64,000 bases of DNA from Asterias amurensis (Eukaryota > Echinodermata > Asteroidea > Forcipulatida > Asteriidae): positions 21,139,962 through 21,203,961 of the forward strand of contig NC_092660.1 in the NCBI RefSeq assembly GCF_032118995.1. Direction: 5' to 3'. Of this stretch, positions 1 to 64,000 are shown one piece after another. Every line of letters starts with the position of its first letter. The stretch's first letter is position 1. Below the pieces are notes generated by a model. The model was not told the DNA's origin and did no database searches. It saw only the letters and a list, made by a program, of their open reading frames with translations. Both the position numbers and the translations under genes were made by a program.

Positions 1-1388
1 TTTCTTTCTAAGTGTAAACTTTGCAAAAGCTTTTAACCACTTCCCCAATTTCATAAAGCTGCTTTTTAAGCACGAACAGTAGAGAAGCAAAGCAAACTTA
101 TAAGTGCTCACTTAAATATGGTTACCAGCCAAAATTGTGTTTGACATCAATCTGTGACTGGTATCCTGCCTATTTTTTGCATTTTAATAGATGAAATAAT
201 AATTGGTCTAAAAAGATGAAAAAAAGCTCAAGTACTAAACTTCAAAGGTAGTGTACAGCCTGTTTCACATGAGCTCTCCAAATGATGGTCGTTGCAAACA
301 AAATAACATCAATAAAAAATCTCAGATATGCGTCACTTCAAATGAATCTGTGTGATAAAATCACCATAGACCCCTGTTATAAACAATGGGGATCACGACC
401 TCTAAGTGTTGCCGAGATCAGTTATGTTAAAATGACACACGGCATGATAACAAAGGTCCCATGCATTGTGCAACGATTGCAGTACACGTCATCACCCGGT
501 CGATGGTCGTTCTTTTACTCAAAATGGTGTCAACGGAACAAATGTTGATTTCGACAATAAGTTTAAATTGCTGTCCTTAAAATTGTCATGCTATGACCAC
601 GAAGCTACTGATCGTGAGATCGGCTGCTGGACCAGTGGGTGTTTCCAACTATTCTATTTACAGTTCACAAGTTATCCTCTATTTAATCCTGGTCATACTT
701 ACAAAATACAAAATGCTAACAAGTCTATTTATTTATAGTAAATAGTGGATTATAAACTTTATAGATTACTGCTGATGCATATGAATTACATAGGCCCTAT
801 GTACAGGCTTAGAAAATTATCTTTGAGAGGGCAAGGCCATCTTCATTTTGCAAAGGGCACTTCTGTTTAAAATTTAAAAGTGTATTGGAAACTTTTGTAA
901 AACGTCACTGAGGTTAAGACCAGGGCAATTGAAGCCGTGTCCTCCGTTTAATTCCGTCCTGTGAGCATTTTCATGTATTTTTTAAAGCACTGTACATCAA
1001 ATCTGAAGCTGATTTTGTTTTTTGTACTTTGTTTTTAGTTGACTTTTGCGATGGCATTCTAAATTGTCTTCATATTTTTTAACCCTGGTCTTTTGCATGG
1101 AGTAGATTTGTCTTTTTGTTTTACAGGCATGATATTCTTCATAATTCTTGATTTTTGCTTTTGAAAATTACTGAGATTTTATGTTCTGCAAAAGTCTATA
1201 AACGCTCTTGTACTCAATACAATTTCCTACTTAAGTTTCTAAATATGCATTGTAAAATAAAATAACTTGTTCATTTCTTGTAGATATATTTAGTACATTT
1301 ATTACTGACTTTTAACCATCTGTATTACAGGCACTTGTGACTTCCAACATTTTTGTGGTTCATTTTGCTTTTCTTTTCTTACATTCAG
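1..1388. other. Left-edge non-coding stretch, probably intron of the TLCD4-like gene
   Basis: No exon could be recognised here. The only repeat I can place is near positions 40-75 (CCCAATTTCATAAAGCTGCT), a relic of the inverted-repeat element found intact at 19125-19368. Because the first recognisable TLCD4-like exon begins at 1389 in mid-codon, this stretch is most simply intron, with the upstream exons beyond the window. The small open frames at 282-548 and 466-738 overlap each other, resemble nothing I know and are ignored. Confidence 0.4.
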
Positions 1389-1447
1389 GGGTACCAGTGA
1401 CTTGTCAAGAATCAATGTGTGTATTATTTCTGGTTACATGATGGCAG
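1389..1447 (+). CDS. TLCD4: TLCD4-like exon (first in window)
   Basis: The acceptor ACATTCAG precedes 1389 and the donor GTACAG follows 1447. It encodes GTSDLSRINVCIISGYMMA and ends one base into an Asp codon completed by the next exon. The S-G-Y-[LM] block is typical of TLCD4/TMEM56. Confidence 0.75.
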
Positions 1448-4400
1448 GTACAGTAACACTTGATGGTTCAAATTTAAACTGAACTAGGCATCAGTTGCAA
1501 CAGATGTTAACTTAAAGGGTACATACCTTGGGTTATTACTTCAAAAATTAATGACCATATATAGGGCTAAACTTACTTGGTAAGAAGCATTCAGCTGTTG
1601 GTAGTGTATAACATATCAGCTTGTTTTAGAAACAATTTCCTTACACGTATAAGGGATGTGCCTTTTAAAAAAGGGATAAAAAGTTTCTGCATGAAACTAT
1701 TTTCAAGGTAGTTCATCCATTGATGGCACTATTTAAAACGCTGCCGCCAAACTTTGAAAGAGCACAAGAGCAGGGGGTTTGGGGTGGTTAGAATAGAGGT
1801 TGTGCTTGAATTTGATGATATTGTCAGAGTTTTAAATGTCAATTGAATTTTTCCCCCCAGATCTGATAGCCATGATCATGTGGTTCCCTCTGAGAGAATC
1901 CTGGATCTACTTTCTTCACCATATTGCTGTTCTTTATCCATTCTTAAACAATGTGGTAAGTAGAACAATTTATTCTGTTCATGAATCAGGATTCTAGATG
2001 GCACCTGGTGCCAGTGAAAATACGTTGTATTTACCATCTAAGCTGTTACGCTGGCATTTATTTTTTTATTATTTTAATTTTAAGGAGAACCCCCTGAAAA
2101 ACAAGCATAATATACCATAGGGATAGCTTAGTGCTTATTTCAACAGACCATCCTACGATGAAAATCAAGAAAAAAAGAAAGGAAATAATGGTTATTGGAC
2201 TATGCCTCACTCACTGGAAACTATGAGAGATACAACAATTAGCATCAAACTGCAATCATAGTTACTGTAAAACAAGACAATACTTAAAGGGAAGGTACAC
2301 GTTTGGTAATTATTCAATACAAGTATGAACCTAAAAACTGACTTGGTAACGAGCATTGGAGAGCTGTTGAGAAAAGGCTCCCTCTGAATTGGCAAAGATT
2401 TTGAGAAAGAGGTAACTTCTCACTGAAATAATAAAATACTTCTAGCCAGAAGTCTTTTTTTCCTGTCTGAAAGCACACAAAGTTGTCCAACAATTGAGCT
2501 CAAATTTTGACAGGCTTGTTATGTTATGCTTACAATGCAAGTTGGGATACACCATTCATTCATTCATTCATTCATTCATTCATTTCTTTATTTTTACACA
2601 CAAAGAAAAGTGGTATAATTTACATTATATCATAGTGATTAATTTAGTTTTTAGTTTCCGCTTAAATAAGAATAAACCCTGTATTTTTTCAAAGAGGTAT
2701 TCAAGGAATTCCACAGCTTAGGCCCTTTATGCATGACACTTTGTTGAGTTATAATGGTAAGAGCATTATGGTTGATGAAAATCAGTAGACTGCCTAGTGA
2801 AGTGAGAGTGGATATCTAGATTTTTGCTGAACTTTGAACATTGAGTTTAGGCAGTTTTTTATTGTGAAGCTACTCCATGAAGTGAAAAGACTGGTCTTTG
2901 ACAATTACCAAACGTTTTCAGTGCCTTAGGCTGTTCCAGATTTTTCACAGCTAGGAAAGCCCTGTCAAAACTTTGTACAGTTCTTGCTGCAGTCATACCC
3001 TGAGGACCGGGAGCATAAATCTGTTGAGTAGAAGAGATTGCCTGGTTAGTCGAGCTGCGAGCTGCCTTACAGGTGGAACAATCTATTTCAGCAAGGTGGG
3101 GCACTTTATGCACTGCATCCTACATATAAACAGGAGGCTGCTGCAACATTCTTTGATGGGATAAACTGCTAAGATTATGCCTCAGTTGCTCTTCCTGGCT
3201 TATTTCTATCAGGCGACATGCTCTCCTTTGGATTTTATCAAGAGCCGAAAGTTGGACTGTGCTAGCTCCAAAGCAGGCTAGAGGTGCGTACTCCATCTTG
3301 CTTCTGGTGTACGTCTTCTAGATGGTAACAAGACCAGCCTTGCTGAAAACTGGACCCAATCTCCGCAGCATTGAAGTCTGGTGACAGCAGTGCGGGTGAT
3401 ACTTTTAAGATGTATCTTCCATTCCAGTTTGCAAGAGAAAGTAACCCCAAGAAGTTTCATCTCCGGCTTGTTATTGACAACCTGGCCTTGGAACATGATA
3501 GGTGGATGATTTTGGATGTCCTTCATGTTGGACACAGTGAGACACTGACTCTTGGTAGGCTCAAATTCAACTTTCCACAGTCTGACCTCAGTTGTTTATC
3601 CATTCCAAGTCTTCTTGTACAGGTGTAGTTGTTTAGCAGCAGCTATTCCCATGCTTGATCTTGTTTCAGGAGGTGAGTTCTTGATGGATGTGAGTTGGTT
3701 CTTGAATAAGTTGAACTAGGCCATGCATATTTGCAAACTGCTCATTGGTATCTTTCCTCTCCTTCCATCTGTAAGGCCACGGTTCGAATCCCATGTGGGT
3801 AACTACAAGGATCAGGGTTAAAGGATTTTCCTTGGAATAGTTCTAGGCTAAAACAGTGATTAAATTGCTTTTCTGACAGTTCTTAGCTTCAAATTCATTA
3901 TTGTGATGTTAAATACTAGATATGCCAACCAAGCTTAAAGGAACGTTACAGAATTGGTAAGAAATAAAAATCTTGAAGATCACAGATAAACATAAAACTT
4001 ACACGGTCTATTGAAGATAATAGTAGAAAACATCCCTTGAAATATTTCTGTCTGAAATTTTGTATTTGATGAGAAATACAATGTGAATAATCTAATTTTG
4101 CATTCGGGGGTTATCGCTCGGTGAGCATATTATTTATTTGTTTTGCTACGATACAATGCAAAATTTGTAATCGGGTTTTTCACTATTCTCTCGTGACCCA
4201 GATGGCCGAACGATCTCAAACTGCCACAGATTTGTCAGTTTATGTATAATTTTTATGGTGGATTACATAATTAATAAAACCAGCTCTTTTATAGCGAAAT
4301 TAAAAAAAAATTATCAATGCGCTTTACACACAAGCAATGGCAAATATAATACACAAGAATAAATAAGTTTTGAGGTTGCGTTTGAAAGCTAAAACTGGTG

Positions 4401-7400
4401 GAGAGGACCTCAAGGTATGCGGTATGTTGTTTCAGAGAGTTGGCGTGAAAACATTGAACGGTCCATCGCCTTTTTGGAATGGAAAGACATGTAATGTCCC
4501 GGCTCGATAGCAGGCCTTCCCTAGTTGGTACATGGGTGGCAATGCAGTCTTTCAGGTAGACAGGCGAAAGATCATTCAGAGCTTTGTAGATGTAGAGTAG
4601 TGTTTTGAACTTGATCCTTTTGTCAATTGGCAACCAGTGTAGAGAGTTTAACAGAGGAGATGTGTAATGACGACGTGGAATCTGGAATACAATGCGGTCT
4701 GCCCGATTTTGTAGGCGCTGCAGACGATACACATATTTGTTCTTGGATCCCGAAAGGAGTGCATTAGCATCTAAAGTCCAGCTTTGAAAATACAAGAGCC
4801 CGTATTGCATTTGAACAAGCGTCACAGTCCAGAAACCTGCGAATTCTCGCCAAGTTCCACAGAAGAAAGTAAATAGATTTGCGCAGCAATGTAACGTGAT
4901 CTGACATGGTCATGGCTGTATCGAAAGTGACACCAAGGTTCTTGATGGTTGAAGATGGAGTAATTGTAGCTGAACCGATCTGTATGGTGCTCTCACTGTC
5001 CGCAACTTTTTGCTAGCAAAACCAATTCTGTAATGTTCCTTTAAATATACATGTAGCATTTGAAGCAGGAAATTAGTTTTAGAAACTTTTGGTCCAGCAT
5101 CCTGTTTATTTTTGCTTCGCAGAAAACTTTAAGCATTGTTTTCAGCTCATGCTGCTCTATGACACTGGGTCCTTTTCTTGCTAAGTTTGATTTCTATATA
5201 CTTAGAAAACAGTTTGATATCTACACACTGAGCACACAGTTTGATATCTACACACTTAGCACACAGTTTGATTTCTCCATACTAAGCACAAAGATTGATT
5301 TCTCTATATTTAGCACACATTTGCTGCCTATTATACACTTGCTTAAAATGACATAACAAGGGGAAGGTCACATGCATCGTGGCCGAGTGGTCTAGTTAAC
5401 CGGAACTAAACTCTAGTTTGAACAGCAGCAGGGTGTGGGTTTGATTCCCAATGACGCTTGTGCCCTTAAGCGAGGCACTTAACCATAACTGCTCCATAAA
5501 AAAGTTGGAACAGTAATTCATTCTGCTCTTCCAGTCAGGCTCCTTGTGGATGATAACCATGACTACATCCTGATGGACCGCGATGGGGGTAATCAATGGA
5601 CCCAGGAGGGTTGCAACGTGCCCCTGGTATTAGTTAATTTGGGTGGATAGCCCAAATCAGTGAGGCGATCTTTCACAAAAGAAATAACAATAACACAAAG
5701 GTTGTGTTGTACCTAACCCTGCAGGTCTTTGGAGTGTTGACTTACTTTACTAATATTAGAATTCTGGCGGAATGTTCCACGGTCTTTGTCAACAATAGGT
5801 GAGTGTGAATCGCATGCTTCTCATTATTTTTTTTACTGGGAATTTATACATTGGTTATCACTCTTAAAAATTGAAGGTAATAAAAATAATAGTTCGAAGC
5901 CTCCAGCAGCTTTTGATAGTAGCTCCATGATTGTTTTTCCATTAAGTGGTTGATGTGAGGGCATCCATGTTAAATAGATCATTATCATTATTATTATTAT
6001 TTATTTGGCAATTTCACATAAAAAATAAAAAGTCACAAAAAATTAATGCAAATGTAATAAAACTCTTTATGAAAACATTAAATATAAAAATATATACATC
6101 TGGAATCGAGTTCTAAAACAAACAGAAATAAGTCCTGAAACCAGAATCCTTTGATTATATTATTCACTAAAAGGCACCTGGAAATATAATTTGTTTTCTT
6201 TCAAACATAAGAGTATATGCTTACGAACAATAAAACATTTTTTTTAGTAATTGTTTGTCACGATTTATATGTTTAAAAAATATATAAAGTTGTTTGGGGG
6301 GCTGACTTCGCCTACCCCATTTGTGACGTCAATCGAGGCAGACTTTGCCTGCAATGCATATAGTAAACACACGTGCAAAGTACATGTACGTCCAAGTCGT
6401 GAGTTGGTACATTTCAAAAAGTGTTTTTTTCTGCATTCAGCAGCAATACACCTGGTCGGCATTGCTGGGAAAAATTTTTTTTTTCTTTTTTTTAAACGTA
6501 CAAACTCATGACTTGGTCCGTACATGTACTTTGCAATTGTGTTTACTCTACGCATTACAGGCAAAGTCTGCCTCGATTGACGTCACGAACAGCGCCCTCT
6601 CGGGTCGGGGTCTACTCTTAAATTTGTAAATAACATAAGAACTGACTGATTGTTTAAAACCTTAGTTAACTGTTTATTCACATTCCACTCATCAAAACAC
6701 ATATATTAGTGACAAAAGCTTTATTTTGAAAAAATACCACTTCCATGTGACTTTAAACTGTCCCGTTTTATTTTACATTCAAAATTATTAACAGGCAAAT
6801 ATATCAAAATAAAATTAGGTAAATGATAAGTTAAATACAATCTTTGTTTGAATTCGAGCAGCTTCCTTAAGAAGTCACAGTTTTCTGAGTACTCTTTTTC
6901 TTTCTTTCACTGATGTGTAGCTTTCACATTAAATCTTCTGACACAAATTATTTTACAATCCTGTCCAGGTAGACTTGCGTTACCAAAACACTTTTATCTT
7001 CTCTAAATTTCGCTTCAACGCAGTGGCTGTCTTTCAGATATAAATTACATTAGTATTAACAGTTTTGGTGTATCTTCCACCTTGGCTAAATTTAACAAAT
7101 CAATTGACGAAAGAAATTAAAGCAAATTGATACTGATACTGGTTCTGGCTCTTGACCGTCACTGTCGGCTAGGTTGCGGGCACTCTGTCCATCTAGACTC
7201 TTGGCAATCTGGCCCTTCAGATGTTTCCCTGTCTTCTATGGACTCTTCAGTAGGTAGCCCAGTGTAAGGGAGGCCGTCTAACTAACCCCCATTTGCCGCC
7301 GTAAACCCCCGGATCCCGGAGGTTTTTCTTTTACCACTTTAATGAGCTTATTATCTACAGGTCAATTCACAACCCCACACTACGTCACACGAATATGCAT

Positions 7401-8950
7401 GAGCTTTACTCAAACAGGCTGGGGCAGTGGCTTCAACAAAGGGACCAATTATAAGCACCTTTCTGCAGAGATCTTTAGAAATTGAGACACAACACTTTGA
7501 TTGCTCCCCTTTGTTATGGCTGCTCACTTCACGGACAAGCCCTAATCCGCTGTATACATTGTAACTAATCTATGTTGTTGCATTGCTTATTCAGACGTTA
7601 ATCCCCCTGGCAAGGGACTGGGGTTTTAATGAGCCCTTCGGCCAGAACATGACCTCTTTGGTGCTGGCATAATCATGATTTATGCAATCCTTTTGTAAGT
7701 GTTCACTGAGTTAAAAGCCGCCTGGATCCGGCGGTTTACGGCGGCAAATGGGGGTTAGTTAAAGACGGCCTCCCTAAAAGTCCTGGCAATTTCAGTCATC
7801 AATATCATTCTCAATTCTTTCGTTTAATCTCCAATCATCACTCAAGGCCATGGTTTCTCATTTTTATAGCGTTTTAATGCAACTTGCACTGGTTGGTGGC
7901 TATGTCGCAGAACCTCACACGTCCTCTCACTCTCAGCTTTCTAGATATAAAAAGGGGCAGGCAGTAAAAGAGAAAGCAAACTATGACTGAGGACAACAGA
8001 AAGACATCAACAGTCCTTTCTTAATAATGATTTAATAATAAAACAGTATTTATACATATAGCGCAATATGAATTTAAGCATTCCTCAAAGCGAAATGAAA
8101 AGCATTAATACGAAAACAAAATTTGTATTTTCCCCAAATAAAGCCCACAACAAATTCATATAAAATTAGGCCAGACCAGCTGTTGCCTAAATTAAACCAT
8201 TAAAAAACAATACAAACAACTTAAGGATCTGAAAAATTACTCTTTAAAGTAAAACTTAAAGGTATAAATAGCCAAAATGATTAAAATGCCTAAATGCTGA
8301 AAATTACATAGAAACTTTGTATACATCTCCTCACTCCTCTATGATCAATTTCTGAACACCTACTCACCCCCCCCCCCTCCACTTGCATCAGTATTGATAT
8401 TTTACTCAACTCCTTTGATACTATTTTCTTTCTAGTACAAATTATTTGTTTCTAAGATGAATACACGCCCGCACATATGCATGCATGTGACTTGCGTGTA
8501 GGACCAGTCAATGAGTGTAACTACAATATTTATTCTACTGCAAGTTTCATATTACCTTAGAAATATAACATCATTACGTTTTGTTTTGACCATTCTCTTT
8601 CTATGTCCATTCACATAAGGTGGCTAATGAGTGTGTTGGGTCACAGAGACAGCAAATGGTATATGATCAATGGAATCACCATGGTATTTGTATTCTTCTC
8701 GTGTCGCCTAGCAATCCTTCTACCCTACTACACTGTCGCATATCAGGCCATCGGGAGAGCCGTCGCTGCCCTCCCAACTGTGCTTATCGTGGCTTGGATT
8801 CCTTGTGGATTTATAATGGACATTCTTAATCTCTACTGGTTCCGCAAGATGTTCAACGGAGCAAAAAATATGTTACTTGCTGAGCAGACAAAAGACAACA
8901 GCGATGACAGTGTTCAGAAGCGAATGACAAACCGAGTGAAAGGAGAATAA
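1389..8950 (+). CDS. TLCD4: TLC-domain protein 4-like (TMEM56-like) gene, C-terminal part, four exons
   Basis: Spliced gene with coding exons 1389-1447, 1861-1955, 5725-5798 and 8620-8950. All introns are GT-AG and phases agree (1, 0, 2), giving about 185 C-terminal residues; vertebrate TLCD4 is about 260 aa, so some 80 N-terminal residues are missing. Family signatures in order are SGYMMADLIAMI, LHHIAVLYPF with the His pair conserved in TLC domains, and NIRILAECSTVFVNNRW, matching the [LAE.S.PFVNQRW] block of TLCD4/TMEM56. Two hydrophobic segments follow (about 30 residues around VFVFFSCRLAILLPYY, then TVLIVAWIPCGFIMDIL), ending in a charged tail. TLC proteins are multi-pass ER or plasma-membrane proteins linked to lipid handling; the exact activity of this one is unknown. 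Its introns carry several transposon relics. The family call is firm; the choice among TLCD4 paralogues is less so. Confidence 0.85.
1861..1955 (+). CDS. TLCD4: TLCD4-like exon with TLC His-His motif
   Basis: A pyrimidine-rich acceptor (TTTTTCCCCCCAG) precedes the exon and GTAAGT follows it. It starts with the last two bases of the Asp codon and encodes DLIAMIMWFPLRESWIYFLHH followed by IAVLYPFLNNV. The adjacent histidines sit where TLC proteins carry their conserved His pair. It ends in phase 0. Confidence 0.85.
2284..2914 (+). mobile_element. TTAA-bounded MITE, split by a LINE tail
   Basis: The left part, 2284-2553, begins TTAAAGGGAAGGTACACGTT and is close to the intact copy at 10649-11021. 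The match resumes at 2876-2914 (GAAGTGAAAAGACTGGTCTT, then the CCAAACG terminus). The segment between is a 5'-truncated LINE tail. The element has no coding capacity. Confidence 0.7.
2554..2875 (-). mobile_element. 5'-truncated LINE tail with (GAATG/ATTC) 3' microsatellite
   Basis: On the - strand the segment encodes a short KGPKLWNSL-type LINE C-terminus near 2660-2730. It ends in ATTC repeats (2553-2583 on the + strand), as CR1/L2-like elements do. It interrupts the MITE at 2284-2914, so it inserted after the MITE. The target-site duplication is unclear. Confidence 0.55.
2905..3720 (-). pseudogene. Decayed non-LTR retrotransposon RT C-terminal fragment
   Basis: Broken - strand reading frames resemble the region after the RT catalytic core of a Jockey/CR1-type LINE: WKVEFEPTKSQ, then MKLLGVTFSCKLEWKIHL, then a KMEYAP...LDKIQRRACRLI block and a FDRAFL...PKALK tail. 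Several frameshifts are needed, so it is dead. It directly adjoins the right part of the split MITE. Confidence 0.6.
3763..3830 (+). mobile_element. Possible tRNA-derived SINE relic (pol III B box)
   Basis: A perfect B box, GGTTCGAATCC, lies at 3781-3791 and is followed by a short arm CCATGTGGG. No convincing A box or cloverleaf can be formed upstream, so this is not a tRNA gene. It reads as a fragment of a tRNA-derived SINE. Confidence 0.35.
3935..5044. mobile_element. TTAA-bounded inverted-repeat element containing a LINE tail
   Basis: The left end is TTAAAGGAACGTTACAGAAT and the right end is its near-perfect inverse (ATTCTGTAATGTTCCTTTAA), about 24 bp of terminal inverted repeat with TTAA at both ends. 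The left interior (about 3960-4288) is MITE sequence. Most of the rest is a LINE fragment listed separately. No transposase is encoded. Confidence 0.65.
4289..5005 (-). pseudogene. CR1/Jockey-like LINE 3' fragment, frameshifted
   Basis: On the - strand, 5005 to ~4815 encodes a KNLGVTFDTAMTMSDHV block and RIRRFLDCDAC. A frameshift follows, then an open frame to 4289 with RLQRLQNRADRIVF, LLNSLHWLPIDKRIKFKTLL and YIYKALNDLSPVYLKDCI. These blocks are the familiar post-RT C-terminus of CR1/Jockey-type elements. It is 5'-truncated and nested inside the TTAA element at 3935-5044. Confidence 0.75.
5184..5325 (+). repeat. 27-bp tandem repeat, about five imperfect copies
   Basis: The motif CAGTTTGATATCTACACACT plus GAGCACA recurs with a 27-bp period and decays to the right. 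The period is a multiple of three, which explains the open frame across it. No function is apparent. Confidence 0.7.
5373..5698 (+). mobile_element. tRNA-derived SINE
   Basis: The head has a pol III A box (GTGGCCGAGTGGTCTAG, 5381-5397) and a B box-like GGTTTGATTCCC, in the order and approximate spacing of a tRNA-Leu/Ser-type promoter. A tRNA-unrelated body follows, including TGCCCTTAAGCGAGGCACTT, a motif I associate with several metazoan SINE bodies. It ends near an AACAATAACACA tail. The cloverleaf is degraded, so it is not a functional tRNA. Confidence 0.7.
5725..5798 (+). CDS. TLCD4: TLCD4-like exon encoding the AE.S..FVN.R block
   Basis: The acceptor CCTGCAG precedes it and the donor GTGAGT follows. 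It encodes VFGVLTYFTNIRILAECSTV and FVNNR, the last Arg codon being split AG|G with exon 8620-8950. This is the most diagnostic block for TLCD4/TMEM56 against other TLC proteins. Confidence 0.85.
6297..6612. mobile_element. Foldback MITE with two TGACGTCA sites
   Basis: About 100 bp at each end are inverted copies: TGACGTCAATCGAGGCAGAC near 6324 against the inverse ending at 6585, continuing into the GTAAACACA/TGTGTTTAC arms. Each arm carries a perfect palindromic TGACGTCA (6324-6331, 6578-6585). The outer ends differ (GGCTGACTTCGCCTACCCCA against CAGCGCCCTCTCGGGTCGGG). A second copy is at 26520-27060. Confidence 0.7.
7268..7774. mobile_element. PIF/Harbinger-like MITE with ~45-bp TIRs and TAA duplication
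   Basis: The left end GGGAGGCCGTCTAACTAACC has its inverse at the right end. TIR similarity continues through GCCGCCGTAAACC to a GGATCC on each side. TAA flanks both ends (7265-7267, 7775-7777). Three-base TWA duplications and G-rich TIR starts are typical of PIF/Harbinger elements. The ~400-bp interior encodes no transposase. Confidence 0.7.
8620..8950 (+). CDS. TLCD4: TLCD4-like terminal exon
   Basis: The acceptor ACATAAG lies at 8613-8619. The exon continues in frame from FVNNR with WLMSVLGHRDSKWYMINGIT, two hydrophobic helices and a polar, acidic-basic tail ending KRMTNRVKGE, with TAA at 8948-8950. It gives the last two membrane segments and the cytosolic tail expected for TLCD4. Confidence 0.88.
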
Positions 8951-9057
8951 CTTCAATCGTGAGACATTGTTTCTTCTGATTTTGTAATGAATGATAATTG
9001 TTGGTATTTCACGTGAAAGTGATGATGCTTTTTTAAATGTTTGAAGTGCTCGAAAGT

Positions 9058-10370
9058 GCCGAGCGCTGTGATTGGTTAAGCATAACTGTGTAAAGCTATG
9101 GTTGGTAAACTTCACTTCGGAGCGCTGTGTTTGGTGTAGCTTCACTGCAGGGCGCTGTTATTGGTGAAGCTTCACTGCAGACCGTTGTGATTGGTGAAGC
9201 TTCACTGCAGACTGCTGTGTTTGGTGAAGCTTCACTGCATGCAGGGCACTGTGATTGGTGTAGCTTCAATGCAGACCGCTGTGATTGGTGAAGCTTACCT
9301 GCAGAGCGCTGTGATTGGTGAAGCTTCACTGCAGAGTGCTGTGATTGGTGAAGCTTCACTGCAGAGCACTGTAATTGGTTTAGCTTCCCTGCAGGACGCT
9401 TCTATTGGTAAAGCTTCACTGCAGACCGCTGTGATTGGTTGAGCTTCACTGCATGCAGAGTGCTGTGATTGGTGAAGCTTCACTGCAGACTGTGTGATTG
9501 GTGAAGCTTCACTGCAGACCGCTGTGATTGGTGAAGCTTCACTGCATGCAGGGCACTGTGATTGGTGAAGCTTCACTGCAGACCGCTGTGATTGGTGAAG
9601 CTTCACTGCAGACCGCTGTGATTGTTGAAGCTTCACTGCATGCAAATTGCTGTGATTGGTGAAGCTTCACTGCAGACCGCTGTGATTGGTGAAGCTTCAC
9701 TGCATGCAGAGCGCTGTGATTGGTGAAGCTTCACTGCAGACCGCTGTGATTGGTGAAGCTTAACTGCATGCAGAGCGCTGTGATTGGTGAAGCTTCACTG
9801 CAGAGCGCTGTGATGTGTGAAGCCTCACTGCAGACCGCTGTGATTGGTGACGCTTCACTGCAAAGCACTGTGATTGGTGAAGCTTCACTGCAGAGCACTG
9901 TGATTCATGAAGCTTCACTGCAGAGCGCTGTGATTGGTGAAGCTTCACTGCAGAGCATTCTGATTGGTGAAGTTTCACTGCAGAGCGCTCTGATTGGTGG
10001 AGCGCTGTGATTGGTGAGGCCATACTGCAGAGCGTTGCGATTGGTGAGGTAATACTGCGGAGCGCTGTGATTGGTGAGGCCACACTGCGGAGCGCTGCGA
10101 TTGGTGAGGCCATTCTGCGGAGAGTTGCGATTGGTGAGGTAATACTGCGGAGAATTGCGATTGGTGAGGTATTACTGCGGATCGCTATGATTGGTGTAGC
10201 TTCACTGCGGAGGGCTGTGATTAGTGAGGCCATTCTGCGGAGAGCTTTGATTGGTGAGGCCATTCTGCGGAGCGCAGTGATTTTTGAGGCCATACTGCGG
10301 AGAGTTGCGATTGGTGAGGCCATTTTGTGGAGCGGTGTGATTGGTGAGGCCATACTGCGGAGCCATTGTG
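9058..10370. repeat. 30-bp minisatellite, ~42 copies, with ATTGG in nearly every unit
   Basis: The unit is 30 bp (for example GCGCTGTGATTGGTGAAGCT plus TCACTGCAGA), with occasional 34-bp units carrying an extra TGCA. A distinct subfamily (GAGGCCATACTGCGGAGCGC) begins at about 10007. Most units contain ATTGG, the reverse of a CCAAT box; many also have AAGCTT and CTGCAG. The array starts about 110 bp after the TLCD4-like stop codon, so it may lie in the 3' UTR or just downstream. A period divisible by three creates long spurious open frames on both strands. Confidence 0.92.
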
Positions 10371-10648
10371 ATAGCACTTTGATGATTATACCTCTAGCAT
10401 CAAATCGTTCTAAGAATTGAATTCTTTATCAGATTTACTTATCCTCGTACTGCCTATATTTTTCATATTCATCCACTTTTCATATATCAAACTCAGAGCT
10501 GGCAAATTGTGTGGGCTGACAACCAAATTTTACTTATCAACAGTTTGGTGCAGATATAGGGAAGATACTGACCTCTGGATGGAAAATTTCCATCCATCCA
10601 AGTTAAAAGTTTTACCCAGCCCGTTATTGCCCATATTCATAAAGCTGC

Positions 10649-11021
10649 TTAAAGGGAAGGTACACGTTTGGTAATTCAAAACAAACATTAACTTAAAAAC
10701 TGACTTGGTAATGAGCATTGGGGAGCTGTTGATAGTGTAAAACATTGTGAGAAACGGTTCCCTCTGAAGTAGCATAGATTTTGAGAAAGAAGTAATTTCT
10801 CACTAAAATTATGAAAGACTTCTAGCTAGAAGTCTTTTATTCCTATCTGAAAGCACACAAATTAGTCCAACAAGGGCGTTTTTTCTCTCATCATTTTCTG
10901 GCAACTTCAACGACTAATTTAGCTCAAATGTTCACAGACTTGTTATTTTATGCTTATGTTGGGATACACCAAGTGAGAAGACCGGGCTTTGACATTTACC
11001 AAACACGTACCTATCCTTTAA
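10649..11021. mobile_element. Intact TTAA-bounded MITE (family 1)
   Basis: It starts TTAAAGGGAAGGTACACGTT and ends ACGTACCTATCCTTTAA, giving TIRs of about 25 bp and TTAA at both borders. The interior includes ACTTCTAGCTAGAAGTCTTT, a small palindrome. It is non-coding and is the reference copy for the split element at 2284-2914. Confidence 0.75.
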
Positions 11022-11512
11022 GCTCTTTGAAAACAATACCATCAATTGGGCTTTTTTTTTAAGTACATGTACTTAATAAAAGTACACTTTTTCGTACACA
11101 TTATTACATTGTTAGGTTTCCACCATTGAACTAATACTGATGATGTTAGCGCTACAGCTTCCATTTACCAGTGTATGCAGTGACAACCAATATTTATCAG
11201 ATAATAATTAATATAAAATATTTCTCTAGATTTTTAAAAGTTAAATTTTGACTTGATTTTCAATAACGAATGAACCTTAAGTCGAACATGTGTAGTTGAA
11301 GTGACAGTTCATTTTATTCATTAACAATATAATGCAAACTAAATATAAAATTTACTAAAGATAACTATTTTTTTATTACATTCAGGTGCCTTTATATACA
11401 ATCTTAACTGTCATCGATTTAATCTAGGCCTAATGTCTTTGCCTTTGTGCTCCTTATAAGAATGTCTTACATAAAGATTAACAAATATAATGTGAAATTG
11501 TCACAAAACACA
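11022..11512. other. AT-rich intergenic stretch
   Basis: Between two MITEs, no coding exon, RNA gene or repeat is visible here. Confidence 0.5.
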
Positions 11513-11896
11513 TTAAAGGCAGTAGACACTATGGGTAATTGTCAAAGACTAGCCTTCACAGTTGGTGTATCTCAACATATGCATAAAATAACAAACCTGT
11601 GAAAATTTGAGCTCAATCGGTCATCGAAGTTGTGAGATAATAATCATAGAAAATTAACCCTTGTCACACAAAGTTGTGTGCGTTTAGATGATTGATTTCG
11701 AGCCCTCAAGTTCTAAATCTGAGGTCTCGAAATCAAATTCGTGGAAAATTATTTCTGCCTTGAAAACTATGGCGCTTCAGAGGAAGCCGTTTCTCACATT
11801 GTTTTGTACTATCAACCTCTCCCCATTACTCGTAACCAGTAAAGGTTTTATGCCAATAACTATTTTGAGTAATTACCAATAGTGTCCACTGCCTTT
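11513..11896. mobile_element. TTAA-bounded MITE (family 2), copy 1
   Basis: It begins TTAAAGGCAGTAGACACTAT and ends CAATAGTGTCCACTGCCTTT, giving TIRs of about 30 bp. Inside is GATTTCGAG...CTCGAAATC, a palindromic stem. Near-identical copies lie at 16748-17131 and, inverted and truncated, at 53240-53500. Confidence 0.8.
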
Positions 11897-12623
11897 CAGA
11901 CATGTAGGTACTAATCTTGAACTCAAAGTAAGTTTTGAAACTTTGCATGGTGGGAGTGTAACTAGGTAAGGTTTGTGGTTTGTGAGCCGCGTTGGGTCTG
12001 AAAAGAAACTGTTGGTTGACAACTCATTGTTCAATCAGTATGCTCAAATCTTCCCCTAAAGATGATCAGAACATATCGATCTAGACATTGAGTTGTTAAC
12101 CATCGGTTCGTTTAGAACCAACAACACGAAAACAATTTAAACATGGTTCTACTGCAGACCTTACTTATCTTGAGCTATTTAATACCTTTTTCTTTTCGCG
12201 TAGAAAAGAAAAATCTGTTTGTTTTTAAAGGCTGTGCATTTACAATCAATTTACTATGTAAAACAGCTGCTAAACTTCAATTTGGTTGTAACTTTTTAAA
12301 ACAAATAAATGCAAACCCTTTGCTTTTGAGTTGCTACTTCAATGAAAACTGGCACAGGAATTTATTTATTCAACTTTTGACTTTATATTACTGGGTCAAA
12401 TGTGGCAATTTAAATTCATTTAGGAACTTTGCAAAAGCCCCCACAGCAAAATCCCAGGGCACTACTGCAATTGATGTTGGTACCCTGGGTTATTTTGAGG
12501 CCTGCTTGTAGATAAATTCGTTCACATACATGTACATGTTGTAACTTTATACCCAGTGTTTCCGCCATTACTTGGATGGAAATGCATCCAGTGTTATTTA
12601 TTTCATCACAGCCTTTACAGACA
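11897..12623. other. Intergenic stretch without recognisable genes
   Basis: An open frame of 122 codons exists at 12143-12511, but it has no recognisable domain, low-complexity composition and no splice or promoter context. Around 12012-12108 two imperfect inverted copies of TTGACAACTCATTG occur. Nothing else is seen. Confidence 0.45.
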
Positions 12624-12997
12624 TTAAAGCCATTGGACCCTTTCGGTACAGAAAAAAAAAAAAAAGTTCACAGATTTACAAATATTATACAGGGTTTACA
12701 GAAGGTAGTGGTGAAATACTTCTCTTGAAATATTATTCCATGAAATGCTTTACTTTTTGAGAAAACAGTAAAACAATATCAATTCTCGTTAACGAGAATT
12801 ACAGATTTATTTTAAACACATGTCATGACACAGCGAAACGCGAGGATACAAGGGTGGGTTTTCCCATTATTTTCTCCCGACTCCGATGACCAATTGAGCC
12901 AAAATTTTCACAGGTTTGTTATTTGATATAGAAGTTGTGATACACGAAGTGTGGGCCTTGGACAATACTGTTTACCGAAAGGGTCCAATGGCTTTAA
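12624..12997. mobile_element. TTAA-bounded MITE (family 3)
   Basis: It starts TTAAAGCCATTGGACCCTTT and ends with the inverse (AAAGGGTCCAATGGCTTTAA), giving TIRs of 28 bp. A perfect 20-bp palindrome, AATTCTCGTTAACGAGAATT, sits near 12782. The interior is related to the TTAAAGGCAG family (CACAGGTTTGTTATTTGATA block). It is non-coding. Confidence 0.75.
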
Positions 12998-13531
12998 TTG
13001 ATGATGATGCAAAAATTAAACAAAATGGTTTCATGATACATGTATGTGTACTTCATGTAGATGAAATGCATCCCTGTAAAGGCAGATACAACAGTTGCAG
13101 GTTGTTTTTATTTCTGTCAGTTAGCACGGGTCTTTACTTTTTCAGGTTTAGGATATCGTATTAGTGCAAATTTAAATTATTGGTACAATTATAAATATTT
13201 ATGCCAAAAATAGTTCATAGCCAGACGTTTTTACCCCTAGCAGAATCTTTCTGTATAGGATAATGCTTGAGGTGCACACCAATAGTGTCCAGTGTCTTTG
13301 AGAACTGCTTAAATGACTGTTGAGGTTAACTATAAAAAAAATAACACCTCGGCTAAGTAATAGTTTAACAAATGTAGCTGTTCACTTGTAGATTAAGTTC
13401 TAATTACAATTTTGTAATACTAAGCTGTGTTAAAAACAAAATGTGATTTATGGCGTCCTTGAAGTTATTTACTTCATTCTTTTACTCTATCTTGACAGTT
13501 TCACCTGTTTGCACAATGGGTAAATAGTATA

Positions 13532-13712
13532 CACATATTGACTGGCAATGAGGTAACTAGTGTACTTCTATTCCCCCGAAGTACTTTGAGTGATCAGAAG
13601 AGCGACCTATTTCCCGAGGCCAAAGGCCAAGGGAAATGGGTCGCTCTTCTGGTCACAGGCCCGATGGGGAATAGACGTACACTAGTTATCGAGTTATGTC
13701 AGTCAATATGTG
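13532..13712. repeat. 181-bp near-perfect palindrome
   Basis: The left arm starts CACATATTGACTGGCAATGA and the right arm ends with its inverse (GTCAGTCAATATGTG). Matching blocks continue inward (TAACTAGTGTAC, CTATTCCCC, AGAAGAGCGACC, TTTCCC) to a GGCC-AAA-GGCC centre near 13623. It could extrude as a cruciform. It may be a small foldback element; there are no clear target-site duplications. Confidence 0.8.
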
Positions 13713-13809
13713 TTTTATAACACAGCTCAGTCTTAAAATGTCAAATAAGAACAGAAAAGGGAATTTTGTAGTTTGTTCACGGTTCAAGTCAAGAGAGGGC
13801 GCTGTAACC

Positions 13810-13840
13810 GCGGGCACTATTTGCAAAGACTAGTGCCCGC
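13810..13840. repeat. 10-bp stem hairpin GCGGGCACTA / TAGTGCCCGC
   Basis: A perfect 10-bp inverted repeat with an 11-nt loop lies 100 bp after the 181-bp palindrome. The flanks include GAGAGGGCGC and CACGCGCGC, a GC-rich island in an AT-rich region. Its function is unknown. Confidence 0.6.
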
Positions 13841-13985
13841 TCTGATACTATTCCCACAAAACACGCGCGCACGATCACTAGCCTATATTAGTTCATCCAA
13901 TGTGACCGTTTTTCAGCCAACCAGAATACAGAATAAGCAAGAGGTGTGTTATAATTGTACCTATCGTGCCATTCGTGCAGAATAA

Positions 13986-14430
13986 TGGAGCGATTTAACA
14001 ATAGCATGATGGCGTCATAGGTTTGGATTAATTAAGGATAAATGAACATTCAGGTCAAAACGTCAGGCTATTAGAACTATTTTTAGTACTTATAACATGG
14101 GTCATTTTGATTTGTAAGCAGTTCGTAACAGCTTATTCTAATGTTTTCATCAATATTGAAGAATTAGAAAAAAGAATGATTATTTGTAATAAGCATGTGT
14201 ATTATATGTAAATCTTTCATATTTGCAAATAACTAAAAAGATTGACTTTAAAGATTGACTTAAAAGATTTGCTTTAAATAATTTTTGGATAAAACTGTAT
14301 TCAGCTATATAATTTATTGATTACTTTTTAATTGAAACATTGGACTAGAATTTGGTGTGGTGTGAATAATATTTTCTCTTCCATTGTCCATTAAAAATAT
14401 ATTATTTTACTTGGCTTATTGCTACAATCA
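13986..14430. other. AT-rich intergenic stretch
   Basis: No genes or clear repeats are seen before the 111-bp array. Confidence 0.5.
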
Positions 14431-15202
14431 GCTTCTTTCTTTCTTGTGGTTATATCAGTTCAAACTAGGAAACTATCACGAGATGGTTTAGTGAATTAAC
14501 AGGAAACATTGCGTTGTGCCTTTCCTAAACCAACCTTCTTTCTTTCTTGTAGTCAGGTAGTTATATCAAGTCAAACTAGGAAACTATCACCAGGTGGATT
14601 AGTGAATTAACAGGAAACATTGCGTTGTGCCTTTCCTAAACCAACCTTCTTTCTTTCTTGTAGTCAGGTAGTTATATCAAGTCAAACTAGGAAACTATCA
14701 CCAGGTGGATTAGTGAATTAACAGGAAACATTGCGTTGTGCCTTTCCTAAACCAACCTTCTTTCTTTCTTGTAGTCAGGTAGTTATATCAAGTCAAACTA
14801 GGAAACTATCACCAGGTGGATTAGTGAATTAACAGGAAACATTGCGTTGTGCCTTTCCTAAACCAACCTTCTTTCTTTCTTGTAGTCAGGTAGTTATATC
14901 AAGTCAAACTAGGAAACTATCACCAGGTGGATTAGTGAATTAACAGGAAACATTGCGTTGTGCCTTTCCTAAACCAACCTTCTTTCTTTCTTGTAGTCAG
15001 GTAGTTATATCAAGTCAAACTAGGAAACTATCGCCAGGTGGATTAGTGAATTAACAGGAAACATTGCGTTGTGCCTTTCCTAAACCAACCTTCTTTCTTT
15101 CTTGTAGTCGGGTAGTTATATCAAGTCAAGCTAGGAAACTATCACCAGGTGGATTAGTGAATTAACAGGAAACATTGCGTTGTGCCTTTCCTAAACCAAC
15201 CT
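14431..15202 (+). repeat. 111-bp tandem repeat, seven copies
   Basis: Copies start at about 14431, 14530, 14641, 14752, 14863, 14974 and 15085 (the first is truncated) and are almost identical. Each carries TTCTTTCTTTCTTGTAG, a pyrimidine tract ending in AG that resembles a strong + strand 3' splice site. Homogeneity suggests recent expansion. Confidence 0.9.
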
Positions 15203-15478
15203 CTGTCAATGATTGGAGCATGTTTGTGGGTAGCAGGTTTGTCTATTGAGACTGAGGATTTTAAGAGAAGGATGAATCATATTGAGTGAGTAAGTGGATG
15301 ACCCAGGCACAATTTAATTGAAAACATTGGGAGAACAATGAGAAATTCACGATATATTACAGGGTCAACAAATGTACATGTATGCCATTGTGTATGTGGC
15401 TGACATTGGGAAAACCTCGCACCTGAGAAAGCCATACAGTCTCTACACGTGTATGAATGGCTACACCCCTACATGTAT

Positions 15479-15916
15479 GTTTCGACATCATGCCTATGTT
15501 TCGACATCATGCCTATGTTTCGACATCATGCCTATGTTTTGACATCATGCCTATGTTTTGACATCATGCCTATGTTTCAACATCATGCCTATGTTTCGAC
15601 ATCATGCCTATGTTTCAACATCATGCCTATGTTTCAACATCATGCCTATTTTTCAACATCATGCCTATGTTTCGACATCATGCCTATGTTTTGACATCAT
15701 GCCTATGTTTCAACATCACGCCTATGTTTCAACATCATGCCTATGTTTCAACATCATGCCTATGTTTCGACGTCCCGTCTTTGTTTCGACATCATGCCTA
15801 TGTTTCGACATCATGCCTATGTTTCAACATTATGCCTATGTTTCAACATCATGCCTATGTTTCAACATCATGCCTATGTTTCGGCGTCCCGTCTTTGTTT
15901 CGACATCAAGCCTATG
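15479..15916 (+). repeat. 19-bp minisatellite (~22 copies)
   Basis: The unit is CATCATGCCTATGTTTCGA, alternating with a CAACATCATG variant. Near 15770 and 15885 a diverged unit (CGTCCCGTCTTTGTTTCGAC) is inserted at the same relative place, indicating a higher-order duplication. The Cys/Met/His-rich open frames here are artefacts. Confidence 0.9.
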
Positions 15917-16038
15917 TTTCTTAAACGTTTACTCACTCTAACCCTTTCCCAACCATATAAATCATCAGGTTGTAGTGGGACATACATCCAAAATCCAATA
16001 CTAGTTAGTATTTTCCTTAACAATAAAGCGCTGGATTG

Positions 16039-16161
16039 TTAGAGTTTACGTTTACCACCTGTTGCTGATGAATGTTGGCTAAGCTTTCTCTTTAAGTCAT
16101 TGACAGTTTGTTTTAGATGAGCAACTTCTCTTTCTGAAGCTGCCTGGGCATTCAACATTTT
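16039..16161 (-). CDS. CCDC152: CCDC152-like exon 9 (terminal)
   Basis: The acceptor CCATTTCAG reads into KMLNAQAASEREVAHLKQTV followed by NDLKRKLS and a basic tail GGKRKL; the TAA stop is at 16039-16041. It starts in phase 0. Confidence 0.85.
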   Translation of the reverse strand, partial: KMLNAQAASEREVAHLKQTVNDLKRKLSQHSSATGGKRKL

Positions 16162-19100
16162 CTGAAATGGAGAGAAATAAAATAGAGATCAAAATCAAGA
16201 AATTCAGATCTGGTTATTGGTGTAACTTGATGAAGTTCCATCACTTATTTAGAACCGTTTGTAAAAAGAAAAAAAAAAAAAGAGTTAGTCATAGGATTTC
16301 CTTCAGATATAAAAAAAACTAAAACTGTTTGCTACATGTATGACATGAATCTGAACATTGCCTCCAATGACGTGAATGATGCCACTCCCTTATGTAATGG
16401 AGGGGGCATGGAGTGGGCAAAAGCTGCTGTGTAAAACCTTTGTTTATGTCACTGATTAGCCGGAGTGCCTGCTCCCCAAACATAACATTACAATTTAATA
16501 ATAAAAAAAATTTAAGAAAATGTTCTGCAGGTCCCCATAGTAAAAAAAAAAAAAAATTTGAGCCAAGATGTAGTAAACTATTGCACTAGAAAAAGACAGA
16601 GTAACAATTTCTCACCTCTCTGAAGATATGACTGCCGACAGAAGCCGGTTTTTCATTTCGTTGGATAGTTCTTGTGTTAGCACTCTGTAGTTTTAACAGT
16701 TTGGCATCGTACTGTAAAACAAATAAAACAAAAACAAAACGAGACTCTTAAAGGCAGTAGACACTATTGGTAATTGTCAAAGACTAGCCTTCACAGTTGG
16801 TGTATCTCAACATATGCATAAAATAACAAACCGGTGAAAATTTGAGCTAAATCGGTCATCGAAGTTGCGAGCTAATAATGAAAGAAAAAAAACCTTTTCA
16901 CGCGAAGTTGTGTGCGTTTAGATGGTTGATTTCGAGACCTCCAGTTTTAAATCTGAGGTCTCGAAATCAAGTTCGTGGAAACCTATTTCTTTCTTGAAAA
17001 ATATGGCACTTCAGAGGGAACCGTTTCTCACAATGTTTTATACCATCAACCTTTCCCCATTACTCATCACCAAGAAAGGTTTTATGCCAATAGTTATTTT
17101 GAGTAATTACGGGGAGTGTCCACTGACTTTATAAGAGTTGTAAAGAACCAGAGTGTAACATTTATTACCTAAAATTAAACCATTTCCTTTATACCTCCAA
17201 TCTCAACTTGACAATCCCAGTCTGGTGACCCTTCTCAGCTTCAGCAATTTGCTTCTTAAGTTGTTTATTCTCAGCTGACTTAACTCGAACTTCTTTCTCC
17301 ATAGCTGTGAGCTCTTTTGCCTCTGAGGAAATCAACAATTGAAAGAGTAAAGCACAACATTTATAATATGACTAACAACTTGTTTTTACCATTTCACCAA
17401 TGTGTATTATTTAAAGTACTCTATACTCTGTACTTTCCAAATTTCTGTGTAAAATATCCACTGGAAAATCACTCGGGCGGGATTTGGGTTGACACACAAA
17501 CTTTGCATGGCAAGAGGCAGTAAAAATCTTGAGGGTGTCATCCAACGGCCCATTAAACAAATTAACATCTACTAAGATGATATAGCTCTGTAAGGCATGA
17601 TGGGTAACTCTTTGATGTTTTTGAGGCAAAGGTTGTTGTCTTGATGGCTTTGTCTTACTCTAACTGTGTCTTTAAATCTTTCAGTTGTCATTTTATTTGT
17701 TTCAAGATGTTTTGAAGGTAACATGGAGATCTTTGAAAAATTTCATGAAATAAGAAGAAATCCTGAAAATTCACAGGACTTCATGTATTTTATTTTATTG
17801 ATAATGGGAAAGGTGGCAGGGGTCTAAAATTTGTTAACCGAATCAGTGCTGTAAATTGACAATTTAAATTAAGTGAATTGACTAAAATGGGCTACAGATT
17901 GTAAGAATTACGTAAATGATCTGACTTAGCATAATGGCCTGTTGATGAGTTTCCTCTATCTGGCATGTGTGTTCAGCGTGGACTTCTTCTAGTTGTCTCT
18001 CTACTGTAGTAATAGTTTCTTTACATTCCTATAAATATCACAAGTAGGTAACTCATTATACTTTGTATTTTATTCCGAAACTGGAACAGACCCCATAACC
18101 CTGCTGAGGGTTTCTGTATAATAATAAATTACAGTTTGTGAGGAAGTCGCACAGAAAGCTAGGAGTGTTAACTTTTAAACAAAAACATACATTTGTAATG
18201 CACCATTTACCACACAGTTTTATTTCTTTTTAAAATGGTAAATAAACAGAAATTTTGCAACACACCTTAAGCTTCATCACAATAGTTCAACAAACAAATT
18301 TATACCTATGTTTCCTGCCAAGATAATGATGGAACTACTTCAGTTCAGAGATTTAGCTTCTAAAAACTCATTTTACTTTTGGGAAATTCTAAATTTGCAC
18401 CAGGGAAAAAGAACATTGTGTTTTACCTTTCACTGATGTATCATTATACTGATAATGTGCTTTGCCAAATAGAGCAGATTATCAGTCACAAATTTGACAT
18501 TCGACATAGTTTTGCTGGTAACTTTACTCTGGTAGGCAATACACACTGTAGTTTTGTTGTGCTGAGCTTTTTTGTGCATCCCAACCATAACCCAGTTCAA
18601 CCTGGCAATGATGTTTCATATATCAAAGCAAAAGTCATAGAACACAAACATTATCGTGCTTTGCAACATAGAACAGAATACCAGTCAGAAATTGTATATG
18701 TGATTTGGTAATTTTGCTGGTAACTTAATCATGTTTATTCTGGTAGGCATGTAGTTTTGGCGTGCTGAGCTGTCTTCGTGTGTGGAACTGGGTCCAGTCA
18801 CCACTGCGCTTTTACCCTTATAAGAATCAGACAGTTGCATCGGTTGCATCAAGATTTATTTTGCTCATCTCTTCAGTAGAGCCTCGCTCTTCAACTAGCA
18901 ACTATCCCAAATATATTAATGGTAATTTTGGCTGACAACAGCTCGTCAACCCTTCCATGGCAAAACACTGAGCCTAACTTGATCAACAATGACATTAATT
19001 GAGAAAAGCAAATACAGAGAGAAGCTGTTTTGCCATAAAACGTGACTAGAGTATAAGAAGAGACCGATCGGTTGACCCATTTCACCTGAGGTCATCAGCA

Positions 19101-22100
19101 GAAAAATCTTGAATGCGCCATACTGGGCCCAATTTCATAGAGCTGCTTAAGCACAAAATTTTGCTTAAGCAAAAAAATCCTTGCTTAGTAAAATCAGATT
19201 ACCGACCAAGACTCCATTCAATTGTTATGCTAAGTAAACAACAGCTAAATACCAGTCACGAGCAATGTATATGGCATGAAATTTTGGCCAGTAACATGTG
19301 TAAAACAAGCGAGCTAATTTCGTGCTTAAGCAAATTTTGTGCTTAAGCAGCTCTATGAAATTGGCCCCTGGTGGGCAATTTCACTGTGCGTTTTTATATA
19401 TAACTCTATGCTGCGCGTCATGCAGTAAAGTGTGCATTTTAGGCGACGCGGCGTTAATACACGTAAACCTAACTGCCAACGAGCGTGGCATTGTTCGCTG
19501 TGTGTGATGCGCGTGCAAGGGATCAATAGGCACTTTATTTTAGTATTTACATCAAAGTATGCCTTTGAAACTTTGAAATTGGAAACAAAAATCCCCTCAA
19601 TTAACCCAAAATAATGTTGTGACATTTTAAGTTAGGTCTGTTTTGCCATGATTGTAACTAGCGGGATGCCGCGCGGCTAGATGAGGAGGATTCTAGTATA
19701 CAAATGCTGTAAAAGGTAATGTGGGGGCAAGGGAGGTATTCTTACAGGTAATAATCATTTCGTAGGATTGGATACGAAATTGTATTTATGATCGGTATGG
19801 AAATTTGTCATTAATGTTGTATTTTGACAAAAATTAATTGTTGAGCGTGCACAACCCAGTTGTGAAACGTCGCGACGCGTCGCCTCCTCTCCTCACCTTC
19901 TCTCTTGCGTTCCCCAACTTAAGGAATTGGTGTTTGTTGCTGGAATTGAGCTTTAATATTGGGGATGGGTATACTTGGCAATGATGGTACTTGGCATGAT
20001 ATGTAGGGTATTTCGTAATATTTTAGTGTTGATCGAGCGGGCCAACGGCTTATCCGTAATGTGGATTATGTTTCGCCTCTTTTACGCATAGTTTTAATTC
20101 ATTCGGCTTTTGTCATTGTGTCAATTTTATCCACTGCATTGAGTATTTCCCAGCTAAGATGTCTGATGTAAGGGTAATAATTCTTAGTCGAGTACAAATA
20201 TAGCACGTACACTGCTCCAATGACACACTTATTTTATTGTTTTGAGCACATTTGGTACAGTTACACTTGGCAAAATGTACATCCTGAGTCCCGCCCAAAC
20301 TGCTTTCAATATAGTTACGAACTTATGAAACATTTGCCTTGTTATTTTGAGGGTCTGTACATCCAGTTTTTATGGTGGCCCTGAAGGGACATCGCATATC
20401 GCAAACGTGTGCGCATACGTATGCAATGTCGTGAAACAATTCGCGAATATGTGCGCACACGTATGCAATGTCGTGAAACAATTCGCGAATATGTGCGCAC
20501 ACGTATGCAATGTCGTGAAACAAATCGCGAATATGTGCGCACACATATGCAATCTCGTGAACCAAATCGTGAATATGTGCGCACACGTATGCAATTTCGT
20601 GAACCAAATCGTGAATATGTGCGCACACGAATGCGATTTGTTTTGCAATGTCGTGAATTTTATTGCATACCATGTTGCATACCATTAAGATGATGTCATA
20701 GTTGTGGATAATTTGTTACCGATCTAGGGAGTACTGTGGCGCTACATCAAGCTCCCTCTGTAAAGCATGTGCGCCAAAATTGGTTCACCAACATGATCAA
20801 GCAGCAGGAAGTTGCAACTTTGATGGTACTCGTTGTGGCTGCATGTTTAATCGAGTTGTTGAATAACGGTAATCACGACTCGGCTAAGCATTCAAAAGTT
20901 GCGCCTTTACACATAGTCACACTAGTCGCCCAAGCTTAGTCACCCAAGCTTAGTCGCCCAAGCTTAGTCGCCCAACCTTAGTCGCCCAAGCTTAGTCGCC
21001 CAAGCTTAGTCGCCCAAGCTTAGTCGCCCAAGCTTAGTCGCCCAAGCTTAGTCGCCCAAGCTTAGTCGCCCAAGCTTAGTTGCCCAAGCTTAGTCATAAC
21101 CCTCTATTTGCTGTCTCTTCAGTGTAAGGAGATTTGACAGGGCAATACATATCTATGTACCTCTTTCACAGCATCAATGTCCTCTTTAATTCTCTGAATT
21201 GTTTCCTTGAGTTGCTTGTTCTCATCTGTCAAGAAAAAAAGAGATGATTGGTTCATCTTTCCTCACTAGTGACAAACTGGAGAAAGAAACAAATTTGGAA
21301 GGTCATTTTGGTGTTTTAAATCATTTTAGGTGGTGGTGCGAGGGCGGTCGGGGGGGGGGGGGGGATGGGGGGCAGAGGTCTGAGCATTTGTAACCACTTG
21401 CCCTACAACTACCCCCCCCCTCTAGTTATAACCATACAACATTACTACAGTCACTAGAACCACAAACAACTTCATTTCCGTATCAACAACAATTGCTATT
21501 TTTTCAGAACTTTTTTCTATTAAGTAAAAATAGTCTGGAAAAAACATATTTTTGTTTTTTTTGTGTTTGACAAAAAAATATCATCTAGAGATTGATTATT
21601 AAAAACAACTACACAAAACTCTTAGAAGTAAATACTGAACTTTTCTTGGTCACACTGTCCTGAAGGCAAGATATAATCTAAGAAGTAAATACTGACCTTC
21701 TAGATTGCATTTCTTAGTCACACTGTCCTGAAGGCCAGATATAATCTAAGAAGTAAATATACTGACCTTGTAGATTGCATTTCTTAGTCACACTGTCCTG
21801 AAGGCCAGATATAATCTAAGAAGTAAATACTGACCTTCTAGATTGCATTTCTTATTAGTCACACTGTCCTGAAGGCCAGATATAATCTAAGAAGTAAATA
21901 TACTGACCTTCTAGATTGCATTTCTTAGTCACACTGTCCTGAAGGCCAGATATAATCTAAGAAGTAAATATACTGACCTTCTAGATTGCATTTCTTATTA
22001 GTCACACTGTCCTGAAGGCCAGATATAATCTAAGAAGTAAATATACTGACCTTCTAGATTGCATTTCTTAGTCACACTGTCCTGAAGGCCAGATATAATC

Positions 22101-25100
22101 TAAGAAGTAAATATACTGACCTTCTAGATTGCATTTCTTATTAGTCACACTGTCCTGAAGGCCAGATATAATCTAAGAAGTAAATATACTGACCTTCTAG
22201 ATTGCATTTCTTAGTCACACTGTCCTGAAGGCCAGATATAATCTAAGAAGTAAATATACTGACCTTCTAGATTGCATTTCTTATTAGTCACACTGTCCTG
22301 AAGGCCAGATATAATCTAAGAAGTAAATATACTGACCTTCTAGATTGCATTTCTTAGTCACACTGTCCTGAAGGCCAGATATAATCTAAGAAGTAAATAT
22401 ACTGACCTTCTAGATTGCATTTCTTATTAGTCACACTGTCCTGAAGGCCAGATATAAACTAAGAAGTAAATATACTGACCTTCTAGATTGCATTTCTTAG
22501 TCACACTGTCCTGAAGGCCAGATATAATCTAAGAAGTAATTATACTGACCTTCTAGATTGCATTTCTTATTAGTCACACTGTCCTGAAAGCCAGATATAA
22601 TCTAAGAAGTAAATATACTGACCTTCTAGATTGCATTTCTTAGTCACACTGTCCTGAAGGCCAGATATAATCTAAGAAGTAAATATACTGACCTTCTAGA
22701 TTGCATTTCTTATTAGTCACACTGTCCTGAAGGCCAGATATAATCTAAGAAGTAAATACTGACCTTGTAGATTGCATTTCTTATTAGTCACACTGTCCTG
22801 AAGGCCAGATATAATCTAAGAAGTAAATATACTGACCTTCTAGATTGCATTTCTTATTAGTCACACTGTCCTGAAGGCCAGATATAATCTAAGAAGTAAA
22901 TATACTGACCTTCTAGATTGCATTTCTTAGTCACACTGTCCTGAAGGCCAGATATAATCTAAGAAGTAAATATACTGACCTTCTAGATTGCATTTCTTAT
23001 TAGTCACACTGTCCTGAAGGCCAGATATAATCTAAGAAGTAAATATACTGACCTTCTAGATTGCATTTCTTATTAGTCACACTGTCCTGAAGGCCAGATA
23101 TAATCTAAGAAGTAAATATACTGACCTTCTAGATTGCATTTCTTAGTCACACTGTCCTGAAGGCCAGATATAATCTAAGAAGTAAATATACTGACCTTCT
23201 AGATTACATTTCTTATTAGTCACACTGTCCTGAAGGCCAGATATAATCTAAGAAGTAAATATACTGACCTTCTGGATTGCATTTCTTAGTCACACTGTCC
23301 TGAAGGCCAGATATAATCTAAGAAGTAAATATACTGCTGACCTTCTAGATTGCATTTCTTATTAGTCACACTGTCCTGAAGGCCAGATATAATCTAAGAA
23401 GTAAATATACTGACCTTCTAGATTGCATTTCTTAGTCACACTGTCCTGAAGGCAAGATATAATCTCACGCAGCTGATTCAACTCTGAAAAATAACAACAT
23501 TTATAAATAAAGACATTTTATATACAAACTTGCTTTATTACTCTCCTGTTGTATTCACATTATTCCTCAATAAATTAGTATTGTAACCGTGAACAATGAA
23601 AAACAAAATAAATACATCACATAAACAACTGTTTACAATAAAACAAGAAACAAATTAAAAAAGTATACAAAGGCCTAAATGAAAATACATGCATAATTCC
23701 CATTTACTCCTTCATGAAGAGAAACAATTAGATAGATCGTATAATTAAAGTGCGCCTTCTGTCAGTGTAGTGTATGCAGACACTAAGTGATCCGTTTATA
23801 GAATAGGATGTCATTGTTTCATGCGAGATCTTGTTGTACGAGAGCTCTGTTGTTTTGCTTGTTTTAACCACGTGAATAGAACCCAAGTATTGACGACGTA
23901 AGAACACAATCAGTCAGTGCTGCTTCTCTTTATGTTGAATTGTATAGTCCCCAAAGCATCCTAATTGAAACATCACACATACTCTTCATGTAGTCAACTG
24001 GCAAGCAATTTCAGGTTTTAACATGGGAGGAAAAGGGAAGTAAAACTCGTTCAAAATGCAAGGCTCTGGTGGCTGGGTTCAAACTGGCTACCAAGGTAAA
24101 AGGCAGGAACAGAAACCACCGAGCCAACCCGACCTAATTCTAAAGGTTTTGCCAAGTGAGGACACCACACAAGTAGTGTCATGGGTGGGATTAAAACCCC
24201 CACTCTGATAACTCTGATGTTCATAGCACTGATACCACCTTGCTTCTACTCACCATCTTGTGAGCTGTATTCTCAAGTAGTGTCATGGGTGGGATTAAAA
24301 CCCCCACTCTGATAACTCTGATGTTCATAGCACTGAGACCACCTTGCTTCTACTCACCATCTTGTGAGCTGTATTCTCAAGTAGTGTTATGGGTGGGATT
24401 AAAACCCCCACTCTGGTAACTCTGATATTCATAGCACTGATACCACCTTGCTTCTACTCACCATCTTGTGAGCTGTATTCTCAAGTAGTGTCATGGGTGG
24501 GATTAAAACCCCCACTCTGATAACTCTGATGTTCATAGCACTGAGACCACCTTGCTTCTACTCACCATCTTGTGAGCTGTATTCTCAAGTAGTGTTATGG
24601 GTGGGATTAAAACCCCCACTCTGGTAAATCTGATGTTCATAGCACTGATACCACCTTGCTTCTACTCACCATCTTGTGAGCTGTATTCTCAAGTAGTGTC
24701 ATGTGTGGGATTAAAAACCCCACTCTTGTAACTCTGATGTTCATAGCACTGATGATACCACCTTGCTTCTACTAACCATCTTGTGAGCTGTATTCTCAAG
24801 TAGTGTCATTGGTGGGATTAAAACCCCCACTCTGATAACTCTGATGTTCATAGCACTGATACTACCTTGCTTCTACTCACCATCTTGTGAGCTGTATTCT
24901 CAAGTAGTGTCATGTGTGGGATTAAAAACCCCACTCATGTTCATAGCACTAATAATACCACCTTGCTTCTACTCACCATCTTGTGAGCTGTATTCTCAAG
25001 TAATGTCATGGTGGGATTAAAAAAAACCACTCTGATAACTCTGATGTTCATAGCACTGATACCACCTTGCTTCTACTCGCCATCTTGTGAGCTGTATTCT

Positions 25101-27900
25101 CAAGTAGTGTCATGTGTGGGATTAAAACCCCCACTCTGATAACTCTGATGTTCATAGCACTGATACCACCTTGCTTCTACTCACCATTTTGTGAGCTGTA
25201 TTCTCAAGTAATGTCATGGTAGGATTAAAAAAAACCTATCTGATAACTCTGATGTTCATAGCACTAATGATACCACCTTGCTTCTACGCACCATCTTGTG
25301 AGCTGTATTCTCAAGTAGTGTCATGGGTGGGATTAAAACCCCCACTCTGGTAACTCTGATGTTCATAGCACTGAAACCACCTTGCTTCTACTCACCATCT
25401 TGTGAGCTGTATTCTCAAGTAGTGTCATGGGGGGATTGATAAACTCAATTTACAGGTGTTTTTTGCACTGAAACCACCTTGCTTCTACTCACCATCTTAT
25501 GAGGGGTATTCTGAAGTATCATATGGGTGGGATTGATAAACTCAACTTATTTCTTGCACTGATACCGCCTTGCCTACTACTCACCACCTTTGAGTTAATC
25601 TCAAGTAGTGTCATGGGTGGTCTGGCATGATAATAAACTCAACCTACTGGCGTTTCTTGCACTGAAACCACCTTAGCCTACTACTCACCAACTTGTGAGG
25701 TATTCTCCGTCTTCTTATCCAGCTTAGCTTGGCTGGTCAGAGTCAAAATCTCCTCTCTCAATGTATTGTTTTGGAGAACTAAATCCTGATGTTTCTGAAA
25801 TGATAGTATTTTGAAATAAATTAATCCTCTCATCGAATTATACATTTTAAATAATATAATTAATAATCTTTTCAAAAAATATAATCTTTAATTCTAAAAA
25901 GAGGTTTGTATGCCCATGGCAACCCCACTATTACCAATACTCACCCTTAATATCGATATTGCATTTCTAAAGGCTTCCTATTCGGGATATGGGTCGCAGA
26001 ATGTTTTTTTAACTTTTGTTTAATTGTACTTCTAAGTTCTTTCTTGCTGTAAAAAATGAAAATCACACTTCAATTCATTTTAACAACAGTCAACATTAAT
26101 ATTTTATAAACTGGATAAACCTGTAGGTTTTGTTCACAGAAAACCATTGTGAAACATGGTCAGTTGAGTAACTAACTTATATTTATAACATTTTAACAAT
26201 ATTATTTGAGTTACTTATACTATAGGGTATTAGTACGAGATGTCCTCACTGCATGATGTGGGCGCTTACTATCACGATTCCCCTCTTACATGTAAGCGCC
26301 GAATTTCTGCGCTAGCCTTGGAAGCCTAGAATGCCTAGTAACTGGAAGTATGCACGCGCATAAGCCAAAATTGCCGCTAACCCATGAAATACGCTTGCCG
26401 TAAGCACAGAATTCCCTGCTTCCGTAAGCGCCGATTGTACAGTAACCAGAGCCATTAAGTTGGGCACAGGTGTATTGCGGCTGGATCCATTAAGTTATTC
26501 CATGTTATTTACAAATTTGAAAATAAGCCCGACCCGAGAGTGCGCTGTTCGTGACGTCAATCAAGGGGGGATGAATCGCATGCAGTGCCAACCCAAGATA
26601 GCGACGCTTGGCGCAAGTTAAAAACATGCCCTCAAAGTTGAAACAATTTTGTTTACGTTAGGCAAATGCTCCTTTAGGTTTGTTACCTCTTTCAGGTACC
26701 TTCTTCGACTTCCCCACTAGCTTGAAAAATTGTTGGGATGGCGTCATGTTTCAGAAAAGAACTTTTCTCTTCATGTCAAAATGTGTAGTGTATGCCGGAT
26801 TCTCTAAACACGACGGCTAGAAGTGTTTGCTGCACAACGCTGGAAAAGGCTTTAGTTGTTTTGCTGCATCCAGCAGCAATTAATACACCTGGTCGTCATT
26901 GCCGGTAAAATGCATGAAAAAAACTTTTTTCGAAACGTACAAACTTAGGACTAGAACTTGATTGTATTTGCATTTGTGTGTTTGATGTTCGATCGAGGCA
27001 AAGTCTTTCTCGATTGACGTCACAAAAGGAGTAGGCGGAGTCACCCCCCACACAACTTTTTTTTTTTTTTTTTTTTTTTAACATATTAATCGTTAAAAAC
27101 AGTCCCTAAAAAAATAGTTTATTGTTCAGAAACACTCTAATGTTTGAAGAAAAACAATTCTATTTCCAGGTGACTTTAATTGTTTATTCATATTCCACTC
27201 ATCAAAACAAGCTTTATTTTGACAAAATACAACTTCCAGGTGACTTTTAGTATACGAGGTCACAAGGAGGGAATAAACTGCCAGGACCCCATACCCTGCG
27301 TAAGTTGTGTAATGTAAAGGCTGATTATGACATGACTAGAGACAATAGAGACAGTGTTTGAGTGGAAGTCACTTGAATGAAAGGAGAAGACACTAAGACA
27401 GGCCGTCAGTCTGTCAATGCTCTACAAGATACAGCACAACCAATGGCACCATCAATGCCTCCCATCATGTTCACCCGTTACCTGTCTCCAAATAACCAAT
27501 GATCCCTCCAACAACAGATCATAACCCTTGTAAACTCCTGACCACCAGTATCACATGATCACTATATATAATATAGCTGCACTCGGCTTTATGAAAGTTC
27601 CTTCAACAGTCAACTCTGGAACCTGTTCCCAGTTATGGTGTTGGCCGCCCCTACCTTATCAGAGGCCATCAGTTAGGGGAGGAGTTGCATCAATCAATGC
27701 AAGTCTATTAATTATTATTTATAGACTAGGCCTACCCGCACTTTTTAGGCTTTAGTTACTATATAACTTAATAAGCAGCAGCCCAGTTTTTACTTGCACT
27801 TTGTATTTGTCTCTTTACTTACCCCGTACCAAGTCGTGAAATCTTTGGAAAGCAAATTGAGGTCTACCTGCCTACTTAGTCTACGTGAACTTGTATCCAT
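16039..27900 (-). CDS. CCDC152: CCDC152-like coiled-coil protein, complete nine-exon gene
   Basis: Coding exons in transcript order are 27823-27900, 25945-25977, 25689-25794, 23415-23483, 21161-21225, 17926-18028, 17195-17322, 16616-16711 and 16039-16161, totalling 801 nt and 266 aa. All junctions are GT-AG and every phase agrees. The N-terminus MDTSSRRLSRQVDLNLLSKDF resembles the VNLDKLINDF start of vertebrate CCDC152. Near the C-terminus, KLRLEYDAKL, a SHIFREKM-type block and REVAHLKQTVNDLKRKLS align with KLQLEFDAKL, SIYRRKLQ and KEIAILRNTIRDLEQRLS of vertebrate CCDC152 (about 254 aa, recalled). The protein is almost entirely heptad-rich coiled coil without signal or membrane segments. Its molecular role is not established. 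Exon 2 (33 nt) is the weakest call. Introns 3 and 4 contain the exon-end minisatellites. Confidence 0.82.
16616..16711 (-). CDS. CCDC152: CCDC152-like exon 8
   Basis: The acceptor TTTTACAG and donor GTGAGA bound 96 nt encoding YDAKLLKLQSANTRTIQRNE followed by KPASVGSHIFRE, phase 0 at both ends. Confidence 0.85.
16748..17131. mobile_element. TTAA-bounded MITE (family 2), copy 2, in CCDC152 intron 7
   Basis: It matches the element at 11513-11896 almost base for base at both ends (TTAAAGGCAGTAGACACTAT; right end GTGTCCACTGACTTTATAA). It sits in the intron between exons 7 and 8, 36 bp from the exon 8 acceptor. Confidence 0.8.
17195..17322 (-). CDS. CCDC152: CCDC152-like exon 7
   Basis: The acceptor TTTCCTCAG and donor GTATAA bound 128 nt. 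It encodes AKELTAMEKEVRVKSAENKQ then LKKQIAEAEKGHQTGIVKLR and LE; the first two bases complete the Lys codon from exon 6. Confidence 0.85.
17926..18028 (-). CDS. CCDC152: CCDC152-like exon 6
   Basis: The acceptor ATATTTATAG and donor GTCAGA bound 103 nt. It encodes ECKETITTVERQLEEVHAEH then TCQIEETHQQAIML and one base of Lys. The coiled-coil heptads continue across both junctions. Confidence 0.8.
18461..18780 (+). repeat. Diverged direct duplication, ~115-bp units
   Basis: Two related segments start at GCTTTGCCAAATAGAGCAGA (18461) and GCTTTGCAACATAGAACAGA (18658). Both run through CTGGTAGGCA and end at GTGCTGAGCT. They are non-coding. Confidence 0.6.
19125..19368. mobile_element. MITE with ~45-bp TIRs (CCAATTTCATAGAGCTGC family)
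   Basis: The left end GGGCCCAATTTCATAGAGCT has its inverse at the right end (AGCTCTATGAAATTGGCCCC). Both arms continue through GCTTAAGCACAAAATTTTGC-like sequence. Diverged copies are visible at 40-75, 10630-10650, 29745-29900, 33100-33260 and 49450-49690. Confidence 0.75.
20402..20660. repeat. 42-bp tandem array rich in palindromes, six copies
   Basis: Each unit contains the self-complementary blocks ATACGTAT (or CGTATG), TTCGCGAA and TGTGCGCACA. The period is divisible by three, so nearly every frame on both strands is open. There is no sign of protein coding. Confidence 0.9.
20926..21094 (+). repeat. 14-bp minisatellite, ~12 copies
   Basis: The unit is AGTCGCCCAAGCTT, nearly perfect. A related GTCGCCCCC array is at 52894-53221. 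Confidence 0.95.
21161..21225 (-). CDS. CCDC152: CCDC152-like exon 5
   Basis: The acceptor TTCTTGACAG and donor GTACAT bound 65 nt encoding (D)ENKQLKETIQRIKEDIDAVK and E. It resembles the GENEQLK block of vertebrate CCDC152 and ends in phase 0. Confidence 0.85.
21350..21364 (+). repeat. Poly-G run with neighbouring G/C-rich tract
   Basis: Fifteen consecutive G bases, then ATGGGGGG, lie inside intron 4 between the exon 5 acceptor and the exon-end array. It is a potential G-quadruplex on the + strand. Confidence 0.85.
21631..23460 (-). repeat. CCDC152: Minisatellite of exon 4 end plus 5' splice site (~26 copies)
   Basis: On the - strand each 70- or 73-bp unit reads CTTCAGGACAGTGTGACTAA, GAAATGCAATCTAGAAG, then GTCAGTATATTTACTTCTTA. 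This is the last ~40 bases of exon 4, its splice donor GTCAGT and the start of intron 4. The exon 4 copy at the array's right end (23415 onward) is the only one joined to the true acceptor. Units with and without an extra TTA alternate almost regularly, implying amplification of a dimer. The array fills most of intron 4. Confidence 0.93.
23415..23483 (-). CDS. CCDC152: CCDC152-like exon 4
   Basis: The acceptor TATTTTTCAG and donor GTCAGT bound 69 nt. It completes a Glu codon and encodes LNQLREIISCLQDSVTKKCN then LE and one base of Asp. Its 3' half is the founder sequence of the adjoining minisatellite. Confidence 0.85.
24048..24140 (-). mobile_element. tRNA-derived SINE fragment
   Basis: On the - strand an A-box-like GGTTGGCTCGGTGGTTTC is followed ~35 nt later by CCAGTTTGAACCC, a B-box-like element. 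It lies within intron 3, beside the second exon-end array. The body beyond is not recognisable. Confidence 0.45.
24165..25640 (-). repeat. CCDC152: Minisatellite of exon 3 end plus 5' splice site (12-14 copies)
   Basis: The ~104-bp unit, read on the - strand, contains GAGAATACAGCTCACAAGATG, then GTGAGTAGAAGCAAGGTGG. Exon 3 itself ends GAGAATACCTCACAAGTTG|GTGAGTAGTAGGC. So each unit carries a copy of the exon 3 terminus and its donor, all downstream of the real exon inside intron 3. Twelve copies are well conserved; two next to exon 3 (about 25500 and 25590) are degenerate. Confidence 0.9.
25689..25794 (-). CDS. CCDC152: CCDC152-like exon 3
   Basis: The acceptor ATCATTTCAG and donor GTGAGT bound 106 nt encoding KHQDLVLQNNTLREEILTLT then SQAKLDKKTENTSQV and one base of Glu. 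Strong heptads are evident. Confidence 0.85.
25945..25977 (-). CDS. CCDC152: CCDC152-like exon 2 (33-nt micro-exon, tentative)
   Basis: The acceptor CCCGAATAG is purine-rich and weak; the donor GTGAGT is strong. It encodes EAFRNAISILR in phase 0 and fits between exon 1 and KHQDLVLQ of exon 3 with coiled-coil character. Reading further upstream meets a stop in this frame, so a longer exon is excluded. Confidence 0.55.
26520..27060. mobile_element. CRE-bearing foldback MITE, second copy, in CCDC152 intron 1
   Basis: It is bounded by CCCGACCCGAGAGTGCGCTG and AGGCGGAGTCACCCCCCACA and contains TGACGTCA at 26552-26559 and 27015-27022. It is longer and more decayed than 6297-6612 and lies in the opposite orientation relative to the shared downstream block (27180-27250). 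A poly-T run follows at 27058-27079. Confidence 0.65.
27081..27822 (-). other. CCDC152: Rest of CCDC152-like intron 1
   Basis: 27180-27250 repeats the block at 6668-6755 (TTCCACTCATCAAAACA, then AGCTTTATTTTGA). The remainder has no recognisable feature; the 66-codon frame at 27555 is not supported. Confidence 0.45.
27823..27900 (-). CDS. CCDC152: CCDC152-like exon 1 with start codon
   Basis: The ATG is at 27898-27900 (context GTAGTCATGG, a G at +4). It encodes 26 residues beginning MDTSSRRLSRQVDLNLLSKD and ends in phase 0 at GTAAGT. The in-frame TTTTGA just upstream supports this start. Confidence 0.8.
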
Positions 27901-28160
27901 GACTACTTCAAAACGGTTTTAATGACTCAACAAAATTGGGCAAATTAAATGAATGCAAATGACACCATTTCTGTCAAAACATTGGTTACGTTCAAGTGAT
28001 TTCGTGCGTGGAGTCATTCGTTGAAAGTTTGGGTAACAAGAGAGGGCGCCAAACATACTGCGTGACGGCAACTTCTCGAATGCGTGTGATGGGGGGGAGC
28101 TTGCGCACTAATAATGTCCACGTCACTCAATGGGTGCGACTCGAAGAGTAGAGCAATAAA
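27901..28160 (-). promoter_or_regulatory. CCDC152: Presumed CCDC152-like promoter region
   Basis: Upstream of the ATG on the - strand, AACCAATG (ATTGG at 27981-27985) gives a CCAAT box about 85 bp before the start. The zone to 28160 is richer in CpG than its surroundings and shows no TATA box. Assignment is by position only. Confidence 0.4.
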
Positions 28161-28256
28161 GTCTAATTGTTGTTTTAGGAAAAATTATTTTAACTTGTGG
28201 ATGTTTGAAGTATTATTAAGGTAAGCATTTATTTGGGATGGGGAAAACCACAAGGG

Positions 28257-28330
28257 TTAAAGACACTGGACACTATTGGTAAATTGCCAAAGACCATGTA
28301 ATTCTGCAAAAAGTAGATTCTGCGCATCCC
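28257..28330. mobile_element. TTAA MITE (family 2) terminal fragment
   Basis: The sequence TTAAAGACACTGGACACTAT followed by TGGTAAATTGCCAAAGACCA matches one end of the 11513-11896 family. The rest is lost. Confidence 0.55.
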
Positions 28331-28415
28331 AAACACTTTTGAGATAGTAAAACCTTTCCTCCAAAAAGTTCGCAAGGCAAAATTCGCAAAAGGTGCGTTA
28401 TAAACAGGAGTATTA

Positions 28416-28777
28416 TTAGCTGTTCCAACCGTCCGTCGGAACAGGTATTGTTTTCGTCGAGATTTTTATTATTTTTATTATTATTAGCTGTTCCGATCCA
28501 GTCGGAACAGCTATTGTTTTCGTCGAGATTTTTATTAGCTGTTCCGACCGTCCGTCGGAACAGGTATTGTTTTCGTCGAGATTTTTATTACTTTTATTAT
28601 TATAGCTTTTCCGACCGTCCGTCGGAACAGGTATTGTTTTCGTCGAGATTTTTATTATTAGCTGTTCCGATCCAGTCGGAACAGCTATTGTTTTCGTCGA
28701 GATTTTTATTAGCTGTTCCGACCGTCCGTCGGAACAGGTTTTGTTTTCGTCTAGATTTTTATTGTTTTTATTATTAT
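28416..28777. repeat. Hairpin tandem array, six units
   Basis: Each 50-70-bp unit has an inverted repeat, either TGTTCCGACCGTCCGTCGGA plus ACA or TGTTCCGATCCAGTCGGAAC plus A, followed by TTGTTTTCGTCGAGATTTTT and a variable TTA spacer. The two hairpin types alternate. It abuts the Helitron-like copy A. Confidence 0.85.
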
Positions 28778-31700
28778 TCTTTGTTTCTCCCCTAAATCCC
28801 ATAGCGTTTGTACACGTTTTTGTGGCAGCCTAATCTCCTAAACCATAATACGAAAGTGTGAGTTTAATATACCAAATTGAAGCTTAGAACATAAGCTTAA
28901 TTCTTATCGTAAAAAAATATTAATTTTTTTAATTAGTAAGCCGTAATTAGGCTTATGAATATTTAATTAGCAAACCTAGTTAACACCATATCTCAAAAAG
29001 TAGATCGCCGATCCTGAAACTTTTTTCAGCTATCCACTAGTCAGGTCCTATTAATGTGATATCCGACATAAAATTCTGGACGACGTCACCATGACGTCAT
29101 GTATTGTACGTTGTGTGTCTGTGCACAAACACAATGGCTCTTGAAGTGTAAACAAACCCATGTTTCGGAAACATGATTTATTCGATTAAAATTAAATTAC
29201 ATGTTGTACACTTCCCAAAACTGCCTTAGATTAAGATATATTTTATTGATGGTCATTTTAAAAGCATCGGAACTTATAGAAACAGTGTAATTATTTTTAA
29301 AAACCTGTATTTCCGGGGAAGTTTTTTCAAAGATCATGGGTACGGCGTAAAACTTGATTTGAATAGTCAAAATTGTAAATTGTTAAAAGTCCTTTTTCCA
29401 TTTTCGACCGGTGTTATTGCGTTTTTTTGTTCAATATGCATAGATTTCTTAAGGTCACTGACTAGCACAAGTCTAAACTTGTTCCCAAAATTTGACAAGC
29501 CTGAGCATGGTGCGTCGTGGACCGGGTTCGTTTCAGGCGACGAGCGTGGACGACGAAAATAGACCGCCCGGGATTTGGAGTTATTTACGGGTACAGTCAC
29601 CTTGTTCGCGCCGGGGACCATTTGCCTAAACTAATTCTAGTATTTCGCGTTACGTTCGGAAATTAGACCGTGACAAACAAAAACTCTTTGACAGGAATAC
29701 AAAAGCAGAGATTTTATTATGGTGACGTTTCTATGGTGGTTGAGTGGCTCAGTTTAATAGAGCTGCTTATAATAAACAGGGAAAAATTTTGCTTTACAAA
29801 AAGTGCAGAAATTGAGCAGAACATCTGGATTCACAACTTGAACATGAGGCATGGTTAAGCTGCTTTTGTGTTTAAAAAGCTATTATGTAGTTTGGTCCAG
29901 GGCCATCGGCTTTTAAAGGAAAGAATCGCAGTGCTTACGTAATCAGGGAACTGTGCTTACGCTAAGCGTATTTTACAGCTTAGCAGGGAATGAGTTCTTC
30001 ACGTCACAGTTCGCATCAAAAAATTTGCTACAGTTGACCAATTGTGCTCAACTCCTGCGAAACTTTCACTGCGAAAACAGTGACTTAAAAATTTGATTTG
30101 CATTCGCAGGAAAAACCGTGCTTTACTTTAGACAAAAGTAGGCAGGGGCGACTAGTGTGCTTGGTGTTAAAGTCGCGACTACAAATTATTATTTGAGTCG
30201 CGACTACTGTTTTTCTCTACTCCTGTTACAATCGTGTCCACACATCGACTACAAAATTTGTCCCGACTACCTTTTTGGTGAACCAGTTGTGTTGCTTAAA
30301 TTAATATTGCCCTTGCGGCATGGCTGCACAAATCTTGAGAACCCGTACTTTATCTCGACAAGTGTCATGTCATAGTTAGGTTTGAAGTGCGGCTAGTCGA
30401 GTAGTAAATTTCACTAGTCACACCCATTCGCAACATAATTAATATTGCCCTCGCGGCACATAGCGGTACAAATCTTGATGAGAATCCGTATTTTATCTCG
30501 ACAAGTGTCGTAGTCAGGTTTGAGGTGCGACTAGTCGAGTAGTAAAATTCACTAGTCACACCCATTCGCAACATAATTAATATTGCCTTTGCGGCACATA
30601 GCGGCACAAATCTTGAGAATCTGTATTTTATCTCGACAAGTGTCGTAGTTAGGTTTGAGGTGCGACTAGTCGAGTCATGATGCGAACTTGCTTAATGAAA
30701 AAGATTCAGTGCTCTGCAGAAGAATTTAATTTTGCGCTTACGTCAAGCGAAATAGACTGCTTATAGCAGGGATTTCTTTTGTTTGTGTGCTTTCCAAGCT
30801 TGCATATTTCACAGCTTAGCAGGGATATTTTTACTTGTGCGCGGGGAAGCTTTTCATATGTAATCTTTGCTTTGAACTAATTGCACAGATATTTCAGCGC
30901 CTGAACAGTAAGCGAAGAATGGTGGTTGTATAATAAATGGGCAGTTTGGTTGAAGCAGATAGAGCCATAAAACTGGGCCGTGTTCTACAGGGGAAATTGT
31001 AGCTTGACATTTTATGACAGTTTTGGGCTTTGCGACGTACACATACAAATACAGAGTCGGATACAGACATTACCGTGCACAAATCGTGCAATTGAAACGT
31101 CTCATAAGAGCGCCCCCTATCGGCAGGAGTAGGAAAATAAAGGAGTATCCTACAAATTAATTATGTGTTTTTAAACACGTAAAATAATATCAAATGGAAG
31201 CTTTAGGATGTTTAGCTTAATTCCTATCATAAAACATATTAAAATTCTTTATAAATTAACCACCAGTGACCCTCATTTGCATATTAATTAGGAAATCTTT
31301 GCAGCATCATATCTCAAGAACTTCACGGCCGACATTTCAACTGTTTGTTCTTAAAGATTGCTTGGGGGTTGGAGATTAATTTGAAAAAAACTGTGACCTC
31401 AAGTTGACCTCTACCTCCGCGTCAACCGGAAGTGTCACCATATCTCAAGAACTATACAGCAGATTTTCAAAATATTTTCAGTTATAAACTCCTTAGGCAT
31501 AAAATATTAACTTTAAAAAACCGTGACCTCAAGTTGACCCCTTCTTTCAGGTCAACCGGAAGTGGGACCATATCTCAAGAACTATATAACAGATTATCAA
31601 TTTTTGTTCAGTTATAGACTCCTTGGGCATTCATGATTAGTTGAAACAACTTTGACCCCATGTTGACCTTTACTTCCGGGTCAACCGGAAGTGAGCCCAT

Positions 31701-32085
31701 ATCTAAAAAAGTAAAAAGCTAATGTTCAAACTTCAGTTATAGACTCTAAGGCAATAGATATTAGCTCTTGGAAAACTGTGACCCTATGTTGACCTCTACT
31801 TCGGGGTCAACCGGAAGTGGGACTATATATCAAGATCTTCCCAACCGATTGTTTTCACTTTTTCATTTATAGACTCCTTGGCATTGCAGATTAGTCTTTG
31901 GTAGCTGTGGGCCCATTTTGACCTTTACTTGCGGGTCAACCGGGAAGTGTGACCTAATATCAAGAGCTATACAACTTTTTTGAAACTATTTTTCAGTTAT
32001 AGATTCCTTGGGCAATGAAGCACATAATCCAAGCAAAACATCACGGAACAGCTTCGTGTTTGTTCACAAACACTTAATGTCTAGT
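28778..32085 (+). mobile_element. Helitron-like non-autonomous element, copy A
   Basis: It starts TCTTTGTTTCTCCC and ends with the hairpin GTGTTTG-TTCA-CAAACAC (32056-32073), seven bases, then CTAGT (32081-32085), matching the Helitron pattern of a 5' TC, a 3' hairpin and CTRRT. Copy B at 32125-34543 shares both ends. No Rep/helicase is encoded. Copy A carries ~0.9 kb (about 30200-31090) absent from B, including three tandem ~120-bp units with GTGCGACTAGTCGAGTAGTA. The class call is tentative; the family pairing is certain. Confidence 0.5.
31260..32030 (+). repeat. Internal ~115-bp repeats with DR5 and ETS-like motifs, copy A
   Basis: About six diverged units contain TTCCGGGTCAACCGGAAGTG, CATATCTCAAGAACTATACA and CAGTTATAGACTCCTTGGGC. 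Most include CCGGAAGTG, an ETS-family core. At 31394-31410 there is a perfect DR5 of AGGTCA half-sites (inverse AGGTCAACTTGAGGTCA). Confidence 0.75.
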
Positions 32086-32087
32086 TA

Positions 32088-32124
<37 letters not shown>

Positions 32125-32126
<2 letters not shown>

Positions 32127-34543
32127 TTTGTTTCTCCCAAAATCCCATATTGTTTGTACACGTTTTTGTGGCAGCCTAATCTCCTAAACCATATCCCGAA
32201 AGAGTGAGTTTATTATACCAAATTGAAGCTTAGAACATAAGCTTAATTCTTATCGTAAAAAAATATTTAAATTGTTATTTAATAAGCCTTAATTAAGCTT
32301 ATGAATATTTAATTAGCAAACCGAGTTAACACCATATCTCAAAAAGTAGACTGCCAATCCTGAAACTTTTTTCAGCTATACACTAGTCAGGTCCTGTTAA
32401 TGTGATTTCTGACATAAAATTCTGGACGACGTCACAATGACGTCATGTATTTCACGTTTTGTGTCTGTGCACAAACACAATGGATCTTGAAGTGTAAACA
32501 AACCCAGCTTTCGAAAACATAATTAATTCGATTAAAATTAAATTACACGTTGTACACTTCCCAAAACTGCTTTAGATTAAATATTATTCATTGATGGTCA
32601 TTTTAAAAGCATCAGAACTTATAGAAACAGTGTAATTATTTTTAAAAACCTGTATTTCCGGGGAAGTTTTTTCAAAGCTCATGGGTACGGCGTAAAACTT
32701 GATTTGAATAGTCCAAATTGTAAAACTGTTAACTTGACCAAGTCCTTATCCCATGTTCGACCGGTGTTATTGCGTTTTTTTATTCAATATACATAGATTT
32801 CTTACGGTCACCGACTAGCACAAGTCTAAACTTGTTCCCCAAATTTGACAAGCCTGAGCATGGTGCGTCGTGGACCGGGTTCATTTCAGGCGACGAGCGT
32901 GGACGACGAAAATAGACCGCACGGGATTTGGAATTATTTACGGGTAAAGTCACCTTGTTCGCGCCGGGGACCATTTCCCTAAACTAATTCCAGTATTTCG
33001 CGTTACGTTCGGAAATTAAACCATGACAAACAAAAACTCTTTGACAGGAATACAAAAGCAGAGATTTTATTATGCTGACGTTTCTCTGGTGGTTAAGTGG
33101 CTCAGTTTTATAGAGCTGCTTATAATAAACAGGCAAAACATTTTGCTTTACAGAATTGCAGAAATTGAGCAGAACACCTGGATTCACAACTTGAACATGA
33201 GGCATGGTTAAGCTGCTTTTTGTGTTTAAAAAGCTATTATGTAGTTTGGTCCAGGGCCAATGGCTTTTAAAAGAAAGAATCGCAGCGCTTACGTAATCAG
33301 GGAATTGTGCTTACGCTAAGCGTATTTAACAGCTTTAGCAGGAAATGTGTTCTTGAGCGTCACAATTCGCATCAAAAAGTTTGCTACAGTGAACTCCTGC
33401 GAAACTTTCACTGCGAAAACAGTGACTTAAAAATTTGATTTGCATCCGCAGGAAAAACCGTGCTTTACTTGTGACAAAAGTAGGCAGGGGCGACTAGTGT
33501 GCTATAGTGTTAAAGTCGCGACTACAAATTATTATTTGAGTCGCGACTACTACAGAAATCGTGCAATTGAAATGTCTCATATAAAGAGCGCCCCCTATCG
33601 ACAGGAGTAGGAAAACAAAGGAGTATCCTACAAATTAATTGTGTTTTTAAACACGTAAAATAATATTAGATGGAAGCTTTAGGATGTTTAGCTTAATTTC
33701 TATCATAAAACATAATAAAATTATTTATTAATTAACCACCAGTGACCCTCATTTGCATATTAATTAGGAAATCTTTGCAGCATCATATCTCAAGAACTTC
33801 ACGGCCGACTTTTCAACTGTTTGTTCTTAAAGACTCCTTGGGGGTTGGAGATTAATTTGAAAAAACTGTGACCTCAAGTTGACCTCTACTTCCGCGTCAA
33901 CCGGAAGTGTCACCATATCTCAAGAACTATACAGCAGATTTTCAAAATATTTTCAGTTATAAACTCCTTAGGCATAAAATATTAACTTTAAAAAACCGTG
34001 ACCTCAAGTTGACCCATACTTCCTGGTCAACCGGAAGTGGGACCATATCTCAAGAACTATACAACAGATTATCAATTTTTGTTCAGTTATAGACTCCTTG
34101 GGCATTCAAGATTAGTTTGAAACAACTTTGACCCCATGTTGACCTTTACTTCCGGGTCAACCGAAAGTGAGCCCATATCTAAAAAAGTGCAAAGCTAATG
34201 TTCAAACTTCAGTTATAGACTCTAAGGCAATAATAATTAGCTCTTGGAAAACTGTGACCCCAAGTTGACCTCTACTTCTGGGTCAACTGGAAGTGGGACT
34301 ATATATCAAGATCTACACAACCGATTTTATAGACTCCTTGGCATTGCAGATTAATCTTTGGTAGCTGTGGGCCCATGTTGACCTTTACTTACGGGTCAAC
34401 TGGGAAGTAAGACTTTATAACATGAGCTATACAACTTTTTGAAACCCTTTTCAGTTATATATTCCTTGGGCAATGAAGCACATAATCCAAGCAAAACAAC
34501 ACGGAACAGCTTCGTGTTTGTTCACAAACACTTAATGTCTAGT
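32125..34543 (+). mobile_element. Helitron-like element, copy B
   Basis: It has the same 5' TCTTTGTTTCTCCC start and the same 3' hairpin (34514-34531) and CTAGT end (34539-34543) as copy A, at roughly 90-95 percent identity by eye over shared parts. It follows copy A directly, separated only by a (TTA)n tract, so the two form a head-to-tail pair. It lacks the ~0.9-kb internal segment of A. Confidence 0.5.
33760..34480 (+). repeat. Internal ~115-bp repeats, copy B
   Basis: This is the counterpart of 31260-32030, with a perfect DR5 at 33869-33885 and repeated ACCGGAAGTG motifs. Unit order is the same as in copy A. Confidence 0.75.
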
Positions 34544-34559
34544 TGTTATTATTATTATT

Positions 34560-36830
34560 AAAAATTTTCAAGCAACATTTGATATGTTCACAAGGCTATA
34601 GCATTGTACACATTTTCACAAATTTTGAAGCAAAATTTGATAAATTCACAAGGCTTGTACACGTTTTCTAGTAAAATTTGATGCAAAATGTGATAATTTC
34701 ACAGGTTATAGCCAAGCCTTGTGTAGACATTTTGGAGCAAAATTTGACAAATTCACAAGGCTATAGCCTTGTACACATTTTCATAGATTTTGAAGCAAAA
34801 TTTAATAAATTTGCAGGGCTACAGCCTTTTTCAAGCTACAGACATTTTCAAGCTAAATTTGAAAAATTCACAAGGCTTGTACACATTTTTTAGGAAAATT
34901 TGAAGCAAAATTTGATAATTCCCAGGCATGTAGCCTTGTAAACAAGTTCAATAGGCTATAGCTTTGTCACATTTTCTAGGAAAATTTGAAGCAAAATTTG
35001 ATAATTCCAAAAGGCAAAATTGGCAAAAGGTCCGTCATAAATACAATTATTATTATTACTACTATTAAAAATTTTCAAGCAAAATTTGACAAGTTGACAA
35101 GCCTTGTACAAATTTTCACAAATTTTGATGAAAAATTTGATAAATTTACAGGGCTTGTACACATTTTCAAGCAAAATTTGACAGGTTCACAAGTCTGTAG
35201 GTTTTGTACACATCTTCTAAAAGAAAGTTGAAACAAAATTGGATAAATTCAATTCAATTTAATTCAAAAAACTTTATTTATCCTTTACAGGCAATTACAA
35301 GTTTGACACGTTCACAAGGCTATAGCCTTGTCAGATTTTCACAAATTGTTAACCAAAACTTGAAAAATTCACAAGGATTATAACCTTGTTAACATTTTGC
35401 AGGAAAATTTGAAGCAAAATTTGATAAATCCACAAAGCTATAGCTTTGTAGACGTTTTCAAGCAACAATTGACAAGTTCACAAGTGTACATAGCTTTGTA
35501 CACATTTTCTAGGAATATTTCACAAATTCACATGCTAGAGCCTTGTACACATTATTCACACAAAAATTGACAAGTTCAGATAGCTACACATGTATAGACT
35601 TGCACACATTTTCTAGAAAAAAATGAAGAAAACTTGATAAAAAGACAAGGCTATATATATAGCCTTGGACACATTTTCTAGAAAAATTGGCAAATTCACA
35701 AGGCCTAGAGCCTTGTACACATTATTCACAAATGTTCAAGCAAAATATCACAAGTTCAGATAGCTATAGGCTTGCACACATTTTCTAGAAAAAATTGAAG
35801 AAAATTTGATAAAGTCACATTTTCAAGCAACATTTGACAGGTTCACATTCACAAGGCTAAGACCTTGTACACATTTTCACAATTGTTTAAGCAAAATGTG
35901 ACAAGTTAATAAGGCTATAGCCTTGTACACATTTTCACAAATTTTGAAGCCAAATTTGATAAATTTACAGGGTTACAGCCTTGTACACATTTTGAAGCAA
36001 AATTCAACAAGTTCACAAATTTTGAAGCAAAACTTGTAAAATTCACAAGGTCCTGACACTGTACACATTTTCACAAATTTTCAAGCAAAATGTTAAAAAT
36101 TAACAAGGCTATAGCCTTGAACACATTTTCACAAATTTTCAAGCCAAATTAGAAATTCAAAAAAAAAATTGACAAGTTTACAAGGCTATCTGCCTTGTAC
36201 ACATTTTCTAGGAAAATTTGAAGCAAAACTTGTTAATTTCACAAGGCCTTGTACACATTTTTAAGCCAAATGTGAAGCCAAATTTTATAAATTCACAAGG
36301 CCTTGTACACATTTTCCAGCAAAATTTTACAAATTCACAAAACTATATAACCTTGTACACATTTTCAAGCAAAATAAGTATAGCCTTGTACAAGTTTTCA
36401 GGCAAAATTTTGCTAAATTCACAAGGCTTCCGCTTTATATAGCCTTGTTGCATTTTAAAGCAAAATTAATTCACAAGCCCTTCTTGCATTTTCAGGCAAA
36501 ATTTGATAATACACCAGGCTATCAAGGCTACAGAATTGTACACATTTTCATAGAAATTTTGACAAATTCACAACTTAAAGGCTAGCCTTGTTGCATTTCA
36601 GAGCAAAACTAATACACATAGCCTAGTACAAATTTTCAGGAATAAATTTGATAACAACTCAAGGCTTATGAATTGTCTTGTACACATGTTCAGGCAAAAT
36701 TTGATACATATCGCCTTGTTGCATTTTTGAATAAAATTAATACACTTAGCCTAGTGGCATTTTTAAGCAAAATTAGATAAATTCACAAGGCCTTGTACAC
36801 AACTTCAGGCAAGAGTTGATGTACAGGGTT
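34560..36830. repeat. Degenerate AT-rich satellite (~58-bp unit)
   Basis: Strongly diverged tandem units built on AAATTTTGAAGCAAAATTTG, ATAAATTCACAAGGCTATAG and CCTTGTACACATTTTC. The element GGCTATAGCC within the unit is a perfect palindrome. All open frames here come from the repeat. Confidence 0.85.
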
Positions 36831-37198
36831 TCGCCCCCAAAAAGTTATCCTACTGTTAAGGGTTTGTCATAACACTGATATCAAGTTCCCTATTGCAAGC
36901 AATATATTTAATATTAAAATTTGGCCTATTCTTTCTGGTAAGGTTCGTTGAGAAACGTGCAGCAGGGCTAACAACGTGCAGGTCCAGGGTACCAGCCCCC
37001 TAGGGAGTACTTCCATTAGCTGACCGTTTGCGATAATACCAGCACCATCCTCAGGTGAGGAACCTGAATGCACCCTTAAGATTAGCCAACCAGCGATCCA
37101 GGCTGGAAGTTATGTAGGACCTCAACTGCCATGAGTGTCCTGCAGCCGATTTCACAAAACGCTAGGATTAATCCTACATTGTAACTCGAGTTAGGACG
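36831..37198. other. Non-repetitive stretch between two satellites
   Basis: No exon or element is recognised. The sequence CAGGTGAGGAACCTG (near 37050) is a short imperfect palindrome. Composition is more balanced than in the neighbours. Confidence 0.4.
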
Positions 37199-38026
37199 AT
37201 TTAGATATACCATAGAAACAGAAAAGAGTGTGTGATGAACAGTTTCATGACCAATGCAGTGTTGACCCACAGTAGATATACCATAGACACAGATAGGAGA
37301 TGTGTGAACAGTTTCATGACCAATGCAGTGTGGACCCACACAGTAGATATACCAAAGAAAGAGATAGGGGATGAGTGAACAGTTTCAAGACCAATGCAGT
37401 GTGGACCCACACGGTAGATATACCATAGAAACAGATAGGAGATGTGTGAAAAGTTTCATGACCAATGCAGTGTGGACCTACACAGTAGATATACCATAGA
37501 AACAGAGATGAGATGTTTTAACAGTTTCATGACCAATGCAGTGTGGACCTACACAGTAGATATACCATAGAAACAGATAGGAGATGTGTGAACAGTTTCA
37601 TGACCAATGCAGTGTGGACCCACACAGTAGATATACCATAGAAACAGAGATGAGATGTTTTAACAGTTTCATGACCAATGCAGTGTGGACCCACACAGTA
37701 GATATACCATAGAAACAGATAGGAGATGTGTGAACAGTTTCATGACCAATGCAGTGTGGACCTACACAGTAGATATACCATAGAAACAGAGATGAGATGT
37801 TTTAACAGTTTCCTGACCAATGCAGTGTGGACCCACACAGTAGATATACCATAGAAACAGATAGGAGATGTGTTAACAGTTTCATGACCAATGCAGTGTG
37901 GACCCACACAGTAGATATACCATAGAAACAGAAAGGAGGTATGAACAGTTTTATGACCAATGCAGTGTGGACCCACACGGTAGATATACCATAGAAACAG
38001 ATAGGAGATGTAGTAACAGTTTCATG
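37199..38026. repeat. 71-bp tandem repeat, ~11-12 copies
   Basis: The unit includes CAGTAGATATACCATAGAAA, CAGATAGGAGATGTGTGAAC and AGTTTCATGACCAATGCAGT plus GTGGACCCACA. Two subtypes (TAGGAGATGTGTG and GATGAGATGTTTT) alternate in the middle. Confidence 0.9.
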
Positions 38027-38319
38027 TAAGCTTGTTCCTTTTCCTTTTAAAAGACCGAGTCCCAATTATAAAAGACTCTGTGGAGCCGATCCTGGGACAA
38101 ACCAGCTCTAGAAATTGGGGCTTGATGTTGAAAGCGGTGACCGCAGATACAGTGTGCAAAAGGCTTCAAGCCGACATAGACCGGCAGCCCAGAGCACTTT
38201 GGTTAAACGAACGAGGTACCAATATTTGAGTACATGAACATTTAGTGGATAACCTGACATAGTCAAATATGGATGTCTGCCGGGGACCCCCCCCCCCCCC
38301 CCCCCGCTGCGTGTAGCGC
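38027..38319. other. Presumed 5' region of the non-LTR retrotransposon
   Basis: There is no clear repeat, except a poly-C run of about 18 bases near 38287-38304, 15 bases before the first retrotransposon ORF. The element's 5' border cannot be placed. Confidence 0.35.
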
Positions 38320-39342
38320 ATGGACCCCCAACAAAGAGGCAAAATAATGGGCTGGTTCAAACATTCTAGATACCACATGAAACCAAGTGAAAATGGTCAT
38401 CACCATCATGCTTTTAGTATGGCGCCGTTCAATGGCGACACGTTCTCTCGAGCTCTGATGATTTTGTTGTTTTTATGTGTTTTATTGGGTGCAATATCTG
38501 CTGTTTCACTCAAATATAGCAGAGATGAGCTGTTATTCCTTCGGTCCAACGTTGGTGAAGCTACAACCAGTGTTGATTTGACAGAAATAGAGACATTTTG
38601 CCAGCCGATTGAGGACAACAACTCTGTTCAACATGTTGGCCAGCCACGGTACACAAAGCACCATAGACGGAAGAGAGGTAGGAGAGGCGGACTGCTGGTC
38701 AAGCTACGCAATCGCAAGGGTAAAACTCCAGTACCTAGCATCATTGTATTCAATGTCCAGAGACTTTACAACAAAATGGATGAATTGATCTACCGTATTA
38801 ACAACCAGAATGACTATAAAAATTGTTGTGTATTTTGTTTCTCAGAAACATGGCTTAAACTTTCACATCCTGACTCTATTTTGCAACCCTCTGGATTTAC
38901 CATTTATAGACAAGATCGTGACCCTGTTATTACAAAGAAGGGGAAAGGTGGAGGAGTATGCTTTTTAATCAACAATAAATGGTGCACAGACATTAGGATT
39001 ATATCTAGTGGTTGCTACACTGATGTGGAATATTTGGCAATCAAGTGTAGACCCTTTTATCTACCAAGGGAGTTTTCATCAGTTACGCTAACATCAGTGT
39101 ACATTCACCCTAAAGCGGACACCGATGTTGCTTTGAACACTCTCTCTGATGTTATTTCAAGCTACGAGAACGCAGACCCAGAAACCCTAACAATTGTTGC
39201 AGGTGATTTTAACAGGGCAAACTTGAAATCCGTTGCGCCTAATTACCGGCAATTTGTGACATGCCCCACCCGAGGTTCTGCCACCCTGGACCATTGTTAC
39301 TGCCCAGTGAAAGGTGCCTTACAAGTCAATACCTCGTGCTAG
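38320..39342 (+). pseudogene. Non-LTR retrotransposon apurinic-like endonuclease ORF
   Basis: 340 codons. The N-terminus has a hydrophobic stretch (LMILLFLCVLLGAISAV, residues ~46-62) and a basic patch (HHRRKRGRRGG). The endonuclease domain follows with FNVQRLYNKMDEL (catalytic Asn region), FSETWLK (Glu), GGGVCFLINNKWC, LTSVYIHP, VAGDFNR (Asp/Asn) and LDHCY. The final SDH motif lies in the next frame (GNSDHSVV in the 39314 ORF), so a one-base insertion near 39313 breaks the original protein. The function would have been target nicking for target-primed reverse transcription. Confidence 0.85.
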
Positions 39343-40694
39343 CCTCGGTAACTCTGATCACTCAGTGGTGTTTCTCATTCCAGCCTACAAGCAAGAACTT
39401 AAACAAAGCAAACCTACAAAGAAGACGGTGAGGATATGGTCTACTGCGTCAGTTGATCAGTTACGCGGTAGTTTTGAATGTACCACATGGGACGGCTTTA
39501 GTCAAGGCACGGGCCTTGATGAGTATGTTGAAACAACTATTGATTATATCAACTTCTGTGTGGATTCGTGTGTTCAAACCAAAGTTCTGACACAATATCC
39601 TAACAATAAACCTTGGTTCAATAAGAAAATTAGAAGAAAGCTTCTTGCCAAGGATGAGGCCTACCGGTTAAAAGACGTCAACCCTGAAGAATTCCGCTTA
39701 GCCAAATCATCTCTAAAAAAAGGTATTAGAGATGCTAAACGATCTTTCAAAATCAAACTTGAGGATAGATTTGACACTAACAATCCTAGAGAACTATGGG
39801 GTAACATCAATCTAATTACCCAGTATAAGGGCCCTGTCAAAACAACGAGTACAGATGACGCAACACTTCCTTCTCAACTGAACAACTTTTATAGTCGCTT
39901 TGACAACGCAAATGCCACCGCACCAGCAACTGTTCCGGAGAACGATAACGAGGCACCATTCACAATCAGCGCATCAGATGTCCAACGCAAGTTTTCTCGC
40001 CTCAATGAACATAAAGCGGCAGGCCCTGATGGAATTTTCCCCCGACTATTGAAATTCTGTTCTACTCAGCTGGCTGGTGTTTTCACTGACATTTTTAACT
40101 TATCTTTGCTGCAACGTAAAGTTCCTCTTTGTTTTAAACAATCTGTTATAATACCTGTTCCTAAGAAGAAGTCCATTTCGAACTTAAATGATTATAGGCC
40201 AGTGGCACTGACTTCAATCCCAAAGAAAATTTTTGAAGGTTTCGTTCTTCAATTTCTTAAATCAATTTTACCTCCTAATATGGATAGTCATCAATTTGCT
40301 TACAGAACTAATCGTAGTGTTGAGGATGCAATTTGTCTCCATGAAGTTTTGCGCCATCTTGAGCAATCTATGTCTTATGCTAGAATTCTTTTTATTGATT
40401 ATAGTTCTGCTTTTAACACAATTGTACCATGTAAATTGCATTTTAAACTTATCAATGACCTCGAGCTCCCTGTTTCAATTTCTAATTGGATTCTAGACTT
40501 TTTATTGGAACGTCGTCAGGTTGTAAGAATTGGTAGTTGCACTTCACATTCTCTTGTGTTAAATACTGGTACTCCGCAAGGTTGTGTCCTGTCACCACTT
40601 TTATATTCATTGTATACTCATGATTGTAAAGCGACCAACCCCAATTCGCTTGTTGTTAAGTTTGCAGATGATACTAGTCTAATTGGTTTAATTC
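39314..40694 (+). pseudogene. Non-LTR retrotransposon reverse transcriptase, N-terminal and catalytic part
   Basis: It opens with the displaced end of the endonuclease (ASLGNSDHSVVFLIP). A connector rich in basic residues (KPWFNKKIRRKLLAKDEAYR) leads to the RT: AAGPDGIFPRLLK, VIIPVPKKKSISNLNDYRPV, the catalytic block FIDYSSAFNT with motif A Asp, GTPQGCVLSPLLYSLYTHDC and KFADDTSLIG with the motif C Asp pair. The frame runs into the DIRS element at 40695 and stops a few codons later. The region that should follow is at 45505-46151. Confidence 0.88.
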
Positions 40695-40757
40695 TAAAAT
40701 TAAACGAATAGAATGAAGTTTAATTGGAATTCTACTGAGTCTATCACCGACACTGAA

Positions 40758-40872
40758 GGACTTACATGAGATTACACTTTCCACCGGAGTAATTAGTCAC
40801 AGTTGAGAGAACATGAAAAGATGTTCCTGGTATAAATGCCCCACCACGCCCAGTGCTCCCCAATACATTTTT
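40758..40872. repeat. DIRS left inverted terminal repeat
   Basis: The inverse of 45361-45475, beginning GGACTTACATGAGATTACAC and ending CCCAATACATTTTT. It contains CTGGTATAAATG, a TATA-like box when read from either end. Confidence 0.92.
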
Positions 40873-40943
40873 CACCAAGGAACATTGTGCCCGGCGAAAA
40901 TGGGGTGGGTCAACTAATTAAAGTTGCAACCTATGTGGAGGGA

Positions 40944-41060
40944 ATGTAAGTCCTTCAGTGTCGGTGATAGACTCAGTAGAATTCCAATTAAACTTCATTC
41001 TATTCGTTTAATTTTAGAATTCCACCTCGTCATCACCTCCACTTCGGACTTACATGAGAT
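40944..41060. repeat. DIRS internal complementary region (ICR)
   Basis: The first ~77 bp are the reverse complement of the element's left end (40691-40767). The last ~44 bp are the reverse complement of its right end (45461-45504). In the accepted DIRS model this acts as the splint that lets the cDNA close into a circle before recombinase-driven integration. Confidence 0.9.
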
Positions 41061-41245
41061 TTTAGAGCACAGAGACGGGCAACATGCAATAAAAAACGTG
41101 ATTGTGTATACGACTTGATGGTTTTATCACAATTTATTAACGTTCTATAGCTCTGAACTCTTTAACTGTTGTAAACATAATAAGCAAGAGAAAATCGTGC
41201 ATTAATATAACAAATTACATTTTCATTTCTTAAGAAACGACCAAC

Positions 41246-42229
41246 CTACTTGGTTGTACCAGCCAAAACTGCGTTTGCAAAGCTGTGATCTGTTTGCCCT
41301 ACTGGTTTGTTATAAAATTTAGCAAAAGTACTACTTCTCGCCCAATGGCCAGTACTTAAAATAATGTTCAGTGGTACTCCATTCTTAAAAGCAGCACTGC
41401 ATGCAGCAGATCGAGTACTATGTGCTGTGAACTTGGCTGTGTCGATGCCAGCCTTATGCAACGTGTTCTTTATCCAGCGAGAGATTGTCTCTGACCTTAC
41501 TTGTTTGTGGGGTGATGCATAGCTTACAAACAAACACCGTTGTTTACCCCTTAGGGATTTCGTCTTAATTAAATACTGTTTTAGCGTCGTCATGACACAA
41601 AGTTGGTCATCATGAGGATACCTCGGTAACACCAAACTAACAGGCTGTTTGCCAATCTTGCTGGTTTTCGTCAACTTAGATACAACAAAGATAATTTTTG
41701 TAGCTGTAACTTCAGCGTCGTCTAAATTAAGTAGCGACAAAGTTTGACATCTTTGTCCTGAAATCAATGCAACAAGCATAACTAGCTTCATAGTGAGTTC
41801 TTTTAAGAACAACTTATTAGACGGACCCAAATTTGTTAAGTATTGTAACACAGTATTAACGTCCCATGTACAAGTATATCTGGGTATTGCAGGTCTCATG
41901 TTGAAGACACCTGTCATGAACCTTTTTATCAGGGGGAGAGACCCAATTGGTGTCCCATCTATAGGGGCTAGTATTGCTGACAATGCACTACGTAGTGTGT
42001 TCAGTGTGCTGTAACTACTACCCTTGTCAAATTCCTCTGTTAAGCAGTCTAGGATCACCGCTACAGTCGCTCGAAGTGGATCACTCTTTGTTCGAGCACA
42101 GAACAGAACCCATTTTTGGATCGCTGATCGGTAAGACTTCTTGGTTGAAGTCCGCCAGGATGAGATAATAATGTCGGCAGCGTGCTGCGAAATTCCCTGG
42201 CTCTGTAAGTTTTCCCTGACAAATGGCAT
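41246..42229 (-). CDS. DIRS tyrosine recombinase
   Basis: 327 codons. The N-terminal SAM-like half has SWRTSTKKSYRSAIQKWVLF. The catalytic half carries the R-H-R-Y set: Arg in ISGQRCQTLSLLNL, HSTRSAACSAAF (H..R), STGHWARSSTFAKFYNKPVG with His/Trp and the nucleophile Tyr. All catalytic residues are present. It would integrate the circular element DNA without duplicating the target. It overlaps the RT-RNase H ORF by 169 bp, as is common in DIRS elements. Confidence 0.93.
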   Translation of the reverse strand: MPFVRENLQSQGISQHAADIIISSWRTSTKKSYRSAIQKWVLFCARTKSDPLRATVAVILDCLTEEFDKGSSYSTLNTLRSALSAILAPIDGTPIGSLPLIKRFMTGVFNMRPAIPRYTCTWDVNTVLQYLTNLGPSNKLFLKELTMKLVMLVALISGQRCQTLSLLNLDDAEVTATKIIFVVSKLTKTSKIGKQPVSLVLPRYPHDDQLCVMTTLKQYLIKTKSLRGKQRCLFVSYASPHKQVRSETISRWIKNTLHKAGIDTAKFTAHSTRSAACSAAFKNGVPLNIILSTGHWARSSTFAKFYNKPVGQTDHSFANAVLAGTTK

Positions 42230-44181
42230 GCCATCAGTTGCAGCCGATCTCGCAATGGGTGTAGTCTACCTGAGGAAGGGAGTGAGAGTAAATTAGTTCT
42301 TTTTGGCAAAATAATTGGTTTGTTCACCAACAGTTTAAGCATCTTAGGAAACCATGCTTGTGTATGCCAAAGTGGAGCAACAAGTATGGCTGTTGACTCC
42401 TCATATTCGATCTTTGTCAATACTTTCCCAATAAGGCAGAACGGGGGAAACGCGTAGACCTTATAGTTTGTCCAGTCTAGCGTGAATGCATCATTGAAAA
42501 ATGCGTTTGGGTCAGGTTTCCACGATACATAAGGTTGAATCTGATGGTTCAATCTTGACGCAAACATGTCAATATTTGGCGTCATAAAGATATCGATAAT
42601 CTTCCGGAAAACTTCTGGGTGTAACTTCCATTCGATATCTTCACGGAAGTGACGTGATGCAAAATCAGCACTCACATTTTCAATACCCGGCAAGAATGAA
42701 ACGGACAGCCATATTTTCCTATTCAAACACCAAAGCCAGAATTCCCTGGCCAGTTCATTTAACTGAACGGAGTGTGTGCCGCCAAAAAACGTTATGTATG
42801 ACACGGCAGTTGTATTGTCCGATTTAAGGTGTACGTGAATGTCCTTATGTTTACTAAAAAGGGACTGTAAGGCAAAAAAGCAAGCTTTAAGCTCAAGGTA
42901 GTTAATATGCCATGTAGCTTCCTCAGCTGACCACTGTCCACCTAACATATGCCCATTGCAATTCGCACCCCAGCCATTGAGGGACGCGTCAGTTTCAACA
43001 ATGAAATCGGGCTTGTTTCTGTGAATGGGGGCACTAGCATACTGTAGGTTAGTAAGCCACCAGTTTAAGTCTGCCTTAGCTTGGTCAGACAATGACATTC
43101 TTGCATCAAAATCATCATGGTTTGCAGTCAATGCTGCGTTTTTCTCAGATTCAATAGATCTTCTGAATAATGTACCGTACGGTACGGCAATATCACAAGA
43201 GACTAAAAAGCCCACTACTTGGGCAACGTCCCTAATTTTGGGAAGATTGGCAACAATAATGTTATGAATAGCCGCTTCAATTTTCCTCTTTTTTGCTGGA
43301 GGAATAGCAATTGTCATGTTTTCTGAATTTATTGTAAAACCCAGAAACACAATGGTCTTCGTGGGTTTCATGACAGATTTCCCAGTATTGACTATAAATC
43401 CTAACTCTTGGGTGAGGGCAACTCGAGCTTTAACATTGGTTATGCACTCTTCTTTTGTTGCACCTATCAACAAAGCGTCGTCAATGTAGTCACAAGATTC
43501 GTGTCCCATTAGTCTTAAAGAGGCTATCAAAGGTTTCATTATCTTTGTAAATACCCTTGGTGCACAAGCTAAACCGAAAGGCAGACAGGTAAATTCGAAC
43601 AATTTGTTCTGCCACATAAAACGCAAATATTTGCGGTGGTTTTTGGCAATCGGTACTGTGAAGTACGCATCTTTAAGATCAATTGATGCCATAAAGCAGT
43701 GTGGTCGGATTAATTGCAGAGCAAAATGAATTGTTTCCATTTTAAAATGGACATAGGCCACTGATTTATTCAACTGGCGAAGGTTGATAATTGGGCGAAA
43801 AGTCCCGTCTTTCTTTGGACGGATGAAAATGTTTGATACAAACTCACCATATTCATGGGTAGCATGTGTAATTGCTCCTTTTTGGAGCAGTTTATCAATT
43901 TCCTTCGAGATAATTTCAACTTCATTGGGAACAAATTTAATTTGTTTAGGGGGGAACGATTGTAAGGGTCGTTTCCCAAATTCTATTTCATAGTGCTTTA
44001 TAGCATCTAGAACCCACTTATCTGAAGTTATTTCTTGCCATTTTGTAACAAATTGTGCTAATCTACCTGCAATTTTGCTAGATTTAATGCATGTTGTACT
44101 TACCAGTGCACTGGTTGTACTTGTAGGGACATGCCGAATTACTTTGCTGTTTCCACATCTTGTCGTGGCTTGGCATTCCAC
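42061..44181 (-). CDS. DIRS reverse transcriptase-RNase H polyprotein
   Basis: 706 codons. RT blocks, in order: FVSNIFIRPKKDGTFRPIIN, FMASIDLKDAYFTVPIA (motif A), FTCLPFGLACAPRVFTKIMK, CDYIDDALLIG (YIDD catalytic pair) and VFLGFTIN. RNase H follows: FIVETDASLNGWGANC, INYLELKACFFAL, HLKSDNTTAVSYI and NVSADFASR. The C-terminal ~170 residues (IDMFASRLNHQIQPYVSW, YAFPPFCLIGKVL, ILVAPLWHTQAWFP) form the conserved region after RNase H in DIRS elements. Its start overlaps gag by 43 bp in another frame. Confidence 0.93.
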   Translation of the reverse strand: MECQATTRCGNSKVIRHVPTSTTSALVSTTCIKSSKIAGRLAQFVTKWQEITSDKWVLDAIKHYEIEFGKRPLQSFPPKQIKFVPNEVEIISKEIDKLLQKGAITHATHEYGEFVSNIFIRPKKDGTFRPIINLRQLNKSVAYVHFKMETIHFALQLIRPHCFMASIDLKDAYFTVPIAKNHRKYLRFMWQNKLFEFTCLPFGLACAPRVFTKIMKPLIASLRLMGHESCDYIDDALLIGATKEECITNVKARVALTQELGFIVNTGKSVMKPTKTIVFLGFTINSENMTIAIPPAKKRKIEAAIHNIIVANLPKIRDVAQVVGFLVSCDIAVPYGTLFRRSIESEKNAALTANHDDFDARMSLSDQAKADLNWWLTNLQYASAPIHRNKPDFIVETDASLNGWGANCNGHMLGGQWSAEEATWHINYLELKACFFALQSLFSKHKDIHVHLKSDNTTAVSYITFFGGTHSVQLNELAREFWLWCLNRKIWLSVSFLPGIENVSADFASRHFREDIEWKLHPEVFRKIIDIFMTPNIDMFASRLNHQIQPYVSWKPDPNAFFNDAFTLDWTNYKVYAFPPFCLIGKVLTKIEYEESTAILVAPLWHTQAWFPKMLKLLVNKPIILPKRTNLLSLPSSGRLHPLRDRLQLMACHLSGKTYRAREFRSTLPTLLSHPGGLQPRSLTDQRSKNGFCSVLEQRVIHFERL

Positions 44182-45290
44182 CGAGTGTCTCGGTGTCTGT
44201 TGTGGCGCTGATAGTTTAAATGACCACCTCTTCTGAATTGGCTGGTGTAGTTCGAATTACCCCTGTTGTTGTGCATGGGTCGTTTCCGATCATGTTTGTC
44301 GTTTCCTCTGAAAGTTGACCAGCCAACTTTGTTCCCAATTTTGTTGGTCTGCTGTATGTCCTTGCACTGTTGGGGCAAGTCATCACCAAATAAAAACCCT
44401 GTTACGGGCACATGTGGCGAGCAAAGACCAGAAAATTGTTTGTTAAGATCGGGCTTAATCAAATCCCGTCTTCGCACATTCAGTTCCTGGTTGGCGTGTC
44501 CAATAATGGCCACCGCATCCAATAGCTTGGTGATTTCAACCTTGAAATCAGGGTTTACCTGAGTGGGCGGGTCAGTAGCAGCGGGTCTGGACATAAGTGA
44601 GTTTATTACCCCAACTACGGGTATAATTCCTTTAAGAAGTGCCTGTTGCACCTTCTGGAATTTTATGTCCTGAGAGCGAGTCTTTGGCTTTAGTGAGCTC
44701 CATATCTCGGGGTTAACCCGAGTGCACTCCAAATTTTTGACGTTGGTCGGTCTTTGGATGGTCTTGAGCTTTTCCACGGCCTTGTCCTCCGGCAATTTAT
44801 GGCGGACCATTTTATCCACTACCTTAGCCAATTTGTCATTGACTGCATCGGCAGTCGGTGCATCCTCCGCATATAGTTGTTCAAAATTGTCCAACAACTG
44901 GTCATCTGGGCATAAGGTTTTTGACCCCTGCTGGCTCTCTTGAAGGAGCTCGTCTATGGCCTTTGAGGCACTCTCCGTATCAGATTCTGAATCCGATGAC
45001 AGTCTAGGCCGCTTGGCGGGTCGACTGAGAATCACTGTTTGCATGTTTTCGATGGCTTCGGCCATACATGCAAGTTTCCCTGAAACATCCGCAAATTCTT
45101 GCCGGGAAACCGTGTCTGATGACGGGACCGTTGAGCGCTTAGGCTTTCGGCCTTTAACTTTCGGTTTGCCCGAAACTAAGCCAATTGATGAATTGTCATC
45201 TTGTCCCAAACCCGGGTCTTCCTGGGTATCAATTGCACCCGATGGGCCAGCCATCAACTCAAGGAGATCTGGTTCGTCGTAGTTGTCCAT
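44139..45290 (-). CDS. DIRS gag-like protein
   Basis: 383 codons from the Met at 45290 (MDNYDEPDLLELMAGPSG); the frame is open further upstream into the terminal repeat, but this Met is the plausible start. It is acidic at the N-terminus, with nuclear-localisation-like KVKGRKPKRS and RPAKRPRLSS, and has a basic Arg/Gly/His-rich C-terminus (RRGGHLNYQRHNRHRDTRWN) without a zinc knuckle. Position and composition identify it as gag. No catalytic function is expected. Confidence 0.75.
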   Translation of the reverse strand: MDNYDEPDLLELMAGPSGAIDTQEDPGLGQDDNSSIGLVSGKPKVKGRKPKRSTVPSSDTVSRQEFADVSGKLACMAEAIENMQTVILSRPAKRPRLSSDSESDTESASKAIDELLQESQQGSKTLCPDDQLLDNFEQLYAEDAPTADAVNDKLAKVVDKMVRHKLPEDKAVEKLKTIQRPTNVKNLECTRVNPEIWSSLKPKTRSQDIKFQKVQQALLKGIIPVVGVINSLMSRPAATDPPTQVNPDFKVEITKLLDAVAIIGHANQELNVRRRDLIKPDLNKQFSGLCSPHVPVTGFLFGDDLPQQCKDIQQTNKIGNKVGWSTFRGNDKHDRKRPMHNNRGNSNYTSQFRRGGHLNYQRHNRHRDTRWNAKPRQDVETAK

Positions 45291-45360
45291 GGTGCAAAGT
45301 GCCAACATATACCCGTAATTGTACGAAGTATAGAGATTCGATGTACATACTCCGGCACAG

Positions 45361-45475
45361 AAAAATGTATTGGGGAGCACTGGGCGTGGTGGGGCATTTA
45401 TACCAGGAACATCTTTTCATGTTCTCTCAACTGTGACTAATTACTCCGGTGGAAAGTGTAATCTCATGTAAGTCC
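45361..45475. repeat. DIRS right inverted terminal repeat
   Basis: The inverse of 40758-40872. It lies upstream of gag on the coding strand and probably holds the promoter (CATTTATACCAG is the inverted TATA-like box). Confidence 0.92.
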
Positions 45476-45504
45476 GAAGTGGAGGTGATGACGAGGTGGA
45501 ATTC

Positions 45505-46151
45505 AAAATGACGATGAAAGTGCTTGTCGTGCTCAGATTACTTCTGTTGTTAAATGGTGCGAGGAAAACAATCTCATATTAAATGTAGACAAAACAAAAG
45601 AGTTGATTGTGGACTTCCGTAGGAAACATAAGAACATTAAAGAGCCTGTTTATATCCATGACAACGTTGTAGAACAAGTTGGTAGTTTTAAACTACTCGG
45701 TACGTACATTGCCAATGACCTTACTTGGAACATTAATTGCCATGAAATTCTGAAAAAGGCCCGTCAACGTTTATTCTTTTTACGTAAACTGAACTCATTT
45801 GGTGTTCGTAAGTGTATTTTAGTAAATTTTTACCGGGCTATAATTGAAAGCATCCTTTGTTCATCCATCATTAATTGGTTTGGTCGTGTTTCTGCCAGTG
45901 ATCTTCGCAAGCTGAATTCTGTTGTACGATCTGCAGAGAGGATTATCGGTGCTAGCCTGCCATCACTTGAATCAATCTATAGTCACAGAATGTGTAAACG
46001 CACTAGGTCTATAATGCAGGACGAGTTCTACCCAGCAGCTGATTATTTCCAATTTCTCCCTTCTAACCGTCGTCTTAAGCATTTTAAAGGTAGTAAGCGG
46101 TTCATAGATAGTTTTTATCCTCATGCTGTTCGTGCTTTTAATGATAACTAG
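45505..46151 (+). pseudogene. Severed C-terminus of the non-LTR reverse transcriptase
   Basis: It picks up directly where the RT frame at 40694 was cut: WCEENNLILNVDKTKELIVD, FKLLGTYIANDLTWNINC, KKARQRLFFLRKLNSFGV, NFYRAIIESILCSSIINW, AERIIGASLPSLESIYSHRM and RFIDSFYPHAVRAFNDN. These are the thumb and C-terminal blocks of CR1/L2/Rex1-type elements. The stop is at 46149-46151. Confidence 0.85.
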
Positions 46152-46343
46152 TTTGTTTTCTGCTTTTTGTAGCTTATATTTGTATCTAATTTTATTTTAG
46201 TATTTTCTTCGCAATGTTTTTAAATGTATTTTGTGGTTGTTAATCTAGAGAGCTCGAGGTACACTACAATTTCCGATGTTTTAGGTTTTTAACTTTTTAA
46301 CGTTGGCTGAATAAATCATTCTAATTTTAATTCTAATTCTAAT

Positions 46344-46867
46344 GATACTAAGTAAACAATTTCAACCGCCAGACAAATTTTCTGAGCATTAGGCCTGCCA
46401 GACACCCCCTCCCCTAAATATTTTGTGTACAAACCTATGGGCTGAAATTAACCAGTTGTCAAATTAGCTCAGATTTACATGAAACTTTGTCTAACTGTTC
46501 CACTATGGCTAAAATGAACACAAACCAAAAATTAAATCCATACCCCGTACCGTTTCCGAGATACAGCCTCTTAAAATATGCTGTAATCTCCCCCTTTTGG
46601 AGCTCCACCCCCGGCCGACACCGCGCGTCGTGGTGGTATTCTTTCAAACGTTAAGAGCCCGTAATTTAATAACGACCCCAGCTGTTTGGCTGAAAGGTGT
46701 ATGCTATTTAAGATGTGGCCCTTGATTCATAATTTGGCTGCACTTGGCCTGCCAGACACCCCCACCCGTGGGGTTAAACATCGGAGGAACCACCTTAACC
46801 AAGTTGAAATGACCAATAGGCCTAGTGCACTATTCGTAACACAAGACAATATCAGCCGCCAGACAAA
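46344..46867. other. Spacer between LINE and foldback element with a diverged duplication
   Basis: GCCTGCCAGACACCCCC occurs twice (46393, 46749) and CCGCCAGACAAA twice (46369, 46856), so the ~490 bp are bounded by related sequence. No gene is recognised. Confidence 0.45.
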
Positions 46868-48000
46868 AAATGTGTAATCTCATGTACAAGGTCCACTATA
46901 GTATAGTAAACACACTGGTCCATGTTGAAGGTTACAGAACTGTTGGGTGTAATCTCATGTACAAGGTCCACTGTAGTATAGTAAACACAATGGTCCACGC
47001 TTTATAGGGTAAATAACCATTGGGTGTAATCTCATGTACAAGGTCCACTATAGTATAGTAAACACACTGGTCCACGCTTTATAGGGTAAATAACCATTGG
47101 GTGTAATTTCATGTACAAGGTCCATTATAGTATAGTACACACTGGTCCATGCTCGAAGGTTACAGAACTGTTGGGTGTAATCTCATGTACAAGGTCCACT
47201 ATAGTATAGTAAACACTGGTCCACGCTTTATAGGGTAAATAACCACCGGGTGTAATTTCATGTAAAAGGTCCACTATAGTATAGTAAACACACTGGTCCA
47301 TGCTCGAAGGTTACAGAACTGTTGTGTGTAATCTCATGTACAAGGTCCACTATAGTATAGTAAACACACTGGTCCACGCTTTATAGGGTAAATAACCACC
47401 GGGTGTAATTTCATGTACAAGGTCCACTATAGTATAGTAAACACACTGGTCCATGCTCGAAAGTTACAGAACTGTTGTGTGTAATCTCATGTACAAGGTC
47501 CACTATAGTATAGTAAACAAACTGGTCCTTGCTTTGAGTGTAAACGCATGTACAAGGTCCACTATAGTATAGTAAACACACTGGTCCTTGTAGGGTAAAT
47601 AACCATTGGGTGTAATCTCATGTACAAGGTCCACTATAGCATAGTAAACACACTGGTCCATGTAGGGTAAATAACCATTGGGTGTAATCTCATGTACAAG
47701 GTCCACTATAGTATAGTAAACACTGGTCCATGTTTTGAGTGTAAAACTCAATCCATGTACAAGGTCCACTTTAGTATAGTAAACACACTAGTCCATGCTT
47801 GAAGGTTACAGAACTGTTGGGTGTAATCTCATGTACAAGGTCCACTGTAGTATAGTAAACACACTGGTCCACGCTTTATAGGGTAAATGACCATTGGGTG
47901 TAATCTCATGTACAAGGTCCACTATAGTATAGTAAACACACGTATGGTTAGAACCATTGGCTGTAATCTCATGTTCAAGGTCCACTATTGTATAGTAAGC
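46868..48000 (+). repeat. 77-bp tandem repeats, left arm
   Basis: About 15 units of TGTAATCTCATGTACAAGGT, CCACTATAGTATAGTAAACA, CACTGGTCCA and a variable linker (GCTTTATAGGGTAAATAACC or GCTCGAAGGTTACAGAACTG). ACTATAGTATAGT is a palindromic core. Confidence 0.92.
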
Positions 48001-48448
48001 TTTTATCCTGATGAAGGAATTGCTTTAGAAATATATTTTAAATGTTAACTTAATGTCATTTGCAGTGTCCGCTCCTTATATGTGCATTTCAAAGTCAATG
48101 ATGTCTTAAAAAACCTCCTCCACGTAATCATTCCTCTGTTAGATAGTAAACATTAGGAGTCCACGCTTGCATATACCAGTAAGTGTGTGAAAAAAAATGA
48201 AGTCCTCAGTTGGATAGTTTAAAAAAAGAGTCCTCACTTGCAGGTCTATACCAGTAAGTGTGTGTGTGTGTGTCATAATTATTTTATATCAAAAACTTGA
48301 AGATGAACACAAATTAATGATCCAGAGTATTTTGTTATTGTCATGATGAATGTTTTGGTTAAGCGGTTAGTGAACTAACCGGTTACTTTCAGCAGTACTC
48401 TCAAACAATCTTTATTTCAGCTTTTACAATTTAAAGCAACACTCTTAC

Positions 48449-48562
48449 CGATATCTGGGTTTATGTACTTGCAAACAAAACCCTCTTGATCACACTTCTT
48501 ATTACAAAAGAAGTGTGCTACCTCTCTGGGCGCAGGGGCCCTTCTCCTATTTCGATGCATCC
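48449..48562 (-). CDS. Candidate shared second exon with Cys motif, unidentified gene
   Basis: The acceptor TTATTTTTAG and donor GTAAGA bound 114 nt, phase 1 at both ends. It encodes MHRNRRRAPAPREVAHFFCN then KKCDQEGFVCKYINPDI. The C-x3-C-x6-C spacing and the KYINPDIG tail weakly recall the entry into SET domains such as KMT5A, but this is a guess. Both upstream exon candidates (49854-49866 and 50279-50348) end in the matching phase. No following exon is found to the left, where the repeat arm begins, so the gene may be truncated. Confidence 0.45.
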
Positions 48563-48918
48563 CTAAAAATAATAATGGTAATATTTTAAACTTTAATTGT
48601 TTTAAACTGGTCAGTGAACAAGACTAAAATGTATAGGCCTATAACTTATGGTGTGTTCAAACTAATTCGCATTTTTTAGAAGCCCAATATTGAACTTGGG
48701 GCCCCCCACAAAACCACGTCAGTGGCGTAACTAAGGGGGGGGGGGGGCACGGGGCACATACCCCCTAATAAATTAAGATTATTGGATCACTACCACTGTA
48801 ACAGCATCTGATCTATGCTGTAGTGCTCACAGCTCAGCAGTAGAGTATGGACGGTATTATTAATAGTAATCGTTACCCTGACTCGATCCTCCTGACATTC
48901 TGATGGTCTAAAGGGATG

Positions 48919-49247
48919 TGAACAAGTACTAGAACTAGTACTAGGGCTCGGAACAACACTACTAGAACTAGTACTAGGGCTCGGAACAACACTACTAGAA
49001 CTAGTACTAGGGCTCGGAACAACACTACTAGAACTAGTACAAGGGCTCGGAACAACACTACTAGAACTAGTACTAGGGCTCGGAACAACACTACTAGAAC
49101 TAGTACTAGGGCTCGGAACAACACTACTAGAACTAGTACTAGGGCTCGGAACAACACTACTAGAACTAGTACTAGGGCTCGGAACAACACTACTAGAACT
49201 AGTACTAGGGCTCGGAACAACACTACTAGAACTAGTACTAGGGCTCG
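48919..49247. repeat. 33-bp minisatellite, ten copies
   Basis: The unit is ACACTACTAGAACTAGTACT plus AGGGCTCGGAACA, nearly perfect. The motif CTAGTACTAG recurs once at 50206 and CTCGGAACAC at 50140, so the unit may derive from the neighbouring exon region. The Leu/Val-rich frame on the - strand is an artefact of a period divisible by three. Confidence 0.93.
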
Positions 49248-49449
49248 AAATTTACACTGAACTGCAGGCCAAAGGCCAGTGTTTTTGTGGAGGTCTTATG
49301 TTTTTGTTGACTTTCAGTCTGATAATTCTCTTCAAATTTTGTCGAGTATTCCCATAATTCAAATGAGATAAATCTTCTCCTAATGCTTGTTCAAATTAAA
49401 CCAGTTCAAATGTTAAACTGTATCTAATATGTAATTCTTTTTTTTTGTT

Positions 49450-49690
49450 CACAATTTCTTAGAGCTGCTTAACGAAAAGGCATGCCAACTTTCCGGTGCT
49501 TAGTGCTTACTGCACGAAAATGAATGACGTCACAATGCAAATTCCATGGTGAACGCGCAAGCTGGCCGCCTAATTTTCTTGCTAACCAGCTAACCTGTGA
49601 AATACTCTTACACCTAAGCAAATTTGTCTGCTACAGTAAGCACAAAAAATGTGCTTACCGTTATGATTATGAAATGGGCCCTGGTCTTGT
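49450..49690. mobile_element. Diverged MITE (CCAATTTCATAGAGCTGC family)
   Basis: The left end CAATTTCTTAGAGCTGCTTA and right end TATGAAATGGGCCC match the 19125-19368 element. It lies inside the core of the foldback element. Confidence 0.6.
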
Positions 49691-49853
49691 ACAAAACCTT
49701 ATGGTCCAGGGCAGTAAACTTGTTGAGCTACATTAACAAGCCCTGCGTTGCAGTCTTGTGGATTTTGGCACCCTAAATTCGAGCCCTGACCTAAGTAGGT
49801 CTACGGTTACGATTATCACAAAAATAGTAATAAGCTTATAAAAGTAAGTTTAC

Positions 49854-49866
49854 CTTCACTTGACAT
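49854..49866 (-). CDS. Candidate alternative first exon (13 nt coding)
   Basis: ATG TCA AGT GAA G is followed by GTAAAC. Phase 1 agrees with the exon at 48449-48562, giving MSSEG followed by MHRNRRR. The short length makes this tentative. Confidence 0.3.
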
Positions 49867-49891
49867 ACTATTATAAATAATTAGTATGTCG

Positions 49892-50197
49892 CTATGTTGT
49901 GTATCTCGCGATATATAATACCAGCAGTTGTAGAAATATGATGACAAATAAGAGAAAAATAACAATTCTCTTGAAATAAAGAAACCAAGCAATGCTGAAT
50001 CTACTTGCTCTCCGTCTTTCACCAGTTCTGTGAACCCTGACAAATCTTAAAATGTTGTCTTCTCTAATAGTTCCAATAACACTATTAACAGCTGCTGGAT
50101 TTGTAGATTTGTGACCACCAACACAAACATTAGCAGCAGTACTCGGAACACTTACAGTAGGCCTAGGTGGCAATGGCCTATCAGTGATACTTTCCAT
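49892..50197 (-). CDS. Small tail-anchored-type ORF, 101 aa
   Basis: Starts with a true ATG (MESITDRPLPPRPTVSVPST), continues with a polar middle and a basic patch HRTGERRRASR, and ends with a ~27-residue hydrophobic helix (FLYFKRIVIFLLFVIIFLQL) just before the stop, like a tail-anchored membrane protein. There is no recognised family. It may be a real small gene or an alternative transcript leader of the neighbouring exons. Confidence 0.3.
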   Translation of the reverse strand: MESITDRPLPPRPTVSVPSTAANVCVGGHKSTNPAAVNSVIGTIREDNILRFVRVHRTGERRRASRFSIAWFLYFKRIVIFLLFVIIFLQLLVLYIARYTT

Positions 50198-50278
50198 GCT
50201 ACAACTAGTACTAGTAGTAGTGTTAACACTCCTTTGTACAAATATTAAATAAAAATGGCACTGCCATGATGCATTTAC

Positions 50279-50348
50279 CTATATTTGTTGGTGCTTCCTC
50301 ACAAGAAGTGTCTGTAGATGCCACAAAAGATGGCCGCTGCCGCCGCAT
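50279..50348 (-). CDS. Candidate first exon MRRQRPSFVASTDT..., unidentified gene
   Basis: ATG at 50346-50348, then 23 codons and one base to the donor GTAAATGC. It encodes MRRQRPSFVASTDTSCEEAP then TNI. Phase 1 joins in frame with 48449-48562. A CCAAT box (ATTGG at 50379-50383) lies ~31 bp upstream and a YY1-like AAGATGGCCGC overlaps the exon at 50327, both promoter-like. Together with the downstream exon it forms the best gene candidate inside the foldback core. Confidence 0.45.
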
Positions 50349-50420
50349 GTGCTGTGTGGACCTCAAACAAGCACTGTGATTGGTTGAAAGTTCACTCATT
50401 CATGATCCATCAGTAGAGGG
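50349..50420 (-). promoter_or_regulatory. Promoter-like segment of the core gene candidate
   Basis: It contains AACCAATCACAG (CCAAT box) and a GC-rich start region (CATGCGGCGGCAGCGGCCAT) in AT-rich surroundings. Assignment is by motif and position only. Confidence 0.35.
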
Positions 50421-50989
50421 CGACATTATGACATAATATAAATTTTCACACACACTACTAAGTCAAAAGAGGGCGACATTGATGGGTGTGCAGTCCACAC
50501 AGTGTTGTTTTGATTTTTACAGACATTCCTTCATTGTGTGGACCAAACTAAAAACAATGGAATAATATTATTTTCAGTTATTAAATAAAATAGGCCAAAA
50601 ACATTGTGTGGACCCGGTGTATGTCCACACAAAGTCAACAGTCCACAGTTTGTTGGTGTGCAAACAAGGTGACGTCCACACAAAGATAGCTGGGCCAACA
50701 CACACACACACACACGCACACCTACTGGTATAGACCTGCAAGTGAGGACTCTTTTTTTAAACTATCCAACTGAGGACTTCATTTTTTTCACACACTTACT
50801 GGTATATGCAAGCGTGGACTCCTAATCTTTACTATCTAACAGAGGACTGATTACGTGGAGGAGGTTTTTTAAGACATCATTGACTTTGAAATGCACATAT
50901 AAGGAGCGGACACTGCAAATGACATTAAGTTAATATTTGAAATATATTTCTAAAGCAATTCCTTCATCAGGATAAAAGCTTACTATACA

Positions 50990-52195
50990 ATAGTGGACCT
51001 TGAACATGAGATTACAGCCAATGGTTATAACCATACGTGTGTTTACTATACTATAGTGGACCTTGTACATGAGATTACACCCAATGGTTATTTACCCTAT
51101 AAAGCGTGGACCAGTGTGTTTACTATACTATAGTGGACCTTGTACATGAGATTACACCCAATGGTTCTGTAACCTTCAAGCATGGACCAGTGTGTTTACT
51201 ATACTATAGTGGACATTGTACATGGATTGAGTTTACACTCAAAACATGGACCAGTGTGTTTACTATACTATAGTGGACCTTGTACATGAGACTACACCCA
51301 ATAGTTATTTACCCTACAAGGACCAGTGTGTTTACTATACTATAGTGGACCTTGTACATGAGTTTACACTCAAAGCAAGGACCAGTTTGTTTACTATACT
51401 ATAGTGGACCTTGTACATGAGATTACACACAACAGTTCTGTAGCCTTCGAGCATGGACCAGTGTGTACTATACTATAGTGGACCTTGTACATGAAATTAC
51501 ACCCGGTGGTTATTTACCCTATAAAGCGAGGACCAGTGTTGTTACTATACTAAAGTGGGCCTTGTACATGAGATTACACCCAATGGTTATATACCCTATA
51601 AAGCGTAGACCAGTGTGTTTACTATGTTAAAGTGGACCTTTTACATGAGATTACACCCAACAGTTCTGTAACCTTCAAGCATGGACCAGTGTGTTTACTA
51701 TACTATAGATGACCTCGTACATGAGACTACACCCAATGGTTATTTACCCTACAAGGACCAGTGTGTTTACTGTACTATAGTGGACCTTGTACATGAGTTT
51801 ACACTCAAAGCAAGGACCAGTTTGTTTACTATACTATAGTGGACCTTGTACATGAGATTACACACAACAGTTCTGTAACCTTCGAGCATGGACCAGTGTG
51901 TACTATACTATAGTGGACATTGTACATGAAATTACACCCGGTGGTTATTTACCCTATAAAGCGAGGACCAGTGTTGTTACTACACTAAAGTGGACCTTGT
52001 ACATGAGATTACACCCAATGGTTATATACCCTATAAAGCGTGGACCAGTGTGTTTACTATACTAAAGTGGACCTTGTACATGAGATAACACCCAACAGTT
52101 CTGTAACCTTTCAAGCATGGACCAGTGTGTTTACTATACTATAGATGACCTCGTACATGAGATTACACCCTATGGTTATTAAAACCTCAAAGCAA
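50990..52195 (-). repeat. 77-bp tandem repeats, right arm
   Basis: Inverse of the left-arm array, with the same linkers. Two ~400-bp blocks within it (51220-51690 and 51710-52150) are near-identical, a secondary duplication not seen in the left arm. One more detached unit lies at 52800-52878. Confidence 0.9.
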
Positions 52196-52798
52196 GGACC
52201 AGAGTGTTTTTTTTTTATAAAGAACTAATCTGTTTGTTTTTTATTGAAAAAGTTGATTTGCCTCCTTCAAAATGCAAAATCAATAAAATATTCATTTTAA
52301 AATGCATTGGCAGCTACATGGATTGGTGCGCTTCCTGTAAAATAACGGTGACCTTTAGACGGGAGTTCCAAATGGCCGGGCAAATTCGAGAGCCTGGCCA
52401 ATATACTGATAATGAATACATTAATCGATTTATCAAGAACTACAATGTTGTAGCGAAAACGCCATAAACACTTTATTTAACCAATATTCAAACAATCAAC
52501 GATGTGCAATAATATAACAATTATCGGATACTTTTTCACTGAATCTGAAGGGACTGAGTGTCTAGTAAAGAGTTGCATGAAATGTGCATGAAGTCTTTAC
52601 TTCAAATACAAAAAGGTTCCAACATTCTGTAACATTTCAATGACATCACGAAAATACCAAGGATCATATAACATTGAAACATTTGAATAAAACATTTGGA
52701 TTAACCATGTTCCAACACGCTTTAACATGTTATAACAATAGAAACATACAGTAACTTGATAACAAATTCAAGGTATTTTACAAAAAATTAATTAAAGG
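52196..52798. other. Spacer right of the foldback element
   Basis: An 87-codon frame (52204-52467) has no recognised domain and begins in a T-rich tract; its last ~45 codons have normal amino-acid composition but no splice sites could be assigned. Otherwise AT-rich. Confidence 0.35.
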
Positions 52799-52893
52799 TA
52801 TTTAGCAAGGACCAGTTTGTTTACTATACTATAGTTGACCTTGTACATGAGATTACACACAACAGTTCTGTAACCTCCAACCTTCTTTCCATC

Positions 52894-53221
52894 TACAACC
52901 TGACAAGCTCGCCACCAGCAAAGTCGCCCCCTGCAAAGTCGTCCCCTACCTGGCTCACCCCGAGCTGTTTCAAAGTCGCCCCCTGACAATGTCGCCCCCA
53001 AACAATGTCGCCCCCTAGCAGAGTCGCCCCCTGACAATGTCGCCCCCAGCCAATGTCGCCCCCTAGCAAAGTCGCCCCCACCCAGATTCTGAAAATACTT
53101 AAAGGCTCGCCCCGGGTTGGAACAAAGTCGCCCCCTACCTGGCTCACCCCGAGTTGTTTCAAAGTCGCCCCTGACAACGTCGCCCCCTGACAATGTCGCC
53201 CCCTAGCATAGTCGCCCCCAG
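52894..53221. repeat. GTCGCCCCC-based degenerate minisatellite
   Basis: About 18 imperfect 14-18-bp units (GTCGCCCCCTGACAAT / GTCGCCCCCTAGCAAA) with two copies of a longer insert containing CTACCTGGCTCACCCCGAG. Related in core to the 14-bp array at 20926-21094. Confidence 0.85.
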
Positions 53222-53239
53222 ATGTTGTTCTGAAAATAA

Positions 53240-53500
53240 TTAAAGGCAGTTGACACTATTGGTAGTTACTCAAAATAGTTGTTAGCATAAAACCTTTCTT
53301 GGTGACGAGCAATGGGGAGGTTGATGGTATAAAACATCGTGAGAAACAGCTCCCTCTGAAGTGCCATAGTTTTCGAGAAAGAAGTAATTTTCCCACGAAT
53401 TTGATTTCGAGACCTCAGATAAAGAATTTTGAGGTAGGTCTCGAAATCAACCATCTGAGAAGACACACCTTTGTGTGCATGTGACCATGGTGCGACAGAG
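53240..53500. mobile_element. TTAA MITE (family 2), truncated inverted copy
   Basis: It starts TTAAAGGCAGTTGACACTAT and follows the inverse of the 16748-17131 element through TTTCGAGACCTCAG, then loses similarity near 53500. Confidence 0.7.
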
Positions 53501-53632
53501 AGTTTCTTATACAAAAGGTGACTCTTTTGAACCACTAGTTTGAATAGACACTTGGCTGGCGGCGTGTCAGACCCCCGGATCGTCCCCAATCTGTAAACCT
53601 CAGTTTTATATAGATATCAACCTCAAAGTTGG

Positions 53633-53657
53633 TACCGACCGCGGTTGGCGGTCGGTA
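53633..53657. repeat. Perfect 10-bp stem hairpin
   Basis: TACCGACCGC-GGTTG-GCGGTCGGTA, an isolated GC-rich hairpin in the subtelomere. Function unknown. Confidence 0.7.
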
Positions 53658-54150
53658 TGACCACCCTCCGTCAGCGCCATTATGGAGTCATCGTAAGACG
53701 TTCCATTGTCCAAATGTGGGATCATTCTCCCGACACTCTCATTGTCTGTGTGTTATTGTCCCCATAATTTTGATTTGAGTGACAGGAAATTACTCACACT
53801 TGAATATGCTCATGTGATAAAATCTTCACTCAGCTCCCTGCAGCTGTAAGCTCCCAATTATGCTGGAGTTTTCGATAACTTGTTTAATTTAATTTTTCGT
53901 AATAAAATAATAATAATGATTGATTTCAAAGCTGAGCTTTCAGATCTTTTTCTAAGTGGAATACTTGTTCTTATTTTATTTGTTTTTCATTACACTCATG
54001 AGCGTCACTGATGAGTGCTATAAAATAAGCCACTATTATTATTGTATCGAACTGAAACTGTGCGCCCCGCCGGTGCATTGGAGGGCCCCGCGGGATCATG
54101 GACATGATGGAGGACAACGAATGCAGCCTAGGGTATTGAAAATTGCAACA
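53658..54150. other. Subtelomeric unique stretch
   Basis: No gene or repeat recognised; short open frames only. Confidence 0.4.
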
Positions 54151-54423
54151 AAGAAGTGAGAAATGCTCTGAAACTATGAAAACCCTTTTGTGTCCCGAAT
54201 GCTAACTAATTATTTGTAGGAGTTTGCACTGTGGCGCATTGAAAGGAAGTCCCATTGAAAGACGGTGATTCACATCATGATCACTAATGACCGAAATTAC
54301 AATGGCCGGTTTGATCAATCACTGATCACCGAAATCGATCCTAAACAGCTCCCGGTAAAGATCAATAGGACGGTATGGTTTTGCAAAAGGGTACTCATAG
54401 TTTCAGAGCATTTCTCACTTCTT
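54151..54423. mobile_element. Small inverted-repeat element next to the telomere
   Basis: The 40-bp left end (AAGAAGTGAGAAATGCTCTG, AAACTATGA, CCCTTTTG) is the near-perfect inverse of 54384-54423. The ~190-bp interior has a further TGATCA-rich inverted patch. It resembles a MITE, though no target duplication is evident. Confidence 0.6.
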
Positions 54424-54569
54424 TGACCGTATGAAGACGGTATTATTCGAAAAATGTTGAATTTCCTTGCTGGCTTGGGAGCATCTCCGGGATCTGGACG
54501 TGTAGTACGATGAAGGACTTAAAACAAAGATTAATATTTGTATTGTGTGAAGTTATTTGTTCCAACCCA

Positions 54570-57500
54570 GGGTTAGGGTTAGGGTTAGGGTTAGGGTTAG
54601 GGTTAGGGTTAGGGTTAGGGTTAGGGTTAGGGTTAGGGTTAGGGTTAGGGTTAGGGTTAGGGTTAGGGTTAGGGTTAGGGTTAGGGTTAGGGTTAGGGTT
54701 AGGGTTAGGGTTAGGGTTAGGGTTAGGGTTAGGGTTAGGGTTAGGGTTAGGGTTAGGGTTAGGGTTAGGGTTAGGGTTAGGGTTAGGGTTAGGGTTAGGG
54801 TTAGGGTTAGGGTTAGGGTTAGGGTTAGGGTTAGGGTTAGGGTTAGGGTTAGGGTTAGGGTTAGGGTTAGGGTTAGGGTTAGGGTTAGGGTTAGGGTTAG
54901 GGTTAGGGTTAGGGTTAGGGTTAGGGTTAGGGTTAGGGTTAGGGTTAGGGTTAGGGTTAGGGTTAGGGTTAGGGTTAGGGTTAGGGTTAGGGTTAGGGTT
55001 AGGGTTAGGGTTAGGGTTAGGGTTAGGGTTAGGGTTAGGGTTAGGGTTAGGGTTAGGGTTAGGGTTAGGGTTAGGGTTAGGGTTAGGGTTAGGGTTAGGG
55101 TTAGGGTTAGGGTTAGGGTTAGGGTTAGGGTTAGGGTTAGGGTTAGGGTTAGGGTTAGGGTTAGGGTTAGGGTTAGGGTTAGGGTTAGGGTTAGGGTTAG
55201 GGTTAGGGTTAGGGTTAGGGTTAGGGTTAGGGTTAGGGTTAGGGTTAGGGTTAGGGTTAGGGTTAGGGTTAGGGTTAGGGTTAGGGTTAGGGTTAGGGTT
55301 AGGGTTAGGGTTAGGGTTAGGGTTAGGGTTAGGGTTAGGGTTAGGGTTAGGGTTAGGGTTAGGGTTAGGGTTAGGGTTAGGGTTAGGGTTAGGGTTAGGG
55401 TTAGGGTTAGGGTTAGGGTTAGGGTTAGGGTTAGGGTTAGGGTTAGGGTTAGGGTTAGGGTTAGGGTTAGGGTTAGGGTTAGGGTTAGGGTTAGGGTTAG
55501 GGTTAGGGTTAGGGTTAGGGTTAGGGTTAGGGTTAGGGTTAGGGTTAGGGTTAGGGTTAGGGTTAGGGTTAGGGTTAGGGTTAGGGTTAGGGTTAGGGTT
55601 AGGGTTAGGGTTAGGGTTAGGGTTAGGGTTAGGGTTAGGGTTAGGGTTAGGGTTAGGGTTAGGGTTAGGGTTAGGGTTAGGGTTAGGGTTAGGGTTAGGG
55701 TTAGGGTTAGGGTTAGGGTTAGGGTTAGGGTTAGGGTTAGGGTTAGGGTTAGGGTTAGGGTTAGGGTTAGGGTTAGGGTTAGGGTTAGGGTTAGGGTTAG
55801 GGTTAGGGTTAGGGTTAGGGTTAGGGTTAGGGTTAGGGTTAGGGTTAGGGTTAGGGTTAGGGTTAGGGTTAGGGTTAGGGTTAGGGTTAGGGTTAGGGTT
55901 AGGGTTAGGGTTAGGGTTAGGGTTAGGGTTAGGGTTAGGGTTAGGGTTAGGGTTAGGGTTAGGGTTAGGTTAGGGTTAGGGTTAGGGTTAGGGTTAGGGT
56001 TAGGGTTAGGGTTAGGGTTAGGGTTAGGGTTAGGGTTAGGGTTAGGGTTAGGGTTAGGGTTAGGGTTAGGGTTAGGGTTAGGGTTAGGGTTAGGGTTAGG
56101 GTTAGGGTTAGGGTTAGGGTTAGGGTTAGGGTTAGGGTTAGGGTTAGGGTTAGGGTTAGGGTTAGGGTTAGGGTTAGGGTTAGGGTTAGGGTTAGGGTTA
56201 GGGTTAGGGTTAGGGTTAGGGTTAGGGTTAGGGTTAGGGTTAGGGTTAGGGTTAGGGTTAGGGTTAGGGTTAGGGTTAGGGTTAGGGTTAGGGTTAGGGT
56301 TAGGGTTAGGGTTAGGGTTAGGGTTAGGGTTAGGGTTAGGGTTAGGGTTAGGGTTAGGGTTAGGGTTAGGGTTAGGGTTAGGGTTAGGGTTAGGGTTAGG
56401 GTTAGGGTTAGGGTTAGGGTTAGGGTTAGGGTTAGGGTTAGGGTTAGGGTTAGGGTTAGGGTTAGGGTTAGGGTTAGGGTTAGGGTTAGGGTTAGGGTTA
56501 GGGTTAGGGTTAGGGTTAGGGTTAGGGTTAGGGTTAGGGTTAGGGTTAGGGTTAGGGTTAGGGTTAGGGTTAGGGTTAGGGTTAGGGTTAGGGTTAGGGT
56601 TAGGGTTAGGGTTAGGGTTAGGGTTAGGGTTAGGGTTAGGGTTAGGGTTAGGGTTAGGGTTAGGGTTAGGGTTAGGGTTAGGGTTAGGGTTAGGGTTAGG
56701 GTTAGGGTTAGGGTTAGGGTTAGGGTTAGGGTTAGGGTTAGGGTTAGGGTTAGGGTTAGGGTTAGGGTTAGGGTTAGGGTTAGGGTTAGGGTTAGGGTTA
56801 GGGTTAGGGTTAGGGTTAGGGTTAGGGTTAGGGTTAGGGTTAGGGTTAGGGTTAGGGTTAGGGTTAGGGTTAGGGTTAGGGTTAGGGTTAGGGTTAGGGT
56901 TAGGGTTAGGGTTAGGGTTAGGGTTAGGGTTAGGGTTAGGGTTAGGGTTAGGGTTAGGGTTAGGGTTAGGGTTAGGGTTAGGGTTAGGGTTAGGGTTAGG
57001 GTTAGGGTTAGGGTTAGGGTTAGGGTTAGGGTTAGGGTTAGGGTTAGGGTTAGGGTTAGGGTTAGGGTTAGGGTTAGGGTTAGGGTTAGGGTTAGGGTTA
57101 GGGTTAGGGTTAGGGTTAGGGTTAGGGTTAGGGTTAGGGTTAGGGTTAGGGTTAGGGTTAGGGTTAGGGTTAGGGTTAGGGTTAGGGTTAGGGTTAGGGT
57201 TAGGGTTAGGGTTAGGGTTAGGGTTAGGGTTAGGGTTAGGGTTAGGGTTAGGGTTAGGGTTAGGGTTAGGGTTAGGGTTAGGGTTAGGGTTAGGGTTAGG
57301 GTTAGGGTTAGGGTTAGGGTTAGGGTTAGGGTTAGGGTTAGGGTTAGGGTTAGGGTTAGGGTTAGGGTTAGGGTTAGGGTTAGGGTTAGGGTTAGGGTTA
57401 GGGTTAGGGTTAGGGTTAGGGTTAGGGTTAGGGTTAGGGTTAGGGTTAGGGTTAGGGTTAGGGTTAGGGTTAGGGTTAGGGTTAGGGTTAGGGTTAGGGT

Positions 57501-60500
57501 TAGGGTTAGGGTTAGGGTTAGGGTTAGGGTTAGGGTTAGGGTTAGGGTTAGGGTTAGGGTTAGGGTTAGGGTTAGGGTTAGGGTTAGGGTTAGGGTTAGG
57601 GTTAGGGTTAGGGTTAGGGTTAGGGTTAGGGTTAGGGTTAGGGTTAGGGTTAGGGTTAGGGTTAGGGTTAGGGTTAGGGTTAGGGTTAGGGTTAGGGTTA
57701 GGGTTAGGGTTAGGGTTAGGGTTAGGGTTAGGGTTAGGGTTAGGGTTAGGGTTAGGGTTAGGGTTAGGGTTAGGGTTAGGGTTAGGGTTAGGGTTAGGGT
57801 TAGGGTTAGGGTTAGGGTTAGGGTTAGGGTTAGGGTTAGGGTTAGGGTTAGGGTTAGGGTTAGGGTTAGGGTTAGGGTTAGGGTTAGGGTTAGGGTTAGG
57901 GTTAGGGTTAGGGTTAGGGTTAGGGTTAGGGTTAGGGTTAGGGTTAGGGTTAGGGTTAGGGTTAGGGTTAGGGTTAGGGTTAGGGTTAGGGTTAGGGTTA
58001 GGGTTAGGGTTAGGGTTAGGGTTAGGGTTAGGGTTAGGGTTAGGGTTAGGGTTAGGGTTAGGGTTAGGGTTAGGGTTAGGGTTAGGGTTAGGGTTAGGGT
58101 TAGGGTTAGGGTTAGGGTTAGGGTTAGGGTTAGGGTTAGGGTTAGGGTTAGGGTTAGGGTTAGGGTTAGGGTTAGGGTTAGGGTTAGGGTTAGGGTTAGG
58201 GTTAGGGTTAGGGTTAGGGTTAGGGTTAGGGTTAGGGTTAGGGTTAGGGTTAGGGTTAGGGTTAGGGTTAGGGTTAGGGTTAGGGTTAGGGTTAGGGTTA
58301 GGGTTAGGGTTAGGGTTAGGGTTAGGGTTAGGGTTAGGGTTAGGGTTAGGGTTAGGGTTAGGGTTAGGGTTAGGGTTAGGGTTAGGGTTAGGGTTAGGGT
58401 TAGGGTTAGGGTTAGGGTTAGGGTTAGGGTTAGGGTTAGGGTTAGGGTTAGGGTTAGGGTTAGGGTTAGGGTTAGGGTTAGGGTTAGGGTTAGGGTTAGG
58501 GTTAGGGTTAGGGTTAGGGTTAGGGTTAGGGTTAGGGTTAGGGTTAGGGTTAGGGTTAGGGTTAGGGTTAGGGTTAGGGTTAGGGTTAGGGTTAGGGTTA
58601 GGGTTAGGGTTAGGGTTAGGGTTAGGGTTAGGGTTAGGGTTAGGGTTAGGGTTAGGGTTAGGGTTAGGGTTAGGGTTAGGGTTAGGGTTAGGGTTAGGGT
58701 TAGGGTTAGGGTTAGGGTTAGGGTTAGGGTTAGGGTTAGGGTTAGGGTTAGGGTTAGGGTTAGGGTTAGGGTTAGGGTTAGGGTTAGGGTTAGGGTTAGG
58801 GTTAGGGTTAGGGTTAGGGTTAGGGTTAGGGTTAGGGTTAGGGTTAGGGTTAGGGTTAGGGTTAGGGTTAGGGTTAGGGTTAGGGTTAGGGTTAGGGTTA
58901 GGGTTAGGGTTAGGGTTAGGGTTAGGGTTAGGGTTAGGGTTAGGGTTAGGGTTAGGGTTAGGGTTAGGGTTAGGGTTAGGGTTAGGGTTAGGGTTAGGGT
59001 TAGGGTTAGGGTTAGGGTTAGGGTTAGGGTTAGGGTTAGGGTTAGGGTTAGGGTTAGGGTTAGGGTTAGGGTTAGGGTTAGGGTTAGGGTTAGGGTTAGG
59101 GTTAGGGTTAGGGTTAGGGTTAGGGTTAGGGTTAGGGTTAGGGTTAGGGTTAGGGTTAGGGTTAGGGTTAGGGTTAGGGTTAGGGTTAGGGTTAGGGTTA
59201 GGGTTAGGGTTAGGGTTAGGGTTAGGGTTAGGGTTAGGGTTAGGGTTAGGGTTAGGGTTAGGGTTAGGGTTAGGGTTAGGGTTAGGGTTAGGGTTAGGGT
59301 TAGGGTTAGGGTTAGGGTTAGGGTTAGGGTTAGGGTTAGGGTTAGGGTTAGGGTTAGGGTTAGGGTTAGGGTTAGGGTTAGGGTTAGGGTTAGGGTTAGG
59401 GTTAGGGTTAGGGTTAGGGTTAGGGTTAGGGTTAGGGTTAGGGTTAGGGTTAGGGTTAGGGTTAGGGTTAGGGTTAGGGTTAGGGTTAGGGTTAGGGTTA
59501 GGGTTAGGGTTAGGGTTAGGGTTAGGGTTAGGGTTAGGGTTAGGGTTAGGGTTAGGGTTAGGGTTAGGGTTAGGGTTAGGGTTAGGGTTAGGGTTAGGGT
59601 TAGGGTTAGGGTTAGGGTTAGGGTTAGGGTTAGGGTTAGGGTTAGGGTTAGGGTTAGGGTTAGGGTTAGGGTTAGGGTTAGGGTTAGGGTTAGGGTTAGG
59701 GTTAGGGTTAGGGTTAGGGTTAGGGTTAGGGTTAGGGTTAGGGTTAGGGTTAGGGTTAGGGTTAGGGTTAGGGTTAGGGTTAGGGTTAGGGTTAGGGTTA
59801 GGGTTAGGGTTAGGGTTAGGGTTAGGGTTAGGGTTAGGGTTAGGGTTAGGGTTAGGGTTAGGGTTAGGGTTAGGGTTAGGGTTAGGGTTAGGGTTAGGGT
59901 TAGGGTTAGGGTTAGGGTTAGGGTTAGGGTTAGGGTTAGGGTTAGGGTTAGGGTTAGGGTTAGGGTTAGGGTTAGGGTTAGGGTTAGGGTTAGGGTTAGG
60001 GTTAGGGTTAGGGTTAGGGTTAGGGTTAGGGTTAGGGTTAGGGTTAGGGTTAGGGTTAGGGTTAGGGTTAGGGTTAGGGTTAGGGTTAGGGTTAGGGTTA
60101 GGGTTAGGGTTAGGGTTAGGGTTAGGGTTAGGGTTAGGGTTAGGGTTAGGGTTAGGGTTAGGGTTAGGGTTAGGGTTAGGGTTAGGGTTAGGGTTAGGGT
60201 TAGGGTTAGGGTTAGGGTTAGGGTTAGGGTTAGGGTTAGGGTTAGGGTTAGGGTTAGGGTTAGGGTTAGGGTTAGGGTTAGGGTTAGGGTTAGGGTTAGG
60301 GTTAGGGTTAGGGTTAGGGTTAGGGTTAGGGTTAGGGTTAGGGTTAGGGTTAGGGTTAGGGTTAGGGTTAGGGTTAGGGTTAGGGTTAGGGTTAGGGTTA
60401 GGGTTAGGGTTAGGGTTAGGGTTAGGGTTAGGGTTAGGGTTAGGGTTAGGGTTAGGGTTAGGGTTAGGGTTAGGGTTAGGGTTAGGGTTAGGGTTAGGGT

Positions 60501-63500
60501 TAGGGTTAGGGTTAGGGTTAGGGTTAGGGTTAGGGTTAGGGTTAGGGTTAGGGTTAGGGTTAGGGTTAGGGTTAGGGTTAGGGTTAGGGTTAGGGTTAGG
60601 GTTAGGGTTAGGGTTAGGGTTAGGGTTAGGGTTAGGGTTAGGGTTAGGGTTAGGGTTAGGGTTAGGGTTAGGGTTAGGGTTAGGGTTAGGGTTAGGGTTA
60701 GGGTTAGGGTTAGGGTTAGGGTTAGGGTTAGGGTTAGGGTTAGGGTTAGGGTTAGGGTTAGGGTTAGGGTTAGGGTTAGGGTTAGGGTTAGGGTTAGGGT
60801 TAGGGTTAGGGTTAGGGTTAGGGTTAGGGTTAGGGTTAGGGTTAGGGTTAGGGTTAGGGTTAGGGTTAGGGTTAGGGTTAGGGTTAGGGTTAGGGTTAGG
60901 GTTAGGGTTAGGGTTAGGGTTAGGGTTAGGGTTAGGGTTAGGGTTAGGGTTAGGGTTAGGGTTAGGGTTAGGGTTAGGGTTAGGGTTAGGGTTAGGGTTA
61001 GGGTTAGGGTTAGGGTTAGGGTTAGGGTTAGGGTTAGGGTTAGGGTTAGGGTTAGGGTTAGGGTTAGGGTTAGGGTTAGGGTTAGGGTTAGGGTTAGGGT
61101 TAGGGTTAGGGTTAGGGTTAGGGTTAGGGTTAGGGTTAGGGTTAGGGTTAGGGTTAGGGTTAGGGTTAGGGTTAGGAGGTTAGGGTTAGGGTTAGGGTTA
61201 GGGTTAGGGTTAGGGTTAGGGTTAGGGTTAGGGTTAGGGTTAGGGTTAGGGTTAGGGTTAGGGTTAGGGTTAGGGTTAGGGTTAGGGTTAGGGTTAGGGT
61301 TAGGGTTAGGGTTAGGGTTAGGGTTAGGGTTAGGGTTAGGGTTAGGGTTAGGGTTAGGGTTAGGGTTAGGGTTAGGGTTAGGGTTAGGGTTAGGGTTAGG
61401 GTTAGGGTTAGGGTTAGGGTTAGGGTTAGGGTTAGGGTTAGGGTTAGGGTTAGGGTTAGGGTTAGGGTTAGGGTTAGGGTTAGGGTTAGGGTTAGGGTTA
61501 GGGTTAGGGTTAGGGTTAGGGTTAGGGTTAGGGTTAGGGTTAGGGTTAGGGTTAGGGTTAGGGTTAGGGTTAGGGTTAGGGTTAGGGTTAGGGTTAGGGT
61601 TAGGGTTAGGGTTAGGGTTAGGGTTAGGGTTAGGGTTAGGGTTAGGGTTAGGGTTAGGGTTAGGGTTAGGGTTAGGGTTAGGGTTAGGGTTAGGGTTAGG
61701 GTTAGGGTTAGGGTTAGGGTTAGGGTTAGGGTTAGGGTTAGGGTTAGGGTTAGGGTTAGGGTTAGGGTTAGGGTTAGGGTTAGGGTTAGGGTTAGGGTTA
61801 GGGTTAGGGTTAGGGTTAGGGTTAGGGTTAGGGTTAGGGTTAGGGTTAGGGTTAGGGTTAGGGTTAGGGTTAGGGTTAGGGTTAGGGTTAGGGTTAGGGT
61901 TAGGGTTAGGGTTAGGGTTAGGGTTAGGGTTAGGGTTAGGGTTAGGGTTAGGGTTAGGGTTAGGGTTAGGGTTAGGGTTAGGGTTAGGGTTAGGGTTAGG
62001 GTTAGGGTTAGGGTTAGGGTTAGGGTTAGGGTTAGGGTTAGGGTTAGGGTTAGGGTTAGGGTTAGGGTTAGGGTTAGGGTTAGGGTTAGGGTTAGGGTTA
62101 GGGTTAGGGTTAGGGTTAGGGTTAGGGTTAGGGTTAGGGTTAGGGTTAGGGTTAGGGTTAGGGTTAGGGTTAGGGTTAGGGTTAGGGTTAGGGTTAGGGT
62201 TAGGGTTAGGGTTAGGGTTAGGGTTAGGGTTAGGGTTAGGGTTAGGGTTAGGGTTAGGGTTAGGGTTAGGGTTAGGGTTAGGGTTAGGGTTAGGGTTAGG
62301 GTTAGGGTTAGGGTTAGGGTTAGGGTTAGGGTTAGGGTTAGGGTTAGGGTTAGGGTTAGGGTTAGGGTTAGGGTTAGGGTTAGGGTTAGGGTTAGGGTTA
62401 GGGTTAGGGTTAGGGTTAGGGTTAGGGTTAGGGTTAGGGTTAGGGTTAGGGTTAGGGTTAGGGTTAGGGTTAGGGTTAGGGTTAGGGTTAGGGTTAGGGT
62501 TAGGGTTAGGGTTAGGGTTAGGGTTAGGGTTAGGGTTAGGGTTAGGGTTAGGGTTAGGGTTAGGGTTAGGGTTAGGGTTAGGGTTAGGGTTAGGGTTAGG
62601 GTTAGGGTTAGGGTTAGGGTTAGGGTTAGGGTTAGGGTTAGGGTTAGGGTTAGGGTTAGGGTTAGGGTTAGGGTTAGGGTTAGGGTTAGGGTTAGGGTTA
62701 GGGTTAGGGTTAGGGTTAGGGTTAGGGTTAGGGTTAGGGTTAGGGTTAGGGTTAGGGTTAGGGTTAGGGTTAGGGTTAGGGTTAGGGTTAGGGTTAGGGT
62801 TAGGGTTAGGGTTAGGGTTAGGGTTAGGGTTAGGGTTAGGGTTAGGGTTAGGGTTAGGGTTAGGGTTAGGGTTAGGGTTAGGGTTAGGGTTAGGGTTAGG
62901 GTTAGGGTTAGGGTTAGGGTTAGGGTTAGGGTTAGGGTTAGGGTTAGGGTTAGGGTTAGGGTTAGGGTTAGGGTTAGGGTTAGGGTTAGGGTTAGGGTTA
63001 GGGTTAGGGTTAGGGTTAGGGTTAGGGTTAGGGTTAGGGTTAGGGTTAGGGTTAGGGTTAGGGTTCGGGTTAGGGTTAGGGTTAGGGTTAGGGTTAGGGT
63101 TAGGGTTAGGGTTAGGGTTAGGGTTAGGGTTAGGGTTAGGGTTAGGGTTAGGGTTAGGGTTAGGGTTAGGGTTAGGGTTAGGGTTAGGGTTAGGGTTAGG
63201 GTTAGGGTTAGGGTTAGGGTTAGGGTTAGGGTTAGGGTTAGGGTTAGGGTTAGGGTTAGGGTTAGGGTTAGGGTTAGGGTTAGGGTTAGGGTTAGGGTTA
63301 GGGTTAGGGTTAGGGTTAGGGTTAGGGTTAGGGTTAGGGTTAGGGTTAGGGTTAGGGTTAGGGTTAGGGTTAGGGTTAGGGTTAGGGTTAGGGTTAGGGT
63401 TAGGGTTAGGGTTAGGGTTAGGGTTAGGGTTAGGGTTAGGGTTAGGGTTAGGGTTAGGGTTAGGGTTAGGGTTAGGGTTAGGGTTAGGGTTAGGGTTAGG

Positions 63501-64000
63501 GTTAGGGTTAGGGTTAGGGTTAGGGTTAGGGTTAGGGTTAGGGTTAGGGTTAGGGTTAGGGTTAGGGTTAGGGTTAGGGTTAGGGTTAGGGTTAGGGTTA
63601 GGGTTAGGGTTAGGGTTAGGGTTAGGGTTAGGGTTAGGGTTAGGGTTAGGGTTAGGGTTAGGGTTAGGGTTAGGGTTAGGGTTAGGGTTAGGGTTAGGGT
63701 TAGGGTTAGGGTTAGGGTTAGGGTTAGGGTTAGGGTTAGGGTTAGGGTTAGGGTTAGGGTTAGGGTTAGGGTTAGGGTTAGGGTTAGGGTACGGGAGGTT
63801 AGGGTTGAGGTTAGGGTTAGGGTGTAGGTAGTGGTTAGGGTTAGGGTTAGGGTTCGGTTCGGGTTAGGTTGAGGGTTGAGGGTTAGGGTTAGGGTTAGGT
63901 GTTAGGGTTAGGGTTAGGGTTAGGGTTTGGGTGTTAGGGTTAGGGTTAGGGTTAGGGTAGGTTAGGGTTAGGGTTTGGGTAGGTTAGGGTTAGGGTTAGG
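54570..64000 (+). repeat. Telomere, (TTAGGG)n, ~9.4 kb
   Basis: An abrupt start after TGTTCCAACCCA, then about 1,540 TTAGGG units reaching the window end. The G-rich strand runs toward the right end, so this is a terminal telomere and not an internal patch. Deviations are rare: a TTAGG unit near 55966, a TTAGGAGG near 61172, a TTCGGG near 63064, then clustered irregularities from 63791 to 64000. The enormous Leu-Gly and Arg-Val open frames across it are artefacts. Confidence 0.98.

Follow-up and report, generated by a model that had tools for sequence, protein, structure and literature searches.

Tandem duplications of exon-intron borders that resemble minisatellites, termed 'mirages', have been described in amphioxus globin genes, in Adh3 and at other loci (PMC3087553). 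Their units span 10-160 bp, and in BflGb6 the inner units are reported to be homogenised while the edges of the array are excluded from this process (PMC3087553). The authors of that work state that their data suggest undisturbed regular splicing, consider the use of cryptic sites possible and propose that introns could be gained from such repeats (PMC3087553). Troponin C (TnC) and PGBD5 have been added to the list, the latter being described as a single gene with repeats of 60 and 108 bp at 5' as well as 3' splice sites, for which the authors favour genuine repeats after considering assembly error or heterozygosity as alternatives (PMC3902484). In humans, the minisatellite of IFI6 (6-16) is reported to supply multiple splice donors, its units being used as such (Turri et al. 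1995), and internal repeats at the exon-intron borders of duplicated genes have been linked to new introns and to alternative transcripts (PMC2812944). A tandem duplication across an exon-intron border is likewise reported to have resulted in intron gain in the potato RdRp gene (PMC4974935). An echinoderm case was absent among the titles listed for one literature query on echinoderm minisatellites and introns, which does not establish priority for the locus described here.

We analysed a window of 64,000 nucleotides of the starfish Asterias amurensis (NC_092660.1 of assembly GCF_032118995.1, positions 21,139,962-21,203,961, forward strand), which represents one haplotype. On its minus strand, the window contains a gene with a coding span of 16039-27900 that is divided into eight exons: 27900-27823, 25794-25689, 23483-23415, 21225-21161, 18028-17926, 17322-17195, 16711-16616 and 16161-16039. 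When these are joined using the authentic donors, an open frame of 768 nt is obtained and the predicted product of 255 aa shares 96% identity over 100% of the query with the CCDC152-like protein of A. rubens, which has the same length, confirming that the host gene is CCDC152-like as first proposed. The identity of the predicted product decreases to 52% with a Patiria miniata protein annotated as 'paramyosin-like' and to 33-34% with the CCDC152-like protein of the urchin Lytechinus pictus. A Pfam search with the protein listed seven families, none of them reaching its own cut-off, and an Rfam search found nothing at gathering thresholds.

The original prediction had numbered the exons preceding the two arrays 3 and 4, having counted a putative exon 2 at 26046-25946. 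All three reading frames of this stretch are interrupted by stops, and nothing is missing from the protein when the stretch is skipped, since the direct join of 27900-27823 to 25794-25689 yields a product that can be aligned with the A. rubens protein over its full length. The earlier exon and intron numbers are therefore one too high and the arrays sit in introns 2 and 3, respectively after exon 2 (25689-25794, minus strand, 106 nt, ending in TTG with the donor GTGAGT at 25688) and after exon 3 (23415-23483, minus strand, 69 nt, ending in AAG with the donor GTCAGT at 23414).

The array of intron 3, hereafter array A, is composed of 26 units extending from 23464 to 21609 on the minus strand, in agreement with the approximately 26 copies of an exon end and its donor GTCAGT that had been announced. 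Unit 1 (23395-23464) is the authentic border itself, to which exon 3 contributes its final 50 nt and intron 3 its first 20, and units 2-26 (21609-23394) are 25 intronic copies, the last of them truncated; tandem repeats were detected there by TRF with periods of 73 and 143 and scores of 3250 and 3317. Units 1-25 measure 68-76 bp, mostly 70 or 73 bp, and combine about 20 intronic nt with an exonic part of 50 nt, which reaches 53 nt in the longer form. Because many units, often every second one, carry a 3-nt insertion, the 70- and 73-bp lengths partly alternate and generate a higher-order repeat of 143 bp. The donor-containing sequence AAGGTCAG is found in 25 of the 26 units including the authentic one, hence in 24 of the 25 intronic copies, the donor being lost from the truncated unit 26. 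Only one of 70 sites distinguishes the authentic unit from the array consensus and, judged by the mean pairwise identity of its 24 inner units (99.2%), array A is young. The LQ and C-x-L-E residues encoded by the end of exon 3 are unchanged in all four proteins of the alignment, namely those of the window, A. rubens, Patiria and Lytechinus. This identifies the exon end as ancestral coding sequence and indicates that exon 3 seeded array A and not the reverse. The capture of exon 3 from the array is accordingly ruled out by the conservation of this exon end in sea stars and urchin.

A single site of array A departs from this simple picture. At unit base 11, which corresponds to codon 72 of the protein, the two terminal units (1 and 26) carry T in place of the G of the 24 inner units, so that exon 3 of the window and unit 26 read TGC (Cys) and all inner units between 23464 and 21609 read GGC (Gly). 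The A. rubens protein has Gly at this position, as encoded by the inner units. Such a pattern implies that the same base change occurred twice, or that exon and array exchanged sequence, or that an ancestral polymorphism was retained. The common terminal T and the truncation of unit 26 suggest that the edges of array A are the older copies. The units could also be regarded as an archive of exon 3, in which case the coding exon might be overwritten by gene conversion, arrays and parent exons exchanging sequence; we consider this improbable, and the T that is common to exon 3 and the far end of the array and absent in between is the part of the locus that could still surprise.

Array B, located in intron 2, contains 15 donor-bearing units (one authentic and 14 intronic) mostly of about 104 bp, running on the minus strand from 25711 to about 24170. 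Its authentic unit (25608-25711) covers the last 23 nt of exon 2, of which about 19 are repeated, and 81 nt of intron 2, and the intronic copies (24170-25607), delimited by TRF (period 104, score 2114), by the unit list and by alignment, are made up of about 19 exonic nt, the donor and about 85 nt of intron. The exonic part matches the best copies at 18 of 19 nt, with a 2-nt insertion. That the unit resembles the exon end beyond chance was verified by aligning the last 22 nt of exon 2 to the array: a score of 14 was obtained, which none of 2000 shuffles reached and which compares to scores of 7-9 for the other seven exon ends, and BLAST of the border segment returned E-values down to 9e-16. 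The 12-14 copies of an exon end with the donor GTGAGT foreseen by the original prediction are thus present as 14 intronic copies, three of which have an altered hexamer (GTGCGT, GCGAGT and GTTAGT), one of these having GC in place of GT. Units 4-15 share a mean identity of 93.5%, and unit 15 at the far end equals the consensus; units 1-3 show clear divergence. Of the 94 sites that are ungapped in the multiple alignment, 27 distinguish the authentic unit from the consensus, from which it follows that array B is older or faster changing than array A. The capture of exon 2 from array B is ruled out less firmly than the equivalent event for exon 3. Exon ends and their donors are the seeds of both arrays.

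The starfish arrays belong to an already described kind, the border tandem repeats or 'mirages'. As in amphioxus, the unit spans a border of the host gene (50+20 nt in A, about 19+85 nt in B), the copies adjoin the authentic border and lie within the intron, and the border itself is intact, the 255-aa frame remaining open. Homogenised inner units with excluded edges are also shared with the amphioxus repeats, the exclusion being visible at both ends of array A and only at the exon-proximal edge of array B (units 1-3). The location at a 3' exon border is that of the BflGb9 mirage. The differences reside in the lineage, an echinoderm instead of a cephalochordate, in the number of copies, with 25 and 14 intronic copies here against 6 and 3 in the two haplotypes of BflGb6, and in the presence of two donor-side arrays in consecutive introns. 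We are confident that arrays A and B are two independently born exon-border minisatellites of this kind, by-products of duplication, in a gene that is most likely spliced at its authentic donors.

In order to account for both arrays, we infer that a short segment which by chance spanned the 3' end of an exon and the adjoining intron was duplicated in tandem, separately for A and B and from the different seeds given above. The first duplication joints would have involved microhomologies of 3 bp in A (AGA) and 1 bp in B (G), as read by eye by comparing the flanks to the unit joints, which fits duplication by slippage or by end joining. Being intronic, the duplicate would have spared the coding exon and its donor and would have been tolerated by selection. 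Slippage or unequal exchange would then have expanded the resulting two-copy repeat, chiefly in the middle of the array, the outer copies staying old or divergent. A duplicated segment that crosses the donor places its copies in the intron and in the same orientation. The common direction of the two arrays, emphasised in the original prediction, is therefore real, but it follows from tandem duplication and represents no additional coincidence.

The occurrence of two such arrays at consecutive donors had also raised the possibility of a shared mechanism linked to borders. Under such a mechanism, exon-intron junctions would be duplication hotspots, for example through their donor sequence, R-loops or pausing, and would provide a common cause for A and B. 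We evaluated the role of chance using 20 arrays hand-merged from TRF rows (score of at least 150, telomere excluded), which occupy 12576 of the 54568 non-telomeric bases (23%) and 3675 of the 11862 bases of the gene span (31%). When seeds were placed uniformly and wholly exonic placements were disallowed, a border was straddled by two or more of the four arrays of the gene in 0.4-1.0% of trials, according to how much overlap was demanded; both long-unit arrays did so in 0.3-0.6%, and at least two of the 20 arrays window-wide in 1.85%. Under uniform placement, it is thus uncommon for consecutive donors of one gene to carry an array each. These simple simulations (0.3-1.9% overall) and the border repeats reported in several lancelet genes (PMC3087553, PMC3902484) would be in line with hotspots; the low figures nevertheless carry no special mechanism because the coincidence came to notice, and was counted, retrospectively during a search for unusual features. 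Moreover, the two arrays differ in their exonic and intronic extents, in the microhomology of their joints and in age. The window is devoid of copies of six of the eight coding exons (1 and 4-8), only the intronic flank of exon 7 matching elsewhere, and the array units have no copies elsewhere at E 1e-3 in positions 1-54500 outside 21600-25720. Two further tandem arrays within the gene, both in intron 4 (20408-20634 and 20923-21095, of 42 and 14 bp), touch no exon. In a window with 20 arrays a common border-linked cause is not needed, and we regard it as very unlikely.

The original prediction further held that the transcript would carry dozens of extra donor sites, possibly selected as decoys. 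The sites are indeed present in the pre-mRNA by sequence, with 24 GTCAG donors contributed by array A and 14 donor-like sites by array B. The use of any of these 38 sites would introduce a premature stop, at aa 102 for all 24 in A and at aa 64 for all 14 in B; longer protein variants are therefore not predicted. A regulatory role would consist in the arrays competing with the authentic donor, the premature-stop transcripts lowering CCDC152-like expression as a function of array length. Scored with an approximate splice-site matrix, which serves only as a rough yardstick, 11 of the 14 B decoys reach 5.7-6.0 as compared to 4.32 for the authentic donor. Some use of the decoys is consequently conceivable, and the choice of the authentic donor in exon 2 would have to rest on its position and on exon size. 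The human IFI6 minisatellite, which similarly offers repeated donors, provides a precedent since its copies are reported to be used (Turri et al. 1995), whereas the starfish decoys are known by sequence and each would lead to an early stop. Three of the 14 B decoys are altered, and the amphioxus repeats of this kind are said by their authors not to disturb splicing (PMC3087553, PMC3902484), both of which argue against regulation.

Conservation within the arrays was counted on 24 units for A and 12 for B, the units A01, A26 and B01-B03 being left out. The donor columns showed no extra conservation relative to the remaining ones either in A (0/192 versus 7/1521 changed sites, Fisher p 1.0) or in B (3/108 versus 42/1129, Fisher p 0.79), albeit in comparisons of low power. 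The 20 columns to the left of the donor in B varied less than the intronic ones (1/240 versus 41/889 changed sites, Fisher p 0.0008). The contrast persisted without a length-variable G/T stretch (1/240 versus 18/649, p 0.03) and was not robust when, again without this stretch, each distinct change was counted once (p 0.16). No such contrast was seen between exon-derived and intronic columns in array A (6/1167 versus 1/354). The reduced variation of these B columns is a weak sign against a neutral reading and a point in favour of regulation. Neither the donor columns nor the 38 premature stops lend clear support to selection for decoy donors, and regulation by such decoys appears quite improbable to us as an explanation of the arrays. 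We infer instead that the arrays are neutral by-products and that splicing most likely takes place at the authentic, exon-proximal donor, because no other donor gives both an open frame and an exon of the usual length (69 or 106 nt). Occasional use of a decoy would produce a premature stop, and the transcript would be predicted to be removed by decay.

Border repeats could also represent an intron or an exon in the course of birth, single units of array A being recruitable as new exons by intron gain of the Rogers or mirage type. The layout of the A unit lends itself to this scheme, with TTTACTTCTTAG, a pyrimidine-containing tract ending in TAG, followed 49 nt on by the donor GTCAGT. The spacer between adjacent A units is only about 21 nt, which is too short for a normal animal intron, and read-through of the first A unit already leads to a stop in the frame of exon 3. 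Exon 4, which follows array A, matches only itself, and the start of exon 3, which follows array B, does not reproduce the B unit; no new intron flanked by duplicated exon sequence, as in Rogers-type gain, was found at these positions. Intron gain by tandem duplication is documented (PMC4974935), has been linked to border repeats in human genes (PMC2812944) and was proposed for the mirages themselves (PMC3087553). The starfish arrays share with the potato RdRp case a tandem duplication across an exon-intron border and differ from it in that no new intron is present, the exon after each array having its own acceptor and not being a unit copy (PMC4974935). Intron or exon birth in progress is in our judgement extremely unlikely here, and the interpretation of A and B as independent exon-border minisatellites is retained.

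The window ends with a telomere-like repeat, (AGGGTT)n, at 54569-64000, and arrays A and B lie 29-33 kb from its start in a stretch rich in tandem repeats. An array of 111-bp units with 98% matches occupies 14449-15202 in the 3' flank of the CCDC152-like gene; on the plus strand, its consensus unit contains a pyrimidine-rich tract that terminates in TAG and is followed 4 nt later by a GT. Upstream of it in window coordinates, a plus-strand frame at 8561-8950 encodes a TLC domain (PF03798, E 5.4e-09) and is followed by a 30-bp tandem array at 9057-10363. Retrotransposon frames were found at 38317-40711 on the plus strand, with a reverse transcriptase and an endonuclease-like match below the family cut-off, and at 41246-44256 on the minus strand, where a reverse transcriptase is accompanied by a recombinase of the phage integrase family, a pair that looks DIRS-like. 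Nearer to the telomere repeat, a similar 77-bp unit forms two arrays of opposite orientation about 3 kb apart (46872-47998 and 51037-52209). In human subtelomeres, a 21-fold enrichment of GC-rich VNTRs with long patterns has been reported (PMC7608644); the GC content of the two starfish border arrays being 35% and 42%, this is a loose parallel only.

The locus extends exon-border minisatellites from amphioxus to a starfish, with many more copies and with a pair of arrays in the same gene. It provides a natural setting in which to test how the spliceosome chooses one among about 25 near-identical donors, and arrays of this type may constitute raw material for intron gain.
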